DNA of 64,000 bases, taken from NCBI GenBank assembly GCA_007859745.1, contig SMLU01000001.1:2790001-2854000 (forward strand), read 5' to 3'. A program made the translations under genes and the position numbers. The first letter of the stretch is position 1. Each line of letters opens with the position of its first letter. Shown one piece after another: positions 1 to 64,000 of this stretch. The stretch is from Phycisphaerae bacterium RAS1. Lineage in GTDB: Bacteria > Planctomycetota > Phycisphaerae > UBA1845 > Fen-1342. The notes beneath the pieces are model-generated. The model saw nothing but the letters and a program-made list of their open reading frames with translations, ran no database searches and was not told the origin of the DNA.

Positions 1-51
1 TGAACCACACCTCGCGGCGGAGGTGTGTCCAATCTTCGGAGCGGGCGGTTT

Positions 52-244
52 TTCTTTCCGAACCCGCCGCGCCGAGCGGCGGGTTGAGGTGCGCAGCGCG
101 ATCGGCGTCAATCTACGACGCGCTGTCACGAACCTGCCCGGACGTCACCCCGCCGCTTGGCGCGGCGGGTTCGGACAAGCCAGCGAACTTTCCCGGATTT
201 CGGGGCACACCCGCGGCGGGCGCTCGCTGGCGCTTCGCGTTCTG
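52..244. repeat. Composite palindromic intergenic repeat, copy 1
   Basis: The stretch contains two facing GC-rich palindromes: AACCCGCCGCGCC near 61 and its inverted partner near 150-172, separated by about 75 bp. It ends in a third inverted block (GGCGCTCGCTGG...) at 216-244. About 160 bp of it matches 14983-15155 closely, and its palindromic arms recur at 3746-3847. It lies downstream of the stop of the minus-strand permease gene. No credible gene lies in positions 1-272. The function is unknown; a REP-like dispersed element is the simplest reading. Confidence 0.75.
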
Positions 245-272
245 AAATGTGGCGCTGACTCGCCAGGTAAAT

Positions 273-2135
273 TCAGTTCGATTGTCGCCGGACGATCATG
301 TCGTACTCGCGCACCATCCAGGTGTAGAAGACGTACGTGCACACCAGGTAAGCCGCGACGGCCGCGATGCTGAAGATCATGCGGGCGAGACGAACGGAGG
401 TCTCGCCCGCCAGGCTCGCGGTCGCGGAGGCGTCGTCATCCGAAAAGACATCCGCCGGCGCCATGAGCGCCTGCGTCGCCGGGAAGGGCAGGAACGGCAT
501 GACGACGGCGGAGACGATCGGACCGGCGCCGCTGACCAGCCCGCCGCAGCCCCAGAGCACGCCGGCGGCGCCGATCACGATCACGGTGCTGACCATGACC
601 GCCTGCACGGTTTTCTTCATGCGCAGCGAGAAGTGCAGTCCGATCATGGCCGCCAGCGACGCAAAGGCGGTGATCAGCGCCGGCACCAGCACGACCGACT
701 CGATCGTGGCGGCCGGGGCCTTGCCGCGCAGCAGGGCGACCGCGACGAACGCCGCGAGCGTGAGGGCCGGCACAATCAGCAGCGGCGCGATGAACCACAT
801 CAGCCCCTGCAGAATGCCCCAGACGATGTAGCGGCTGGTGAGCGGCGTGGTGGTCAGCAGCTCCATCGTCTGCGACTCTTTTTCGCGCGTCAGAGACGAA
901 GCGGCGGTGTTGGTCACCACGAGCAGAATCACCGTTAGCTCGATCCAGATCAGGGCCGTGAGCGCGAAGCGAATCGTGGCGGGCTTGGCGCTTTGCAAGC
1001 CCCACCAGCCGAACTCCGCGGCCGCCAGAAAAAGCGCCCCGGCAATCAGCCCGCCCGCCATGAACACCCAGCGCATGGCGGAGCGGCCGCCGGCCGAGGC
1101 GCGTGTGTACTCCTCGCGCCAGGCGATAGGGTTGCTGCCGACGCGGCGCGGCTTGCGGCGGCGCTCGCCGTTGGAGCGAGTTACTTTGCCCGCCAGGCGC
1201 GTCAGCCAGCGCGACTCGCCCTCGCGCGCCCCGCTGCGCACGAAGAGCAGGCTGAGAAACACCATCGCGATCGAGGCGGCAGTCATCACGGCCACGTAGC
1301 CGTACTGCGGATAGGCCAGCAACCAGCGGACCGGCCATCCGAACGCCGCGACCGCGGCGGGATCCGGGGGCGGGGTCTGGCCGGTGACGACGAGCAGCGC
1401 GAGCAGGGGATGGAACGGGGCCAGCCAGCTCATGCGCTGCGCTTCCGTGAAGAAGAGCGAGGGCGGGCCGAGCGGCGCTTCGGCAAGCGTGGCGCGAGTG
1501 GAGAAACCCAGCGCCGCCACGCCGATCAGGTAGACCGCGATGCCGACGAAGAAGGAGAAGATCGTGCGGCGCGTGCCGACTTTTAGAAAGCTGATCATGA
1601 TGGCGATCGAGCCGGTGACCAGCCCGGTGGCGGCGGCGAGCGCGACGCTCTGAAACACCTCGGCGGGCGTCACGCCGCCGTAGATCATGGTGATGCAGAA
1701 GATCGGCAGGCCCGAAAGCAGCAGCACCCAGACGAAGTAGATGCGCGAGAAGAGCGAGCCGAGGACGATTTGACCGTTGGTGAGCGGCGTCGTGAGCAGA
1801 ATGTGAAAGGTGTTGGCGTCTTTTTCCTGCGTGATGGCGCCGGCGCAAAAGATGGGCGCGATGAAACTCATCAGTACGAGCTGTGCCAGGCTGACGAAGA
1901 AGAACAGCCTGGATGAGCTCTTGGCGAGTTCCGCGAGAGAGTCGCTTGCGCCGCCGCCGGTCGCGCCGCTCTTCGCGATGATCATGACAAAAAAGAGCAC
2001 GGCCAGGTACGCGACGCGGGCCCAGAGATGCTTGACCCGTTTGCCGCCGGTGGCGACGACGCGGACGAGGATGGGGTTCGCGGGCAGCAGCCGCCAGAGC
2101 CAGAGCGTCAGATCTTTCGAGATCGCTAGCATCAA
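273..2135 (-). CDS. ABC-2 type transporter permease, two-repeat form
   Basis: This 620-residue integral membrane protein is the permease of an ABC exporter or gliding-type system. The protein has two similar halves. Each holds a group of hydrophobic segments followed by a conserved linker: residues around 100-125 read ITQEKDANTFHILLTTPL, and around 415-435 a similar LTREKESQTMELLTTTPL. This EKE...LLxTTPL signature is typical of ABC-2 permeases of planctomycetes. A basic cytoplasmic loop near residues 305-335 separates the halves. The ATPase partner is not in the window and may lie beyond the left edge. The substrate cannot be told from sequence. The chosen ATG at 2135 begins directly before the first amphipathic segment. 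Confidence 0.8.
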   Translation of the reverse strand: MMLAISKDLTLWLWRLLPANPILVRVVATGGKRVKHLWARVAYLAVLFFVMIIAKSGATGGGASDSLAELAKSSSRLFFFVSLAQLVLMSFIAPIFCAGAITQEKDANTFHILLTTPLTNGQIVLGSLFSRIYFVWVLLLSGLPIFCITMIYGGVTPAEVFQSVALAAATGLVTGSIAIMISFLKVGTRRTIFSFFVGIAVYLIGVAALGFSTRATLAEAPLGPPSLFFTEAQRMSWLAPFHPLLALLVVTGQTPPPDPAAVAAFGWPVRWLLAYPQYGYVAVMTAASIAMVFLSLLFVRSGAREGESRWLTRLAGKVTRSNGERRRKPRRVGSNPIAWREEYTRASAGGRSAMRWVFMAGGLIAGALFLAAAEFGWWGLQSAKPATIRFALTALIWIELTVILLVVTNTAASSLTREKESQTMELLTTTPLTSRYIVWGILQGLMWFIAPLLIVPALTLAAFVAVALLRGKAPAATIESVVLVPALITAFASLAAMIGLHFSLRMKKTVQAVMVSTVIVIGAAGVLWGCGGLVSGAGPIVSAVVMPFLPFPATQALMAPADVFSDDDASATASLAGETSVRLARMIFSIAAVAAYLVCTYVFYTWMVREYDMIVRRQSN

Positions 2136-2323
2136 TCCTTCTCGCGGGTTCTAATCTGGCTGAACGGTGTTGGGATCCCCCATGCCACAGGGCTTTGTTG
2201 CTTCTTATAGGACATCCTTATACTTCCCTTGCAAGTCTTGCAGACTGGGGTATACTTCTCACAGCGACCAAGACAGCCGCAGCTTTGCGACTGGTGAGGT
2301 TACGTCCTCCTTGGCCGCTTCTT

Positions 2324-3022
2324 TTATGCCCGCACTTCGGGCCACTCCCGCAAGCTCACGAAACGCCCTTCAATCCTCGCGAACTGCCTGGTTGTTTCGT
2401 CACGCCATCGAAAACGCTGGTAAAAGACGTTGGCACATACGTCGGCAAGCTGAAGCAGGTTGCAGGTGTGCGACTTCAGGAAGAGGGCGCCTTCAACGAT
2501 GCGGCGTGCGTCGATCCGCTCGCTGAAGTGCCGCAGGTAATTCTGAAAATACCGGAGATTGGCGTCGTGCCTTGCCTCGTTTTCGTCCAGCACGACGATT
2601 CCGCAACGGTCCTTCTGCGCCGACAGGAACCGATCGTACTCCTCAAGAAGCAGCTCGTGTGAACGAACGGCGGGGTTCGACAGCCGCTCCTTTCGCGTCG
2701 GATCAACGCGAAGCTTATTGATGCACACTCCTAGCGCAGACACGCTCGTAAACTCGCGTCCGATCGTGTCGAGTAGATCCGTCAGAAACACGTCGCGCTC
2801 CGCTGGCGGCTTTCCCGCAAACGCGCACGTCCCACGTCGAATATCGGAAGCGCGGATTTCATCGCTCCATTGCAGCCCTCGTGTCAGCTTGAATGCAGTC
2901 AAGCGCTCGTCGACATCCGCCCACTTCCAGCCGTGCACAATAACGCCGACCCGAACATATCGCTGGCTCGACTTGGAATCAAAGCCCGGGTCGCCGGCTT
3001 CATCCACGTACATGATGTGCAT
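2324..3022 (-). CDS. DUF3800 domain protein
   Basis: This 232-residue protein opens with MHIMYVDEAGDPGFDSKSS, the YxDExG(D/N) hallmark of DUF3800. Other acidic positions (DEIRASDIR near 55; VLDENEARHD near 150) are placed as in that family, which resembles an RNase H-like fold, though the activity is unproven. DUF3800 genes are often found near mobile elements and defence genes. A strong AGGAGG ribosome site lies about six bases upstream of the ATG (3029-3036 region, minus strand). The gene starts only about 50 bp after the end of the dockerin-like fragment on the same strand. The 188 bp between this gene's end and the permease start holds no gene. Confidence 0.75.
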   Translation of the reverse strand: MHIMYVDEAGDPGFDSKSSQRYVRVGVIVHGWKWADVDERLTAFKLTRGLQWSDEIRASDIRRGTCAFAGKPPAERDVFLTDLLDTIGREFTSVSALGVCINKLRVDPTRKERLSNPAVRSHELLLEEYDRFLSAQKDRCGIVVLDENEARHDANLRYFQNYLRHFSERIDARRIVEGALFLKSHTCNLLQLADVCANVFYQRFRWRDETTRQFARIEGRFVSLREWPEVRA

Positions 3023-3073
3023 CGCGGACCTCCTACCCGATCCGCGAATTCAAACGCCGCGAGCGCCCCGGCG

Positions 3074-3619
3074 TCAACGTCCGAGCAGCACGGCAACAAA
3101 CGGATTGATGTCCAGCACCGTCAGGTTTCCATCGCCCTCCAGATCGCCGTTCAGCCGGTCGCACAGCGGGTTCTGCTCCGCGTACGCCGCCGGGTTCGAG
3201 AGCGCGAGGACAAACGGATTAATGTCCAGGACGTTCGCCACGCCGTCGCAGTTCATGTCGCCCGGCGGGAAACCGGCGACCTGCACCGCCCATAGCTCCC
3301 GCCCGGTCGCGCCGTCGGTCGCCGAGAAGTAGACGAAATCGCCGGCGGACGTGAAGTTGGCGGGCACGGAACCCAGCCCGCCAGATGCGACGTCGCCGAC
3401 GAGCGCCGCGCCGGGCGGCGACGCGATCGTCACCCAGGCCTCGGCGCCGTGCTCCGCGTCTGTCGCGACGAAAAAGAGCCTGCCGTTCAGCGCGCGAAAG
3501 CTGAAGGGCGAGGCGCCGGCCGCGCCCGCGTACAGGTCGGCGACCAGTTGCGTGCTGTCGCCGCCAACGATGAAGGGCATTCCACGATCCTCCGTGCAGA
3601 TCGGACGGATACGCAGCAA
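3074..3619 (-). CDS. C-terminal fragment of an exported dockerin-type protein
   Basis: The 181-residue frame has no signal peptide. Its middle carries two units like the ELWxTDGT repeats of secreted bacterial proteins (DAEHGAEAWVTIAS near 55 and DGATGRELWAVQV near 103). Its tail carries two calcium-loop units, MNCDGVANVLDINPFVLAL near 121 and GDLEGDGNLTVLDINPFVAV near 158, the form widespread in planctomycetes as a dockerin-like or type I dockerin tail. In a complete protein these units end a long exported chain. The lack of a leader and the short length suggest that the 5' part has been lost and that this is a remnant. A late start at an internal Met would not add a signal peptide. Confidence 0.6.
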   Translation of the reverse strand: MLRIRPICTEDRGMPFIVGGDSTQLVADLYAGAAGASPFSFRALNGRLFFVATDAEHGAEAWVTIASPPGAALVGDVASGGLGSVPANFTSAGDFVYFSATDGATGRELWAVQVAGFPPGDMNCDGVANVLDINPFVLALSNPAAYAEQNPLCDRLNGDLEGDGNLTVLDINPFVAVLLGR

Positions 3620-3745
3620 TAACCCGAACGGTGAGAGGCATTATATCACCCGGGTCCGGACGGCAGGAATCCTACCTAGCGCCGCGGGGGCGGCTCGCGT
3701 GCCCGAGCGTCGCGGAAACGGCGCATCCCATTTCAGGCCGCAATT

Positions 3746-3847
3746 CGTCCGAACCCGCCGCGCCAAGCGGCGGAGTGACGTCCATCCCGTGTGGCGCCGG
3801 TGGCCCACGAACGTCAACCCGCCGCTTGGCGCGGCGGGTTCCGAAAG
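3746..3847. repeat. Palindromic intergenic repeat, copy 2
   Basis: It has the same two facing arms (GAACCCGCCGCGCCAAGCGG and its reverse) as the repeats at 52-244 and 14983-15155, but a different, shorter spacer between them. The whole 3620-3972 stretch has no other gene. A second GC-rich inverted segment precedes it at about 3655-3720. Confidence 0.7.
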
Positions 3848-3909
3848 ACGCCGCTGTTGGCAACCTGTATCGGGATTCGCCCTCGCGGCAACAATCGGTC
3901 CGCGCTGCA

Positions 3910-3939
3910 TTGTGTTAAGACCGGTGTGCGCCCCATAAT
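3910..3939 (+). promoter_or_regulatory. Possible promoter of the T6SS operon
   Basis: A TTGTGT hexamer at 3910-3915 and CATAAT at 3934-3939 are separated by 18 bp and lie 33 bp upstream of the tssJ start codon. This is the only reasonable sigma-70-like pair in the gap. It is a by-eye match only. Confidence 0.3.
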
Positions 3940-3972
3940 GTCGGCGGAACTCGTTCATCAAGGAGCCATGGT

Positions 3973-4506
3973 ATGAAGAGAACATGTCTGCGAGGCCTCG
4001 GACCGGTCCTGGGGTTGCTGCTGCTGGCCGGCTGCGGGAACTACGAAGTCACGCTCGATCTTGAAGACGTCATCAACGAGCCGGCCGGTACGAAGCGCGA
4101 GCAGCTCGACGTCGACATTCTCTGCCTGCGGCCGGAAGATTCGAAGAACCACCCGGAACTGGTGAACGGGACGCTCCTTTCCGACCAGTGGTTCAAGTCG
4201 CGCCGCGACAAGTACTCGGACATCAGCCCGAAGCGCGTCTTCTCCCTGCGCAACGGCGAGCCGAATCCGGCCCGCGACGTGAAGCGCGGCGATGCGCTGC
4301 TGAGCCCGATGGACCACAAGGAAGGCAAGCGCGTCTACGTGTTCAAGATCAACCACCCGGAAGCTCTCAAGGACGACGCGGCGATCGTCGTGTACGGGCG
4401 TTACCTGAAGCCGACCGCGCCGGTCGTGATCCAGCCCTGTCCGCCCTGGGCGAAGGGAATTCAGGTCAAGATCGGGCGCGACTCGATGACGCGGATGAAC
4501 CAGTAA
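3973..4506 (+). CDS. tssJ: Type VI secretion lipoprotein TssJ
   Basis: The 177-residue protein has a classic lipoprotein leader: basic MKR, a hydrophobic stretch, then the lipobox LLAGC with Cys at residue 22. TssJ is the outer-membrane-anchored lipoprotein of the T6SS membrane complex and binds the periplasmic end of TssM. The mature part (beta-rich, ending in a TAPVVIQPCPPWAKGIQVKIG strand region) and the position directly before tssK, tssL and tssM support the call; sequence alone is weaker, as TssJ is divergent. The start ATG at 3973 follows an AAGGAG site at 3959-3964; an ATG five bases earlier is out of frame and stops at once. Confidence 0.75.
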   Translation: MKRTCLRGLGPVLGLLLLAGCGNYEVTLDLEDVINEPAGTKREQLDVDILCLRPEDSKNHPELVNGTLLSDQWFKSRRDKYSDISPKRVFSLRNGEPNPARDVKRGDALLSPMDHKEGKRVYVFKINHPEALKDDAAIVVYGRYLKPTAPVVIQPCPPWAKGIQVKIGRDSMTRMNQ

Positions 4507-4607
4507 TCGCGACCCGTAGCCGCGGACGGCGAAGAGGTTAAGATGCTCGCGCGTCGTCGCCGCGGTTGCACGGCGCGCGGGTTCGAGGCGCGCGCAGGAA
4601 ACGTGAT

Positions 4608-5972
4608 ATGAAGTTCTGGCCCGAGGTTCACTGGTCTGAAGGGCAGTTTCTCCGACCCCACCACCTGCAGGCCGCCTTCCGCCAGCAGGAGACGCTCCGC
4701 AGCGTTTCGATCGACGCGGTGCATCCATACGGGTGGGGCTTCTACGGGCTGGACCTGGCGAGCGACTCGATCGCCAACGCCATGCTCGAAATCCGCTCCT
4801 GCGAAGCGCGGCTCAAGAGCGGGACGATGGTGCGCGTCCCGGAAAACTGCGACTTCACGCCGCGCGAGTTCAAGGATCAACTGGCCGAGTCTTCGGGAGC
4901 GATGGACGTGTACTTCGGCGTGCCCGAAGTGCAGACCGTTCGCGCGAACGTGCAGCTTCCGGGAGAAACGCTCGACGGCCGCCACCCGCGCTACGTGGTC
5001 GACATGGTCGAGCGCTACGATGAAAACACCGGCGACAATCCGCAGTCGATCGAAGTCCGCCGCATGAAGGGGGCCGTTTTTTTCGGCACCGAGGACCACT
5101 CGGGCTTCGAGTGCGTGCGGCTCGGGTCGATCGAGCGCTCGGCGGCCGGGCCGTCGCTGGTGAAAAACGTCGTCCCGCCCGTGCTTCAGATGCGCGCCTG
5201 GCCGGCGCTGTGCATGGCGGTCGACGTACTCTGGAACGACATTCGCTCGCGGGCCGAGCAGCTCGGCGCCGACGCGGCGCAGCGCGCCCTGACCTTCTCC
5301 ACCGGCTCACCCGGCGATATCGAGCAGCTCATGAAGCTGGCGGCGCTGAACGAGCTGACGATCCGCTTCGGCGTGCTGGCCCACGCGCCCGAGCTGCACC
5401 CCTATCAACTGTACCAGACGCTCGGCGACGGGATCGGCCGCCTGGCGATCTGGGACGACATGCGCCGCCCGCGCGAAATCCCGGCCTACGACCATGACGA
5501 CTGCGGACCGATTTTCGAAGAGCTGATCAAGTACGTGCGGGCGCTCGTGCAGGCGATGCTGCCCAAGGACTTCGTCGAGCGCGAGTTCACGCAGCGCGAG
5601 GGCGGCTTCGGCGTCGATCTGGACTACGAGTGGTTCACGCCCAACCACGAGATGTACCTGGGCATCCGCAGCCGCCAGCAGCTCGAGCAGATTCAGGCCC
5701 TCTTCCAGGGCATCAACTTCAAGCTTGCGTCCCCTAAAGACGCCGAGACGGTCTATCAGCGGCGCCTGCCGGGGCTGGAGTTCAAGCCGGCCGGCGCCGT
5801 GGCGAACCTGCCCAAAAGCGGCGACCTGCACTATTTCCGCATCGCGCGGACGCCGCCTTACTGGGCCAACTGCGAGCGCGAGCGCGGCATTTTCATTCGC
5901 ATGCCGCCGGTTGAAATGCCCAAGCTGCAGCAGATTCGGATGTCGTTGTTTGTGATCAAGATTCGTGGGTAG
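4608..5972 (+). CDS. tssK: Type VI secretion baseplate protein TssK
   Basis: TssK is the trimeric baseplate adaptor that links the T6SS baseplate to the TssL/TssM membrane complex. The 454-residue product begins MKFWPEVHWSEGQFLRPHHL, the family hallmark (W...GxFLxPHHxQ), and its length is as expected (about 440-460). The C-terminal neck/receptor part ends with MPKLQQIRMSLFVIKIRG, also typical. The frame is open upstream to 4566, but the 14 extra residues would be basic and unlike the family, so the ATG at 4608 is preferred. It sits about 100 bp after tssJ in the same direction. Confidence 0.92.
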   Translation: MKFWPEVHWSEGQFLRPHHLQAAFRQQETLRSVSIDAVHPYGWGFYGLDLASDSIANAMLEIRSCEARLKSGTMVRVPENCDFTPREFKDQLAESSGAMDVYFGVPEVQTVRANVQLPGETLDGRHPRYVVDMVERYDENTGDNPQSIEVRRMKGAVFFGTEDHSGFECVRLGSIERSAAGPSLVKNVVPPVLQMRAWPALCMAVDVLWNDIRSRAEQLGADAAQRALTFSTGSPGDIEQLMKLAALNELTIRFGVLAHAPELHPYQLYQTLGDGIGRLAIWDDMRRPREIPAYDHDDCGPIFEELIKYVRALVQAMLPKDFVEREFTQREGGFGVDLDYEWFTPNHEMYLGIRSRQQLEQIQALFQGINFKLASPKDAETVYQRRLPGLEFKPAGAVANLPKSGDLHYFRIARTPPYWANCERERGIFIRMPPVEMPKLQQIRMSLFVIKIRG

Positions 5973-5982
5973 CGCTTCGGCG

Positions 5983-6004
5983 GTGCGAGATGGGAATCTC
6001 GCAC
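5983..6004. repeat. GTGCGAGAT hairpin repeat
   Basis: A 9-bp inverted repeat (GTGCGAGAT...ATCTCGCAC, loop GGGA) lies 10 bp after the tssK stop. Close copies occur at 6890-6913 and, imperfectly, at 6920-6941, after tssL. It could act as a processing or attenuation hairpin between operon genes. Confidence 0.7.
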
Positions 6005-6022
6005 GAGCAGCGTGCATGGATC

Positions 6023-6074
6023 GGGGAGCGTCGCCGTCTCGCCGGTGCGCACCGGCGGGACGCCGACGCTCCCC
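6023..6074. repeat. GGGGAGCGTCG palindromic repeat
   Basis: The 52-bp near-perfect inverted repeat has GGGGAGCGTCG at one end, GACGCTCCCC at the other, and CCGGTGCGCACCGG at its centre. It is open in the tssL frame and is easily mistaken for coding sequence. Related units occur at 18327-18354 and 18391-18421. Confidence 0.75.
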
Positions 6075-6092
6075 ACGCAAGGAGAACCGGGT

Positions 6093-6866
6093 TTGACGAC
6101 AACCGTCTATGACCTGGCCGTTGAAGTCGTGCTGTATCTGGTCGCGTTCCAGCGGCGCGTCGAAGACGGCGAGCCGGTCGCCTATGACGACACGCGGGCC
6201 GAGATTCAGGCCCTGCTGGGCGAACTGGACCGCCGCAGCCATGGCGAGCCGGGCCTGTGGGACGCCTGGAGCCGGGCGCGGGTTCCGCTGGTCTACCTGA
6301 TCGACGAGATCATGATCATCAACTGCCCGTGGGAATACCGCTCCATGTGGCAGAACGATCCGCTGGAGTGTTCGCTGCTGGGGGCGCAGCAGGCCCTGGG
6401 CGGAGACAACTTCTATCGCGACTGTGACGAGGCGCTCAAGGACCTTGAAGTCGCCGAGCGGAATAACCGGCCTGACGTGCGGATGAAGGTCGAGCTGGTC
6501 ATGGTCTACTACGTCGCGCTCCAATCCGGCTTCAAGGGCCGCTACGCGCTCGACCTGGACGCCTGGCGCGAGTTCAAGGCGCACGTGTTCGCCAAACTTC
6601 CGGCCTACGCCCAGACCAAGACCAAGCAGTTGTTCCCCGAGGCGGAACTGCACACGATCCGCGAGAATCCGAACTACGAGCCGGTGATGAAGCTGGTTGT
6701 CGTGCTGATCTTCTTCGGCGCCGCGCTCGCGGTTTACCTGCTGACCACCTGGGCCAAGTGGGACACCATGGTCGGCGAATTGCGTGACCACGCCAAGCCG
6801 GCCGAGATCAGCGCCGGCGCCGTCGCGGCGCCCAGTGCGGCGGAGTCGAAGCCGGCGGGGACGTGA
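6093..6866 (+). CDS. tssL: Type VI secretion inner-membrane protein TssL (DotU/IcmH)
   Basis: TssL is the inner-membrane T6SS subunit with a cytoplasmic hook domain and one C-terminal membrane anchor. The product starts with a VYDLAVEVVLYLVAF helix, carries the DotU-like DEIMIINCPWEYRSMWQNDPLE region (near residues 75-95 of the chosen start), and ends with one transmembrane helix near residues 208-228 and a short Ala-rich tail. The frame opens at 6012, but the first 27 codons lie inside a palindromic repeat. A TTG at 6093, eight bases after AAGGAG, gives a normal TssL start and a length of 257. It is clustered with tssK and tssM. Confidence 0.88.
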   Translation: MTTTVYDLAVEVVLYLVAFQRRVEDGEPVAYDDTRAEIQALLGELDRRSHGEPGLWDAWSRARVPLVYLIDEIMIINCPWEYRSMWQNDPLECSLLGAQQALGGDNFYRDCDEALKDLEVAERNNRPDVRMKVELVMVYYVALQSGFKGRYALDLDAWREFKAHVFAKLPAYAQTKTKQLFPEAELHTIRENPNYEPVMKLVVVLIFFGAALAVYLLTTWAKWDTMVGELRDHAKPAEISAGAVAAPSAAESKPAGT

Positions 6867-6889
6867 GCGCAGCGGGGCGTGAGGGCGGC

Positions 6890-6978
6890 GGTGCGAGAAG
6901 GGATTCTCGCACCAGGGCGATGCGAGAAGAGATTCTTGCACAAGGCAGGGCGACGGGACGGGCGAGACGCCCATCCCA
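6890..6978. repeat. Hairpin repeats between tssL and tssM
   Basis: There are two tandem hairpins, GGTGCGAGAA...TTCTCGCACC at 6890-6913 and a degenerate copy at 6920-6941, followed by an inverted GGGACGGGCGAGACGCCCATCCC block at about 6953-6978. They belong to the same families as 5983-6004 and 6023-6074. Confidence 0.65.
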
Positions 6979-7024
6979 CCCGCGGAGCCTGATTGACTGA
7001 CGACCGACTGACGAGGACGAACCG

Positions 7025-10000
7025 ATGAACGTCAATGCCGTTCTGATGAAGTTCTTCAAGCTGCCGCCCGCCATGAAGATGATCCTGGCGCTGGCGGGGT
7101 TCGGCTCGCTCGCTTCGATCCTCTTCTGGGTGCTGCCGGCGCTGAAGACGCCGAAAGCGAAAATCTGGCTGCTGATCATCGGCGGATCGGTGCTCCTGAT
7201 CTTCGGCATCATCTGGCTCATCCGCCGCATGATGGTCAACAAGAAAGGCGGCCAGCTCGCCGGTGCGCTGGAGTCGCAGGGGCCGTCGCGCGGCGACATC
7301 GCCGAGCAGGAGCAGATTTACCGCGAGAAATTCCGCAAGAAGCTGACCGAGATGAAGCGCGAGGGGCACTCGGTCTACAAGCTTCCGTGGTTCATCCTGA
7401 TGGGCGAGCCGGGCTGCGGCAAGACCGCCAGCCTGATTCACTCCGGCCTGGACTTCCCGTTCGGAAAGGACGAGGTTCCGGGCTTCGGCGGCACGCGCAA
7501 CTACAACTGGTGGTTCACGAACGAAGCGATCATTCTGGACACGGCCGGGCGCATCGCGTTCCACGAAGAGGGCACGTCGGACCGTCCGGAATGGGAGTAC
7601 TTCCTCAAGCTGCTGAAGAAGTTCCGCCCGCGCGCTCCGCTGAACGGGCTGGTGATTGCGCTGCCGGCGGACAAGCTGCTGCGCGACTCGTCGGAAGAGC
7701 GCAACCGGAAGGCGACGGTGCTTCGGGAACGCCTGCGACAGGTGCATCAGAACCTGGGCGTGCGCTTCCCGACGTTCATTCTCGTCACGAAGATGGACCT
7801 GGTGGGAGGATTCAACGAGTTCTTTGAGGAAATCCGCGTCGATCTCCAGCAGCGCAACCAGATGTTCGGCTGGTCGCGGCCGGGCAAGTTCCAGGATCCC
7901 TACGATCCGGCGACCTTCCCGCAGGCGTTTGACGATGTCTACGTTCGGCTGCGCGACTGGGCGATGCGCTACCTGCAGCGCAAGGCGACCGAGCAGGAGC
8001 TCGGCCTGGTCGTAACCTACCCGGAGTCTTTTCGGGCGCTGCGCGAGGCGCTGGACGACTACATCGGAACCGTCTTCCAGAAGAGCCCGCTGCTGGAGCC
8101 GCCTTTTTTCCGCGGCTTCTACTTCACCTCGGCGGTGCAGGAAGGCGCGCCCATCTTTGACGTGCTGGCCCGCAGCCGCCACGGCATGCCGCTGACCGAG
8201 CGCCCGCCGCGGGCGATCGACTCAAAGGCGTTCTTTATTCACGATTTCTACGCCAAGAAGGTCTTCCCGGAACAGGGACTGATTTTCCGCTCGGCCAAGC
8301 ACGTGACGCTCAATAAGCGCATGCGGACGTTCGTGTGGGGCGGGTCGATCGGGCTGGCGCTGATGCTGGTGGCGTTCTTCGGATTCGGATACACCGGCGT
8401 GCGCGACCTGATCGAGAATCCCAAGGCGGATTGCGCGGCGGCCTCGAAGCTGCTCGGTCCGGACAAGCCGATCGAGTGGAAGGACTATCGAAACCACCTG
8501 GTCACCGCGCAGAAGCTTCAGAAGCACTACGAAGCCTACAACCGCGGCTGGGCCGGACTGCGCGCCCGGCTGCTCTTTCTCGGCGCGGATCTGAACGTGC
8601 CGAAGAACAACGTCCGCGCCATTCACTCGGGATTCGTGGTCGACAGCCTGCTGCGGCCGATGCTGACCGAGTCCGGTCAGCGGCTGGCGGCGTTTGATAT
8701 GAGCGGGAAAGGGCCCGGCAGCGAGGCGCGCAAGAATTTCCTGGCGGCCATGAACGTCTACGCGGAGTGGTACGGCGAAATGGTGGGCCAGGGAGCGCTG
8801 CGCCCGCTGAGCGAGGAGGAGGCCAAGCGCCGCGCCGAGCAGGCCGAGAAGCTGCTGACGTTCTTCGGGGACGTCGGCGACGACGACAAGAAGAACATCG
8901 TGGCTCAGATCGAGTTCGCGCTGCGCTCGCTGTCGGCCGAGTCACGCGCCTTCGCGCGCGAAATTCTGCGCGACCGCGTCAAGTTCGACGGCGCCGCCGC
9001 CACGCAGGCGCTGGTCGCCGGCGTGGGCAAGATCAACGACGCGTGGAAGCCGACCACCGACCTGAAACTCGGGCACGGCGATCCGACCGTTGGATATTGG
9101 GCCGAATTTGCGGAGAAGGTGGGAGTATTGCGGGCGCGCTACCTCGAGGCCCTGGGCTGCGCCGAACTCTTCAAGGCTGGACAGTACGAGGAAGCCCGCG
9201 ACAAGTTCCTGCGGCTGACGGAAGGCGCCGAGTATTTCGAGAAAACCGACGCCAGCGCCGGGGCCGGGTCCGTGGCCGAGGCGTACAAGCTGTTCATCGA
9301 GTTTCTAAAGACCAAGCCGGTCCCGCAGACCAAGGACAAGGTCATCATCGGCCTGAAGGGGCTGCTGCCCTTCTTCCGGGCGCAGTGGGACGGCGAGCTG
9401 GCTCCGATTGAGAAGGCGCTCGCCATCGGGGCGTCCAAGACGGACGGCATCCCGCAGTCCGCGGTGTACGAGTCGATCAAGAAGGGCCGCGAAGACCTCG
9501 ACAACCGGTTCATCAAGAGCCTCGCCGCGCTGCGGACCGCCATCGGCATCGAAGGCGAAGAGGAGCCGATGGATGTCTACGTCAAGCGCGGCCTGATCGA
9601 GGTCAAGCAGGCCACGGAATCGACGGCCTTCAACGAGCCGGCCGCGACCATTCGCATCAGCCCGACAGCGCTGGGCCCCAACGACCGCGTCAAGGTCTAT
9701 TTGCTGGGTCTGCGCAAGACAATCGACGACAAGGGCCAGGCCGAGCAGCTCGACGAGCTGAAGAACTGGGTCGCCTTGCTGAACAAGGTGCAATCCGCCG
9801 AGCCGCCGGACGAGAACCTCTTCAAGTGGTTCAAGGCCGTCGCGGAGGACAAGACCAACGATAAGCCGGTGATCGTCGTCAAGCAGTCCGGCCTGCAGGC
9901 CAATCTGTTCTGGGAGCCGGGCCAGCTTTACCGCCTGGCCGAGGAGATGTGGGCCGCCCGCAAGGGCAGCAGCACCAACGCCCTGCTGACGCAGATGCGC

Positions 10001-11860
10001 GACAAGTGCCTGGATGCCGCCGGCCAGCCGCAGATGCCCGGCCTGGGCCGCATGATGGGGCCGGAATTCAAGAAGCCCGGCGACAAGCTGCCCTTCGACC
10101 GGCATGCGTACAACTCGGTCGAGAAGGCCGCCGCCCGCACCGACGATCCGGCCAAGAAGAAGGAGGAGCCGGTCGAGGAAAGCGCCGACCCGCGTCGCCG
10201 CGCGGTGCGCGAGCCGACGCCCACCGGCCGCCCGGCCGACGAGCGGATCGTCAGCAACTCGCTGCTCTACAAGTATCACACGCGCAAGCATCTCGAAGAG
10301 ACGCTGCGGCTGTACGTGGACGTCGCCGCCGCGATGAAGCCGCTGGACAAGCAGAACATCGGATTGCCGGCGCTGGAGCAGGCGGCCCGCCGCTACATCC
10401 AGGCCTATTTTGAGGACTGGTACGGAATCTACAGCGATCCGGCGCGACTGCTGAGCGAGTCCTTCCTGCGGACGATGGACAAGTGCGGCAGCGGCATCAC
10501 CTGGTCCGAGCTGCACGCCAACTTCGCCGCCGAGGGGACCGAGTGGGGCGAGCAACTGGCGTCGCGCATCGAAGCGATGATGCACGAGAGCGTCCTTTGG
10601 TGGACGGACCTGAAGCAAGGGATTGCGGCGGATGATGCTGTCTTTGACCTGGTGAATTCCGAGCTGAACGCCCTGGCCAAGAACAAGAAGTCGCTGCCGG
10701 ACCTGACCGACGCGATGTGGAAGAAATCGACGCGCGGGTCGAGCAAGGACGATCCCAACCGCATGTTCGCTGAGGTGGTGCGGGGCGGGTGGAACGATTA
10801 CGTCAACAGCGTGGTCAGGATCGGCCCGCTCTCCAAGCCGGAGGACAAGCCGTCAGCACAGCAGGTGCCCGACCTGGAGAAGCTGGCGACGGCCCTAAGC
10901 TTCACCAACACCGTTCGTCCGGAGTCGCCCCTGGTGCGGCCGCTCCTGGACATGGCGGCCTTCAGCCAGGAGGCGCTGCTGGCCTGTCTTGACCAGCAGA
11001 TTTCCGACGCGTTCAAGCCTTACGCCGGCAAGTACCCGGTTGTGGGCGACACGTTCGACGAATCCTCCAAATTGAAGAAGCTGGCCGATCTGCCGGCGCT
11101 CAGCCGGGACGAGTTCGTCGGACTGCTGGGCAACCTGGACCGTATCAATCAGGGCTACGGCGGGCTGTACGCCTCGCTTCGCAAGGACGCGCCGACCGGC
11201 AAGGCGCTGGTCTGGGGCGACAAGTGGATCAAGTTCCTCTACGAGAATCCGCAGAACTTCCGCGACAAGAAGGACATGCCGGCCAAGAAGGTGGACATCG
11301 CGCTGACCAAGTCCACGGTGCTCAACAGCGCCGGCGCGTTCTACGACAACTACAACCTTAAGCTGCCGCTGCTGACCGACGGCGCCTCGCCGCTGGACGA
11401 GATCAAGTTTCCGGCGCGCGCTGCCACCGGCGAGAGCCTCATCCAGGACGCGACGCTTGAAGCCGCGTTGGCCGCCAAACCGCCATTCACCATCGCCTGC
11501 CGCTGGGGCCTGTTCTCCAACGCGTCGTTCCAGCCCTGCACGGCGTCGGTCGCGGCCAAGAACTCGCAGGCGAAAGAAAACTACCCCGATCCGGCGTCGG
11601 CGTTCGAACTGCCGAACAATCCCTGGTCGTTTGCGAAGCTGCTCAGCTCCAGTCCGAATATCGTCCAGGACGATGTGTATTTCGGGATTCCGGTTCGGTT
11701 CGACCTGCCGGACGCCACGGTCGGCTTCGTGATTGCCGTCCGCGTCGGAACCAAGGACCAGCCCTTCCCCGGGCCGATCGACCCGAGGCCGTTGACAGCC
11801 CCGACTGAAAAGCCGAAACTCAAACCGGACCTCGCGAAACTCTACTTCGGCGATCGATAG
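7025..11860 (+). CDS. tssM: Type VI secretion protein TssM (IcmF)
   Basis: TssM is the large inner-membrane core of the T6SS, spanning the periplasm to contact TssJ. This 1611-residue version is longer than the usual 1100-1300. It has two N-terminal membrane helices (residues about 22-40 and 47-66), a cytoplasmic NTPase domain with Walker A GEPGCGKT at 127-134 and a DTAGR motif near 173, then a third membrane helix near 434-456. The periplasmic part of more than 1100 residues includes a charged, low-complexity stretch near residues 1040-1075. ATG at 7025 has a GAGGACGA site upstream. It follows tssL and precedes tagF. Confidence 0.92.
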   Translation: MNVNAVLMKFFKLPPAMKMILALAGFGSLASILFWVLPALKTPKAKIWLLIIGGSVLLIFGIIWLIRRMMVNKKGGQLAGALESQGPSRGDIAEQEQIYREKFRKKLTEMKREGHSVYKLPWFILMGEPGCGKTASLIHSGLDFPFGKDEVPGFGGTRNYNWWFTNEAIILDTAGRIAFHEEGTSDRPEWEYFLKLLKKFRPRAPLNGLVIALPADKLLRDSSEERNRKATVLRERLRQVHQNLGVRFPTFILVTKMDLVGGFNEFFEEIRVDLQQRNQMFGWSRPGKFQDPYDPATFPQAFDDVYVRLRDWAMRYLQRKATEQELGLVVTYPESFRALREALDDYIGTVFQKSPLLEPPFFRGFYFTSAVQEGAPIFDVLARSRHGMPLTERPPRAIDSKAFFIHDFYAKKVFPEQGLIFRSAKHVTLNKRMRTFVWGGSIGLALMLVAFFGFGYTGVRDLIENPKADCAAASKLLGPDKPIEWKDYRNHLVTAQKLQKHYEAYNRGWAGLRARLLFLGADLNVPKNNVRAIHSGFVVDSLLRPMLTESGQRLAAFDMSGKGPGSEARKNFLAAMNVYAEWYGEMVGQGALRPLSEEEAKRRAEQAEKLLTFFGDVGDDDKKNIVAQIEFALRSLSAESRAFAREILRDRVKFDGAAATQALVAGVGKINDAWKPTTDLKLGHGDPTVGYWAEFAEKVGVLRARYLEALGCAELFKAGQYEEARDKFLRLTEGAEYFEKTDASAGAGSVAEAYKLFIEFLKTKPVPQTKDKVIIGLKGLLPFFRAQWDGELAPIEKALAIGASKTDGIPQSAVYESIKKGREDLDNRFIKSLAALRTAIGIEGEEEPMDVYVKRGLIEVKQATESTAFNEPAATIRISPTALGPNDRVKVYLLGLRKTIDDKGQAEQLDELKNWVALLNKVQSAEPPDENLFKWFKAVAEDKTNDKPVIVVKQSGLQANLFWEPGQLYRLAEEMWAARKGSSTNALLTQMRDKCLDAAGQPQMPGLGRMMGPEFKKPGDKLPFDRHAYNSVEKAAARTDDPAKKKEEPVEESADPRRRAVREPTPTGRPADERIVSNSLLYKYHTRKHLEETLRLYVDVAAAMKPLDKQNIGLPALEQAARRYIQAYFEDWYGIYSDPARLLSESFLRTMDKCGSGITWSELHANFAAEGTEWGEQLASRIEAMMHESVLWWTDLKQGIAADDAVFDLVNSELNALAKNKKSLPDLTDAMWKKSTRGSSKDDPNRMFAEVVRGGWNDYVNSVVRIGPLSKPEDKPSAQQVPDLEKLATALSFTNTVRPESPLVRPLLDMAAFSQEALLACLDQQISDAFKPYAGKYPVVGDTFDESSKLKKLADLPALSRDEFVGLLGNLDRINQGYGGLYASLRKDAPTGKALVWGDKWIKFLYENPQNFRDKKDMPAKKVDIALTKSTVLNSAGAFYDNYNLKLPLLTDGASPLDEIKFPARAATGESLIQDATLEAALAAKPPFTIACRWGLFSNASFQPCTASVAAKNSQAKENYPDPASAFELPNNPWSFAKLLSSSPNIVQDDVYFGIPVRFDLPDATVGFVIAVRVGTKDQPFPGPIDPRPLTAPTEKPKLKPDLAKLYFGDR

Positions 11861-11935
11861 TCCGGGTCCGAAAGGCAGACGCCGCCCGCACCGTTTGCGG
11901 ACGGCGCCGCACGCGGCGCGCCACGAGACACGTCT

Positions 11936-12928
11936 ATGGGCCTGGTCGGACAGTTCCTCGGCAAGCTCTTCGCCGGCCCGTCGCGCAACGACTCGCCGTT
12001 GCGGGCCTACGGCAAGTTGCCGCTCTATGCCGAGTATCGCCGGTTGGAGGTCGCCCCCGGCACGCCCACGGCTTTCTCGCGCTGGCTGGACGAAGGCCGC
12101 CTGGCGTGGGTGAAGTCGTCTACCGATCAGCACCACGGCACCACCAAGGCCACGCGCATCGTGGTTCGCCTGCCCGACGCGAAAGAGCTGGTCGTCGCCG
12201 CCTTGTGGGACAGCCGCGACAGCCTCGGCCGCATCTTCCCCATCACGTTCTTCGTCGTCTGCCCGCCCGAAGCGCTGGGCGATGACTATCTGCAGCGTTG
12301 GGCGTCCATTCAGTACGTTCAGGAGTCGTTCGATCACTGCTACGGCGAACTGTCTCGCCTGGGGCAGGGCGGCGATTTCTACAAGCTCTACGAAAAACGC
12401 ACCATCCCGCTCAAGCCCGACGACCTGGCGGCGCGCGTCGACAAGCTGCTCGAGCAGAGCCGCCAGATCGCCGCTGAAGACTGGCTGGCCGCATTCGACT
12501 ATCGCGAAGCCGAGGCCTCCATCTGGGCCAGTTCGCTCGTCCGCCGCGCCGAGCGCTGGCTGACGCAGCCCGCCACGCCCGCGAGCCTCGCCGTCAGTTG
12601 CCCGCTGGCGCCGGGTTTCCCCTACGACGCTCAGGCCGTGATGTGGCTCGGCTGGCTCGACAACCTGGGCAAGGCCAACGGCCGCGTCCCCTGGGTCATA
12701 TGGCCATCGGGCTCGTCGCTGGCGCCCGCGGCGATGCACATCGGCCTGCGCGACCCGATGCCGGATGATTTCCAGCTCTTCACGACGGACGCCTCCAAGT
12801 ACGGATTCGTCGAGAACCTCGGCCGATCGCCGATATCGCCGGAGTCGCTGGGTTCGGGCAGCGCCGGGCCGCCGACGGGGCCGCTGGCGGACTGGCTGGC
12901 GAGATATCCGCTCAAGCCGGCGTCCTGA
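11936..12928 (+). CDS. tagF: TagF-type T6SS regulator (ImpM/DUF2094)
   Basis: TagF proteins repress T6SS assembly post-translationally in several bacteria. The 330-residue product has the family start, with YGKLPLYAEYRR near residues 24-35 and a W(L)DEG motif near 55, followed by the ...DSLGRIFPITFFVVCPPE region (residues 88-110) seen in TagF. The C-terminal half (WP.GSSLAPAAMHIGLRDPMPDDFQLF near 262) also matches the general TagF layout. It starts 75 bp after tssM and ends the recognisable T6SS block. No separate kinase/phosphatase pair (PpkA/PppA) is in the window. Confidence 0.75.
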   Translation: MGLVGQFLGKLFAGPSRNDSPLRAYGKLPLYAEYRRLEVAPGTPTAFSRWLDEGRLAWVKSSTDQHHGTTKATRIVVRLPDAKELVVAALWDSRDSLGRIFPITFFVVCPPEALGDDYLQRWASIQYVQESFDHCYGELSRLGQGGDFYKLYEKRTIPLKPDDLAARVDKLLEQSRQIAAEDWLAAFDYREAEASIWASSLVRRAERWLTQPATPASLAVSCPLAPGFPYDAQAVMWLGWLDNLGKANGRVPWVIWPSGSSLAPAAMHIGLRDPMPDDFQLFTTDASKYGFVENLGRSPISPESLGSGSAGPPTGPLADWLARYPLKPAS

Positions 12929-13099
12929 CGGAAGTCCGAAGTCAGAAGTTCGAAGTCAGAAGCGAATGCCGGCCATGCGCGGGCGGAGGGGCAACAATGG
13001 CGTTTTCTCCGCGTCCTTCGCGCCTCCGCGAGAAGCAGGACAGCCCGGCCGGTCGATAGGAGCCGGCGACGATCGAATTGGACCCGACGAGCGTGCCTT

Positions 13100-13327
13100 A
13101 TGTCTCGACTCGATCTGTATGACAACGCGCTCCCCGAAGAGAGCCGCGTCGCCCCGTCCGGCCGCCCGTTCATCGGGATTCTCTTCGATTGCTGCGGCGT
13201 CTATGGCCGAATCTACCGCGATCCGGATGCCGACCGTTACGACGGTCGTTGCCCGCGCTGCCTGCGGCGATTGACCGTGCGCGTGGGGCACGACGGCGTC
13301 CAGCAGCGCATTTTCCGCGCCCAATGA
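13100..13327 (+). CDS. Small CxxC protein of unknown function
   Basis: The 75-residue product has a DCCG motif near residue 30 and RCPRC near 50, a pattern that fits one small zinc site. The rest is ordinary in composition (GRPFIGILFDCCGVYGRIYRD). It lies between tagF and a small membrane protein, co-directional with both. I do not recognise the family. Tight spacing to the next frame (about 50 bp) and normal codon use make it a likely gene. The 171-bp gap before it holds nothing recognisable. Confidence 0.5.
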   Translation: MSRLDLYDNALPEESRVAPSGRPFIGILFDCCGVYGRIYRDPDADRYDGRCPRCLRRLTVRVGHDGVQQRIFRAQ

Positions 13328-13376
13328 TGCTGGCGCGACTTGGTCCGGCGGGGGTCTGCAAGTTGAGCGATACGGC

Positions 13377-13685
13377 ATGCCCGACGACCTTTTCATCTGG
13401 GCCAATCGTGGCGAAGCCGTGCTGTGGTGGCTCATCGCGCTGGGGCTGGCCGTCGCCGGCTCGACGAGGTCGCCGATTCGCGCTCGCGCGTGGCTGGCCG
13501 CGGGCGTCTTTGCGGCGTTCGGCGCCTCGGACATCGTGGAGACGCACACCGGCGCGTGGTGGCGGCCGTGGTGGCTGTTGGTCTGGAAGGGAGGCTGCGT
13601 CGCGGCAATGGCGGGGCTGCTGTGGGATCATCTTCGCCGTCGGACTCGGCGGTCCGACGCAGCACCGGGGCCGCCTACGCGATGA
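13377..13685 (+). CDS. Small membrane protein of unknown function
   Basis: The 102-residue product has three hydrophobic segments (about residues 13-28, 38-50 and 63-82) and a basic tail. Trp-rich patches (WWLIALG, WWRPWWLLVWKGG) are notable. Its last 11 bp overlap the 3' end of the VWA gene on the opposite strand, so the two transcripts converge. No family was recognised. The last dozen codons may be less constrained because of the overlap. Confidence 0.5.
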   Translation: MPDDLFIWANRGEAVLWWLIALGLAVAGSTRSPIRARAWLAAGVFAAFGASDIVETHTGAWWRPWWLLVWKGGCVAAMAGLLWDHLRRRTRRSDAAPGPPTR

Positions 13686-14877
13686 ACGTCTTCTTCTTCC
13701 GCCCGCTCAGGTAGCTCTCCATCACACACTGGCTCAGGTCGCCGCTGGCGCAGTGAAACGTCACGCCGCGCGTCAGCTTGCCGAGCTGATCGACGAAGCC
13801 CAGCCAGTCCATGTCCCAGTAGTCGTCGGTCAGCGCGAACGTGCAGATGCGCACTCCCGTCCGCGCCACGTGCAGCGCCTCTTTCAGCGTCGCGATGTGG
13901 CTGCTTTCGTGCGGCGGGTAGAGGAGGTAGACGTATTCGCCCGCCACGTGCGCGGTCGGCTGGCCGTCGGTGATAATGAAGATCATCTTGTTGTCGCCGC
14001 CACGGCGGCCCAGGATGCGGCGGGCTTTCATCAATCCCAGGTGCAGGTTGGTAAAATGCTGCGGGGCCTGGTCGAGCTTGCCCAGCGGCAGGCGCAGCTT
14101 GATCACGGGGTCGTACATGCTGACCGGCTTGGGCATGAGCAGCGGCAGGCGCTCCTCGGCGACCTGCTCCGCGCCGGAGAAAAAGCCGACCAGGTCGACC
14201 GTGTCGAGCGGGAAGCGCTGGCGGATCAGCGCCGAGAGCGCCATGGCGCATTTCTTGGCTTGAAAAAAGCGGTTGAAGCGGGCCATGGAGCCGGACTGAT
14301 CGATGAGGATGACGGTCGAGCAGCTTGCGCGCGACTCGCTGTGGTGCAGTTCCAGATCGTCGTCGTGCAGGCGGAGCGGAAGCAGGTTCCCCGCGGGGCG
14401 CCCGTCGCGGTCGCCTGTTTCCAGCGGCGGGTTCCCTCGCGCCGGTTCCCCGCTGGCCGCCTGGCGCGCCATGACGTTCCGTAGCGTTGCGGCCAGGTCG
14501 ATCTCGCTGACCGGGTCGCCGAACTGGTATGGCCGCGTGCCCTCGACGCGCTCGCCCCGCCCGCCGACCTCCGGCGTCGCGTGCCCGTCGCGCGTGCCCT
14601 TCTTCAGAGCGGCGAAGATTTCCATCAGGGCCTTGCGCTGCATGGCGTTCACCGCCCGCGGCGTAAGCCGATAGCGCCCCTTGATCTTTTCGAGCAATCC
14701 CTGGTCGAGCATCTGCTGCAGGAGCTGGGACTGCTCAGGATCGGTCTCGAGCTGCCGGAGTGCGTTCAGCGCCTCGTCGCCGTACGCCAGCACGAAGTCC
14801 ATGAAATCGGACGACAGCCCGAGGTCGTTCTGGAACGGGAAGTTCCTGCCGTTGAACTCGAAGTACCGGTTCCGCAT
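13675..14877 (-). CDS. VWA-domain protein, divergent partner of PrkA
   Basis: The 400-residue product ends in a von Willebrand factor A domain with the metal-ion-dependent adhesion motif DQSGS at residues 193-197, and later T and D positions near FTNLHLGL and FIITDGQPT. The N-terminal 190 residues are helical and carry a disordered Gly/Arg segment. In many bacteria PrkA kinases (YeaG) are encoded beside a VWA protein (YeaH, DUF444) and SpoVR; this gene fills that role here although it does not look like a plain DUF444. The frame is open 21 codons upstream, but that part lies in intergenic repeat sequence, so the ATG at 14877 is preferred. Confidence 0.75.
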   Translation of the reverse strand: MRNRYFEFNGRNFPFQNDLGLSSDFMDFVLAYGDEALNALRQLETDPEQSQLLQQMLDQGLLEKIKGRYRLTPRAVNAMQRKALMEIFAALKKGTRDGHATPEVGGRGERVEGTRPYQFGDPVSEIDLAATLRNVMARQAASGEPARGNPPLETGDRDGRPAGNLLPLRLHDDDLELHHSESRASCSTVILIDQSGSMARFNRFFQAKKCAMALSALIRQRFPLDTVDLVGFFSGAEQVAEERLPLLMPKPVSMYDPVIKLRLPLGKLDQAPQHFTNLHLGLMKARRILGRRGGDNKMIFIITDGQPTAHVAGEYVYLLYPPHESSHIATLKEALHVARTGVRICTFALTDDYWDMDWLGFVDQLGKLTRGVTFHCASGDLSQCVMESYLSGRKKKTFIA

Positions 14878-14929
14878 GCTGCACGGATTGTAGCGCGCCG
14901 AGCGCGAGGGCGAGCGGTTTGCAAGCCTC

Positions 14930-15155
14930 CGCTCCCTCACGGTCGCGGCTCGGAAAGAGCGGGCGGAAATGCCCGCACCGCTTTTCTTTCCGAACCCGCC
15001 GCGCCAAGCGGCTGGTTGAGGTGCGCACGGCGCTGGGAGTCAATAGACGACGCGCCGCAGCGAACGCGCCCGGATGTCACCCCGCCGCTTGGCGCGGCGG
15101 GTTCGGACAAGCCAGCGAGCTTGCCCGGATTTCTGGGAACACCCGTGATCGGCCA
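14930..15155. repeat. Composite palindromic repeat in the PrkA/VWA divergent gap
   Basis: It starts with a CTCACGGTCGCGGCTCGGAAAG unit (shared with 24050-24145 and 59082-59182). From 14983 it continues with a near-copy of the 52-215 element, including both palindrome arms and the tail TTCGGACAAGCCAGCGA. It fills most of the 400-bp gap, so the promoters of both genes must sit in or beside it. Confidence 0.75.
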
Positions 15156-15277
15156 CGCGCAGCGTTTGCGTTGACTCGCGCCGCACTCAGTCGTAGCATT
15201 TCTTTTGCCACGCCGCCCGCGCTGCGCGGCCTCACAACACGGGTCTGACGCCCTTCTTGGGAACACGGAGACACCGG

Positions 15278-17338
<2,061 letters not shown>

Positions 17339-17369
17339 GGAAGGGTGCTGATGTCTTGTGGTATCGGCT

Positions 17370-17487
17370 TCCAGCCGGTCCGTTGTGTTTCGGGCTTCCA
17401 GCCCGCGAATGCGCGTTTCGCGCTTCAGAACGCGAAGCGCAAGCGAGCGCAATCCGCGGCAGGCGCTCGCTTGCGCGTCGCGTTCTG
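17370..17487. repeat. GAACGCGAAGCGC palindrome and CTTCCAGCC direct repeat
   Basis: After prkA there is a direct repeat GGCTTCCAGCC (17367 and 17393 regions), then a long inverted pair: CAGAACGCGAAGCGCAAGCG at about 17426-17445 and CGCTTGCGCGTCGCGTTCTG at about 17468-17487. The second family also occurs at 213-244 and 21479-21541. It may serve as a prkA terminator, but no T tract follows. Confidence 0.65.
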
Positions 17488-17561
17488 ACGCACGAGCTTG
17501 GCCGAGTTGATTGCGAGGACTTTGCGGTGCGTGCGTACAGCACATACTCGAGAAACACCGA

Positions 17562-17792
17562 ATGAACTGGCAAGACCGAATTGTGGCCGACCCCGCCGTC
17601 CTGGTCGGCAAGCCGGTCATCAAAGGCACGCGCATCTCGGTGGAGTTGGTCATCGGCCTCCTGGCGCGCGGATACTCGCGCGAGCAGGTGTTGCAGCAGT
17701 ACGATCACCTGTCGTCCGAGGATATTCAGGCTTGCCTGGAATACGCGCGCGAGTTGATCGAATCCGAGCGGGTGTTTCCGGCGCCGGCGTGA
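17562..17792 (+). CDS. DUF433 antitoxin, copy 1
   Basis: This 76-residue protein is of the DUF433 family (LVGKPVIKGTRISVELVIGLLARGYS), small helix-turn-helix-like proteins that usually pair with a DUF5615 PIN-like toxin. The next gene is exactly such a toxin. The frame is open 17 codons further upstream, but the ATG at 17562 matches the start of the second copy (18477) exactly. The two copies differ at 5 of 76 residues (D10N, V19I, S39T, R40A, S52F). Confidence 0.88.
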   Translation: MNWQDRIVADPAVLVGKPVIKGTRISVELVIGLLARGYSREQVLQQYDHLSSEDIQACLEYARELIESERVFPAPA

Positions 17793-17801
17793 GAGTGCTT
17801 C

Positions 17802-18161
17802 TTGCGAATCCTCGCGAACGAGAATTTCCCGGGACCAGTCATTGCGGAACTGCGGTCGCGCGGACACGACGTTGTTTCGGTTAAGGAACGGATGCCCGGC
17901 GCAGGAGATTCCGACGTACTGGCCGTCGCGCAAATCGACGGCCGGCTCATCGTCACGCTCGATAAGGACTTCGGCGAGCTTGCGTTTCGAGCCCGACTTC
18001 CCGCCGCGTGCGGCGTAGTGCTGTTTCGGCTGACTGGTGCTTCACCGGATGTCGACAACCGGCGAGCGGTCGCCGCGTTGGAATCGCGTGACGATTGGGC
18101 GGATAGGTTTTCAACGGTGACGGACGATAGGATTCGGATGAGACCGCTGCCGGCGCCATGA
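17802..18161 (+). CDS. DUF5615 PIN-like toxin
   Basis: The 119-residue product is a DUF5615 (Mut7-C/PIN-like) protein, the presumed RNase toxin of the pair. The key acidic positions are present: NENFPG near residue 6, SVKERMPGAGDSDVLAVA near 26-43, and TLDKDFGELAF near 52-62. The start is odd. A GTG at 17789 overlapping the antitoxin stop begins MRVLLAN but in the wrong frame; removing ten bases (GCGAATCCTC, a near-duplicate of the following GCGAACGAGA) would join it to NENF. A TTG at 17802 restores MRILANENF, so the gene may still be expressed, though translational coupling would be weaker. Confidence 0.8.
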   Translation: MRILANENFPGPVIAELRSRGHDVVSVKERMPGAGDSDVLAVAQIDGRLIVTLDKDFGELAFRARLPAACGVVLFRLTGASPDVDNRRAVAALESRDDWADRFSTVTDDRIRMRPLPAP

Positions 18162-18326
18162 GGAAGCGACGCTTGTCCGCGCGACACGCATCGACGCTCA
18201 TCGGGTTGACCTGCGGCCAGCCGACACCGGCCGACCGGCGCGGACGGCCCGGGGCACAAGCTCGTAGCTAACCAAACAGCGTTGGCGCGGGGGCGAGGAT
18301 TCTTTCTACGCCACCGCCAAATCGGA

Positions 18327-18421
18327 GGGGAGCATCGGCGTCCCGCCGGTACGCCAGGCACGCAGGCACATCTCCCGCCGTCCGACCCTGACGGGGAGCA
18401 TCGGCGTCTCGCCGGTGCGAC
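18327..18421. repeat. GGGGAGCATCGGCGT repeats
   Basis: There are two half-units, at 18327-18354 and 18391-18421, each reading GGGGAGCATCGGCGT(C/C)(C/T)CGCCGGT. They are related to the complete palindrome at 6023-6074. They lie in the 315-bp gap between the toxin gene and the second antitoxin copy, which has no other visible feature. Confidence 0.6.
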
Positions 18422-18476
18422 AGACCGCCCGAGCGCGGCCGCGTGAGACGCGAGCTCCTGTTGGAAGAGTGTCAGA

Positions 18477-18707
18477 ATGAACTGGCAAGATCGCATCGTC
18501 GCCAACCCCGCGGTCCTGGTGGGCAAGCCGATTATCAAGGGGACGCGCATCTCGGTGGAGCTGGTGATCGGACTTCTGGCCCGCGGATACACGGCCGAGC
18601 AGGTATTGCAGCAGTACGATCACCTGTCGTTCGAAGATATTCAGGCGTGCCTGGAATACGCGCGTGAGCTGATCGAGTCCGAGCGCGTATTTCCAGCGCC
18701 GGCGTGA
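18477..18707 (+). CDS. DUF433 antitoxin, copy 2 (orphan)
   Basis: This is a near-identical paralog of the antitoxin at 17562 (71 of 76 residues identical). Its partner toxin is gone: only the first dozen codons of a DUF5615-like start remain downstream. An intact antitoxin left without its toxin could neutralise the neighbouring toxin or related ones. ATG at 18477 is in the same context (AGAATGAACTGGCAAGA) as copy 1. Confidence 0.85.
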   Translation: MNWQDRIVANPAVLVGKPIIKGTRISVELVIGLLARGYTAEQVLQQYDHLSFEDIQACLEYARELIESERVFPAPA

Positions 18708-18748
18708 GGATGTTTTTTGCGAATCGTCGCAAGAACTTTCAGTCGCGA
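18704..18748 (+). pseudogene. Remnant of a second DUF5615 toxin start
   Basis: Downstream of antitoxin copy 2 the sequence GTGAGGATGTTTTTTGCGAATC... aligns with the toxin-gene start at 17789, and AAGAACTTTCAG matches the bases for NENFPG there imperfectly. Similarity ends by about 18748, and no DUF5615 body follows. The frame running on to 18931 is not toxin-like. Confidence 0.65.
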
Positions 18749-18759
18749 TCGTACGTGCG

Positions 18760-19227
18760 AGTTGTTTGTAGCAACAAGAAGCAAGAGCGGCGCACCAATC
18801 GACGATCGGTGCGCCGCATCTCGCGTTTAGGCGAAGATGGGGAACCGGAACGGTTTCCCGTCACGCCGTCGGATGAAACGTTTGGCACGGTAATGCCAAA
18901 CTTTCATCACCGTCACCCAACGAATGGGTGACCGCTTTGGGTTTTTCATGATGAAAAACCTCCTTGGCGCTTGACAAAGACGGGAACCAGCCCGATACTG
19001 AGAGAGTATCTGGAAAGGGCTTGGTGCCGCCTAACCCGGTAGCGCCGATCCCGGAGTTTCAAGATTCACGCGAGCCGGCAAGCTAGCCCTTGTCCGGCTC
19101 GCGGCCTATCGGTGGATAGGCAAGTAGCTCAACTTGCCATAGGGTTCTCCGTTACGGAAACTCTGCCACGTGCTGCGAACAACCGATCGCCATCTCGCCG
19201 CTACTTCGGTTACGCGGTACTTACCGC
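18760..19227 (+). ncRNA. Candidate large structured RNA (string of about 12 hairpins)
   Basis: No gene is visible in this stretch, yet it is almost wholly made of consecutive inverted repeats. The best are 18787-18796/18808-18817 (10 bp), 18839-18846/18852-18859 (8 bp), 18872-18887/18894-18908 (15 bp with one bulge), 18912-18918/18926-18932, 18940-18947/18953-18960, 18994-18999/19005-19010 inside 18989-18993/19017-19021, 19069-19082/19089-19103 (14 bp, one bulge), 19104-19110/19115-19121, and 19119-19125/19132-19138. An outer pair, 18966-18970 with 19024-19028, would close a multi-helix domain. Several stems need G-U pairs when read on the plus strand and would be A-C mismatches on the minus strand, which favours a plus-strand RNA. 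The boundaries are approximate and I cannot match it to a known RNA class. Confidence 0.55.
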
Positions 19228-19229
19228 AT

Positions 19230-19643
19230 TTACCCAGATTCTCCGGCAACGACTTCATACAGCGCTGCCCGGCGACCGCTTGCCTCGCGGTTGAGTCTCA
19301 AGCGTCCTTGCGCGTGCAGCTTTTTAAGCACCGCTGCGACGCTTGACCGTCGCAATTCGCCGTTCCACGCGGGCCGTCGTTCTCGCACCAGTTTAAGCAT
19401 TCTCCCGGCCCCGAACGGGCGATCAATCACCGACAGCACCTCAGTAATCGCGTCCCGCAGTTGGCCACGCTTGAGGCGGGGTACACCTCCCGCGCGCTGC
19501 GTGCTTTGCTTGTCCGACCGCTTCGGTTCGAGCCGTGCGACCCGGTTGATCGCCGCAACGTCGCGCGCATAGTCCGCTCTTGCCGCCTCGATCCGGGCGT
19601 CCCGCGTCGCCTTTGCCTGTGCCAGAAGCTGTTCGCGGTTCAT
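19230..19643 (-). CDS. Small winged-helix-like protein of unknown function
   Basis: The 137-residue product has a charged helical N-terminus (residues 1-50: MNREQLLAQAKATRDARIEAA...) and a C-terminal part (about 58-137) that reads like a winged helix: RGQLRDAITEVLS, FGAGRMLKLV, SSVAAVLKKLHAQGRLRL, GRRAALYEV. A DNA-binding role is an inference. The frame opens at 19694, but the ATG at 19643 fits better. It is transcribed toward the hairpin-rich region; a palindrome GCGGTA-CT-TACCGC at 19214-19227 lies just beyond its stop. Confidence 0.6.
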   Translation of the reverse strand: MNREQLLAQAKATRDARIEAARADYARDVAAINRVARLEPKRSDKQSTQRAGGVPRLKRGQLRDAITEVLSVIDRPFGAGRMLKLVRERRPAWNGELRRSSVAAVLKKLHAQGRLRLNREASGRRAALYEVVAGESG

Positions 19644-19980
19644 CGGAACACACCTAAGTCTTGTATACGCGGAGGCGGACTGTACCACCGGCACAGCAAT
19701 GATGCAAGCTACGAGTTGTTCGCATCATCGCCGCGACTTGTCTGCATTATAGCCGCGCTCCTGGAAACGTGCAAACCGGGCCGGAATAGGGTTCTGGCCG
19801 GTCGGCTGGTCAGAGAGTGAATCGCGGTGCGTTTGGATCGATACGACGTGGACTGCTTCGACTGGACTGTGATTCTCGCTGCTGCTGTGTCCACGAAGAC
19901 GCGGTCGCCTTCCCTTCGCGCCCGGACTGGAATGCCTCGCGTGGTGAGTCGTCAGCATATAATGCGAAACGAGGGAACTC
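19644..19980. other. Intergenic, no gene seen
   Basis: The 337 bp between the divergent winged-helix-like gene and the Uma2 gene have only short frames on both strands, none with family-like sequence. The Uma2 ribosome site (GAGGG at about 19971) is at its right end. Confidence 0.5.
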
Positions 19981-20619
19981 ATGGTCCTCCGCGCCCAACC
20001 GATCATCTGCGACACCGGCGAGATCGACGACGAGGCGATGCTCACCTACTACGGCTGCGCGCCGGCCGACTGGGAGGAGGCGTCGAGCGAGAGGCGCTTT
20101 GTCGAGTTGATTGATGGGAGGATTCTCGTGCACTCACCGGCGGGACTGGGGCATCAGCGGCTCTTTGATTTCTGCTACCGGCTCCTGGGTGGATACGTCG
20201 AGGCCAAGAACCTCGGCGAAGTGCTCGCCGGCCCGTTCACTATGGAACTCGCGCTCGAACGCAAGTTCGAACCCGACATCATCTTCGTCTCCAACAAAAC
20301 CCGCGCGAACCTCACCGACGACCGCCTGCTCGGCCCCGCCGACCTGGCCATCGAGATCGCCTCCCCCAGCACCCGCGCCTATGACCGCACTGAAAAACGC
20401 GAGTGCTACCGCGTCGGCGGCGTGCGCGAATACTGGATGATCGACCCGATCGACCGCAAGGTGACGCTCGACCGCCCGGCGGGCGTACAGCTCGCGGAAC
20501 TCGGCGCCGGGTGCGTAGAATCCGCCACATGCCCTGGCTTCCGGATTCAAGCCGAGTGGTTGTGGGCTGATCCGCTCCCTTCGGTGCAGGCGTGCCTGGC
20601 CCAGTTACTCGCCGGATAG
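19981..20619 (+). CDS. Uma2-family putative restriction endonuclease
   Basis: The 212-residue product belongs to the Uma2 family (DUF820), PD-(D/E)XK-fold proteins expanded in cyanobacteria and planctomycetes and of unclear role. Signature parts are present: an N-terminal ELIDGRILVHSPAG near residue 42, KFEPDIIFVSNK near 92, LAIEIASPSTRAYDR near 119 and VREYWMIDP near 145, which hold the D, E and K positions of the nuclease core. The start ATG has GAGGGAACTC upstream. These genes often spread with mobile DNA, but nothing else here shows recent transfer. Confidence 0.85.
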   Translation: MVLRAQPIICDTGEIDDEAMLTYYGCAPADWEEASSERRFVELIDGRILVHSPAGLGHQRLFDFCYRLLGGYVEAKNLGEVLAGPFTMELALERKFEPDIIFVSNKTRANLTDDRLLGPADLAIEIASPSTRAYDRTEKRECYRVGGVREYWMIDPIDRKVTLDRPAGVQLAELGAGCVESATCPGFRIQAEWLWADPLPSVQACLAQLLAG

Positions 20620-20652
20620 GCCCGCGCCGGCGCTCCCAAAAAAGCAGTTCGC

Positions 20653-21453
20653 ATGCGTTCCCAAACCCAGCGCTGGCTCCTCTCCCTCCTCATCCTCTCC
20701 ATCTGCCTCAGCGGACTGCTCGGTATCCTCGTCCTCCTTACCGGCGGGCGAAGCTGGTTCGAGGTGCGCATTCTGCTGACGACCGCGGCGATCGGGGCGG
20801 CGTCGATCGTCGGACTGGCGGCGGCGGCGGTGCATGAGGCCCGTCGCTGGACGCCGCTCGGGGCCGTTGGAATGGGGGCGACGGGCGTGGCGCTCGCGAT
20901 GACGCTCATCGTCATCTGGGTTGACTCGCTCATCGACGTGGAGGCTTACACCAAGACCTGGGCCTGCGCCATCATCGCGTCGATCGGGCTCACGCACGTC
21001 GGACTGCTCGCCCTGGCGCGGCTGCGGCGGCAATTCGAGTTCGCCCGTGGCGTCACGATCCTGGCCATCGTCACGCTCGCGCTGCAAATCGCGTTTCTGA
21101 TCGTGACCGAGACGGACGCCGGCGACTTCTGGGCCCGCCTCATCGGCGTCAACGCGATCATCGACGTCTGCGGCACGATCGCCGTGCCGATCCTGCACCG
21201 CATCTCCGACATTTCAAAGCGCGAGGCAATCGTCACGACCGCGCTCGCCGTGCAGCTCACGTGTCCACGTTGCGGTCGGCCGCAGCAGGTGGCGGTCGGC
21301 GGGGCGCGCTGCGGCGGCTGCGGCCTCGGTATCAAGATCGAGATTGAGGAAGAGCATTGCCCGAGCTGCGGCTACCCGCTTTACCAACTCACGTCGGCGG
21401 CCTGCCCGGAGTGCGGCGCACCGATAGCGCCGCCGCGTCCCGCGGGAACCTGA
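20653..21453 (+). CDS. Membrane protein with C-terminal zinc ribbons
   Basis: The 266-residue product has about six hydrophobic helices in residues 8-185, then two or three cytoplasmic zinc-ribbon units: CPRCGRPQ...CGGCG near 200-225 and CPSCGYPL...CPECGAP near 238-258. The last form (CPxCGYxLxxLxxxxCPECG) is typical of planctomycete proteins of unknown function. It starts 33 bp after the Uma2 gene, but linkage in an operon is uncertain. Confidence 0.7.
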   Translation: MRSQTQRWLLSLLILSICLSGLLGILVLLTGGRSWFEVRILLTTAAIGAASIVGLAAAAVHEARRWTPLGAVGMGATGVALAMTLIVIWVDSLIDVEAYTKTWACAIIASIGLTHVGLLALARLRRQFEFARGVTILAIVTLALQIAFLIVTETDAGDFWARLIGVNAIIDVCGTIAVPILHRISDISKREAIVTTALAVQLTCPRCGRPQQVAVGGARCGGCGLGIKIEIEEEHCPSCGYPLYQLTSAACPECGAPIAPPRPAGT

Positions 21454-21459
21454 ATCAGC

Positions 21460-22335
21460 GTGATCGAGTTGACGCCACATTTCAGAACGCGAGACGCCAG
21501 CGAGCGTCCACCGCGACGTGCGCTCGCTCGCGTTTCGCGTTCCGACGGCGGCACGCAACTGCGCAAATCCGGGCTCATTCCGCGGAGTAGAACCGGCGCG
21601 CGTTACCCCCGAAGCACTTTCCTGTCGGCGACGCTCCTGGGCGCGCTGCTTGCCGGCTGCTCGCGCTCCGGCGGCCCGTTCTTCTCGCCGCGCTACGCGA
21701 ATCGGCAGGCGCAGCTCCATGCCATCGCCCTCGCGCCGCCGGCGATGCAGATCGAGTCTCTCCACAGCGGCGGGCTGCGCGAGCCGCGGCCCGATCTGGA
21801 GAACGATGTTCGCGCTCGCCTGATCGCAGAATTGACCGATCTTCTGCGGCGGAGCGGGCGTGAGATTGCCGCCGCGCCCGCCGACGCCCCGACGAACTCG
21901 TCAACCTCACCGGCTGCGCCGCGCCTGGCGGCCGAGGCCGACGCGCGAGCTCTGCTGGCCGCTGTACACGAGGCCATCGTGACTCACCACGTCCGCTACC
22001 GGCATCGCCGCGAGCTGGACTACGCCGTCGGGGACGCCGCGCGGACGCTCTGCGACGCCGAGTTCGACGCAGCCCTGGTCGCGTCTCTGCAGGCCGCTGT
22101 GCCGACCGGCGGGCGCTCGGCGCTCCAGGCGGCCGGCCTGGCGATGAGCGCCGTCACGCAGTCGTTCGTCTACGTTCCCACGCACGAAGCGGCGCTCACG
22201 CTGATGCTTATCGACGCCGACGGCGAGGTGCTCTGGTTCGGATTCGCCGCCGGCGCCGTGGATGTCCTTAGCGACAGCGGCCTGCGGCGGCTGGTGCGTG
22301 CGGCCGGGCGGCGGCTGCTGCACGAGGAGAAGTAG
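21460..22335 (+). CDS. Exported lipoprotein of unknown function
   Basis: The frame encodes a lipoprotein leader FLSATLLGALLAGCSRSG near residues 54-71, with Cys at 67, followed by about 220 mostly helical, Ala-rich residues. No family was recognised. The annotated start (GTG at 21460; TTG at 21469 also possible) would give an unlikely 50-residue cytosolic tail. Much of that tail is encoded by a palindromic repeat (21479-21541). No ATG, GTG or TTG lies between the repeat and the leader, so a rare start codon near 21575-21610 is possible. It is followed three bases later by a metalloprotease gene. Confidence 0.55.
   Translation: MIELTPHFRTRDASERPPRRALARVSRSDGGTQLRKSGLIPRSRTGARYPRSTFLSATLLGALLAGCSRSGGPFFSPRYANRQAQLHAIALAPPAMQIESLHSGGLREPRPDLENDVRARLIAELTDLLRRSGREIAAAPADAPTNSSTSPAAPRLAAEADARALLAAVHEAIVTHHVRYRHRRELDYAVGDAARTLCDAEFDAALVASLQAAVPTGGRSALQAAGLAMSAVTQSFVYVPTHEAALTLMLIDADGEVLWFGFAAGAVDVLSDSGLRRLVRAAGRRLLHEEK
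21479..21541. repeat. CAGAACGCGAGACGCCAGCGAGCG palindrome
   Basis: The left arm CAGAACGCGAGACGCCAGCG and right arm CGCTCGCTCGCGTTTCGCGT flank a short spacer. It is the same family as 213-244 and 17426-17487. It lies within the open frame of the downstream lipoprotein, upstream of the leader. Confidence 0.65.
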
Positions 22336-22338
22336 CGC

Positions 22339-23514
22339 ATGCGCCCGAGCCACGCGATGCTGATCGTTCTGCTGTTGCTTCCCTCCGCGTGCGCTCGCCG
22401 CCTCGCTCCGATCGAAGCCGGCCGCGCGTTCGAGCCCGACCAGCGCGAACAGCGGCTGTGGGAGGCGACGCGTCGGATGTCCGCCGAGCTGGCTGCCGGC
22501 GGCGTGCGCTGTCGCGACGACGCGCTGGAGCGATACGTGCAGGCCGTGCTGGACAAGCTGATCGAAGAGGATGCCGCCGCCTTCGCCCCGCTCACGCCGC
22601 GCGTCCTGATTCTGGACTGCGACATCCCCAACGCCTTTTCCCTGCCGCACGGCGACATCTACGTTCATACCGGCATCCTCGCGCGACTGCGAAACGAAGC
22701 CCAGCTCGCGATGTTGCTCGGCCACGAGCTGACCCATGCCACGCACCGCCACGTGCACGCCTGGCGCGAGGACGCCTATCTCCGCACCGGCGCCGGGGCG
22801 TACGTGTCCGTCCTGTCGTCGCCGGCCGGGTATTACTCGAACGCCATTGGCGCGCTCAGCCAGGTGCTCACGCTGGCGGCGGTCAGCGGCTTCTCGCGTG
22901 AAAACGAAGCGGAAGCCGACCGCGTCGGCATGCAGCGCATGGCCTTTGCCGGTTACGACCCGCGCGAGGCGCCGCGGCTTTTCGAGCGCATGCTCGAAGC
23001 CGCCGATTCGAAGGGCCGCCGCTGGAATTTCCTGTACGCCACCCATCCAAGAATGAAGGCCCGCGTTGCGTCATGTCAAAGACTGCTGGCGAACGTCGCC
23101 CGCTCCGGCCCAGCGACAGTCGGCGAGGCTGAGTATCTAAGCGCCGCCGGCGAGTTGATCTACGCGGAAGTCCGCCGGCACCTCGCCATCGGACGATTCG
23201 ATTTGGCGCTGCAGACGGCACAATTCCTGTGCGAAAAATCCGCCTCGGCCCGCGCCTACGCGCTGCTCGGCGACGTCTTTCGCGAACGAGGCGCGGCCGG
23301 CGACGGGGCGGCGGCCGAGGCGAGTTACCTGCAGGCCCTGCAGCTCGACGGCGAGGCCGCCGAAGTGCACCGCGGGCTGGGGCTGCTTGCGCTGCGCCGC
23401 GGCGACCGGCCGGTGGCGCGGGCGCACTTGGCCCGCTATCTCCAGTCCTGTCCGGACGCACCAGACGCGGCGCTGATTCGGTCGGAGATGGAGCGAATTG
23501 GAGGCGATGAGTGA
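22339..23514 (+). CDS. M48-family metalloprotease lipoprotein with TPR-like tail
   Basis: M48 peptidases are zinc proteases; periplasmic members (BepA-like) handle outer-membrane protein quality. The 391-residue product has a lipoprotein leader (LLLLPSAC, Cys at 18), a zinc site HELTH at residues 129-133 and the third-ligand helix ENEAEAD at 188-194. The C-terminal 130 residues look like TPR helices (ASARAYALLGDVFRERG, AAEVHRGLGLLALRRGD). This BepA-like domain order supports a role in envelope maintenance. It begins directly after the preceding lipoprotein gene, and its TGA overlaps the GTG of the next one. Confidence 0.85.
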   Translation: MRPSHAMLIVLLLLPSACARRLAPIEAGRAFEPDQREQRLWEATRRMSAELAAGGVRCRDDALERYVQAVLDKLIEEDAAAFAPLTPRVLILDCDIPNAFSLPHGDIYVHTGILARLRNEAQLAMLLGHELTHATHRHVHAWREDAYLRTGAGAYVSVLSSPAGYYSNAIGALSQVLTLAAVSGFSRENEAEADRVGMQRMAFAGYDPREAPRLFERMLEAADSKGRRWNFLYATHPRMKARVASCQRLLANVARSGPATVGEAEYLSAAGELIYAEVRRHLAIGRFDLALQTAQFLCEKSASARAYALLGDVFRERGAAGDGAAAEASYLQALQLDGEAAEVHRGLGLLALRRGDRPVARAHLARYLQSCPDAPDAALIRSEMERIGGDE

Positions 23515-24101
23515 CGCGGCGGCTGCCTTGCCTGTGCCTTGCTCTCGCACTGCTGGGCGGCTGCGCGGAGTACACGCCGACCGGGCCAACGTACGCACTC
23601 AAAAAGGCGAAACTCGACGTCGACCTGCCGCCGGGCTGGCTGCGCTATCGACCGGCCAAGGAAGCATACGTCATCACGCGCGATGGCCTGAATCTCGCCC
23701 GGATTGAACTGGTCGCGACCCCCGTCGAGCGGCAGACGCGCGGTCTGCAGCCGTTTCGTCGCGGCGCTGCGCCGCCGGAGCTGGCCGATGCGGTCCTGCG
23801 GCGATTCGGCGCTACGTCGCATCTGGCCGGCTTCCACGTGGAGAGCGTCGGCCCGGCCCGGCTGGCGGGGGCAGACGGGTTTGTCGCCGACGCGATCTGC
23901 ACCGCCCCGACCGGGCTGCGTCAGCGAGCGCGGCTTTACGCCGTCGAGATGAATGACTGCGTGGTGGAGCTGCGGCTCGTCGCGGCGGCGCAGGTCTATT
24001 TCGAAAGGCACGCGGCGGCGTTTGAGGCGGTGGTCGCATCGCTTCGCTCCGAGCCGCGCCCGTCAGGGAGCGGTCCCCGTCTTTCCGAGCCGCGCCCGTA
24101 A
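23511..24101 (+). CDS. Exported lipoprotein of unknown function
   Basis: The 196-residue product has a leader with lipobox LLGGC (Cys at 18) and a compact domain of about 150 residues beginning KKAKLDVDLPPGWLRYRP. Such sequences sit beside M48 lipoproteins in other planctomycetes as far as I recall, but I cannot name the family. The start GTG overlaps the protease stop (GTGA), indicating coupling. The last 17 residues (SEPRPSGSGPRLSEPRP) are encoded by an intergenic repeat at 24050 onward, so the true domain ends near residue 180. Confidence 0.65.
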   Translation: MTRRLPCLCLALALLGGCAEYTPTGPTYALKKAKLDVDLPPGWLRYRPAKEAYVITRDGLNLARIELVATPVERQTRGLQPFRRGAAPPELADAVLRRFGATSHLAGFHVESVGPARLAGADGFVADAICTAPTGLRQRARLYAVEMNDCVVELRLVAAAQVYFERHAAAFEAVVASLRSEPRPSGSGPRLSEPRP

Positions 24102-24145
24102 GGAAGCGGTTCTGCTGTCCGCTCCCTCACGGTCGCGGCTCCGTG
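24050..24145. repeat. GAGCCGCGCCCGT / ACGGTCGCGGCTC repeat
   Basis: Two direct GAGCCGCGCCCGT(C/A)AGG(G/A)A units (about 24050 and 24089) face one inverted copy, TCCCTCACGGTCGCGGCTC, at about 24124-24142. The repeat supplies the C-terminal codons of both converging genes. Related copies lie at 14930-14956 and 59082-59182. Confidence 0.7.
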
Positions 24146-24789
24146 TCCGCTTCGTCCGCATTCTCCACCCGCGCCGACTGACAGCTCCAGCAGATGTCAA
24201 AATGCCGCGGGCAGATTTCACCGCACGCGGGGCATTTCCAGGGACGGTCGCTTTCCGCGCGGCGGCGGGCGATTTCGTCGGACTCGTGCCGGTTCAGCCA
24301 CAGCACGTCGAAGTAGAAGTCGCGGTGGACGAACACCTGGACGCTCAGCGTGGGCGAGCCGATGTAGATGTCGGCGAACGAGCGGTTTTCTCTCACCACG
24401 CACGGGATGTACTCGCGGTCGAGCAGCGCCTCGACCATCGGCAGCGCCAGCCCGAAGCACATCCACGGCTCGACCGCGAACCACTCCGCCCGCGGCCGCC
24501 CAGCGCGCAGGTCGAATGGCGCCTGGCACTGCGGACAGAGCGGCGCCGTCGCGCCGGCCAGCGCGCCGCAGCAGGACGCGCAGCACAGCCCGAAATTCGG
24601 CACGGGCAGTTCTCCGCCCGTGTAGCGCGGTGGCCGCACGCACGTCCACGAACGCAGCAGCTCCGGCACCGAAAACCGCGTCCCGCACTCGGGGCAGCGG
24701 TGCTCCGGCAACCCGCGGAGCGGATAGCCGCACGTCGGGCAGACGAGATTCCAGTCCGGAATCGGCAACTCGTTCAGGTCGATGTCCAC
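24127..24789 (-). CDS. Zinc-ribbon protein with DUF2007-like middle domain
   Basis: The 220-residue product has a CPTCGYPLRGLPEHRCPECG ribbon at its N-terminus (residues about 17-36), a second set of Cys pairs near 70-90 (CCASCCG...CPQCQ), and a final CPACGEICPRHFDICWSC near 188-205. The middle segment (CVVRENRSFADIYIGSP... VFVHRDF near 127-157) resembles DUF2007 putative signalling domains. The likely start is the GTG at 24789 (VDIDLNELPIPDWN); the upstream 12 codons look non-coding. Its last residues (DTEPRP) run into the palindromic repeat. Function unknown. Confidence 0.6.
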   Translation of the reverse strand: MDIDLNELPIPDWNLVCPTCGYPLRGLPEHRCPECGTRFSVPELLRSWTCVRPPRYTGGELPVPNFGLCCASCCGALAGATAPLCPQCQAPFDLRAGRPRAEWFAVEPWMCFGLALPMVEALLDREYIPCVVRENRSFADIYIGSPTLSVQVFVHRDFYFDVLWLNRHESDEIARRRAESDRPWKCPACGEICPRHFDICWSCQSARVENADEADTEPRP

Positions 24790-24949
24790 GCAACCACGAT
24801 ATCGCCCGCCCTGTACCCCACCCAAGCCCGAATCGCATACAATCCCGCCGGTGTCGCGGGCAGAGTCTTACGGCGCGGCAACGCACAACCTCGAACGACG
24901 CCGCCGTGCGATCGGATCGCGCGCTGGCTTCGCTCGTATTTGAGAGAAG

Positions 24950-26854
24950 ATGGAACTTCCCCGACGAGCCCGAGGCGACGAACTTCTGCCGCAAGGCGAG
25001 CTGTCGCGCCTGCGCGACCGCCTGCGGCGGCTGGCGCCCGCACATGACCTGACGACGGTCGTCGCGTGCGCGTTCGATCACCGCACGCGCATGCTGCCCT
25101 TCATTTACGCCGACCTGCGCATGGCCCCGGCCGGAATCCGGGCGATCGGCGCCGCCCTGGCGGACGCGGGCTTCGCCAAAACGCGGCTCGTCCTGCAGCA
25201 GTGGAACCGGCGCTTTCGACCGTCGCAAATGCGGATTGACGGGCGAATCCCCGATCTGTTCATGACATCCAGCATGCAGATTCACACGGCCGCCTGCAAA
25301 GACCTTATCCGCGACGCCTGCCGCATCGACCCGGCCCAGCGCCCGCTCATTATCGCCGGCGGCGCCAAGACCGTGTACGAGCCCTGGGATGTGTTCGATC
25401 CCGATCCGCGGCAAGCGCTCCAGCGCGGCGAAGCCGACATCGCCGTCACCGGGGAAGAGTACGTCCTGCTCAGCCTGATCGAGGTGCTGCTCGCTTTTCG
25501 CGCGTCGGACGGGTCGATGCGCGACGCCTTCGCCCGCGCCCGCCGCGATGGCGCGCTGGATCGCGTCCCGGGCCTCGTCTATCGCCGATATGACGAAGAC
25601 GGCATGCCCGGCGACCTGGTGGATACCGGCGTGCAGCGGCTCGTCGCCGACCTGGACGAACTCCCGCACCCGGTGCTTGGTTACAGCTTGCTGGAAGCGC
25701 CCAGCGGAGCCGCGGCGCTGGCCGTACGGCCGCTGCCGCCGGAACGGGTGAACCGCTACAGCCCGATCGCCTCGCTGGTGCTGACCTTCGGCTGCAAGTT
25801 CAACTGCCCGTATTGCCCGATCCCGGCCTACAACCAGCGGCAGCACCGCGTGAAGAGCGGGGCGCGGATCGCGGACGAGTTCGTTCGCCTGCGCCGCGAG
25901 TACGGGCTGCGCTACTTCTTCGGAGCCGACGACAACTTCTTCAACGAGAAACGCCGCACGCTCGACATTGTCGAGACGCTGGCGCGGACCGAGATCGACG
26001 GCGTTCCGCTCCGCAAGAAAGTGCGCTGGGGCACCGAGGTGACGGTGCACGATACGCTGCAGCTCCGCGAGCACCTGCCGACGGTGCGGGCGGCCGGCGT
26101 CCGAGCGCTCTGGCTGGGCGTCGAGGACATGACCGCCACGTTCATCAAGAAAGGCCAATCGGTCAGCAAGACGGCGGAGGCATTCCAGCTCCTGAGCCGG
26201 CACGGCGTCTGCCCGATGCCGATGATGATGCACCATGACACGCAGCCGCTCTACACGCGCAAGGGCGACTACGGCTTGATCAACCAGGTCAGCCTGCTGC
26301 GAAAGGCGGGAGCGATCAGCGTGCAGGTGCTGATGATGACGCCGGCGACCGGTTCCAAGCTCTACGAAAGCGCGTTCACCGACGGACTGGTGTACGCCAG
26401 CGTCGCCGGGCGTCGCGTCGAGCCGCACATGCTGGACGCCAACTACGTGGTCGCGTCGGAGCACGCGCAGCCGTGGCGAAAACAGCTCAACATCATGGCG
26501 GCGTATTTGTTCTTCTATAACCCGCTGAGGTTTCTGGTTGCGCTGGTTCGGCCCAAGAGCAGGCTCTTCCTCGCCGATGCACTGATGCAGCTCGTCGGCA
26601 TGTGGGGAACGGGGCAGACGATCCGCCGCACGTTCGGCTGGGCGCTGCGGCTGATGCGCGGCGACATCCGCCGCCGGACGAGCGTGCCCGCCAGCCCGAT
26701 CCCGATGATCGGGTCGGACGGCATGGCGGCGCATCATGCGCTGCCGGGAACGGCTCGCGTGCAACTGATCCGGCTGCCCGTGCGCACCCCGGCGGTCGAG
26801 CCGGTTCCTCGTTCGACCTCGCTGGATCCGGCGGTTGTATCCGCGTCGCCGTAA
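24950..26854 (+). CDS. B12-binding-type radical SAM protein
   Basis: The 634-residue product has an N-terminal Rossmann-like region of the cobalamin-binding type (residues about 35-180, with a TSSMQIH and GGAKTVYEPWDVF...ADIAVTGEEY layout). The radical SAM cluster motif CxxxCxxC is at 282-289 (CKFNCPYC). GADDNFFNEKR near 327 and the later VEDMT segment fit the TIM-barrel core. Family members modify lipids, hopanoids or natural products, or are uncharacterised; the substrate is not predictable here. The last 80 residues are basic and low in pattern. The gene stands alone, about 160 bp from its divergent neighbour. Confidence 0.8.
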   Translation: MELPRRARGDELLPQGELSRLRDRLRRLAPAHDLTTVVACAFDHRTRMLPFIYADLRMAPAGIRAIGAALADAGFAKTRLVLQQWNRRFRPSQMRIDGRIPDLFMTSSMQIHTAACKDLIRDACRIDPAQRPLIIAGGAKTVYEPWDVFDPDPRQALQRGEADIAVTGEEYVLLSLIEVLLAFRASDGSMRDAFARARRDGALDRVPGLVYRRYDEDGMPGDLVDTGVQRLVADLDELPHPVLGYSLLEAPSGAAALAVRPLPPERVNRYSPIASLVLTFGCKFNCPYCPIPAYNQRQHRVKSGARIADEFVRLRREYGLRYFFGADDNFFNEKRRTLDIVETLARTEIDGVPLRKKVRWGTEVTVHDTLQLREHLPTVRAAGVRALWLGVEDMTATFIKKGQSVSKTAEAFQLLSRHGVCPMPMMMHHDTQPLYTRKGDYGLINQVSLLRKAGAISVQVLMMTPATGSKLYESAFTDGLVYASVAGRRVEPHMLDANYVVASEHAQPWRKQLNIMAAYLFFYNPLRFLVALVRPKSRLFLADALMQLVGMWGTGQTIRRTFGWALRLMRGDIRRRTSVPASPIPMIGSDGMAAHHALPGTARVQLIRLPVRTPAVEPVPRSTSLDPAVVSASP

Positions 26855-26922
26855 CGAGATCGGTCTCAGAAGCTCGTTCGCGTGTTCGGATTGCGCGTTA
26901 CGTGCAACGTGAGGGAGAGTCA

Positions 26923-27627
26923 ATGACCGCCAAGGATATCGTCGCTGAGCTCAAGAAGTTCGCCAGCGCGCAAACCAAGAAAACATGGATGACCCACGGC
27001 GCTCAAGAGCCCTGCCTCGGCGTCAAGGTCGCGGACATGAAGAAGATCCAGAAGCGCGTCAAGATGGACTACCAGCTCGCCTTGGATCTCTACGACACCG
27101 GCATCGCCGACGCAATGTACCTCGCAGGACTGATCGCGGACGACGCGAAGATGACCAAAAAGGACCTGCAAAAATGGGTTGAAGGCGCCACCTGGGGCAT
27201 GGTCGCCGAATACACGGTCCCGTGGGTCGCGTCCGGTAGCCCGCATGGCCGCGAGCTTGCCTTGAAGTGGATCGAATCCAAGGACGAAGCCATCGCCTCG
27301 GCCGGCTGGCAGACCTACAGCAGCATGGTCGCCATCAAGCCGGACGCGGACCTTGACCTGGCCGAGATCAAGTCGCTCCTGCAGCGCGTGGCGAGTTCGA
27401 TCCACCAGCAGCCCAATCGCGTCAAATGCGTGATGAACAGTTTCGTCATCGCCGTCGCCTGCCACGTCAAACCGCTTCACAAGCTCGCAGTCGATACGGC
27501 CGACGGAATCGGCAAGGTCGCCGTCGAACTGGTCGGGGCGTGCAAGATTCCGTTCGCGCCCGACTTCATCAAGAAATTCCAGGCGCGCAGCCCGATCGGC
27601 AAGAAGCGCAAGTCGCCGAAGTGCTGA
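26923..27627 (+). CDS. DNA alkylation repair protein (AlkD-like HEAT-repeat)
   Basis: The 234-residue product matches the AlkD/AlkC-type DNA alkylation repair family (PF08713), a HEAT-like helical solenoid that releases alkylated bases. Characteristic parts are ELKKFASAQTKKTWMTHGA...GVKVADMKKIQK at the N-terminus, LYDTGIADAMYLAGLIADD near 47, and the W-rich WVEGATWGMVAEYTVPWVA near 82. The protein ends in a Lys-rich tail. The frame is open far upstream inside the preceding gene, but the ATG at 26923 with GAGGGAGAG upstream is clearly the start. A decayed integrase begins 10 bp after its stop. Confidence 0.8.
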   Translation: MTAKDIVAELKKFASAQTKKTWMTHGAQEPCLGVKVADMKKIQKRVKMDYQLALDLYDTGIADAMYLAGLIADDAKMTKKDLQKWVEGATWGMVAEYTVPWVASGSPHGRELALKWIESKDEAIASAGWQTYSSMVAIKPDADLDLAEIKSLLQRVASSIHQQPNRVKCVMNSFVIAVACHVKPLHKLAVDTADGIGKVAVELVGACKIPFAPDFIKKFQARSPIGKKRKSPKC

Positions 27628-27637
27628 TCGGATTGCT

Positions 27638-28030
27638 CGCGATCAGGCGGCGATACCGCTGAAGACTTCCGGCATCATCTGACCACCGACCTCGCCGTAC
27701 CGACCGAACGTGCAAACTGCTTGACGACGTGGCGACAGTCTTCAAACCAACGGCCGCCGATTGACCGGTCCCCCCGCGCTGCATCTGGTACGCGAGGAGC
27801 TGGTTGCCAAGTTCCTTGATGGTAAACTCGCCCTCTGCCGCCGGCGTCGGTTCACGACCCGCGTGCAAATCTTCGACGAGGCGTAGATAATTCTGATGGG
27901 CGGCGTCGGGCTCGGCCCAGACGCCGAAGAAGTTAAGTTTGCCGCGTTTTTTTGCACCATTGACCGTCCCGATATGCGGTCAACGGGAACGAGGACCGGT
28001 TGTCGTCACGCTAGTCGCGTTTTCGCGAAC
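27638..28030 (-). pseudogene. Decayed tyrosine integrase, left of the element
   Basis: Translation on the minus strand gives FFGVWAEPDAAHQNYLRL, then EDLHAGREPTPAAEGEF, then FTIKELGNQLLAYQMQ, closely matching residues 37-88 of the intact integrase at 55096-56355. A one-base loss after GTGQ then shifts the frame, and the match resumes as GRWFEDCRHVVKQFARSVG before ending at about residue 135. The first 35 codons are partly deleted and the catalytic C-terminal two thirds are missing. It occupies the same place relative to the tRNA half-site as the intact integrase does at the right end, so it belongs to an older related element. Confidence 0.85.
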
Positions 28031-28056
28031 GCGCCGTAAGTCGTCATAAAGCCAGC

Positions 28057-28095
28057 TGCCACCGTAGCTCAATTGGCAGAGCAGCGGTTTTGTAA
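28057..28095 (+). repeat. Left attachment site (attL): 5' half of tRNA-Thr
   Basis: These 39 bp are identical to 56496-56534. They comprise one base plus the tRNA-Thr 5' half, from the acceptor strand through the D arm and anticodon loop (TGCCACCGTAGCTCAATTGG...). After TGTAA the sequence diverges (TTAAGTCC) and no 3' half follows, so no functional tRNA is encoded here. Confidence 0.9.
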
Positions 28096-28531
28096 TTAAG
28101 TCCTTATCGCCACTGGCTTTACGGAAACGCGGATTTTTCGAATAATTCTCCGCCGCAAACCGCAGGAGACCGCACGAAACCGCACTTCCGGTTGTCGCGA
28201 CAACCGCAACGACGCAGCAACATAGAGAGTGCGAAGTCCGCTGTCTTGGTGCGGCCTGATTCCGCTGCGCGATCGGAGGGCGAGCGCAGGCGCTCGGCAT
28301 TCGCCACTCGTCCGCCGAGCCCAAGGCGATTGCATCGAACATCTGAATCACCCTGCTTTGCAAGCCAAAGCCGTTTTGCCATTGACGCGCCGCACTATGC
28401 CAGACGACATACCCTGCGTTTTTTCGCGACCGGAGCCGAATCTCGATTTCGATGCGATGGCCCTGCCGCCGAGCCCGCGGCAAGCCCGGCAGTGTTGCCC
28501 CTACGCGACCGGTTGATATACTACGCGATTG
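28096..28531. other. Left end of the element, non-coding
   Basis: About 430 bp without a credible gene. It holds three spaced ACCGCA units (28157, 28169 and 28179 regions) and a perfect 18-bp palindrome CGGTTGTCGCGACAACCG at 28189-28206. Its half, GGTTGTCG, is the core of the GGTTGTCGTCA sites around the integrase start at the other end. These could be integrase arm-binding sites. Confidence 0.5.
28495..28522 (+). promoter_or_regulatory. Predicted promoter of efflux operon 1
   Basis: TTGCCC at 28495-28500 and TATACT at 28517-28522 are separated by 16 bp. The predicted transcript would start at about the TTG/ATG start codons (28529/28532), implying a leaderless or nearly leaderless message. 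Confidence 0.4.
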
Positions 28532-28933
28532 ATGCGGAAGAAGGCAGCACCGTATTTGATGCTTTTTCTGACGGTCGCATGTCCGACGCTGTGTCGGGCA
28601 TCGATGGTCGCCCGCGTACACTGCGCGGACGAAGCAGCATGGTGCTGCGATCCAGCCGCGAGCCAGCCCGATCCTTGCCCGGAAGACCAGCCTCCCCCCT
28701 CGACCCCGGCCGACCCGTGCGAAGAGCTTTCCTGCTTTTGCTCGCCTTACGTCATGATCGAACGGGACTCCGGCGCGGACACGGTGCTCACGATCAGCGA
28801 GCTCTCGATGAATGCTTGCCCGTCGATCATCATCTTGGTGCCCTGCGCTGGGATCGATATCGGGCTGATGGGTCGACACGCCTTACCTGCGATCACCGCT
28901 GAGAATTCGGCCGCTCTTCCTCTCCTGATCTAA
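28532..28933 (+). CDS. Small secreted Cys-rich protein, efflux operon head (A)
   Basis: The 133-residue product has a signal peptide (MRKKAAPYLMLFLTVACPTLCRA). The next 50 residues are rich in Cys, Pro and acidic residues (CADEAAWCCDPAASQPDPCPE, PCEELSCFCSP). It ends LPLLI. A second small secreted protein at 34437 shares the leader-PxLCxA feature, the acidic Cys cluster and the same five-residue end, so the two are probably paralogs. The periplasmic location next to RND pump genes suggests metal binding or sensing; this is inference. A TTG three bases upstream is an alternative start. Confidence 0.65.
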   Translation: MRKKAAPYLMLFLTVACPTLCRASMVARVHCADEAAWCCDPAASQPDPCPEDQPPPSTPADPCEELSCFCSPYVMIERDSGADTVLTISELSMNACPSIIILVPCAGIDIGLMGRHALPAITAENSAALPLLI

Positions 28934-29063
28934 CCTCACTCACGCGCTTGATGTGTGGCTTGGTGCGGGCGCTACGCGCTTTCGCGTTTTTTGCGGCGCG
29001 TGCTCTTCCTGGGTTCCAAGGTCTCCTGTGTGATTCGGTGTTCGGATTCGGAGTTTCTCCGTC

Positions 29064-30773
29064 ATGTCAACCAATCGAAATGAACGCGCCGATCAGAGCA
29101 GCGAGCTGCAAACTGGTCGCGCTGCTGCGACAAAAACGAGCCGCCCGTCGGGGCTAGTCGGTTTCGCCAGGACCGCCCTCCGGTCTGTGCCCACGTTGCT
29201 CGTGCTGCTCGCGCTAGGCGGCGCGGGCTACTGGGGCCACAAGAACGATTGGCGCGCGCCGAAATTCGCGTCGCTGTTTGGGTCGCCGCCCGCCGCTGAA
29301 CCGGAGGACTGGTGCGCCGAGCACAATGTGCCGGAGTCGCGCTGCATCAAGTGTCATCCGGAGCTCGCGGGCGAGGCCCCGAAGGACTGGTGCAAAGAGC
29401 ACGGCGTGCCCGAATCACGCTGCACGATCTGTCACCCTGAAATCCTGACCAAGGGCGTGGCCGGCGACTGGTGCAAAGAGCACGGAGTGCCGGAGTCAAA
29501 CTGCACGCTCTGTCATCCCGAGATCGCCGTGAAGGGCGACCTTGCGAAGCCAGCGGACGCACCGAAGGTTCTCGCGACGGATGGCGCCGCGGCGATCGCC
29601 GCGAGCAAGCCGGCGAAAGACCCGGCGACCTGTCAGACACATGCGCTGCGGGTGCAGTTCGCCTCGGCCGAATCGGTCAGAAAGGCCGGCGTGAAGCTCG
29701 ACACCGTGATCGAGCGGCCGATGGAACAGGTCATCACCGGCAACGCCGAAACGCAATACGACCGAACGCGCTACGCCCAAGTCGCATCGCGGCTCACGGG
29801 CGTCGTTTGGCGCGTGGAGAAGGAACTCGGGCAGGCCGTACAGAAAGGCGAGGTGCTGGCGCTAGTGGATGCAGCCGCGGTTGGCCGCACGAAGGCCGAG
29901 TTGCTGACGGCCGCAGCGCAGCGCGAGCTGCGGAGGCAGACACTCCGGCGCGTCGAGAAACTGCTGCCACAGAAGATCAGCAGCGAAGCCGACCTTCAGG
30001 AAGCGCAAGCCGCCCTGCGAGAGGCGGAGATTGGCGTGTTCAACGCGCGTCAAGCGCTCATTAATGTGGGGCTCATGGTTCCTGCCGATACAGAAGCGGT
30101 CCCGGACGAACGGGAGCTCCAGCTCCTGGGCCTGCCGGATCACATTCGGGCGTCACTTGAACCGGGAGCAACGTCTGCGAACCTCGTGCCGCTGTTTGCT
30201 CCGCTGGATGGGATTGTCGTGCAGCGCGAAATTGTGGCGGGCGAGGTCGTTGAAGCATCCAAGCCGCTGTTTGCCGTTGCCGACACGCGCCGGATGTGGC
30301 TGACGATCGACCTGCCGCAGGCACAGGTCGGACGAGTCGCGCTGGGGCAACCCGTGCGTTTCCGGCCGGAGCGCGGGGACGGAGCGATCAGCGGAACGAT
30401 CGCCTGGGTCAGTACCGCCGTCGACGACCAGACGCGAACCGTCAAAGCGCGGGCAGAGCTGGACAACGCGGACGGGCGCTTGCTGGCGAATTCATTCGGC
30501 CGGGCGCAGCTCACCATCCGCGAGTCTCCCAAGGCCATCGCGGTGCCCAGCGAAGCGATCCAGTGGGAGGGCTGTTGCCACATCGTTTTCGTTCGGCTGA
30601 CGGACGACATCTTCCAAACGCGCAAGGTCCGGCTCGGGGCGCGAGGCGCGCAATACACCGAAGTTCTCGTCGGCCTGTTGCCGGGTGAGGTCGTCGCCGC
30701 GGCTGGGAGCCACGTGTTGAAGTCCGAGATCTTGAAGGGCAACCTCGGCGCCGGCTGCTGCGCCGACGAATAG
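29064..30773 (+). CDS. HME-RND periplasmic adaptor with three CxxCH-type repeats
   Basis: This CzcB/CusB-type membrane-fusion protein of 569 residues couples an RND pump to an outer-membrane factor. After a membrane anchor (about residues 43-57) it has three copies of DWCxEHxVPESxCxxCHPE at residues 82-100, 108-126 and 135-153. Then comes the adaptor body: barrel start near 205 (VKLDTVIERPMEQVITGNAE), lipoyl/hairpin region 240-350, beta-barrel region (RRMWLTIDLPQAQVGRVALGQPVRFRP) near 410-440 and a membrane-proximal end. The repeats are not part of the standard adaptor and are also found in the lipoprotein at 33972. The ATG follows a GGAG site. The next gene, the pump, starts 22 bp downstream. 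Confidence 0.88.
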   Translation: MSTNRNERADQSSELQTGRAAATKTSRPSGLVGFARTALRSVPTLLVLLALGGAGYWGHKNDWRAPKFASLFGSPPAAEPEDWCAEHNVPESRCIKCHPELAGEAPKDWCKEHGVPESRCTICHPEILTKGVAGDWCKEHGVPESNCTLCHPEIAVKGDLAKPADAPKVLATDGAAAIAASKPAKDPATCQTHALRVQFASAESVRKAGVKLDTVIERPMEQVITGNAETQYDRTRYAQVASRLTGVVWRVEKELGQAVQKGEVLALVDAAAVGRTKAELLTAAAQRELRRQTLRRVEKLLPQKISSEADLQEAQAALREAEIGVFNARQALINVGLMVPADTEAVPDERELQLLGLPDHIRASLEPGATSANLVPLFAPLDGIVVQREIVAGEVVEASKPLFAVADTRRMWLTIDLPQAQVGRVALGQPVRFRPERGDGAISGTIAWVSTAVDDQTRTVKARAELDNADGRLLANSFGRAQLTIRESPKAIAVPSEAIQWEGCCHIVFVRLTDDIFQTRKVRLGARGAQYTEVLVGLLPGEVVAAAGSHVLKSEILKGNLGAGCCADE

Positions 30774-30794
30774 CCGGCAAAGGACCAGAACCGC

Positions 30795-33700
30795 ATGTTG
30801 AACTGGATTATTAACTGGTCGCTGCACCACCGGCTGCTCGTGCTTGGCGTGACGCTCGGCTTCTTCGTCGGGGGACTGATTGCGGTCAGTCACCTGAACA
30901 TCGACGCCTTCCCCGATACGACGCCCGTGCAGGTCCAGATCAACACGGTCGCCCCATCATTGGGACCGGAAGAAGTCGAGCGACAGATCACGATTCCTGT
31001 CGAACAGTCCATCAGCGGATTGCCCAGCCTCACGAACGTGCGCTCCATCTCGAAATTCGGTTTGTCGCAGGTCGTCGTGACGTTCAGCGATGACATCGAC
31101 ATCTACTTTGCGCGGCGGCTGATTGGCGAACGGCTATCGACGGTCGAACTGCCGACGGGCATAGCCGCGCCGGAAATGGGCCCGGTCGCAACCGGCTTGG
31201 GCGAGATCTTCCACTACGTCGTCCGTTCCGACTCACGCAGTCTTACCGAGCTACGAACGATTCAGGACTGGACGATCAAGCCCGTCTTACGCGCCGTCTC
31301 CGGCGTAGCCGAGATCAACAGTTGGGGCGGCTATGAAAAGCAATATCAGGTGCGGATCGACCCGAACCGCTTGATTAAGTACGGGCTGTCGTACGACGAA
31401 GTCGTCGAGGCGTTGGAGCGGAACAATCTCAACGCGGGTGGCGGGAGTATCGCCTCCGGCGGCGCGATGCAGCTCGTCCAGGGACTTGGGCGCGTGGCTA
31501 CGCTCGACCAGATCGGCGACGTCGTCATCAAAGCCAAGGACGGCGTCCCGATCCATGTTGACGACGTGGCCAGCGTTGAAATCGGGGCGGAGATCCGACG
31601 GGGTGCTGTCACGTTCGGCGGGAGAGGAGAGGCGGTGCTCGGCCTGGGCTTCATGCTGATGGGCCAGAATCCGCACGACGTGACGACACGGTTGAAGGCG
31701 AAGCTCGAGACGGTCAAGGCGACGCTACCTACGGGCGTGCATATCGAGACGGTCTACGACCGCACCGAGTTGGTCGAACACGTCATCGACACCGTCCGCA
31801 AGAACCTGTTTGAGGGCGGACTGCTCGTCATCGCCGTGCTGTTCATGTTTCTGGGGAACCTCCGCGCCGGGCTCATCGTCATGCTGGCGATCCCGCTCTC
31901 GATGCTGTTTGCATTCTCGGGCATGGTCCAGTTTGCCATCGCCGGCAGCCTCATGAGCCTGGGGGCGCTCGACTTTGGCTTGGTGGTGGATAGCGCAGTC
32001 ATTCAGATCGAGAACGTCGCGCGACATGTCGCCCACGATCGAACCAGGCGCCGTTTCATCGACATCGTGCGCGACGCGGTATTGGAGGTTCGGAAGCCGA
32101 CGATGTTCGGCGAGTTGATCATCGTCCTGGTATACGTGCCCATCCTGGCGCTCGAAGGCATCGAGGGCAAGCTGTTCCGGCCGATGGCGCTGACGGTCAT
32201 TTTCGCGCTGGCGGGATCCCTGATCCTCTCGCTCACGTTGATGCCGGTGCTCGCGAGCCTGTTCCTGCCCCGCCGCATGGAGGAGCGCGACCCGTTCCTG
32301 GTCCGGCTATGCCGCGGGCTCTATTCACCCGTGCTTCGCTTCGTGATGCGGCACAACGCCGTCGTACTGGGAATGGCGCTGTGCGTGCTCGTGGTCGCAG
32401 TAATCGTCGCTCGCGGACTCGGAGCGGAGTTCATCCCCAAGCTCTCTGAAGGCGCCATCGTCGCCAACGTGATTCGGCTAGCGGGGACCGATCTGGACGA
32501 GTCGATACGCTACAACACACAGATGGAGATGGCCTTGCTCGCGGCTTTCCCAGACGAAATCCGCTACGTGTGGAGTCGGACGGGCACGGCCGAGGTTGCG
32601 ACGGACCCGATGGGTGTCGAGCTGACCGACATCTTTCTGTCGTTTACGCCGCGACAGCAGTGGAAGCGGGCGCGCTCGCAGGCCGAACTGGTCGAGTTGA
32701 TTCAGCGCGAGCTGCGCGACATGCCCGGCCAGCGCGTCGCCATGACGCAACCCATCGAGATGCGCATGAACGAGATGATCGCCGGTGTGCGCGGCGATAT
32801 CGCCATGAAGCTCTATGGTGATGACCTGGACGTTCTCAAGGCCACCGGCGACCGAATCGGCGCGATTCTGGGCTCGATCCAGGGTGCGGCCGACATGTCC
32901 ACGGAGCAGCTCACCGGGCAGCCCGTGCTTCAGATCAAGGTCGATCAGGAGGCCCTGGCTCGTCACGGCGTTCCCGCCAAGGCAGTCATGGATATTGTCG
33001 AATCCCTTGGCAGCAAGCCGTTGGGCGAAGTGATCGAGGGCCAGCTCCGTTTTCCGCTTGTCGCGCGGCTGCCTGACTCCTATCGACGGGATTCGGAGGC
33101 GATCCGCGCCATCGTTCTGCCCACCGCGTCAGGACAGAGGGTGCCGCTCGCGAATCTGGCAATGGTCGAGGAAGTCGAAGGACCATCCACGATCATGCGC
33201 GAATGGGGTCAGCGCCGCACGACCGTTCAGGTAAACGTCCGTGGGCGCGACGTGGTCAGCTACATCGCCGAGGCGCAGCGCCGCATCGCGGCAGAGGTGC
33301 CGCTTCCGCCCGGGCGCTATCATATCGAGTGGGGTGGCCAGTTCGAGCAATTCGAGCGCGCCCGCAATCGACTGTTGATCGTCGTCCCGGTCGTGCTCGT
33401 AATGGTCTTCGTCCTGCTCTACATCACCTACAACCGGGTTTTGGACGCAGTGCGCGTTTTCACGGGCGTTCCTTTCGCCGTGGTCGGAGGCGTGATGGCG
33501 CTATGGGTGCGAGACATGCCCTTTTCGATTTCCGCCGGCGTCGGCTTCATCGCCCTGTCGGGCGTGGCTGTGCTGGGTGACATGGTGCTCGTTTCGTACG
33601 TCCGCCAGTTGCTCGCGCGCGACTTTCCGCTGCGCGAAGCCGTCGCGGAAGCAGCAATGACGCGATTGCGCCCGGTTCTGATGACCGCGCTCGTAGCAGC

Positions 33701-33959
33701 GCTCGGCTTCGTGCCGATGGCCCTGAGCACGGGCGTCGGGGCCGAAGTTCAGCGTCCCTTGGCGACCGTCGTGATCGGCGGCGTGATCAGCAGCACGCTT
33801 CTGACGCTGCTTGTGTTGCCCGCCATCTATCTCGTTTTCGGCGCCTCAGCCGCTGTAGCGCGGCAGGAGGAGCAGGTTGAAGTCGCTGAGTCAACCATCC
33901 CGGCTCGCAGTACCGTCGGCGAACCGACGACAGCCGAAGCCGGACCTGTTCATGCGTAA
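30795..33959 (+). CDS. HME-RND heavy-metal efflux pump 1 (CzcA/CusA family)
   Basis: This 1054-residue inner-membrane proton/metal antiporter has twelve predicted helices and two large periplasmic loops. Family landmarks: N-terminal helix then NIDAFPDTTPVQVQINT (residues 35-51), the ATGLGEIFHYVV segment near 132, the proton-relay helix GALDFGLVVDSAVIQIEN near 392-409, and the C-terminal SGVAVLGDMVLVSYV and RPVLMTALVAALGFVPMAL repeats. The relay motif has Ser where CzcA-type Zn/Co/Cd pumps usually have Gly (DFGxxxDGA), so the metal specificity is left open. It lies in an operon with its adaptor upstream and a Cys-repeat lipoprotein 12 bp downstream. Confidence 0.92.
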   Translation: MLNWIINWSLHHRLLVLGVTLGFFVGGLIAVSHLNIDAFPDTTPVQVQINTVAPSLGPEEVERQITIPVEQSISGLPSLTNVRSISKFGLSQVVVTFSDDIDIYFARRLIGERLSTVELPTGIAAPEMGPVATGLGEIFHYVVRSDSRSLTELRTIQDWTIKPVLRAVSGVAEINSWGGYEKQYQVRIDPNRLIKYGLSYDEVVEALERNNLNAGGGSIASGGAMQLVQGLGRVATLDQIGDVVIKAKDGVPIHVDDVASVEIGAEIRRGAVTFGGRGEAVLGLGFMLMGQNPHDVTTRLKAKLETVKATLPTGVHIETVYDRTELVEHVIDTVRKNLFEGGLLVIAVLFMFLGNLRAGLIVMLAIPLSMLFAFSGMVQFAIAGSLMSLGALDFGLVVDSAVIQIENVARHVAHDRTRRRFIDIVRDAVLEVRKPTMFGELIIVLVYVPILALEGIEGKLFRPMALTVIFALAGSLILSLTLMPVLASLFLPRRMEERDPFLVRLCRGLYSPVLRFVMRHNAVVLGMALCVLVVAVIVARGLGAEFIPKLSEGAIVANVIRLAGTDLDESIRYNTQMEMALLAAFPDEIRYVWSRTGTAEVATDPMGVELTDIFLSFTPRQQWKRARSQAELVELIQRELRDMPGQRVAMTQPIEMRMNEMIAGVRGDIAMKLYGDDLDVLKATGDRIGAILGSIQGAADMSTEQLTGQPVLQIKVDQEALARHGVPAKAVMDIVESLGSKPLGEVIEGQLRFPLVARLPDSYRRDSEAIRAIVLPTASGQRVPLANLAMVEEVEGPSTIMREWGQRRTTVQVNVRGRDVVSYIAEAQRRIAAEVPLPPGRYHIEWGGQFEQFERARNRLLIVVPVVLVMVFVLLYITYNRVLDAVRVFTGVPFAVVGGVMALWVRDMPFSISAGVGFIALSGVAVLGDMVLVSYVRQLLARDFPLREAVAEAAMTRLRPVLMTALVAALGFVPMALSTGVGAEVQRPLATVVIGGVISSTLLTLLVLPAIYLVFGASAAVARQEEQVEVAESTIPARSTVGEPTTAEAGPVHA

Positions 33960-33971
33960 AGGAGATGCGTC

Positions 33972-34331
33972 ATGAGTATTGCGAGAACGTGTCGGATGTT
34001 CGGGCTGGCGCTCTTTGCCGCGCCCCTCCTGATGGGCGGATGCGAGTGCAACAGCAAAGCGCCACACACGGAAACGGAGGCGGCCAAGAAGCAGCCGGCT
34101 GCCGCCGAGAAGCCCAAGGAGCCGCTGGTCAAGAAGGCCGAGCTGGTGGACTGGTGCAAGGAGCACGGCGTGCCCGAGTCGGTCTGCACGCGCTGCAATT
34201 CGGAGTTGATCGATGGGTTCAAGAAAAAGGGCGATTGGTGCGCCAAGCACGACCTGCCGGATTCGCAGTGCCTTGTTTGCCACCCGGAGCTGAAGGCCAA
34301 ATTCGAGGCGATGAAGCCGAAGGGCGGGTGA
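33972..34331 (+). CDS. Lipoprotein with two CxxC(H)-type repeats
   Basis: The 119-residue product has a lipoprotein leader (LLMGGC, Cys at 24) and a Lys/Glu/Ala-rich linker. Two units like those in the adaptor at 29064 follow: DWCKEHGVPESVCTRCNSE at 60-78 and DWCAKHDLPDSQCLVCHPE at 88-106. The first has Asn in place of the last His. A small periplasmic metal-binding or metal-passing role beside the pump is likely but unproven; c-type heme attachment to the CxxCH is an alternative. The ATG follows AAAGGAGATGCGTC. Confidence 0.8.
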   Translation: MSIARTCRMFGLALFAAPLLMGGCECNSKAPHTETEAAKKQPAAAEKPKEPLVKKAELVDWCKEHGVPESVCTRCNSELIDGFKKKGDWCAKHDLPDSQCLVCHPELKAKFEAMKPKGG

Positions 34332-34394
34332 GCCGCGGCGGCGAGGGTTGGAGCGAGGCAGAGCGGATCGCAATCTGCAAGGTTCGCTTCGCTG

Positions 34395-34423
34395 TTGACG
34401 TTTGAAGGGATTGCCGATTAGAT
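34395..34423 (+). promoter_or_regulatory. Predicted promoter of efflux operon 2
   Basis: TTGACG at 34395-34400 and TTAGAT at 34418-34423 are separated by 17 bp. Transcription would begin about 7 bp before the ATG at 34437, so, as with operon 1, almost no leader would be present. Confidence 0.5.
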
Positions 34424-34436
34424 AGGCGCGGATGCT

Positions 34437-34781
34437 ATGTTGAATCGGGCCGTTATCAGCTTTGCCGTCCTTTGGGCGTTTCTTGCCGTGCCGAGCCTCT
34501 GCGGCGCCGGCCTGCTCGCGCACGCCTGCCAGCAGCACGCTGCCAACGACTGCGGTCACGAGAGCGATTGCAGCGACGATCCCTGTGCGAAATTCGTTTC
34601 AGCCGCCACGCTGTCGCTTCGCATCACCGGGCTCGATGTTGCGCATCCGCCGGCTGCCGTGATTCTGCCCGACATTCTCTCCGGCGGATGTCTTCCGTCG
34701 GCTCATCTTGTACCCGCCTCACATCCGCCGCGTGGCGCTCCACCTGCCGTCGTCGCGGACCGACTGCCCCTCTTGATCTGA
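34437..34781 (+). CDS. Small secreted Cys-rich protein, efflux operon head (B)
   Basis: The 114-residue product has a signal peptide (ISFAVLWAFLAVPSLCGAG), a Cys/His/Asp cluster (HACQQHAANDCGHESDCSDDPC near residues 29-50) and the end LPLLI. It resembles the protein at 28532 in leader, Cys cluster, position at the head of an efflux operon and end. The cluster could bind several metal ions. There is no clear Shine-Dalgarno site before the ATG, consistent with the near-leaderless promoter. Confidence 0.65.
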   Translation: MLNRAVISFAVLWAFLAVPSLCGAGLLAHACQQHAANDCGHESDCSDDPCAKFVSAATLSLRITGLDVAHPPAAVILPDILSGGCLPSAHLVPASHPPRGAPPAVVADRLPLLI

Positions 34782-34879
34782 GCTTTCATTCCGTCCGCGC
34801 TGCTCATCAGCGACGTCGGCATCGCGCGCTGTAGGTGTGCTGTTCCGCGCCTTGCAGACCAAAACCCAGGAGACTTCCT

Positions 34880-36448
34880 ATGCCCTCCATCGCACGATGG
34901 AGCATTTTTGGCTGTCTGATTTCCGGCGCGCTGCTGATAGTCGGCTGTGCGTCCGTCAACGCGCGGCCCGACTATGACCGCGTCGATCGGCAAGTCGCGT
35001 CGGTCGTCGGCCAGCCACTTTCGTATCGCCCGGGCGACGAACCGGCTGTGCGATCAATGACGACGGGGTTGCTGGAAGACGGCCTGACGGCGCAGGAAGC
35101 CGTGCAAATTGCGCTGCTGAACAACCCGAAAGTATGGGCCGGACTGCTCCGGACCGGGATGGCTAGCGCTGACGTCGTCCAGGCCGGGCTGTTCACGAAC
35201 CCGACGGTCGGAGTTCGCCTCCGTTTCCCGGAAGCCGGCGGCTTGGCCGACTTTGAAACCGGATTGTCCCAGAACATTGCGGACCTGTGGATGATCCCGG
35301 CGCGAACGCGGGCGGCCGAGCGCGACCTCGATCGCTCCATCCTGGAGACGGCCCGAGAGACCGCGGCGATCGCGTATGACACGAAGGTCGCGTACTACAA
35401 CGCCGTCGCAGCGCACCGCTCGCTGGAAATCTCACGTGAGAATCTCGGGCTCGTTGAACAACTCCTGAGAATCACCGAAGCGCGCCTCGAAGCGGGCGCC
35501 GTGGGTTCGCTCGACGTGAATCTCGTGCGCGGCCTCGTGCTTCGCGCCGGCGTCGACCAGCGCAACGCCCGCCTGGTGGCTGCGACGGCCAAGCGCACGC
35601 TCGCCACGCTGCTGGGCCTGGACGCTCCGGCCGAGGATATCCGCCTCGTGGATCCGCTGCCCGCGCCGATTGCAACGACGCTTGAAGCCGAACGGCTGGT
35701 TGAGGTCGCCCGCGACGCCCGGCTTGACCTCCGAGCCGCTCGTGACGCTGTGTCCGCGGCCGAAGCGCGCGTCGAACTCGAATATGTGAAGGTCTTTCAG
35801 AACGTCCAACTCAGCTTCGACCTGGAACGCAACGCACGCCGCGCATTGCCCGGCCGGGATATCGCGGCGGATACGGCGCGGGCTTCGATTGCGAACGGCG
35901 CGCTGACTGCGCCGGGCATCGAGTCGCGCGGACAGCGCCGGCTGGCGCGCAGTCAGGAAATCGAAGCCATTCTGGGACCGGGGCTCAGTGTCACCCTTCC
36001 GATTTTCGATCAGAACCAGGCCCAGATCGCCAAGGCCAAGCTGGCGATGCAGGAAGCCGACGCACTACTGGAATCGCTCCTGCGGACCGTTTCCCAGGAA
36101 ACCCGTGAAGCCGCCGACCGCGCCACGACCGCTTGGGGAGTCGCACGCCTCTATGAGCAGGAAGTGCTGCCACAGGCGCAAACGACACTTGAACTGTCGC
36201 AGTCTGCCTATCAGGCGGGTCAGACAGCCATCTTGAACGTGATTGATGCGCAGCGGTCGTTGCTCGAGACGAGGCAGGCGTACGTGGCGGCACTCCAGAG
36301 CGCCGCCAGCGCGCTGGTGGATCTGGAACGCGCGACTGCTCGACCGGCGACGTTTCTGCTCCAGTCGGCCGGAACACAACCGGCATCAACGCAACCCGCA
36401 CCAAATCCGGGGGCTGACGCTGTACATCCACAGGAGACGAATCGATGA
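34880..36448 (+). CDS. Outer-membrane efflux factor (TolC/CzcC family)
   Basis: The 522-residue lipoprotein (leader with IVGC, Cys at 21) is an outer-membrane channel of the TolC fold. The two OEP repeats are visible: AVQIALLNNPKVWAGLLRTGMASADVVQAGLF near 75-106 and the second with LSVTLPIFDQNQAQIAKAKLAMQEADALL near 370-398, each followed by long coiled-coil helices. It is the only outer-membrane factor gene recognised in the element, so it may serve all three RND systems. The ATG at 34880 follows AGGAGACTTCCT. It overlaps the next small gene by four bases. Confidence 0.88.
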   Translation: MPSIARWSIFGCLISGALLIVGCASVNARPDYDRVDRQVASVVGQPLSYRPGDEPAVRSMTTGLLEDGLTAQEAVQIALLNNPKVWAGLLRTGMASADVVQAGLFTNPTVGVRLRFPEAGGLADFETGLSQNIADLWMIPARTRAAERDLDRSILETARETAAIAYDTKVAYYNAVAAHRSLEISRENLGLVEQLLRITEARLEAGAVGSLDVNLVRGLVLRAGVDQRNARLVAATAKRTLATLLGLDAPAEDIRLVDPLPAPIATTLEAERLVEVARDARLDLRAARDAVSAAEARVELEYVKVFQNVQLSFDLERNARRALPGRDIAADTARASIANGALTAPGIESRGQRRLARSQEIEAILGPGLSVTLPIFDQNQAQIAKAKLAMQEADALLESLLRTVSQETREAADRATTAWGVARLYEQEVLPQAQTTLELSQSAYQAGQTAILNVIDAQRSLLETRQAYVAALQSAASALVDLERATARPATFLLQSAGTQPASTQPAPNPGADAVHPQETNR

Positions 36449-36612
36449 CGGTCCAACCCACTCGACAAACGCCGCCGCGATTCGCCATCGTTGCGATGAC
36501 GATCGCGATCGCCTTCACAGCCGGATGTGACGCACAGGCGGAACCGGGTGTTGCGATCCGCGATTTTGTGATTGACTTCGCGCGCAGTGCCCTGGCCGCC
36601 TTCTTGTTGTGA
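36445..36612 (+). CDS. 55-residue lipoprotein coupled to the OMF gene
   Basis: A short frame starts at the ATGA overlap with the OMF stop. Its product has a basic start, a hydrophobic stretch and the lipobox FTAGC (Cys at 28), then DAQAEPGVAIRDFVIDFARS and a hydrophobic end (ALAAFLL). The lipobox, the start-stop overlap and the location between the OMF and the adaptor argue for a real gene. It is short enough to be missed by length-filtered gene calling. A role as a small pump accessory is inference. Confidence 0.6.
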   Translation: MTVQPTRQTPPRFAIVAMTIAIAFTAGCDAQAEPGVAIRDFVIDFARSALAAFLL

Positions 36613-36661
36613 GAAATCGATGATGAACTTGACTGAGCGCCATGCACGCTTCGGAGGAATC

Positions 36662-37951
36662 ATGACCCGACCCATCTGCTGGTTCGCACTCGCCGCGCTT
36701 GGCGCACTCGTCGTCGCGCTTCCCGCGTGCCGGGACAAGGACGGAAAAGGCGCGCCGCCGAAAACCGAAGCGGCGCACAAGGGTGATGAGCACGCCGGTC
36801 ACGATCATGGCGACGAGGGGCACAGCGACGAGGTGGTGCTCATGCCCGAGGCGATCGAGCGATACGGCATCAAGGTCGAGCAGGCGTCGCTCTACAAGCT
36901 CAAGCCGACCTTTCTGGCGCCGGCGCGCGTGTCTTTCAATGCCGAGGCGATGGCACACGTCGGCTCGCCGCTACCCGGTCGAGTTACCGAGCTGCGCGCC
37001 AAACTGGGCGACATCGTCAGCAAGGGCGATGTGCTGCTGGTGGTCGAGAGTCCCGAGCTCGGCGAGGCGCAGAGCAACTTTCTGCAAAAGCGCATCCTCG
37101 CACAGACCTCCGTCGCCGGAGTGAACCTGGCGAAGAACGCCCTCGAGCGCGCCACGCGGCTCTATGAACAGAACAAGGGCATCGCCCTCGACGAAGTCCA
37201 GAGGCGTGAGGTTGAGTACAAGTCCGCGCAAGCCGCCTATCAGACGGGTCAGTCGGCCGCCGTCGCCGCGGAGAACAAGATCCACGTGCTCGGGATGGAT
37301 CAATCCGCGGTCGAAAAGCTGGCCGAAACGGGCGAGGTGAACCCGCGCTTCACGATCGTTGCCCCGCTCCCCGGTCGCGTGGTCGAGCGTGAGGTGACGT
37401 TGGGCGAATTGGTCAACCCGGAGAAGGAAGCGCTGATCGTGCTCGCCGACACGACAACGCTCTGGGTGTTGGCCGATGTTCCCGAGGCGCGCTTGCCGGA
37501 GGTCTCGATCGGCGCTCAGGCATGGCTCAAGTCCAGCGCGGTGAACGGCCACAAGCATGAGGGAACCGTCTCGTACATCTCACCGATGGTCAATCCGCGG
37601 ACGCGGTCGGCGCAAGTTCGCGTCGCCGTGCAATGCAAGCACGGCACGCTCTGGCCAGGGATGTTTGTGCAGGTCGAAATCAGCGCCACGGATCAGGCCA
37701 ATCCCGACCCGCCGCCGGTCGTGGCGGTTCCTGAAGACGCGCTTCAGACGGTCGAGGGCGTGCCGTCAGTGTTTGTCCCGGTCCTGAACGAGCCAAACAC
37801 GTTCACCAAGCGGCCGGTCACCGCCGGGAAACCCGTGGCCGGACTCGTTCCAATCCACTCCGGGCTGGTCGAGGGGGAGTCGTTCGTCGCCTCCGGGAGC
37901 TTCATTCTGAAGGCTGAGTTGGGCAAGGCGAGTGCCGAGCACCAGCACTGA
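36662..37951 (+). CDS. HME-RND periplasmic adaptor with His-rich N-terminus
   Basis: This CzcB-type membrane-fusion protein of 429 residues begins with a lipoprotein-like leader (ALVVALPAC, Cys at 23). A His/Asp/Glu-rich segment follows (AHKGDEHAGHDHGDEGHSDE, residues 38-57) and is likely metal-binding. The body has the expected barrel, lipoyl (GSPLPGRVTELRAKLGDIVSKGD near 102), hairpin and barrel (TLWVLADVPEARLPEVSIG near 275) parts. An AGG-rich site (CGGAGG) ends five bases before the ATG at 36662; upstream in-frame Mets lack a leader. Its cognate pump is not directly adjacent; a P1B ATPase follows instead. Confidence 0.88.
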   Translation: MTRPICWFALAALGALVVALPACRDKDGKGAPPKTEAAHKGDEHAGHDHGDEGHSDEVVLMPEAIERYGIKVEQASLYKLKPTFLAPARVSFNAEAMAHVGSPLPGRVTELRAKLGDIVSKGDVLLVVESPELGEAQSNFLQKRILAQTSVAGVNLAKNALERATRLYEQNKGIALDEVQRREVEYKSAQAAYQTGQSAAVAAENKIHVLGMDQSAVEKLAETGEVNPRFTIVAPLPGRVVEREVTLGELVNPEKEALIVLADTTTLWVLADVPEARLPEVSIGAQAWLKSSAVNGHKHEGTVSYISPMVNPRTRSAQVRVAVQCKHGTLWPGMFVQVEISATDQANPDPPPVVAVPEDALQTVEGVPSVFVPVLNEPNTFTKRPVTAGKPVAGLVPIHSGLVEGESFVASGSFILKAELGKASAEHQH

Positions 37952-37978
37952 CGGCGCGCAGAACCCAAGGATGCCAAG

Positions 37979-40177
37979 GTGAGGCAGTTGGACTTGAAAA
38001 TCGACGGCATGGACTGCGCGGAGGAGATCGCGGCGCTGCGCGCGGCGCTCGGTCCCCTCTCCGGCATTCAGAAAATCGACTTCAATCTGCTCGAACGCCG
38101 CATGACCGTCCAATTCACGCCCGAGCAGGTGGGTGATGAAGCGATCATTCGAGCCGTGCAGCGGACGGGGCTGCGGGCGACCCCATTCCGCGAAGCGGCG
38201 GAGTACGCGGACGATCGCTCGCTGTGGCGACGCCGGGGCCGCACGCTCATGACGGCGGTCTCGGGTGTGCTGCTCGTCGCCGGGTTCGTTGCGCACGTCG
38301 GCGCCGCTGGTTGGAGAACCGCAATCGGCGAGCATGCCCTGTCTGCGATCCCCTTGGTGGTGCGTTGCGTGTATGTGCTGGCGGCAGTGGCAGGCGCGTG
38401 GTTCGTGCTTCCCAAAGCATGGTTTTCGCTGCGTCGGCTGCGGCCGGACATGAATCTACTGATGACGATCGCCGTCACGGGTGCGCTGGCGATCGGAGAA
38501 TACTTCGAGGCGGCCGCCGTCGCGTTCCTGTTCGCGCTTTCGCTGGCACTGGAAGCGTGGAGCGTCGGCCGCGCGCGGCGCGCGATTGCCGCTTTGATGT
38601 CGTTGACGCCGCCGCAGGCCAGGGTTGTGCAGGCGGACGGCAACGAAACACTGGTCGACGTCGCGGACGTGCCCGTGGGCGGGCGCTTCGTCCTCAAGCC
38701 CGGCGAAAAGGTCCCGCTCGACGGCCGGATCGTTACTGGACAGACAACGGTCGACCAGTCACCAATCACGGGCGAATCATTGCCCGTCTCCAAGCAGGTA
38801 GGTGACTTGGTCTTCGCGGGCTCGTTGAATCACGACGGCGCCATTGAGGTCGAGTCGGTCAAGCCCGCTTCTGAAAGCACCGTCTCCCAGATCATCAAGC
38901 TGGTGCGCGAGGCGCAAAGCCGTCGCTCGCCCGCGGAGCGCTGGGTCGAGACTTTCGCGCGCTACTACACGCCCGCGGTGCTGGCTCTGGCCGTCATTGT
39001 CGGCGCCGTCGTTCCGCTCATGGTCGGCAACTGGAGCGCCTGGTTCTACCAAGCACTGGTACTGCTCGTCATCGCCTGCCCGTGCGCGCTGGTTATTTCG
39101 ACGCCCGTCAGCATCGTCGCCGCCTTGGCCAGCGCTGCGCGCCACGGCGTGCTGATCAAGGGCGGCGAGTTCGTCGAACTGCCCGCCCGGCTCAAGGCCA
39201 TCGCGCTCGACAAGACCGGCACGCTCACCCAGGGGCGCCCCGCCGTGCGGGACGCCGTGCCGTTGTCTGGGCATACTGAAGCCGAATTGCTCGAAATCGC
39301 GGCGGCGATCGAGTTGCGATCGGAACACCCGCTTGCCCAGGCCATCGTCAGCCATGCCAAGGCACGCGGGATTCGTCCGCTGCCGGTGCAGGACTATCAA
39401 GCACTCAAGGGTAAGGGCGCAACGGCGCTCTTGAACGGGCGCTCCGTCTGGATCGGTTCCCACCGCTACCTCGAAGAGCGCGGCGAGGAGACGCCCGAGC
39501 TACACGACCAGCTTGAGGCGATGTCCGGCGCCGGAAGCAGCGTGGTGGTCGTGGGTGAGGACGGCCACGTGTGCGGTTTGATCGCGCTGGCAGACCAGCT
39601 CCGCCCCGACGCCTCCGCGGTAGTCCAGGATCTCCGCGCTGCGGGAATCGAGCACGTCATCATGCTGACCGGAGACAATACGCCGACCGCCAAGGCAATC
39701 GCACAAGCGAGCGGCATCGACGAGTTCCGAGCCGAGCTGCGGCCGGAAGACAAGGTCACAGCCATTGAGGAACTCGTACAGCGCTACGGCACCGTCGGGA
39801 TGATCGGGGACGGGGTAAACGACGCACCTGCCCTGGCCCGCGCCAGCGTCGGCTTCGCGATGGGCGCCATCGGGACGGACGCCGCGATTGAGACCGCGGA
39901 TATCGCCCTGATGAGCGATGACCTTTCTCGCGTACCCTGGCTGATCCGGCATTCGCGGCGTGCGCTTCGCATCGTGCGTCAGAACATCGTCGCGTCGCTG
40001 GCCATCAAGGCCGCTTTCATCGGGCTCACGCTACTCGGACACGCCTCGCTCTGGGCCGCCATCGCCGCGGACATGGGTGTGTCGCTGCTCGTGGTCGGCA
40101 ACGCGCTGCGGTTGCTCAGCGACGTCGCTCAATCCGATTCAGCAGTGGGAATCTCTATTGAACGGAGATCGCAATGA
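37979..40177 (+). CDS. P1B-type ATPase, Zn/Cd/Pb/Co type
   Basis: This ATP-driven exporter of soft divalent cations resembles CadA/ZntA. The 732-residue product has an N-terminal HMA-like domain (GMDCAEE at residues 10-16, one Cys plus acids instead of CxxC), TGES at 264-267, the transport motif CPC at 367-369, the phosphorylated Asp in DKTGT at 411 and GDGVNDAPAL near 606. The CPC motif with a DCAEE-type N-domain favours Zn/Cd over Cu. It starts at GTG 37979, 27 bp after the adaptor. The stop overlaps the next start (ATGA). Confidence 0.9.
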   Translation: MRQLDLKIDGMDCAEEIAALRAALGPLSGIQKIDFNLLERRMTVQFTPEQVGDEAIIRAVQRTGLRATPFREAAEYADDRSLWRRRGRTLMTAVSGVLLVAGFVAHVGAAGWRTAIGEHALSAIPLVVRCVYVLAAVAGAWFVLPKAWFSLRRLRPDMNLLMTIAVTGALAIGEYFEAAAVAFLFALSLALEAWSVGRARRAIAALMSLTPPQARVVQADGNETLVDVADVPVGGRFVLKPGEKVPLDGRIVTGQTTVDQSPITGESLPVSKQVGDLVFAGSLNHDGAIEVESVKPASESTVSQIIKLVREAQSRRSPAERWVETFARYYTPAVLALAVIVGAVVPLMVGNWSAWFYQALVLLVIACPCALVISTPVSIVAALASAARHGVLIKGGEFVELPARLKAIALDKTGTLTQGRPAVRDAVPLSGHTEAELLEIAAAIELRSEHPLAQAIVSHAKARGIRPLPVQDYQALKGKGATALLNGRSVWIGSHRYLEERGEETPELHDQLEAMSGAGSSVVVVGEDGHVCGLIALADQLRPDASAVVQDLRAAGIEHVIMLTGDNTPTAKAIAQASGIDEFRAELRPEDKVTAIEELVQRYGTVGMIGDGVNDAPALARASVGFAMGAIGTDAAIETADIALMSDDLSRVPWLIRHSRRALRIVRQNIVASLAIKAAFIGLTLLGHASLWAAIAADMGVSLLVVGNALRLLSDVAQSDSAVGISIERRSQ

Positions 40178-40413
40178 ACACTCCACGTACGCGGGTCGTC
40201 ACCGGGACCGTGACGCTCGTCTCAGTGGCGGCGCTCGCGGCCCTCATCATGGGACAAATGGGATCGCAGCCGGCGGCCAAGGACTCATCCCTATCCCAGC
40301 GGCGCGTTGCCGCCGCGCGCTTGACGTACGAGCAACTGGTCGTGGAGCCGCCGAAGAGCGGCGAGGTCCGCGCATCCTTCATAGGCGCGACCGGCGTGAC
40401 TGGAATGGAATGA
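40174..40413 (+). CDS. Small membrane-anchored protein after the P1B ATPase
   Basis: The 79-residue product has one N-terminal hydrophobic helix (about residues 8-28) and a soluble tail. Its start overlaps the ATPase stop by four bases, showing coupling. No family was recognised. It converges with a minus-strand gene 23 bp further on. Confidence 0.6.
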   Translation: MNTPRTRVVTGTVTLVSVAALAALIMGQMGSQPAAKDSSLSQRRVAAARLTYEQLVVEPPKSGEVRASFIGATGVTGME

Positions 40414-40436
40414 TGACGAATCGAGGTTTGAGACGC

Positions 40437-41216
40437 CTACTTCGGCCCGCGGCGACCGCCGTTGCCGGCGCTGCCGCCGGAACGGCTCGTGCCGCCCCCG
40501 CTGAACTTTCCGCCGCCGCCGGACTGCCGGGACCCGGCGGCTGCGCCCGAGCGCGACAGTCCGCCCCGCGACGAGTTCCCACTACCAGCGCTGGCTCCAC
40601 TTCCGGCGGACTTGCCGGACGAGGCGCTCGGCCCCGCCTGACCGGTCTTGCCGGTCGACCCGCCGGACTGGGCCTGTCCTCTCGTGCCGATCGATGCGCC
40701 CCGCCCATTCTGGCCGGCCGGCTCGCCTTGGCCGACTTGGGCCTTCTTGGCTCTCGCGCCTTGGTCAGCTTGGCCTTGCCTAGTCCCGGTCGAGTTCCGG
40801 CCGGTTGCGGTGGACTTGCCGCGCTTCGCGGCTTGGTCGTCCCTGGCGCTCTTGCGAATGGAAACGCCCTGGCCGCTCTGGCTTGTTTGACCCGGGTGGG
40901 AATTCTGTCCACGTCGCTTGTGCAGGCCGGTGTTCGCGTAGCGCGAATGGTGATGCCCGTTGTTGGTGCGGGCCATGACCCAGCCGCCGTTGCGATAGTA
41001 GAAGCGGCGCGGGTAATTGTAGTGAACGGGGTCGTCCTTGAAGAGCGGGATCCCGTCGGCGTCGTAGTAGTACGTCACGCCGTCGATCACTTGGGACGAC
41101 GCCGGCTCGACCGCGGCCGGCAGACCCTGGGCTGCGACCTGTGCGTATGCGCCGGATGCGCTGAAGAGCGCGAGACCGATCGTTGCGACGAGCAGGATGG
41201 ATGTGGCGCGACGCAT
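40437..41216 (-). CDS. Secreted low-complexity Gly/Ser-rich protein
   Basis: The 259-residue product has a signal peptide (ILLVATIGLALFSASGAYA). A short folded part follows with VIDGVTYYYDADGIPLFKDD and YPRRFYYRNGGWVMARTNNGHHHSR, then a long disordered Gln/Gly/Ser/Lys-rich tail of about 150 residues. The His/Tyr-rich early part could bind metal. The frame is open 65 codons upstream, but the ATG at 41216 has GGAGG six bases before it. It is the only gene in the cargo that runs against the metal operons. Confidence 0.7.
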   Translation of the reverse strand: MRRATSILLVATIGLALFSASGAYAQVAAQGLPAAVEPASSQVIDGVTYYYDADGIPLFKDDPVHYNYPRRFYYRNGGWVMARTNNGHHHSRYANTGLHKRRGQNSHPGQTSQSGQGVSIRKSARDDQAAKRGKSTATGRNSTGTRQGQADQGARAKKAQVGQGEPAGQNGRGASIGTRGQAQSGGSTGKTGQAGPSASSGKSAGSGASAGSGNSSRGGLSRSGAAAGSRQSGGGGKFSGGGTSRSGGSAGNGGRRGPK

Positions 41217-41286
41217 GGCTTGTCCTCCGGGCGCTGCCGCTGGGAATCCGGGGGCGAGCAGAGCAATCGCGGCAGCACCACCGTTA

Positions 41287-41292
41287 AGTATA
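41287..41292 (-). promoter_or_regulatory. Possible -10 box of the secreted Gly/Ser-rich gene
   Basis: On the minus strand TATACT (41292-41287) lies about 70 bp before the ATG at 41216, in an AT-richer patch of the 244-bp divergent gap. A weak -35 (around 41310) is the best partner seen. Confidence 0.3.
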
Positions 41293-41460
41293 ACGCCCGC
41301 CGTGCTCGAAAAATTGCCAAACTTCGGCGGCGGCGGCGGTTTCGGCCGGCCGCAGACCGACGCAGCGCCCGGCGGCGGGGACTCGCGCGTGGGAGCGAAT
41401 CGCCGGTCCATTCCTGCTCCGCTCTACTGCTCGCGGAGCAGCGTCTAAGGAGTTTCAAAC

Positions 41461-41742
41461 ATGAGAGCAATCGTTAGGTATTCCGTGGAAGGCGAGCAGG
41501 ATGAACAGCTGAACAACCGCTTGCGGGAGACACCTCAAGCCGGTTTCGTGCCCAACCTACACGTCACGGCGACGTATGAGCACAACGTGATGAGCGGTCC
41601 GCAGCTCGCTCTGGCGATGTTGGACTTCTGGCATCAGGCGAGCAACCCGCCCGGGCAGGCGAGGGTTCCGTACGATCGCAAGCTCCGCGTGCGGCTGGCG
41701 CCCCAGCCGTGTTCGAGATTTGGAGGGTTCTCTCATGCTTGA
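41461..41742 (+). CDS. Small protein of unknown function before CzcA-like pump
   Basis: The 93-residue product begins MRAIVRYSVEGEQDEQLNNR and has a predicted small alpha/beta start (GFVPNLHVTATYEH near 31-44), then LALAMLDFWHQASN. The last 25 residues are basic and may be frameshifted or unconstrained. A clear AAGGAG site lies eight bases upstream. It overlaps the next gene by eight bases, so translation of the pump could be coupled to it. Confidence 0.55.
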   Translation: MRAIVRYSVEGEQDEQLNNRLRETPQAGFVPNLHVTATYEHNVMSGPQLALAMLDFWHQASNPPGQARVPYDRKLRVRLAPQPCSRFGGFSHA

Positions 41743-44700
41743 GGCCGTTCTTCACTTTTCGATTCGCAATCGCTGGGTGATCGTACTGTTCACTGCGATC
41801 GTCGCCAGCGTCGGCGTGTACTCACTCCAGCGCCTGCCCATCGACGCCGTTCCCGACATCACCAACAACCAGGTGCAGATCAACGTCCTGTTCCCCTCGC
41901 TATCCCCCATTGAGATCGAGAAGCAGGTCACGTTCCCGATTGAGACGGCGCTGGCGGGCATTCCGGGCCTGCGATCGACGCGCTCGCTTTCGCGCAACGG
42001 GTTCTCGCAGACAACGGCGGTGTTCGAGGACGACGTGAACGTCTATTTCGCGCGGCAGCAGGTCTCCGAGCGCCTCGGCCAAGCCAAGGAGAGTCTGCCG
42101 CCCGGGGCTGAGCCGATCATGGGTCCGATCGCGACCGGTCTGGGCGAAATCTACATGTACACCGTCGAATACGAGCACCCACACGGCAAGGCCGCGCCGA
42201 TCGCCGACGGCGAGCCAGGTTGGCAGAGCGACGGGGCCTATTTGACGCCAGAGGGACAGCGGCTCGCGTCTGATCTGGAGCAAGCAGCCTACCTGCGGGA
42301 GGTGCAGGACTGGATCGTTCGCCCGCAACTCAAGGGCGTGAAGAACGTGGCGGGCGTCGAAGCAATCGGCGGCTACGTGAAACAATATCACGTTCAGCCC
42401 GACCCGATGAAGCTGGTCAGCTTCGGCCTCACGTTTCACGACGTGATTGAGGCGTTGGAGCGCAACAATGTGAGCACCGGGGCGGGTTACATCGAGCACA
42501 AGGGCGAGGCGTATGTTGTGCGCGCGACGGGCCGCATCGAGCGCCAGGAGCAGATCGAGTCGATCGTGGTCGGTACGCGCAATGGCGTGCCGATTTACGT
42601 GAGCGACATCGTCGGGCCGGACGGCGTGGGCGTTGGCCGCGAGATGCGGACGGGTTCCGCGAGCGAGAACGGCGAAGAGGTCGTGGTCGCCACGGCCATC
42701 ATGCTGCTCGGCGCGAACAGCCGCACCGTGGCCGCGGCCGTCGATGACAAGATGCGGGAAATCCAGCGGTCGTTGCCGCCGGGCGTCCACGCCAAAACGG
42801 TGCTGAATCGCACCAAGTTGGTGGACGCCACGATCCAGACGGTGCAGAAGAACCTCCTGGAAGGCGCCATCCTCGTCATCGTCGTTCTGCTGCTCTTGCT
42901 GGGTAATCTCCGCGCAGCGCTGATCTGCGCGTTGGCCATTCCAATTTCCATGCTCATGACCGCCACGGGCATGGTGCAAAGTAAGGTCAGCGGCAACTTG
43001 ATGTCACTCGGCGCGATCGACTTTGGCTTGATCGTCGACGGCGCCGTCATCATCGTCGAGAACTGCCTCCGTCGGCTCGCGCACAAGCAGCACCAGATTG
43101 GTCGTGTTTTGACGCTCCAGGAACGGCTCCACGAGGTCCTCGGCGCAAGCAAAGAGGTACGATCGGCGACGGCCTATGGGGAAGCAATCATCATCACCGT
43201 CTATTTCCCGATCCTGGCGCTGACCGGAGTCGAGGGGAAGATGTTTCACCCCATGGCGCTCACGGTCATTTTTGCCCTTGTAGCAGCCTTCATCCTCTCG
43301 CTGACGTTCGTTCCCGCGATGGTGGCCATACTGGTTCGTGGACGGGTCAAAGAGAAAGAGGTTCTCGTTATTCAGTGGGCAAAGGCACTGTACGAGCCGG
43401 TGGTCAACGGGGCGGTGAGGTGGCGCTTGGTTGTCGCGCCGGCCGCGGTCGTCATGTTCTTCGCATCCTTGCTCCTGTTCACGCGCCTCGGTCAGGAGTT
43501 TGTACCGACGCTGGACGAGAAGGACATCGCGATGCATGCGATGCGAATCCCGAGTACGGCCCTCACCCAATCCGGCTTGATGCAGGTTGACGTCGAGCGC
43601 ACGGTCGCTTCGCTGCCGGAAGTCGCGTTCGCCTACTCCAAGACCGGCACGGCCGAGATGGCGACCGACCCCATGCCGGTGAACGTCTCAGACACGTTCA
43701 TCATCTTCAAGCCGCGCGCGGAGTGGCGCAGCGAGGCCGAACTGGACCGACTGATCGCCGCGAAGACCGAGGAGATGGAGAAGCTCGGCGGCGGGCATGC
43801 AGAGGAGGAGCACGGTCACGGCGGCCACGAGGAGGGTGAGGTGAAGCTCGTCGGTCACAAGGGCAAGCTCCAGAAGTTGATCGAGTTGACGGTCAAGACG
43901 CTGCCCGGCAACAACTATGAGTTCACGCAGCCGATCCAGATGCGTTTCAACGAGCTGATCTCAGGCGTGCGCGGAGATGTGGCGGTAAAGGTCTATGGCG
44001 ATGATTTTGCCAAGATGCAGAAAACGGCCCAGCAGGTGCTTTCAGTTCTGCGGAACATCGCCGGCGCGGCCGACGCAAAGCCAGAACAGACGACCGGCTT
44101 GCCCGTCATGACGATCGACATCGACCGTGCTGCCATCGCGCGTTACGGACTGAATATTGCCGACGTGCAGGACGTGATCGCGGCGGCGATGGGCGGTCGC
44201 GAAGCCGGACTGGTGTTCGAGGGCGACCGTCGCTTCGATCTGGTCGTGCGACTTCCGGACGCGCTGCGCGGCCAACCGGAAACTTTGGAGACGCTCCCGA
44301 TCCCATTGCCGCAGGTTGAGGAAAAGCAACCGAGCAACGTGCGGCTGGCCACGCTCGACGGATCGATCGAAAACCTGATCCCCACCCATGACGTGGGTTT
44401 CGTGCCGCTTGGGCAGATAGCCCGGATCGACGTGGCCGAGGGCGCCAACCAGATCAGCCGCGAGAACGGCAAGCGCCGCATCGTCGTGCAGTGCAACGTG
44501 CGCGGCCGCGATCTCGGTTCGTTTGTCACGGAAGCGCAGGAGAAGATGCAGGCGGTCGCGTTGCCGCCCGGCGGCTGGCTGGTGTGGGGCGGGCAATACG
44601 AGAATCTCGTTGCGGCGAAGAAGCGGCTGACGATCGTCGTGCCGGTTTGCTTCCTGCTGATCTTCATTCTGCTCTTCAGCACGTTCAAGAGCGTGAAGTA

Positions 44701-45247
44701 CTCGTTGCTCGTCTTCAGCGCCGTGCCGCTTGGCCTGACAGGCGGCATCCTCTCGCTGTGGCTGCGCGACATGCCCTTTTCGATCTCCGCGGCTGTAGGC
44801 TTCATCGCGCTGTCGGGCGTGGCGGTGTTGAACGGTCTGGTAATGGTCAGCTTCATCAACCAGCTTCGGCGCGAAGGAATGGCGCGCGACGAAGCGATCC
44901 TGCGGGGCAGCTTGACTCGCTTGCGCCCCGTGCTGATGACGGCCTTGGTCGCGTCGCTTGGCTTTGTTCCGATGGCAATTGCGACGGGAACCGGCTCAGA
45001 GGTGCAGCGCCCGCTCGCCACGGTCGTCATTGGCGGTCTCCTCTCCAGCACGCTGCTGACGCTCGTCGTGCTCCCCGCGCTCTATCGTATTTTCACGGGA
45101 TGGGACAAGGCTGGCCTGCCTCAGCCGGTAACGCAGGAGTGGGAAGCGCCGGAGACTGGCCCGCTCGAAGTGACGGCGCCGTCTGTCAGCGTAGGCATTA
45201 GAGCCGCAAATCGGGACGGTGGCGCGCCGCCGGCTTCGCAACGATGA
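41735..45247 (+). CDS. czcA: HME-RND heavy-metal efflux pump 2 (CzcA type)
   Basis: This 1170-residue proton/metal antiporter belongs to the Zn/Co/Cd class by its relay helix DFGLIVDGAVIIVEN (residues about 427-441). Other landmarks are RLPIDAVPDITNNQVQINV near 34, ATGLGEIYMYTVE near 134 and SGVAVLNGLVMVSFI near 1024. It is longer than usual because of two insertions: a loop after residue 145 (EYEHPHGKAAPIADGEPGW) and a His/Glu-rich loop (HAEEEHGHGGHEEGE near 687-701) in the second periplasmic region, which is plausibly a metal-capture site. The start used is the ATG at 41735, after GGAGGG. Its adaptor follows rather than precedes it. Confidence 0.92.
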   Translation: MLEAVLHFSIRNRWVIVLFTAIVASVGVYSLQRLPIDAVPDITNNQVQINVLFPSLSPIEIEKQVTFPIETALAGIPGLRSTRSLSRNGFSQTTAVFEDDVNVYFARQQVSERLGQAKESLPPGAEPIMGPIATGLGEIYMYTVEYEHPHGKAAPIADGEPGWQSDGAYLTPEGQRLASDLEQAAYLREVQDWIVRPQLKGVKNVAGVEAIGGYVKQYHVQPDPMKLVSFGLTFHDVIEALERNNVSTGAGYIEHKGEAYVVRATGRIERQEQIESIVVGTRNGVPIYVSDIVGPDGVGVGREMRTGSASENGEEVVVATAIMLLGANSRTVAAAVDDKMREIQRSLPPGVHAKTVLNRTKLVDATIQTVQKNLLEGAILVIVVLLLLLGNLRAALICALAIPISMLMTATGMVQSKVSGNLMSLGAIDFGLIVDGAVIIVENCLRRLAHKQHQIGRVLTLQERLHEVLGASKEVRSATAYGEAIIITVYFPILALTGVEGKMFHPMALTVIFALVAAFILSLTFVPAMVAILVRGRVKEKEVLVIQWAKALYEPVVNGAVRWRLVVAPAAVVMFFASLLLFTRLGQEFVPTLDEKDIAMHAMRIPSTALTQSGLMQVDVERTVASLPEVAFAYSKTGTAEMATDPMPVNVSDTFIIFKPRAEWRSEAELDRLIAAKTEEMEKLGGGHAEEEHGHGGHEEGEVKLVGHKGKLQKLIELTVKTLPGNNYEFTQPIQMRFNELISGVRGDVAVKVYGDDFAKMQKTAQQVLSVLRNIAGAADAKPEQTTGLPVMTIDIDRAAIARYGLNIADVQDVIAAAMGGREAGLVFEGDRRFDLVVRLPDALRGQPETLETLPIPLPQVEEKQPSNVRLATLDGSIENLIPTHDVGFVPLGQIARIDVAEGANQISRENGKRRIVVQCNVRGRDLGSFVTEAQEKMQAVALPPGGWLVWGGQYENLVAAKKRLTIVVPVCFLLIFILLFSTFKSVKYSLLVFSAVPLGLTGGILSLWLRDMPFSISAAVGFIALSGVAVLNGLVMVSFINQLRREGMARDEAILRGSLTRLRPVLMTALVASLGFVPMAIATGTGSEVQRPLATVVIGGLLSSTLLTLVVLPALYRIFTGWDKAGLPQPVTQEWEAPETGPLEVTAPSVSVGIRAANRDGGAPPASQR

Positions 45248-45326
45248 TCGACTCGGCGCCGCACATCCGGCGGAGAGGCGGCGTTGGTGGCGATATCCGC
45301 AGAGGCGCGCCACTGGAGCGCATGAG

Positions 45327-46583
45327 ATGAACATGCAACGAAGGAGCATCCTGCTCGCCGGTCTCGTCGCTGGCGCGGCGCTGGGCATTGGATCGACGTA
45401 CGTCTGGTTCAAAAGGCCGGGCTGGCTTCCATACTTCGGAGCGAGCGTCGCCCAAGATCGCCCTGCGAACTCTGAGCACGACCCGGCGGACGGCGCCCTC
45501 GGGCCTGCCGACGGCCGCCAGGACGCGCAGGAAGAGGGTGTCGTCAGATTGTCGTCCGATGCCGCGAGAAAGTTCGGCATCGAAGTCGCCCCAGCCGAGG
45601 GCGGCGAGCTTGAGCAGACGTTGACGCTGCCCGGGCAGATCGTCCTGAACGCCGACATGGTCGCCCACATCGTGCCCCGCGTCGCCGGGTTTGTCCGTCG
45701 CGTGGACAAGTGTCTGGGAGATGTCGTTCAGGCGGGCGAAGTGATGGCCGTCCTGCAAAGCCGCGAATTGGCGGAGGCGAAGGCCGCGTACTTGGCCGCG
45801 AAACAGAGACTGTCGCTCGCCGACGCCACGCTGAAGAGCGCCGAAGAGCTGCACGCCAAGAAGATCATGCCCGACCTCCAGTTTCTGGCCGCCCGGAGAG
45901 ATCAGGTGGACGCGTCGATTGAGGTCGAGACAGCCGACAACAAGCTGCATGCCATCGGCGTCAGCGAAGGACAGGAGCCAGGGACATTGCCCAGCGACTC
46001 GGCCAGCTTGGCGATCTACGAGCTGCGGGCGCCCTTCGCGGGCATCGTGGTCGAGAGGCACTGCTCGCTCGGCGAGGTCCTGAATGGCGAGACAATGGCC
46101 TTCAAGCTGGCGGATCTCTCCACGGTCTGGGTGGACGTCACCGTCTACATGCAGCACCTGCCACTGGTCCAGGTCGGACAGTCCGTAATCGTAATCGCGG
46201 GTCGCGGCGCGGCTGAGAGCTCCGCTGTCATCGACTACATCAGCCCGGTCGTTGATGAAGACACGCGAACCGCGACGGCGCGCCTGACGCTGCCCAATCC
46301 CGACGGGAAGTGGCGGCCGGGGCTGTTCGTCTCAGCGCGCGTGCGAACAGGCGTGATCCCGGCAGCGGTACTGGTTCCGAAGGCCGCCGTGCAGACGATC
46401 CAAGGCAAACCCTGCGTGTTCGTAGAGACCGGAGGACTCTTCAAGGTGCGTCCCGTTACGGTGGGTCGGTCCGATGGCAGCCGGATGGAGGTGACTGCTG
46501 GACTGAAGCCCGGCGAGCGCTACGTGACCGCGAACGCGTTCACGCTGAAGTCCGAACTCGGAAAGGGGGGATTCGGAAAGTAG
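45327..46583 (+). CDS. HME-RND periplasmic adaptor 3
   Basis: This 418-residue CzcB-type membrane-fusion protein has an N-terminal membrane anchor (ILLAGLVAGAALGIGSTYVWF, residues about 7-27). The adaptor body includes LTLPGQIVLNADMVAHIVPRVAGFV near 100-125, a coiled hairpin near 140-195, and the barrel STVWVDVTVYMQHLPLVQVGQ near 266-286. No extra metal-binding segment is present. ATG at 45327 is used (another lies six bases on). It sits between pump 2 and pump 3 and could serve either; order and spacing (52 bp) favour pump 3. Confidence 0.88.
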   Translation: MNMQRRSILLAGLVAGAALGIGSTYVWFKRPGWLPYFGASVAQDRPANSEHDPADGALGPADGRQDAQEEGVVRLSSDAARKFGIEVAPAEGGELEQTLTLPGQIVLNADMVAHIVPRVAGFVRRVDKCLGDVVQAGEVMAVLQSRELAEAKAAYLAAKQRLSLADATLKSAEELHAKKIMPDLQFLAARRDQVDASIEVETADNKLHAIGVSEGQEPGTLPSDSASLAIYELRAPFAGIVVERHCSLGEVLNGETMAFKLADLSTVWVDVTVYMQHLPLVQVGQSVIVIAGRGAAESSAVIDYISPVVDEDTRTATARLTLPNPDGKWRPGLFVSARVRTGVIPAAVLVPKAAVQTIQGKPCVFVETGGLFKVRPVTVGRSDGSRMEVTAGLKPGERYVTANAFTLKSELGKGGFGK

Positions 46584-46635
46584 CGCGGCCTGACCATGTG
46601 TCCCGCGGATCGCAGTCCTGGCGAGGATTCGTATC

Positions 46636-49600
46636 GTGATCAACGGCATCATTAACGGCGCCTTGAAGCAGCGTTTTCTGATTCTCGTCTGCGGGCTGGG
46701 GATGGTCCTCTTTGGCGTTTACTCCACACTGCGTCTCAACATTGAAGCGTTTCCGGACGTAACGAACATCCAGGTTCAGATCAACACGGCCGTGCCAGGT
46801 CTGGCGGCTGTCGAAGTCGAGAAGCTGATCACTTTCCCGATCGAGTCGGTGATGAACGGGCTGCCCGACGTCACTGAAGTCCGCTCGATTTCGAAGACGG
46901 GGCTCTCGGTTGTCACGGTCGTGTTCAAGGATGGCGTGGACATCTATTTTGCCAGGCAACTCGCGCTTGAACGCTTGCAGATTGCCAAGAGCCGCATTCC
47001 CGAAGGGCTGGGCGAGCCGGAGATCGGACCGATCTCGACCGGGCTCGGCCAAATCTACAAGTACACGCTGATTGGTGAAGAAAAGTCGGCGATGGAATTG
47101 CGGACCATCAACGATTGGTTCGTAAAGTTCCAGCTCAGGACTGTGCCGGGCGTGACCGACGTGCTCAGTTTCGGCGGCGAGGTGCGGCAGTACCAAGTGC
47201 GCGTCAATCCGAACAAGCTGATCGAGTACAAGCTGACTCTGGAGGATCTTGAGGAAGCCATCCGAGCCAATAACCGTAACGCGGGCGGCTGGTACATCGA
47301 AGGCGATCAGGAGCAGCTCGTCGTCCGCGGGGAGGGCCTGATTCGCGGAAGCCGCGACGGGCTGGTCGACATCGAGAATGTCGTACTCAAGGCCGAACAT
47401 GGAACGCCGGTCTACGTTGAAGACGTGGCGGAGGTCGAGTACGGGGCTCAGATTCGTCAGGGCGCGGTCACGATGGACGGCAGGGGCGAAGTCGTCATGG
47501 GCATCGTGCTCCAGCTCAAGGGCGCGAACACGAAACAGGTTATCGAGCGAGTGCGCGACAAGGTGGCAGCGCTCCAGCCCTCTCTGCCGGAAGGGGTCCG
47601 GATCGTTCCGGTGTACGACCAGGCCGATCTTGTCGAGAAGGCGGTCGGCACGGTGCGCCAGGCGTTGACCGAAGCCGCGGTCCTGATCGTAATCGTGCTG
47701 TTTCTCTTCCTGTGGAACGTCCGTTCGGCGCTCGTTGTCGTCTCCTCGATTCCCCTGTCGATGCTGATTGCCTTCGTCATGATGCGGTGGTACGGCCTGT
47801 CGGCAAACTTGCAGTCGCTGGGCGGGCTGGCGATCGGCATCGGCATGATGGTGGATGGTTCGGTCGTCATGATGGAGAACATCATCCGGCACCTGGCCGA
47901 ACCGAATAAGCGTGGTGAATCGCTAGCGCATCGCGTGCGGGAGGCCGCACAAGAGGTCGGGCAGCCCGTGTTCTTCGCGGTGCTCATCATTATCGTCGTG
48001 TTCCTCCCCCTCTTCACGCTCCAAGGCGTCGAGGGCAAGTTGTTCAGCCCGATGGCCTTCACAATCGCTTTTGCGATGCTGGGTTCGCTGATCGTGGCCT
48101 TGACCGTCGTGCCGGTCCTTTCTGCGATCGTTCTGCGCGGTAAGTTCAGTGAGCGAGATAACTTTCTCATGCGCTTTCTGAAGCTGGTCTACCGGCCCTT
48201 GCTGAGCTGGGCGCTGCGCCATCGCTGGGTCGTCACGGGGACCGCCGTGCTGGCGCTTGCTGTCTCGCTGGCCATCGTGCCATTCCTTGGGACGGAATTT
48301 GTACCGGAGCTCGATGAGGGCACGATGAGCATCCGCGTGACGATGAACCCGAGCATTTCGTTGAACGAATCCAAACGCATTGCGAATCACCTGGAAGCCA
48401 AGCTGTTGAAGTATCCCGAAGTCCGGTACGCGTTCAGCCAGATCGGGCGCGCCGAGCTTGGCGGGGACCCGGAGCCCATCGCGAACAATGAGATCAACGT
48501 CGGACTGAAGCCGCAGGCCGAGTGGACGACGGCCCATTCGCGCCAGGAACTGGTTCGCATTCTCGAGGAGGATTTGGGCGAGTACCCCGGTATCCTGCTG
48601 AACTTCTCGCAGCCCATCGCGACGCGGGTGGACGAACTCCTCTCGGGAGTGAAGGCCCAGCTCGCGATCAAGCTCTTCGGCGAGGACCTGGAGGTGCTCG
48701 AAAGGAAGGGTCGCGAGATCGAGGCCGCAATCAAGGCAACCCGCGGCGCTTCCGACGTGCAGATGGAGCAGATCAACGGCGAGGCGCAACTGGTCGTGCG
48801 GGCCGATCGGGATGCTCTCGCGCGCTATGGTCTGAACGCGGCGCAGGTGATGGAGGTCGTCTCCACGGCGGTCGGCGGCAAAGCAGTTACCGAAGTGCTG
48901 GAAGGCCAGAGACGATTCGTCGTCTATCTTCGCATGGCCGAATCGTATCGCAACAATCCCGAATCCATCGGCGACCTCTGGGTTTCGAGTCGCGATGGGG
49001 CTCATGTACCTCTGTCGCAGGTTGCGGATATTCGCCTCGTTCAGGGGCCGCCAACCGTCAGTCGCGAGGATGCGCAGCGCCGAATCGTCATCCAGTGCAA
49101 CGTGCGCGGCCGTGACATGGGCGGGTTCGTTGCGGAAGCACAGAAGGCGGTGCTGGAGCGAGTGCGACTCCCCGCCGGGTACTTCGTCACGTGGGGCGGA
49201 CAATTCGAGAACCAGCAGCGCGCCCAGAAAACGTTGATGGTGGTCGTACCTGTGTCCCTGGGGCTGATCTTTTTCTTGCTGTACATGTCGTTCAACTCCA
49301 TCAAGAACGCCCTGCTCATCATCTTCAACGTGCCTTTCGCTCTGGTGGGCGGCATTTTCGCCCTGGCGCTGTCGGGGCAATACTTGAGCGTGCCCTCGTC
49401 GGTCGGCTTCATCGCGCTCTTCGGGGTGGCCGTGCTCAATGGCGTTGTCATGGTGTCGTACTTCAATCAACTCGTCCGCCAAGGCCTGACGCTCGACGAT
49501 GCCGTTGCGAAGGGGGCAATGCTGCGTCTCCGGCCGGTACTCATGACCGCAACCGTGGCCAGCTTGGGTTTGATCCCGCTGCTACTTTCCTCGGGGATCG

Positions 49601-49731
49601 GGTCGGAAGTTCAACGCCCTCTGGCGACGGTCGTCGTCGGTGGGCTGGCTTCTTCGACGCTGTTGACGTTGCTCGTGCTTCCCGCGCTTTACCCGTGGTT
49701 CGCGCCGGCGCGGGTGCACGTGGAAATCTAG
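46636..49731 (+). CDS. HME-RND heavy-metal efflux pump 3
   Basis: This 1031-residue RND antiporter has landmarks RLNIEAFPDVTNIQVQINT near 34-52, STGLGQIYKYTLIG near 134, and the relay helix SLGGLAIGIGMMVDGSVVMMEN near 394-415. That helix lacks the DFG of CzcA-type members and resembles the mixed or less studied HME classes, so metal specificity is unknown. The C-terminal half ends RPVLMTATVASLGLIPLLLS... LVLPALYPWF. It starts with GTG at 46636. A PII-like protein follows 28 bp later. Confidence 0.9.
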   Translation: MINGIINGALKQRFLILVCGLGMVLFGVYSTLRLNIEAFPDVTNIQVQINTAVPGLAAVEVEKLITFPIESVMNGLPDVTEVRSISKTGLSVVTVVFKDGVDIYFARQLALERLQIAKSRIPEGLGEPEIGPISTGLGQIYKYTLIGEEKSAMELRTINDWFVKFQLRTVPGVTDVLSFGGEVRQYQVRVNPNKLIEYKLTLEDLEEAIRANNRNAGGWYIEGDQEQLVVRGEGLIRGSRDGLVDIENVVLKAEHGTPVYVEDVAEVEYGAQIRQGAVTMDGRGEVVMGIVLQLKGANTKQVIERVRDKVAALQPSLPEGVRIVPVYDQADLVEKAVGTVRQALTEAAVLIVIVLFLFLWNVRSALVVVSSIPLSMLIAFVMMRWYGLSANLQSLGGLAIGIGMMVDGSVVMMENIIRHLAEPNKRGESLAHRVREAAQEVGQPVFFAVLIIIVVFLPLFTLQGVEGKLFSPMAFTIAFAMLGSLIVALTVVPVLSAIVLRGKFSERDNFLMRFLKLVYRPLLSWALRHRWVVTGTAVLALAVSLAIVPFLGTEFVPELDEGTMSIRVTMNPSISLNESKRIANHLEAKLLKYPEVRYAFSQIGRAELGGDPEPIANNEINVGLKPQAEWTTAHSRQELVRILEEDLGEYPGILLNFSQPIATRVDELLSGVKAQLAIKLFGEDLEVLERKGREIEAAIKATRGASDVQMEQINGEAQLVVRADRDALARYGLNAAQVMEVVSTAVGGKAVTEVLEGQRRFVVYLRMAESYRNNPESIGDLWVSSRDGAHVPLSQVADIRLVQGPPTVSREDAQRRIVIQCNVRGRDMGGFVAEAQKAVLERVRLPAGYFVTWGGQFENQQRAQKTLMVVVPVSLGLIFFLLYMSFNSIKNALLIIFNVPFALVGGIFALALSGQYLSVPSSVGFIALFGVAVLNGVVMVSYFNQLVRQGLTLDDAVAKGAMLRLRPVLMTATVASLGLIPLLLSSGIGSEVQRPLATVVVGGLASSTLLTLLVLPALYPWFAPARVHVEI

Positions 49732-49759
49732 CTCGGGCTCAGCCCGAAAGGACGGTCGC

Positions 49760-50101
49760 ATGAAAGAGATCAAGGCGATCATACGACCCTATCGTCTGGA
49801 CGCGGTGCTCGACGCGCTGCACTCGCATGCGGAGCTGCCGGGGGTGACGGTGTCGTTCGTGCGCGGCTTTGGGCGGACCGTCGGACGTACGACCACTACC
49901 TCGCAGACCCCTATCCAGTACGGCACAGTCGAGATGGCGAAGGTGGAGTGCGTGGTGAACGACGACCAGGTGAATGCGGTCGTGGACATCATTCAAGTCG
50001 CCGCTTGTACGCAGAGCGCCGGCGACGGAAAGATTGTCGTCTGCAACGTTACCGAAGTCGTCAAGATCAGGACCGGCGACCGGCTTCGACGGATAGAGTA
50101 G
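49760..50101 (+). CDS. PII-like signalling protein of the metal-efflux group
   Basis: The 113-residue product has PII-fold hallmarks: an MKEIKAIIRPYRLDAVLDALH start, a T-loop region with RGFGRTVGRTTTTSQTPIQYG (residues 35-55), VECVVNDDQVNAVVDIIQ near 62 and DGKIVVCNVTEVVKIRTG near 88-105. PII proteins are trimeric sensors that often bind nucleotides. A PII subgroup (called PII-NG in the literature) is known to lie beside heavy-metal RND pump genes. The T-loop lacks the usual modified Tyr of GlnB in its context. It probably regulates or senses for pump 3. Confidence 0.82.
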   Translation: MKEIKAIIRPYRLDAVLDALHSHAELPGVTVSFVRGFGRTVGRTTTTSQTPIQYGTVEMAKVECVVNDDQVNAVVDIIQVAACTQSAGDGKIVVCNVTEVVKIRTGDRLRRIE

Positions 50102-50265
50102 CGGGAGCGGGCAGTGCGAACTCCAGGTATTTCGTTATACCTCCTCCGACCGCTGGTGGTTCACCACCGCCCGCGCCGGAGTCTTGATCGATCATGCGCC
50201 GAGCTAAGCCGCGCGTGCGGCGGAGCGGAGGCGCTGACAGTTGTGCTTCTCCGAAGGAGAGAAAC

Positions 50266-50526
50266 ATGAACGGTTCGAACCGCAAGGGCATCCTGATCGG
50301 ACTCATTCTTGGCGTCGCGACGACCGGTTTCGTCGGCACGCTCATGGCGCAGCAGGCGGCCCAGCCAGTCAAGAGCGAAACGCAGTACTTCGTCACGGGC
50401 GAGGGTGACGACGCGCACCTGTGGGTCCGCGAAGGAACGAACCTGCGGTGCGTCGGTCACGGCGAGTGCAAGACGCACGGCGACCACAAGGACCACGATC
50501 ATGGCAAGGAGAAGCCGAAGCCATAG
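50266..50526 (+). CDS. Small exported His/Cys-tail protein
   Basis: The 86-residue product has an N-terminal signal/anchor (GILIGLILGVATTGFVGTLMA) and a short domain (SETQYFVTGEGDDAHLWVREGTNL). It ends in a Cys/His/Lys-rich tail (CVGHGECKTHGDHKDHDHGK) suited to metal binding. ATG at 50266 follows AAGGAGAGAAAC. The open frame further upstream (from 50194) lacks family-like sequence. It lies 165 bp after the PII-like gene, in the same direction. Confidence 0.7.
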   Translation: MNGSNRKGILIGLILGVATTGFVGTLMAQQAAQPVKSETQYFVTGEGDDAHLWVREGTNLRCVGHGECKTHGDHKDHDHGKEKPKP

Positions 50527-50794
50527 TCGGCATGAGCGTACACGCGGCGGACGGGGTCAGCGGGGGCGGCCTCCGGGCCTGCGAACGCTGTTCGCCTGGC
50601 TGATTCCGTTCGCCGCGATCTCTGGGCTGGCGGACTGGATGGTGTCCGCGCAGATCTTGGAGCACTACCGGAAACACGGCCATGTGTGCCTTCCGGGGAT
50701 CGGCTTGGCCGCGGCGTTTTCGTTCACGGGCACGACGATTTCAGTGCCCTTTTTCTGGCTTCAGGCCCGACGCCAGGCCAGGAAGTCTCGATGA
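50501..50794 (+). CDS. Possible small membrane protein
   Basis: The frame has a basic N-terminus (about 28 residues, partly overlapping the previous gene). Then come two hydrophobic segments, LFAWLIPFAAISGLADWMVS and LPGIGLAAAFSFTGTTISVPFFW, linked by AQILEHYRKHGHV, and a basic tail. The membrane part looks like real protein; the start (ATG at 50501) is uncertain because no start codon lies closer to the first helix. Confidence 0.5.
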   Translation: MARRSRSHSRHERTRGGRGQRGRPPGLRTLFAWLIPFAAISGLADWMVSAQILEHYRKHGHVCLPGIGLAAAFSFTGTTISVPFFWLQARRQARKSR

Positions 50795-50843
50795 ACATCT
50801 GAACATCCATGCCTCGCCGAGTCTGCATCCTTGACGTGCCGTC

Positions 50844-51123
50844 CACCCCATTCGATTGAGGGTCGTCATCTTCAACCGCATCGTGATATTCACTTCTCCG
50901 AGCTTGCGACACCGCGCCACAGGGCGTTACGTTTGCCGCCGGAGCTGGTGGGCGTAGCGGATACGTCGATGAAGGCTGGAAGGATACGTTCCTGGTCATG
51001 CCGGGCGAGCGCGTAAAGTTGCTGATCCGCTTCAGCGACTTCCAAGGCGAGTACGTGTACCACTGCCACAATCTGGAACACTCCGATGGCGGAATGATGC
51101 GCAACTTCCGTGTCGGCCCGTAG
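50844..51123 (+). pseudogene. C-terminal remnant of a multicopper oxidase
   Basis: From 50956 the frame reads [20 protein letters not shown], then [20 protein letters not shown] and [10 protein letters not shown] before a stop at 51121-51123. This is the copper-binding end (HCHxxxH...M) of a multicopper oxidase. Upstream, in another frame, HPIRLRVVIFNR at 50844 may correspond to the HPxHLH segment that precedes it, which would mean a frameshift between them. The rest of the gene is absent. Such oxidases usually accompany copper-resistance genes. Confidence 0.7.
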
Positions 51124-51231
51124 TCACCGGTTGTGGCCACGACAGCGGCCGACTCGCCTTAGCTCAAGAAAGCTCCATCCAATGGCACAACGAGTCCGAA
51201 GTTCTCGACGGTCCAACTGTAGGAGAGTGGC

Positions 51232-51528
51232 GTGTCCGCGCGTACGCAACACAAAGCCCTTCTGACCGGCGTTTTGGGTCTTTCGGTGGGGCTGTCGAGC
51301 TGTGCAGTCGGTTCACGACACGCAGTTGTAGACGGCCCTGACGACACGAAACACACGATGTTGAACCTGATGATGTGCGACCCATGCTGCGGCGCTCTGC
51401 TACGACTTTTCACAACCGCCGCGCCCGCCTCCGAGAGCAGCGCCGGCGCGCATCCAGCCAGAAACGAGGTGGGTGCAGCGCGTATGCCGCACACGTCGGA
51501 CCACCGACTGGACGAACGACCGGATTAG
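51232..51528 (+). CDS. Possible small lipoprotein
   Basis: A GTG start at 51232, six bases after AGGAGAGT, opens a 98-residue frame with leader VLGLSVGLSSC (Cys at 24) and a short Cys/Met patch (LNLMMCDPCCGALL). The second half is low in pattern and may be decayed. It resembles small metal-island lipoproteins only in general form. Confidence 0.45.
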   Translation: MSARTQHKALLTGVLGLSVGLSSCAVGSRHAVVDGPDDTKHTMLNLMMCDPCCGALLRLFTTAAPASESSAGAHPARNEVGAARMPHTSDHRLDERPD

Positions 51529-51535
51529 CTAGTTT

Positions 51536-52012
51536 GTGCGTCGTGGAAGGTCGCTACGGAAGCGCTGCGACTTCTTGGGCGGGAATTGCGAGCTGCATTC
51601 TCGGCTTGTGGGTAGCCGCGCGAAGCAAACCTGGCGCGATATCGACAATTCCCGACTGGAGGCCCAACTCACCGAAATCCCGAACTGGTCGCTCGAACAG
51701 GTTGACATGCAGCGGGAAACACGCGCTCACCAGGAGCAGCAGCGCCGCTTCCAGGAAGAACGCGAACGACAACGGCGCGCAGAGGAACAGCGCCGGGAGC
51801 AGGAACACAGGCGCGTCTGGCGACTGATCAAGGACGCACGCGCGTGGGAAATGAGTCAGCGCATCCATGCGTATCTCGATGCGGCGCGACGGGTTGCCCA
51901 GCAAGCTCCCGCGCAGATTGGGGATCACGCCGACATGAGCGCCTGGTTCGAATGGGCGGAGGGAATCGCCGATGGCATGGATCCGCTCAAGCGCCGGGTT
52001 TCCGAGGCGTAG
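51536..52012 (+). CDS. Unknown protein with coiled-coil, probably a C-terminal fragment
   Basis: The 158-residue frame has no conserved start, an Arg/Glu/Gln-rich coiled coil (HQEQQRRFQEERERQRR... near 65-95), then WRLIKDARAWEMSQRIHAYL and WFEWAEGIADGMDPLKRRV. This kind of end (short helix, W-A.., ADxxDPL) is common at the C-terminus of uncharacterised bacterial proteins linked to mobile DNA. It is probably what remains of a longer gene. Confidence 0.45.
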   Translation: MRRGRSLRKRCDFLGGNCELHSRLVGSRAKQTWRDIDNSRLEAQLTEIPNWSLEQVDMQRETRAHQEQQRRFQEERERQRRAEEQRREQEHRRVWRLIKDARAWEMSQRIHAYLDAARRVAQQAPAQIGDHADMSAWFEWAEGIADGMDPLKRRVSEA

Positions 52013-53356
52013 TCGGGAGCCAGTCCGATTGGTTTGATTGCAATGCTGTGGCTGCGAGACGAGGGGGAACCAGCGTTCCTCGTTTGACCGCATTGGCTGT
52101 CCGCCGACCCGCCGAAATGGACCGGGGCAGGTCAACCCTGCCCCGGTGCCGCACCGACACGTCTGTAAACATGGGAAATGCTCGTCAGCCCTTTCGTCGT
52201 CGATCTATGCCCGGCACCACCCGTAGCACTCGAACGGCATCGCGACTGCCTTGCCGCTCTGCCGCCACGCTCCCGCGTGCTACTACTGAGGCCCCGCTCC
52301 CAGACTCCGGCGTTTGAAGCACCCGCTCGAAAGGCGGGCACCGGGCATCACCCCGGCCGCCAGAGCCCTTCCCCGGTTAGAACCAGTCTCCGTCTGATCG
52401 GTCACGTCGCTGGACCTGGAAACGCCGCGCGCGTCTCTCCCGCACGTTGCATTCACAGCGCTGATCACCCGCCGGCTTCCGCCGGCTGGCATGTTTACGC
52501 CCGCCTGATGGCGGACGATTTCGGGGTACGAATCTAGAAGATCCCCTTACCCTCAGCGCAGGTCTTTCTATCGCGGTTTGGCACCGTCTCCGATCAAACT
52601 CACCCAGAAGCGGTTATCCCGCCTTTCGCAGTTGAGCTTTTCATCGTCCACGATTTGCGTGGAACGCCGAGGCTTATCATCGCCCCGGTCGGCGGCATCG
52701 CTGCCGACGAACTCCCTGCCTGGGCTGGCGTTGAGCGGGCCGTCATTGAGCGTGTGCTCAAAGGTTGGCCCGAACCCCGCAGGGGGATTAGCCGCCGTGC
52801 GGCGGCATCACCCACTTTGACTGACCCGGCTCGCGCGTGCGCGCGAGTTTGTCCCGGTCGCCCATTTTCAAATATGCAAAGAGCGAAGCGAACGCTTCCG
52901 ACCAGCTCCTCAGACGGCGGAAAAAACCGGAGCCCGGCCATGTGCGAGCGAATCGCCCTTGCTGTGTATGGGATCGAACGGCAGGATTACTCCAAAAGCT
53001 TGGGATTACTCTGCCGAGCCTCCCTCGCACTGGACGAGCCAGTCTCCTGGCATCCAGCGCTACGAGCACTCGAACATGGCGGGTGATGAACTCCGCCTCC
53101 TTAGCCTGTTTGGTGGACAGGTTTACCGGTTGTCCGATCCCACGATTCAGACGCCAGGCCACGCGTTTACGTGATTCTGACGATCGTGAAACAAACGGTG
53201 TTTCACCCGCCGAGCGTAGCGCATCCGGCGGCGCAAGTCACGCCTGTCGGCGCTAACAGCCGTCGCGGGATAGCGGACCCCATCGGTACCAGGTCCCGCG
53301 GGACAACCCCGCGCGTCACCTGCCCCGGCGACGAAACTCGACCCCGAAAAATCCCG
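52013..53356. other. Eroded region without an intact gene
   Basis: Over 1.3 kb there is no gene I can support. One stretch in frame 52540-53086 has protein-like sequence without a start: SRFGTVSDQTHPEAVIPPFA, ELFIVHDLRGTPRLIIAPVG and AGVERAVIERVLKGWPEP at about 52565-52775. Its second half then loses character. Another frame, 52178-52537, ends HVYARLMADDFGVRI just before it, and the two could be parts of one frameshifted gene. The region looks like decayed mobile-element DNA. Confidence 0.4.
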
Positions 53357-53386
53357 TTGACTTCACCCCGCCGGTCGTGTTAGCAT
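53357..53386 (+). promoter_or_regulatory. Predicted promoter of the XRE/ImmA pair
   Basis: TTGACT at 53357-53362 and TAGCAT at 53381-53386, with an 18-bp spacer, lie 28 bp upstream of the TTG start at 53415. The near-consensus -35 makes this one of the better promoters in the element. Confidence 0.5.
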
Positions 53387-53414
53387 GTACGCGAACAAAG
53401 AACGGAGCGCTACC

Positions 53415-53804
53415 TTGGCCAAGAAACCGAAGAACAGCGATGAGATCGGCGACGTGCTCCGCCGCCAGCGGACTGAAGTGCTCGGCAAGGGCCTGCGGGA
53501 GATGGCCCGGCAGCTCGGTACGGCGCCGGCTCACCTGACCGACATCGAGCATGGGAACCGCAGCCCATCCGAGGGGCTGCTGGTCAAGATCGCCCGCGCT
53601 TACGAAATTCCCGAAGCGCGGCTCCGCTCCGCGTGGAGCAAACCCGACGAGATCGTCGAGGAAATCGCCACCCAGGACGCGACGGCGGCAGCCAAGGTGC
53701 CCGAGTTGCTGCGTTCAGCCCGCAAGTTCACACTGGCCCAGTGGGACGCATTGATCGAACAGGCCCGCCGGCTGGCGGCCGAAAAGAAGGGGAAGGCCGA
53801 CTGA
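53415..53804 (+). CDS. XRE-family helix-turn-helix regulator
   Basis: The product (129 residues from the TTG at 53415) has an XRE HTH: DEIGDVLRRQRTEVLGKGLREMARQLGTAPAHLTDIEHGNRSPSE at about residues 7-52. A helical C-terminus follows. An ATG at 53385 is in frame but overlaps the predicted -10, so the TTG after GGAGCGCTACC is preferred. Its TGA overlaps the ATG of the ImmA gene. In ICEs such XRE repressors are cleaved by ImmA-type proteases to induce excision. Confidence 0.8.
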   Translation: MAKKPKNSDEIGDVLRRQRTEVLGKGLREMARQLGTAPAHLTDIEHGNRSPSEGLLVKIARAYEIPEARLRSAWSKPDEIVEEIATQDATAAAKVPELLRSARKFTLAQWDALIEQARRLAAEKKGKAD

Positions 53805-54397
53805 TGCCGGCGAAACGGTACGAGTACGGCAAGCTCTTCGAGCCGGCCAGCGGCGGCAAGCTGATCGAGCGCCAGGCGCGGCGCATGCTCTCATACTGCC
53901 TGCACAAGCTCGGTTTATCGGAGATTCCACTGCCGGTCCCGGTGGATCGCTGGATTGAGACCGCCTTCGACATTCGCTTCGGTATTACCGATCTTTCACA
54001 CCTCGGTCCGCGCGTGCTCGGCGCGTCGTTCCTGCGAGAACGCGAGATTCTGATCGCCGAAAACGCTTTGCTGAACGAGGGGCGGTATCGGTTCACCTGT
54101 GCACATGAGCTGGCCCATTTCGTATTGCATGAGCACGTCCGCGACCAGTTCAGCGACGACGAAGAACCGGAAATCGTCTTCGATGATGAGATCGAGCGCC
54201 AGGCCGACCGTTTCGCCGCGGCCTTCCTCATGCCGGTGAACTTCTTCGAGCGCGAGGTCGTGCTCATCGCGCAGGGCATCGGCGCTGATCCGCACTGGTG
54301 CCTCGAGTGTCGCAAAGGAGCGTGGCGAATGATCGCCGTAATCGGTGAGTTGTTTTGTCACGGATGTTCGCGTGCACGCGAACATAAGAACATCTGA
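53804..54397 (+). CDS. ImmA/IrrE-family metallo-endopeptidase
   Basis: The 197-residue product is a cytosolic zinc protease of the ImmA/IrrE (DUF955) type. It has the zinc site HELAH at residues 101-105 and a third-ligand helix ERQADRFAAAFLMP near 131-144. A short Cys-containing tail (HWCLECRKG, ELFCHGCS) may bind another metal. It is coupled to the XRE gene (TGATG). By analogy with ICEBs1 and Deinococcus IrrE/DdrO it probably cleaves its XRE partner to derepress the element. Confidence 0.85.
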   Translation: MPAKRYEYGKLFEPASGGKLIERQARRMLSYCLHKLGLSEIPLPVPVDRWIETAFDIRFGITDLSHLGPRVLGASFLREREILIAENALLNEGRYRFTCAHELAHFVLHEHVRDQFSDDEEPEIVFDDEIERQADRFAAAFLMPVNFFEREVVLIAQGIGADPHWCLECRKGAWRMIAVIGELFCHGCSRAREHKNI

Positions 54398-54740
54398 GGT
54401 GCAGACGTGGTTCTTTACGACCTGACGAACACGGCGATCGCGACGGCCGAGGCGCTGATTCGCCCGCCGACCCAGCCGGAACTTCTTGCGATCACGGTCG
54501 CACTGCGTCGTACGAGAACCGCAGCTTCACCGAGCTGGCCGGGACGCCGGTCGCGCTTACCAGCCGCAACCGTCGCCGCGTCGCGGAACTGATCGAAGAG
54601 CGTACGCCGCCGTTGGCGCGTGAATTCGGCGACCCGACTCGCCTGCGCACGCGCCTCAAGCAGTTGGTGGGCTTGGAGCTCTATCGCGAGGCTTAGCGCC
54701 CCGGGTTCCAGGGATCATCTGAGACAGTTGCTGAACGAGC
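54398..54740. other. Gene fragments between ImmA and the excisionase-like gene
   Basis: A frame starting GTG at 54407 (VLYDLTNTAIATAEALIRPP) and another ending at 54696 (ENRSFTELAGTPVALTSRNR, then VAELIEERTPPLAREFGD and RLKQLVGLELYREA) look coding in part, but neither is complete. Together they suggest one frameshifted gene of unknown family. Confidence 0.4.
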
Positions 54741-55106
54741 ATGAATCAGCCGACCAACACAACTCCGTCCAACGGTGACCTGCTGCACGTTCTGCAACAG
54801 ATTGAATGCCACCTTGCCGCGCTGCGGCACGGCGCGGCGGCACCGCGGCCGGATTGGATGACGGTGGAGGAGGTCGCGAACGAGCTTCGCTTGTCGCGCG
54901 ATTCGGTCGAACGGCTCATCGCATGCGGTCGGCTACAAGCCGCCGAGGTCACCGGTGTTGCTGGTCGGGGCCGGCGGCGCCGATTTCGTGTCCGCCGCGA
55001 ATGGATCGATGACTTCCTGAAGTCCTCTGTGAAGCACCACGCGACCACGCGCACGACACGCCGCAGCCCTGCGCGCAACGGTTCGACGATCGACTTCATC
55101 CAGTAG
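54741..55106 (+). CDS. Excisionase-like HTH protein
   Basis: The 121-residue product has a MerR/excisionase-type HTH: MTVEEVANELRLSRDSVERLI (residues about 40-60), then CGRLQAAEVTG...RRRFRVRREWIDDFL. This layout is the HTH_17 domain of recombination directionality factors. It converges on the integrase gene with an 11-bp overlap of their 3' ends, so the two transcripts oppose each other. A role in excision of the element is the natural inference. Confidence 0.75.
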   Translation: MNQPTNTTPSNGDLLHVLQQIECHLAALRHGAAAPRPDWMTVEEVANELRLSRDSVERLIACGRLQAAEVTGVAGRGRRRRFRVRREWIDDFLKSSVKHHATTRTTRRSPARNGSTIDFIQ

Positions 55107-56355
55107 CTGATTTCGGTTGCTCCTTCGCATCAGTTGCGGCCGCACTCTGCCAAAGGCGCGCCCGAACATGATCAGTGACCCGTTTCAGCCGTTCCAAGCT
55201 GATCTCTTCGATGTACAGGCCGCTCATGCCAGGGATGCTGTGTCCCATGATGCGATGAATGGCGTGCTGATCGGCCGCATCGTCCGCCCACGTACGAAAC
55301 GTGTGTCGCAGCGTGTAGAACCCGATTCCGAATCGTTTGAGATGCGACTCGTTGAGCAGCAGGTCGAAACGGTCTGCAAGCCGGTCCACGTAGACGACCT
55401 TCTGTATCTCGTCCGCGTTAATTCGCTGAATCGTCTGGCGCACGAGCGGGAAACCCAGTTCGCTGCGGAACACAAGGGATTTCGCCGCCGGGATCGCCGG
55501 CGTGGGTCGCTTCCCGTCGAGTAATTCACGCAGCGCCGCGACGGTCTCGGGCCAGAGCGGAACCACACGCCGAACCGCAGTCTTGGGACGCTCGAAGTCG
55601 ATTACGGCGCGATTCAAATCGACCGCAGCCGTCGGTAACGCAGAGCAGTCGGTGTTCCCGAAGCCACCATTGATGCCGAGGAGAATCGCAGCTTTGAGAT
55701 CGGCCGACGCGAGGTCCAGCAGCGCGTGAATCTGCTCGGGTGTGAACAACTTCTTGCCGTGTTCCCGCTCGCGTTTGGCTCGACTGCGACGAATATCCGC
55801 CGCCGACGGCTTCGCGAACGACTGGCCGTATCGCGGAAGCTGTTCGAGCAGACCTGACTGCAACCCCCATTTGAACATGCCTTGAATAACGACGATTGTG
55901 CGGGCGATGGCGTGAACGCCGAGTCCCTTGCCGCCGCGTAGCCCGCGCGTGGCGATCAAGCGGCGGTACTGCTGAAAGTCATCCGGCATCATGCTGACCA
56001 CCGACCGCGCCGTACCGACCGAACGTGCAAACTGCTTGACGACGCGGCGACAATCTTCAAACCAACGGCCGCCAATTTGACCAGTCCCGACGCGCTGCAT
56101 CTGGTAGGCAAGGAACTGGTTTCCAAGCTCCTTGATGGTAAACTCGCCATCTGCCGCCGGCGTCGGCTCACGACCTGCGTGCAAATCTTCCGCGAGGCGT
56201 AGATAATTCTGGTGGGCGGCGTTGGGCTCGGCCCAGACGCCGAAGAAGTGAACTTTGCCGAGGATCTTTTTGCACCACTGACCGTTCGGATGAGCGGTCA
56301 GCGGGAACGAGGGAAATGGCTTGTTCGGCTTCTTGCGACGAGAGTGCTTCGCCAT
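55096..56355 (-). CDS. Tyrosine recombinase (element integrase)
   Basis: The 419-residue product is a phage-type site-specific recombinase. The N-terminal arm and core-binding parts lead to a catalytic domain with HTFR (H351, R354), GH at 371-372 and the nucleophile Tyr381 in GLYIEE. The region that normally holds the first Arg (GLRxSE) reads GINGGFGNTDCSALP (228-242) with no Arg at the aligned place, a variant I have the impression is common in planctomycete integrases. The gene reads away from tRNA-Thr, 142 bp from it, with GGTTGTCGTCA repeats in between. A decayed homolog lies at 27638-28030. Confidence 0.9.
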   Translation of the reverse strand: MAKHSRRKKPNKPFPSFPLTAHPNGQWCKKILGKVHFFGVWAEPNAAHQNYLRLAEDLHAGREPTPAADGEFTIKELGNQFLAYQMQRVGTGQIGGRWFEDCRRVVKQFARSVGTARSVVSMMPDDFQQYRRLIATRGLRGGKGLGVHAIARTIVVIQGMFKWGLQSGLLEQLPRYGQSFAKPSAADIRRSRAKREREHGKKLFTPEQIHALLDLASADLKAAILLGINGGFGNTDCSALPTAAVDLNRAVIDFERPKTAVRRVVPLWPETVAALRELLDGKRPTPAIPAAKSLVFRSELGFPLVRQTIQRINADEIQKVVYVDRLADRFDLLLNESHLKRFGIGFYTLRHTFRTWADDAADQHAIHRIMGHSIPGMSGLYIEEISLERLKRVTDHVRARLWQSAAATDAKEQPKSATG

Positions 56356-56444
56356 GACGACAACCTCCGAGCCTGGATTGCGCCCGTTCTATCAATCAGA
56401 AGTGAGCGTAGAGGCCGGTCCGGTTGTCGTCAAGGTTGTCGTCA
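56355..56444. promoter_or_regulatory. GGTTGTCGTCA repeats beside the integrase
   Basis: Three exact copies of GGTTGTCGTCA are present: inverted at 56355-56365 (overlapping the integrase start codon) and two direct ones 12 bp apart at 56422-56432 and 56434-56444. A fourth lies beside the decayed integrase at 27998-28008, and half-sites form the palindrome at 28189-28206. They fit integrase arm-type binding sites and/or an operator of int. Confidence 0.55.
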
Positions 56445-56496
56445 CCCTGGTCGCACCTTTGCGATCGTGTCGTAAGTCGTTTATTTACAGACAGTT

Positions 56497-56569
56497 GCCA
56501 CCGTAGCTCAATTGGCAGAGCAGCGGTTTTGTAAACCGCAGGTTGCGGGTTCGAGTCCCGCCGGTGGCT
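56497..56569 (+). tRNA. trnT(ugu): tRNA-Thr (anticodon TGT); right attachment site
   Basis: The 73-nt cloverleaf has acceptor stem GCCACCG/CGGTGGC (56497-56503 with 56562-56568), a D arm, anticodon stem GCGGT/ACCGC with loop TTTGTAA (anticodon TGT at 56530-56532) and T arm GCGGGTTCGAGTCCCGC. CCA is not encoded. The 5' half, through the anticodon loop (56496-56534), is the direct repeat also found at 28057-28095, so the element restores the tRNA on integration. Confidence 0.95.
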
Positions 56570-56834
56570 GTTGAAACCTCCGTGCAGGACGGCCCTTCCT
56601 TCGCAGCCGCAAGAACGTACGCCAAGCGATCCTGAGCGCGATTTACAATTTGACGAACCCCGCCGGACCTCAAGCGCGGACCGGCAGAGCGCGTCCGCCG
56701 CTGGCGCAACTGGTTGAGCCGGAGATTCCCGACGGCGCCTAGTACAGCTAGACGTACGGCGGCGCGGGCGGCACGCGGACGGGCATGCCGACGCAAAGGC
56801 CGTCGGCATGGCGCCCGCTGTTCAACTTACGCGC
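56570..56834. other. Intergenic, no gene seen
   Basis: Between the tRNA and the PEP-CTERM gene there is no supported frame. GC-rich sequence with an inverted GCCGTCGGCATG element near 56785-56815 could help end the minus-strand transcript. Confidence 0.4.
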
Positions 56835-57392
56835 TCACTTGCGTCGCAACACCGCTGTCCCTACCGCCAGAAGCAGCGCCAGCGAGGCGGGCTCGGGCAC
56901 CACGTTGACCAGCAGGTCGTCAAACGCGCCCTCCAGGCCGCTCAGGCGGATCTCGGTGATCTGCGCAAACGGCAGGCTGCTCGTGTCCACGCGCACGAAC
57001 GGCCCGGACGGGGCCGACGCCAGGAGCAGCTCAAGCGGGTTGCCGCCGGCGTCGAGGCCAAACAGGTGAAAGTGCGCCGCCGCGCCGTAGCCTTTGAACC
57101 ACACCTCGGCGTAATCGACGCGCTCGCCGGCCGCCAGATTGAATGTGACGTGGTCGGTTCCTACCAGGAACAGTGCATGGGTGGGCGAGACGAACTCGAA
57201 GTCGGGAAATCCAGACGTCGGCCCGATGCCGTTGAACTCGTGCGGACCGACCAGGTGCGAGAAGAACAGGTTATTGAAGCCGCCCGACGGCGGGGCCTCG
57301 AAGTCGCCCCGCTGGGTTGATGCCCCCGCAACCGACGCCGCAACCACTAACCAGAGAAGTCCCAGCCCCCAGCTCCGCTTCACCTGCTGCAT
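56835..57392 (-). CDS. PEP-CTERM exported protein
   Basis: The 185-residue product has a signal peptide (GLGLLWLVVAASVAGA), a beta-rich domain of about 130 residues, and the C-terminal sorting signal VPEPASLALLLAVGTAVLRRK (PEP motif, hydrophobic helix, basic end). PEP-CTERM proteins are processed by an exosortase and linked to exopolysaccharide or the cell surface. The gene stands alone. It is divergent from the rRNA methyltransferase gene, with 243 bp between. Confidence 0.85.
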   Translation of the reverse strand: MQQVKRSWGLGLLWLVVAASVAGASTQRGDFEAPPSGGFNNLFFSHLVGPHEFNGIGPTSGFPDFEFVSPTHALFLVGTDHVTFNLAAGERVDYAEVWFKGYGAAAHFHLFGLDAGGNPLELLLASAPSGPFVRVDTSSLPFAQITEIRLSGLEGAFDDLLVNVVPEPASLALLLAVGTAVLRRK

Positions 57393-57635
57393 GAATTGCT
57401 CCGTTCACCAAGACCGGAGCCCGGCTCATCACGCGGCGGCGCTACTCGCGCCGCCACTTCTCTTAGCGACGATTCTGGTGCAATTCCAAGTAGAAAATCT
57501 CCTATCGTCCGCCGATCCGGTGATTCGCCTCCTGACGCACGAGGGAGGATCGCACTCGGCGGCATTACGGCTCCGGGGAGCGCCGGGATTCCGCGGCGGC
57601 GGCGGCGCGCGGTGGGCTCGTGTAATATCGCCGTT

Positions 57636-59048
57636 ATGACAAGGACGACCCAACGCAAAGCCGCGCTCGAGATCCGAACCTCCCGCGACGCCGCCCTGGC
57701 TGCAGCCCACACCGCTTTTTCAGGCGAGGGCTACGCCGCCGGCGTGATCGGCGAGATGCGCCGCGCCGGCGGGCTTTCGGCCCGCGATCTGGACTTTTCG
57801 CAGGAACTGGCTCTCGGCGCGGTGCGGCGGGCGCTGACGCTGCGGCACATCGTTCGCACGCTGGCGCCCTATGACGAAAAACGCACCGCGCCAATCGTCC
57901 AGTCGGCGCTGCTGATCGGGGCGTACCAGCTCGTCTGCATGGGCGGCGTTCCCGATTTCGCCGCCGTCAACGAGACCGTCGCCACGGTGCGCCGCTTCGT
58001 CAACGACCGGGCGGCGTCGATGATCAACGCAGTGTTGCGGCGCGTGGCCGGAGGCGTCGTCGAACGCGGCGTGGCGTGGACGGGCGATGATACGGCCCTC
58101 GTGCGGACCGGCTGGAGCACCGCGACCCGGTTCAATTCGCCGGTTCTGCCGGAAACGTCCAGCCGCGCCGAGCACCTGTCCGCCGCAACCGGCCAGCGGA
58201 CCGCCTATTTTCAACAGTTGGCTCAGACCTACGGCGATGAGCCGGCCGCGGCGATCTCCTGGGCCTCGCAGGCCGCGCCGGCGATGTTCCTGCATCCGAA
58301 CCGGCTGAAATTCACGCCCGACGAGTTCGCCGCCGCCGTCCGCAGCGAGTACGGCGACGCGGCGGACATGCGGGACGGGTGCGCGGCGCTGGCGCCCGGG
58401 GCGGGCGTTGCGGCGAGCGGACATCTGCGCGAGGGGCAGGTGTTCGTACAGGATGCCTCGGCCGCGGCCGCAGCTCGCGCCGCGCAGGCCGCGCCCGGGC
58501 AGCGCGTCCTGGATTTGTGCGCCGCGCCGGGCGGAAAGACCTGCGCGATGGCGCTCGACATGGAGAATCGCGGCGAGATCGTCGCCTGTGACGTTTCGGC
58601 GGACCGCATCGCGCGAGTTCGTCAGAACGCCGAGCGGCTCGGGCTGACCTGCGTGCAGACTGTGGTGCTGGACGCGGCGACCGCGGACCTGACGGGGCGG
58701 CTGGGGGCGTTCGACGTGGTGCTCGTGGATGCGCCGTGCTCAAACTCGGGCGTCATCGCCCGCCGGCCGGAGGCGCGTTTTCGGCTGGATGCCAGGAATA
58801 TGCAGATGCTGGTGAATCTGCAGGCGCGGCTGCTGCAACAGGCGGCGGGGTGCGTCAAGCCGGGCGGCAGCGTGGTCTACAGCACGTGCAGTATTGAGTC
58901 GGTCGAGAATCGACAATTGGTCGAGGCGTTCCTCGCTACGGGAGTGCCGCTGACCATCGAGGCGGACGAGCTGACGCTTCCGGCGTGGGGGCCGCGCCCC
59001 GGCGACTGGCGCGACGGCGGCTACTGGACCCGGCTGCGGCGGCAATAG
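57636..59048 (+). CDS. RsmB-type rRNA (cytosine-C5) methyltransferase
   Basis: The 470-residue product has an N-terminal NusB-like RNA-binding helical domain (about residues 10-150) and a SAM-dependent RNA methyltransferase domain with LDLCAAPGGKT near 290-300. The two catalytic Cys are at DAPC (Cys368) and STCS (Cys418). This domain order is that of RsmB (16S rRNA m5C967). The end is slightly short and may lack part of the usual tail. The frame is open from 57396, but the upstream 80 codons are Arg/Ser/Gly-rich non-coding sequence, so the ATG at 57636 is used. Confidence 0.88.
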   Translation: MTRTTQRKAALEIRTSRDAALAAAHTAFSGEGYAAGVIGEMRRAGGLSARDLDFSQELALGAVRRALTLRHIVRTLAPYDEKRTAPIVQSALLIGAYQLVCMGGVPDFAAVNETVATVRRFVNDRAASMINAVLRRVAGGVVERGVAWTGDDTALVRTGWSTATRFNSPVLPETSSRAEHLSAATGQRTAYFQQLAQTYGDEPAAAISWASQAAPAMFLHPNRLKFTPDEFAAAVRSEYGDAADMRDGCAALAPGAGVAASGHLREGQVFVQDASAAAAARAAQAAPGQRVLDLCAAPGGKTCAMALDMENRGEIVACDVSADRIARVRQNAERLGLTCVQTVVLDAATADLTGRLGAFDVVLVDAPCSNSGVIARRPEARFRLDARNMQMLVNLQARLLQQAAGCVKPGGSVVYSTCSIESVENRQLVEAFLATGVPLTIEADELTLPAWGPRPGDWRDGGYWTRLRRQ

Positions 59049-59081
59049 CGAGAAGTGATCCCGCAGCCGCCGTTCTGATCC

Positions 59082-59182
59082 GAGCCGCGCGCGTAAGCAA
59101 GCGGTTCTTGCAGCGTCCGCTCCTTTGCGGTCCTCACGCTCCGTCACGGTCGTCCGCTCCCTCACGGTCGCGGCTCGGAAAG
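59082..59182. repeat. GAGCCGCGCGCGTAAGC / CTCACGGTCGCGGCTC repeat
   Basis: A GAGCCGCGCGCGTAAGCAAG unit at about 59082 and inverted CCGCTCCCTCACGGTCGCGG at about 59155-59175 flank a short spacer with partial repeats of TCACGGTCGTCCGCTCC. The family matches 14930-14956 and 24050-24145. It lies between two converging genes and could act as a bidirectional terminator. Confidence 0.65.
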
Positions 59183-59202
59183 AGCTCTGCGTTAGCCTCT
59201 AC

Positions 59203-60096
59203 TCACGACTCGCGTTTTCTGGCGCCAATATCGAGACTGGTAACGTACTCCCCGAGCTTCGCCCCCGCCGGCAGATGCTCGGCGATCTTGCGATACAGCG
59301 GATCCTGCAATTCACTCAGCGACTCGACGTAAATCGCCTTCGGCGTCAGGCGGATGTCGCTCAAACCGGCGGATTCCATCATCCGCCGCGTTTCCTCCAC
59401 CAGCACCGCGCCCGCCACGCAGCCGACCAGCGCCTCGACCATCTGCCGCACCGCCTGCGGCAGCGGCCGCAGCAGCGCCAGGTCCGAGACCGCGGCGCGT
59501 CCGCCGGGGCGCAGGACGCGCGCGATTTCGCGCCAGACCTGCGGCTTGTCAGGCGAGAGATTCAGGACGCAGTTCGAGATGACAACGTCGACGCTCGCGT
59601 CGGCCACCGGCAGGTGCTCGATCTCGCCCAGGCGAAACTCGACGTTGTCCAGTCCCGTCCGCTCGCGATAGGCGGCGGCGTTTTTTCTCGCGCGGCCGAT
59701 CATCTGCGGCGTCATGTCCACACCGATCACGCGGCCGGCCGGGCCGACTTTCGGCCCGGCGATGAAGCAGTCGAAACCGCCGCCGCTGCCGAGGTCGAGC
59801 ACGACCTCGCCCAGGCGGAGCGACGCCAGCGCCGTCGGGTTTCCGCATGACAGGCCCAGGTTCGCCCCATCGGGCAGCGCCGCGAGGTCGCTTGGGTCAT
59901 AGCCGATGCGCTCCGCCAGCCCGGTCGCGCCGGCCGGCGACGGAGCACAACATCCGCCGCCGTCGCAGCAACCGGTTGATCGCGGCGACGCGTCACTGTC
60001 TGCTTCCGGCGACCAAGCGCCGGCTTCGGCGATCCGGGCGTATCCCTCGCGCACCTTCTCGCGCACGGCGTCCCGCGCGATGTCATCTGGTTGCAT
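59203..60096 (-). CDS. arsM: Arsenite S-adenosylmethionine methyltransferase ArsM
   Basis: ArsM methylates As(III) to volatile or less retained species. The 297-residue product has a SAM-binding motif DLGSGGGFDC (101-110) and the Cys set expected for As(III) binding: Cys84 in GLSCGNP, Cys176 in SNCVLNL and Cys226 in VGCVAG. An extra Cys-rich stretch (TGCCDGGGCC, residues 41-50) precedes it. The ATG at 60096 starts a typical MQPDDIARDAVREKVREGYA head; the longer frame to 60225 is not family-like. It lies outside the tRNA-bounded element, although its role is related. Confidence 0.92.
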   Translation of the reverse strand: MQPDDIARDAVREKVREGYARIAEAGAWSPEADSDASPRSTGCCDGGGCCAPSPAGATGLAERIGYDPSDLAALPDGANLGLSCGNPTALASLRLGEVVLDLGSGGGFDCFIAGPKVGPAGRVIGVDMTPQMIGRARKNAAAYRERTGLDNVEFRLGEIEHLPVADASVDVVISNCVLNLSPDKPQVWREIARVLRPGGRAAVSDLALLRPLPQAVRQMVEALVGCVAGAVLVEETRRMMESAGLSDIRLTPKAIYVESLSELQDPLYRKIAEHLPAGAKLGEYVTSLDIGARKRES

Positions 60097-60311
60097 TAGA
60101 ACTCCTATCAGGGCCCCGCACGGAAGTGCGAGGCATGCTCGCCAGCCACTTCGGTGGCGGGTTCGGCCAGGCGCTTTTCGACGAGTCCTCTCCACCGATC
60201 CTAGCGCGCGGCAAGCGTCGAGCATAGGAGCTGCTCAACCTGGGAAGTGGGCGAGTAGTGGGCGGGCAGTGAGGCACTCTCGGGGACCGGACCGTCCCCA
60301 AGGATGAACAC

Positions 60312-60347
60312 GCAGGGCGGGTCGCGGAGTATCGCGACCCGCCCTGC
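60312..60347. terminator. Strong hairpin between arsM and the beta-helix gene
   Basis: A perfect 15-bp inverted repeat (GCAGGGCGGGTCGCG with its complement, loop GAGTAT) lies 37 bp beyond the stop of the minus-strand lipoprotein gene. No T tract follows on either strand, so an intrinsic terminator of the classical kind is not assured. Confidence 0.5.
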
Positions 60348-60383
60348 ATCACTGCCGTGCGTGACTCGACGAACGTCGGGGCA

Positions 60384-62546
60384 TCAGGGCCGGGGATTCT
60401 GATCGCCGAGCGTGTTGTTGTCGAAGGCGACGGCGTTTGTTGTCAGGACCGCGTCGCGATCCAGCCAGATGCCATATCCATCACTCTCGCGGATCCTGCT
60501 CGACCGGATGGTCAGGCGACCGTTGCCGGCCGACGGGCTCGTCACCAGCACGTTCGCGGACCCGAGGCTGGAGCCCCAGCTCGCCGTTCGGCTGCCGCCG
60601 TACTCGATCGTAACCTGCTCGAGCAGATTTGCGGCGGATGGCGAATCGTCGAAAAGCACGCCCTTCCAGTACCCGCGCCGCGTCTGCGCACCGGTCATGA
60701 CGATGCGACCGCCGGCGTTGCCGACGGCCCTGAGCGTGCCGGACGACATCACGCGCAAGCCAGTGTTCTCCTCGAAGACCAGGCGCGCGCCGGCCGCAAT
60801 CGTCAGCGCCGCTGACACCCTGACGTCCTCCATGATGCGGTAGGGCACGTTGAGCGCGGGCCAGGTCTGGCCGGTCGATACGGATCGGTCCCACGCGCAC
60901 GTGACAACCACGTGTCCCTGACCGTTTCCGGAGAAGTTCGACGACGGGCCCAGCGAGCCGACGGCGTCGGCGTCAACGCGGCCGGCGGCGCCGGCGTTGG
61001 CCGAAATCGTGTTGCCGACGAAATCGCCGACCATCACATCCTCGTCGAACCAGAAGCCGTAGCCGGCGTTTTCGCGCAGCGTGCAATGACTTACCGCCAG
61101 TCGGGCGTGCCGCCCGTTGCGCGTCTCCACGATCAGGCCGGCCGTGTCGTCGGTTGAGTAATCCACCGGCTCGGCCCCGGCGTATTCAATCGTGACATAC
61201 TCCAGTTTGTTGTCGATCGAACTCGAATTCCGGAAAAACACGCCGTCCCAGTACCCGCGATAGGGCTGAACGCCGGTCAGGAGGATCGGCCGATCGCCGC
61301 GCCCGACGGCGGTCAGGGAACCGGACTCGTGCACGAACAGCCCGACGTTTTCTTCGAACTTCAGCGTGGCGCCCGCGGCGAGGGTCAGATTCGCGCTGAC
61401 CAGCACGTCTTCAACCGCGCGGTACGGGACGTTGATCGCTGGCCAGATCTGGTCGGTCGCGACATAGTGGTTCCACGCCGACGCGACGTGTACGGCATCG
61501 TCGTCGTTTCCCGCGTAGGTCGACGAGTCGCTGAGAAATCCGATCAGCGCAGCGTACGCCTTGCCGGCCCCGGCCTGGTTCGCCGTGATGGTGTTGGCCT
61601 GGAACGAGTGGATCGTGGTCTCCTCGTCAAACCAGAAACCGAAACCCTCGTTTTGCCGCAGCGTGCAGTGGTTCAGCACCAGTTGGACGTGTCCGCCGTT
61701 GGACGTGTCCGTGACAAGACCGGCGTGATCGTCGTGCTGCGAGTCAACCACGGCGGCGCCAGCGTGCTCAAGCGTCACAAATTCCAGGCGATTGTCGACG
61801 GAATCCGAATTGGCGAAGTACACGCCGTCCCAGTATCCGCGCACCGCTTGTTTGCCGGTCATGAGGATCGGAGCATCCTTCGTCCCAACCGCCCGCAGCC
61901 GTCCGGTGCTCGCGATGGTGAGCCGCGTATTTTCGCCAAAGCGCAGCGTCGCGCCCGGCTGTATCGTCAGCAACGCGCCGTTCGTGACGCGAAGATCGCT
62001 CGTCACGTCGTAACAGCCAGCGGCCAGCTCCGTGTCCACTCGAATGTCGCCACCTAGCACGTCGCACGCCGGAGGCGGAGGCGGGGGCGGCGGCGGCGGG
62101 GGAGGAGGAGGGGGCGGAGGAAGCGGGGCCAACGACGCGGTCGCACACTCCGCGCGACATGGCGCCGATTCCTGCCCTTCGGCGTCCACGGCGGTGATCG
62201 CGTAACAGTATCGCCGCCCACCGGTCGCGCTTTCGTCAATCCACTCGCCGATTTCCACCCCCTCGACGAAGCGCCCGTCGCGGTACACCCGGTAGGCGTT
62301 CCGGCCGGAAACGGCCCACGTCAGCCGGATACTCGAGTCGGCGCGGGCCTGCGCGGCCAAACGGGTCGGCGTCTCTGGCTTGGACACGTTCTCAACGTCG
62401 TCTTCGGGTTGCTCCTCGACCGGCGGCGTCGGGCCGGTTTCCGGCGAAGGCGGCTCCCCGTCCATGTCCGGACAGCCGCCCGCGAGAAGAAGTGCGACCA
62501 CCAGCCACCCGGCCCCGCCAACCTTCACTCGAGACAGACGATTCAT
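60384..62546 (-). CDS. Exported lipoprotein with FN3-like domain, poly-Pro linker and triple beta-helix repeat
   Basis: The 720-residue product has a lipoprotein leader (ALLLAGGC, Cys at 25) and an acidic Pro/Glu stretch. A fibronectin-III-like domain follows (residues about 55-140; RLTWAVSGRNAYRVYRDG), then an uninterrupted proline run of about 17 residues. Three tandem repeats of about 170 residues each follow. Each unit contains DVxVxxxLTIxxGAxLxFxENTxLxV and RGYWxGVxFxNS, and the first two contain HCTLRxNxGFGFWFDE, typical of right-handed parallel beta-helices of surface proteins. A surface-exposed structural or carbohydrate-binding role is inferred. The start is the ATG at 62546; upstream in-frame codons lack a leader. 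Confidence 0.8.
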   Translation of the reverse strand: MNRLSRVKVGGAGWLVVALLLAGGCPDMDGEPPSPETGPTPPVEEQPEDDVENVSKPETPTRLAAQARADSSIRLTWAVSGRNAYRVYRDGRFVEGVEIGEWIDESATGGRRYCYAITAVDAEGQESAPCRAECATASLAPLPPPPPPPPPPPPPPPPPACDVLGGDIRVDTELAAGCYDVTSDLRVTNGALLTIQPGATLRFGENTRLTIASTGRLRAVGTKDAPILMTGKQAVRGYWDGVYFANSDSVDNRLEFVTLEHAGAAVVDSQHDDHAGLVTDTSNGGHVQLVLNHCTLRQNEGFGFWFDEETTIHSFQANTITANQAGAGKAYAALIGFLSDSSTYAGNDDDAVHVASAWNHYVATDQIWPAINVPYRAVEDVLVSANLTLAAGATLKFEENVGLFVHESGSLTAVGRGDRPILLTGVQPYRGYWDGVFFRNSSSIDNKLEYVTIEYAGAEPVDYSTDDTAGLIVETRNGRHARLAVSHCTLRENAGYGFWFDEDVMVGDFVGNTISANAGAAGRVDADAVGSLGPSSNFSGNGQGHVVVTCAWDRSVSTGQTWPALNVPYRIMEDVRVSAALTIAAGARLVFEENTGLRVMSSGTLRAVGNAGGRIVMTGAQTRRGYWKGVLFDDSPSAANLLEQVTIEYGGSRTASWGSSLGSANVLVTSPSAGNGRLTIRSSRIRESDGYGIWLDRDAVLTTNAVAFDNNTLGDQNPRP

Positions 62547-62795
62547 GTCCTGCTCCTGTGCCGTGCCTTGCAACCGGCCCGCGTGCCCACACGGCAAGCG
62601 GCCGACATTGCAAGGACGACAACGGAGCGTCGTCGTCACGCGTGCGGAGCAGCAGATGGCGCCGTGGACCTCCCCCCACCAGCGGCGCAGACGAAAGAAC
62701 AAGTGGATTTATCGAGCGCCGACGCGGCACGGTACGATGTCGGGGCTACCCTTGTTGGGCAGCATTCGACATTCGATATTCGCCCTTCGACAATC

Positions 62796-63980
62796 TCAGA
62801 ACGCCGCCGCCCCGGTGATTTCCCGCCCCACCACAAGCTGGTGAATCGTCTCCGTCCCCTCATACGTAATCACGCTCTCCAGATTCAGCATGTGCCGCAC
62901 CGGGCAGCACTCCACGCTGATCCCGCCCGCGCCCAGCAGGTCCCGGCATTCGCGGGCGATGTCCAGGCCCATGCGGACATTGTTCCACTTGGCCAGTGAC
63001 ACCTGCGTGTGGTGCATCTTCCCCTCGTCCTTCAGCTTGCCCAGCCGCCACACCAGAAGCTGCGCCGTCGTGATCCGCCGCAGCATGTTCGCCAGCCGCA
63101 TCTGCACGATCTGCTTATTGGCGATCGGTTCGCCGAACAGCACCCGCTGCTTGGCGAAGGTCAGCGCCTCCTGGTAGCACGCCTGCGCCGCGCCGATCGC
63201 TCCCCAGGCAATGCCGTACCGCGCCTGCGTCAGGCAGCCGAGCGGACCCGCCAGCCCCGCCGCCTCGGGCAGACGGTTGCGCTCCGGCACGCGCACGTTG
63301 TCGAAAAACAGCTCGCTGGTGATCGACGCCCGCAGCGAAAACTTGTGCGCGATGTCGCGGGCCGTGTAGCCGGGCGTTCCTTTCTCGACCAGGAAGCCGC
63401 GGATGCCGTCGTCGGTGTTGGCCCAGACGACAGCGACATCGGCGATGGTCCCGCTGGTGATCCACATTTTCGCCCCGTTGATCACCCAGTCGCCGCCCTG
63501 CTTTTTGGCGAAGGTCTTCATCGCCCCCGGGTCCGAGCCGCCGTCCGGCTCGGTCAAGCCGAAGCAGCCGATCTTTTCAGCCTTCGCCATCGCCGGCAGC
63601 CACTGCTTCTTGTGCTCGTCGGAGCCGTAGCGGTGGATCGGATACATCACCAGCCCGCTCTGCACGGACGCGAAGCTGCGCAGCCCGCTGTCGCCGCGCT
63701 CCAGCTCCTGCATGATCAGGCCGTACGCGACGTTTGACAGTCCGGCGCAGCCGTAATCCTTGAACGTCGGCCCGAACAGGCCCATCTCGGCCATCTCCGG
63801 CACGAGCTCCTTGGGAAACCGCTCATGCTCAAAACAGCCGGCGATGATCGGCAGGACGCGCTCATCGACGAAGCGACCGACCAGCGCCTGCACCTGCCGC
63901 TCTTCGTCGGTCAGCAGCCCGGCGAGCACGAAGAAATCCGGCGACTTGGCATCCTGAATCAGCGCGTCCATTTCGAGCAC
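62796..63980 (-). CDS. Acyl-CoA dehydrogenase, glutaryl-CoA dehydrogenase-like
   Basis: This FAD enzyme of 394 residues oxidises (and if glutaryl-CoA dehydrogenase, decarboxylates) an acyl-CoA. Signatures are CFGLTEPDGGSDPGAM near 139-154 (FAD/substrate loop), FGEPIANKQIVQMRLANML near 287-305 and the C-terminal ESVITYEGTETIHQLVVGREITG, in which the Glu of YEGT is the expected catalytic base of this subgroup. GTG at 63980 is used because AGGAG lies seven bases upstream; an ATG at 63971 is possible. The gene sits at the window's end, and its upstream context is not visible. Confidence 0.88.
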   Translation of the reverse strand: MLEMDALIQDAKSPDFFVLAGLLTDEERQVQALVGRFVDERVLPIIAGCFEHERFPKELVPEMAEMGLFGPTFKDYGCAGLSNVAYGLIMQELERGDSGLRSFASVQSGLVMYPIHRYGSDEHKKQWLPAMAKAEKIGCFGLTEPDGGSDPGAMKTFAKKQGGDWVINGAKMWITSGTIADVAVVWANTDDGIRGFLVEKGTPGYTARDIAHKFSLRASITSELFFDNVRVPERNRLPEAAGLAGPLGCLTQARYGIAWGAIGAAQACYQEALTFAKQRVLFGEPIANKQIVQMRLANMLRRITTAQLLVWRLGKLKDEGKMHHTQVSLAKWNNVRMGLDIARECRDLLGAGGISVECCPVRHMLNLESVITYEGTETIHQLVVGREITGAAAF

Positions 63981-64000
63981 GGAGCGTCTCCTGCGGGTGA

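Follow-up and report, generated by a model that had tools for sequence, protein, structure and literature searches.

What is a repeated Cys/His element doing on both sides of a heavy-metal efflux pump? The window (the whole 64,000-nucleotide stretch of DNA analyzed here) encodes an adaptor with three copies of the element and a lipoprotein with two, and the pump gene lies between them. The layout given in the preliminary description is confirmed, with the Asp codons of the adaptor units at 29307, 29385, and 29466 and the lipoprotein units at 34149 and 34233. The relevant features are:

29064..30773, + strand: periplasmic adaptor of the CzcB/ZneB type, 569 aa, with an N-terminal unit array
29157..29243, + strand: membrane-anchor helix of the adaptor, residues 32-60 (AlphaFold helix, hydrophobic sequence)
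29307..29363, + strand: adaptor unit 1, DWCAEHNVPESRCIKCHPE
29385..29441, + strand: adaptor unit 2, DWCKEHGVPESRCTICHPE
29466..29522, + strand: adaptor unit 3, DWCKEHGVPESNCTLCHPE
30795..33959, + strand: HME-RND pump of the unit-associated clade, TM4 motif DFGLVVDSAV (TIGR00914, 1181 bits; tree)
33972..34331, + strand: two-unit lipoprotein, 119 aa, lipobox LLMGGC
34149..34205, + strand: lipoprotein unit A, DWCKEHGVPESVCTRCNSE, ending in CN rather than CH
34233..34289, + strand: lipoprotein unit B, DWCAKHDLPDSQCLVCHPE
34835..36448, + strand: outer-membrane factor (OMF) of the CzcC type (Pfam OEP, 1.2e-32)
37979..40177, + strand: P1B-type ATPase with an HMA domain and the TM8 motif DMGVSLLVVGNALR (Pfam, motif)

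The core of the unit is C-x2-H-x6-C-x2-C, with a Trp ahead of it and PES within it, and successive units start 26-28 residues apart. No further WCxxH...CxxC unit was found in the six frames of the window, and searching the complete 5.5 Mb genome at the protein level returned units at the adaptor and the lipoprotein only, the third match (E 0.9) being noise. The three-unit stretch is 94-95% identical among relatives, and the closest of them give a dN/dS of 0.016-0.034; this conservation, together with matches in 74 of 294 planctomycete genomes, indicates that the unit is not a chance pattern. Apart from the array, the adaptor is a conventional one. It matches Pfam HlyD_D23 (2.5e-36), ZneB is its nearest PDB sequence (3lnn, E 1.9e-21) as well as its best Foldseek match, and it combines the barrel-sandwich/alpha-hairpin fold with an adjoining CusA/CzcA pump gene, as expected of an HME-RND periplasmic adaptor.

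Conservation within the unit is concentrated at the putative ligands. A set of 171 distinct units was gathered with a regular expression demanding C, H, C, and C, so the invariance of those residues in this set follows from the way it was gathered; alignment A2, however, which was collected by HMM, is invariant in seven of its eight ligand columns and above 90% in the last, and the majority of sites other than CxxH and CxxC are free to vary. The P(E/D)S motif, initially described as invariant-looking, proved to be frequent rather than invariant (P in 148, E in 151, and S in 133 of 171 units), and the CxxCH ending cannot be kept as a feature of the unit, as the position following CxxC is occupied by H in 67 units, by N in 58, by D in 25, by R in 8, and by others, S included, in the remainder. 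With three Cys per unit, disulfides within a unit cannot pair them all. Three subtypes recur in order: an optional type 0, with CPFC and first ligands that are at times CxH; type A, frequently with CTRC and then an FKAxG linker; and type B, with GDWCxEHxxPESQC. Adaptors carry 1 to 9 units, and degenerate copies exist, as in the second units of loci L015 and L100.

A match at E<=0.01 was obtained in 74 of 294 evenly drawn genomes of Planctomycetota, the weakest of which may be chance, and in 8 of 40 genomes from the phylum of a Wallbacteria MAG (Walliibacteriota by tree labels). In the phylum of a Nevskiales MAG (Pseudomonadota by tree labels), 1 of 349 genomes matched, this being the MAG itself. 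A broad distribution beyond Planctomycetota was rejected, as none of the 348 other sampled Pseudomonadota matched and the convincing matches in PLSDB were two planctomycete plasmids. The units on the Nevskiales contig (L006) are near-identical to those of planctomycete loci and its pump nests beside that of planctomycete locus L007; its presence in a Pseudomonadota MAG reflects either mis-binning or transfer.

The association of the unit with metal pumps, for which the preliminary description called for a survey across genomes, is consistent throughout. All unit loci examined encode a metal-pump adaptor or a small companion, and an HME-RND gene lies directly downstream of every unit adaptor unless the contig ends (wide loci and the window). 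The units are thus restricted to adaptors of HME-RND pumps and the small partner proteins of the same operons, and do not lie mostly in proteins without a link to metals. The gene for the small unit protein is located 3' of the pump or, in L090 and L097, between the OMF and the adaptor, and a lipobox-like motif is found in 31 of 37 such proteins, although the regular expression was loose and a few matches may be chance. In L016-L018, L020, and L021, the two-unit module of the lipoprotein lies inside the adaptor, and a separate lipoprotein was not seen in the stretch examined. On the planctomycete plasmid pK2D_1, the order is czcC, a Cys-rich secreted protein, czcB with units, czcA, and the unit lipoprotein, followed by a small lipoprotein, a secreted HMA protein, cadA, a thioredoxin lipoprotein, and czcD. 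Downstream of the system in the window, the P1B ATPase is ZntA-like, and its TM8 motif is presumably that of Zn/Cd/Pb pumps. The thioredoxin-like protein of pK2D_1 (L167, 12664-13110), which has a lipoprotein-like signal and adjoins the unit lipoprotein, has homologues in L022, L025-L027, and L100-L103, and it may keep the unit thiols reduced.

The pumps themselves form a group. In a tree of 67 pumps built by a quick method (51 unit-associated and 16 others), all 51 unit-associated pumps fall on one side of a single branch (SH-aLRT 100), a grouping that none of 500 shuffles equaled. For the converse test, the window pump was used as the query in 199 planctomycete genomes and the neighborhoods were then read. 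This yielded 46 pumps of at least about 53% identity, three of them at contig ends, and by hand count units were present in the adaptor, or in L184 in a neighboring ORF, for 42 of the 43 visible clade adaptors. The adaptor of L171 has no unit and that of L172 has a weak one (7 bits); since the L171 pump is presumably functional, the unit may serve to enhance function without being essential. Beside related pumps of about 48-51% identity, none of 20 adaptors carried units, and most had His-rich or other N-termini. Pumps of the clade retain the Asp and Glu of the proton relay. By alignment with SilA, they lack the Met triad of Cu/Ag (HME4) pumps (CusA M573/M623/M672) and have N, L, and E at the positions of SilA M573, M623, and M672, which argues against Cu(I)/Ag(I) as cargo.

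A natural variant bears on the fourth ligand. In two species of one genus (L092 in genome G173 and L093 in G199), an apparent small protein and the adaptor constitute one frame, whose sole break is an in-frame TGA exactly at the fourth ligand Cys, in PESQCPL-TGA-G (on the reverse strand of G173:C405, just after 1687, and at 7865 of G199:C441). The open frames spanning the TGA are 683 and 704 residues long, as the search reported. The polypeptide encoded beyond the TGA lacks a membrane anchor, and export would hardly be possible without read-through; in the other adaptors examined, an anchor or signal-like segment precedes the units. Between the two species, synonymous sites are saturated (pS 0.9-1.0), yet conservation holds for the TGA and for the flanks on either side (pN 0.21 upstream and 0.18 downstream). 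A single-site sequencing error is ruled out, as the UGA is common to two species at synonymous saturation. G199 encodes a tRNA-Sec with the anticodon TCA and a full SelB (357 bits); G173, a 77% complete genome, has pieces of SelB on two contigs and no tRNA-Sec over the cut-off. Each TGA has a hairpin of 7 bp on its 3' side, 21-22 nt away, with G then U at loop position 1 or 2, and this hairpin falls within the published bSECIS limits (16-37 nt, loop of 3-9 nt, MFE at most -7.5; PMC13188914), a similar filter being passed by chance by about 4-6% of other codons in these genes. Because an in-frame UGA at a Cys position coincides with a bSECIS-like hairpin, tRNA-Sec and SelB, and downstream conservation despite synonymous saturation, this adaptor is, judging from sequence, very probably a new selenoprotein and probably represents a new selenoprotein family. 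Metal-related bacterial selenoproteins, such as SaoC, MbdU, and a putative mercuric transport protein, are covered in a review of prokaryotic selenoproteins from 2026 (PMC13188914); as in L092 and L093, their Sec is located where a metal ligand may be expected. HlyD, RND, and adaptors go unmentioned in the main text of that review. The probable Sec at the fourth ligand marks this position as a functional thiol(ate), and the exchange of UGA for Cys supports a thiol(ate) there, although a redox role would fit too.

The predicted structures differ in confidence between the two partners. In the AlphaFold2 model of the lipoprotein (61 sequences; mean pLDDT 73, about 86-93 over both units), each unit is modeled as a short hairpin that leads, past CxxC, into a helix, in a treble-clef manner. 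In that of the adaptor (36 sequences), the membrane helix spans residues 32-60, the units have a pLDDT of about 55-75, the linker at 157-183 is disordered, and the canonical fold is confident from about residue 190. The adaptor units are thus predicted to be beads on a tether at the membrane-proximal end.

The module does not correspond to anything already cataloged. The possibility that it is a described Pfam domain did not materialize, as no Pfam-A or NCBIfam model covers the unit; no PDB match was found by sequence or by profile, neither Foldseek nor VIA-align recovered a structural relative using the predicted lipoprotein model, and no earlier description was found in the open-access literature. 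The closest in appearance is HMBD (PF19335; CPMHPEV...CPKCGM, in CusB-type adaptors), which is widespread in this phylum, with matches in 74 of 119 genomes, and is likewise a short, often tandem CxxH...CxxC element. The two differ in spacing (x10 in HMBD and x6 in the unit), HMBD lacks PES, and the only overlap seen is the order of the ligands, CxxH then CxxC. The unit has no Pfam PF19335 match, and comparison with a profile of 40 HMBD sequences from the same phylum gave no significant similarity (hhalign probability 13%, score 12.8), the score falling among shuffled controls, the best of which reached 16 with all columns shuffled and 27 with the Cys/His columns kept; a common origin is therefore not supported. 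The unit is a small, previously undescribed Cys/His repeat on metal-efflux adaptors and a companion lipoprotein, and it constitutes a missing domain family for annotation.

Taken together, these data lead us to favor, at a probability of roughly two in three, a tethered thiolate/imidazole relay for soft divalent metals, built from a module unrelated to CusF/CusB. Each unit would be a small autonomous metal-binding module with the ligand set C-x2-H/C-x2-C, present in tandem both on the flexible adaptor segment, which connects the anchor to the canonical fold, and on the operon-encoded lipoprotein. The lipoprotein units would take up soft divalent ions in the periplasm and, through ligand exchange, hand them on to the matching units of the adaptor tether, which would either deliver them to the RND pump or, once the adaptor is metal-loaded, switch the pump on. 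Support comes from the linkage of unit and pump, the restriction to one clade, the two-unit fusion into the adaptor, the conservation of the ligands, the divalent-type pump, the modeled structure, the UGA at the fourth ligand, and the precedent of CusF/CusB. The preliminary idea of a periplasmic relay of tandem units on two partners is well supported by genomic context and fusion, while metal binding itself, like the identity of the metal, its transfer, and the direction of flow, is what we infer. The replaced Met triad, ZneB as the nearest PDB adaptor, and the units beside cadA and czcD on pK2D_1 point toward divalent cargo, which would most likely be Zn, Cd, or Co, with Hg or Pb possible. 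The fuller account, in which an undescribed metallochaperone module defines a divalent HME-RND branch, works as a ligand-exchange chain, and in one genus has a C,H,C,Sec adaptor site, seems to us an even bet.

The precedent is instructive both in its likeness and in its differences. CusF is a small beta barrel with a Met/His/Trp Cu site; the lipoprotein model has no beta barrel and no Foldseek match, and its ligands are Cys and His. In Escherichia coli CusCFBA, as here, a small periplasmic operon protein accompanies an adaptor with a flexible, metal-binding N-terminus, and L090 and L097 even have the cusCFBA-like gene order of OMF, small protein, adaptor, and pump. The CusF/CusB relay uses Met ligands for Cu(I)/Ag(I), and by itself the N-terminal 1-61 fragment of CusB acquires metal from CusF and can activate CusCBA (PMC6235853). 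In the system described here, by contrast, the ligands are Cys and His and are repeated, the same module is on both partners, the partner is usually a lipoprotein, and the pump has no Met triad. ZneB/CzcB adaptors share the canonical fold of the window adaptor, but have a His/Asp-rich N-terminus instead of Cys/His units. To our knowledge, periplasmic metal collection is much less clear for Zn/Cd/Co HME-RND systems than for CusCFBA. A repeat shared by an adaptor and a small partner, in one pump clade, makes a relay directly testable, and the copy number of 1 to 9, the fusions, and the Cys-to-Sec swap, which could also serve as an X-ray absorption probe, are natural variants for its study.

An alternative in which the metal is structural rather than cargo, each unit being a zinc-stabilized mini-domain through which the lipoprotein docks onto the adaptor, or one adaptor onto another, is unlikely, although it accounts for several features. 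The compact ligand spacing and the hairpin-helix model resemble those of structural zinc fingers, W and PES are conserved in addition to the ligands, and both partners bear conserved units. Variation from 1 to 9 units per adaptor fits a function in capacity better than a fixed interface, however, and a tether predicted to be disordered and a link restricted to one metal-pump clade also weigh against it.

We consider it less likely still that the unit acts as a thiol-based redox or metal-sensing switch, in which oxidation or metallation of CxxC or CxxU gates assembly of the pump. The Cys residues could carry out redox chemistry too, as CxxC and CxxU motifs are present and thioredoxin lipoprotein genes adjoin several loci. 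However, CxxH is as conserved as CxxC and a pure redox pair needs no CxxH, and up to nine copies per adaptor would be unusual for a switch. Attachment of c-type heme at CxxCH, raised in the preliminary description, is very improbable: although CxxCH closes all three adaptor units of the window and one of its two lipoprotein units, the His that heme c needs after CxxC is present in 67 of the 171 units (34149 is CxxCN), so the set lacks the conserved CxxCH of c-type cytochromes, the match to a decaheme HMM is weak (E 0.0011), and heme would leave the conserved CxxH, W, and PES unexplained.

Several minor observations concern the neighborhood and the pump. Two small secreted Cys-rich proteins without a Pfam match flank the system (28529-28933 and 34437-34781), and homologues of these occur at similar places in L004-L007. 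The same island encodes two more RND pumps (41720-45247 and 46636-49731), which lie outside the unit-associated clade in the tree. Finally, in the pump encoded at 30795-33959, His147 (numbered in the 1061-residue stop-to-stop frame) is conserved among pumps of the clade, and other pumps have a different residue there, making it a candidate cargo ligand or interface residue.
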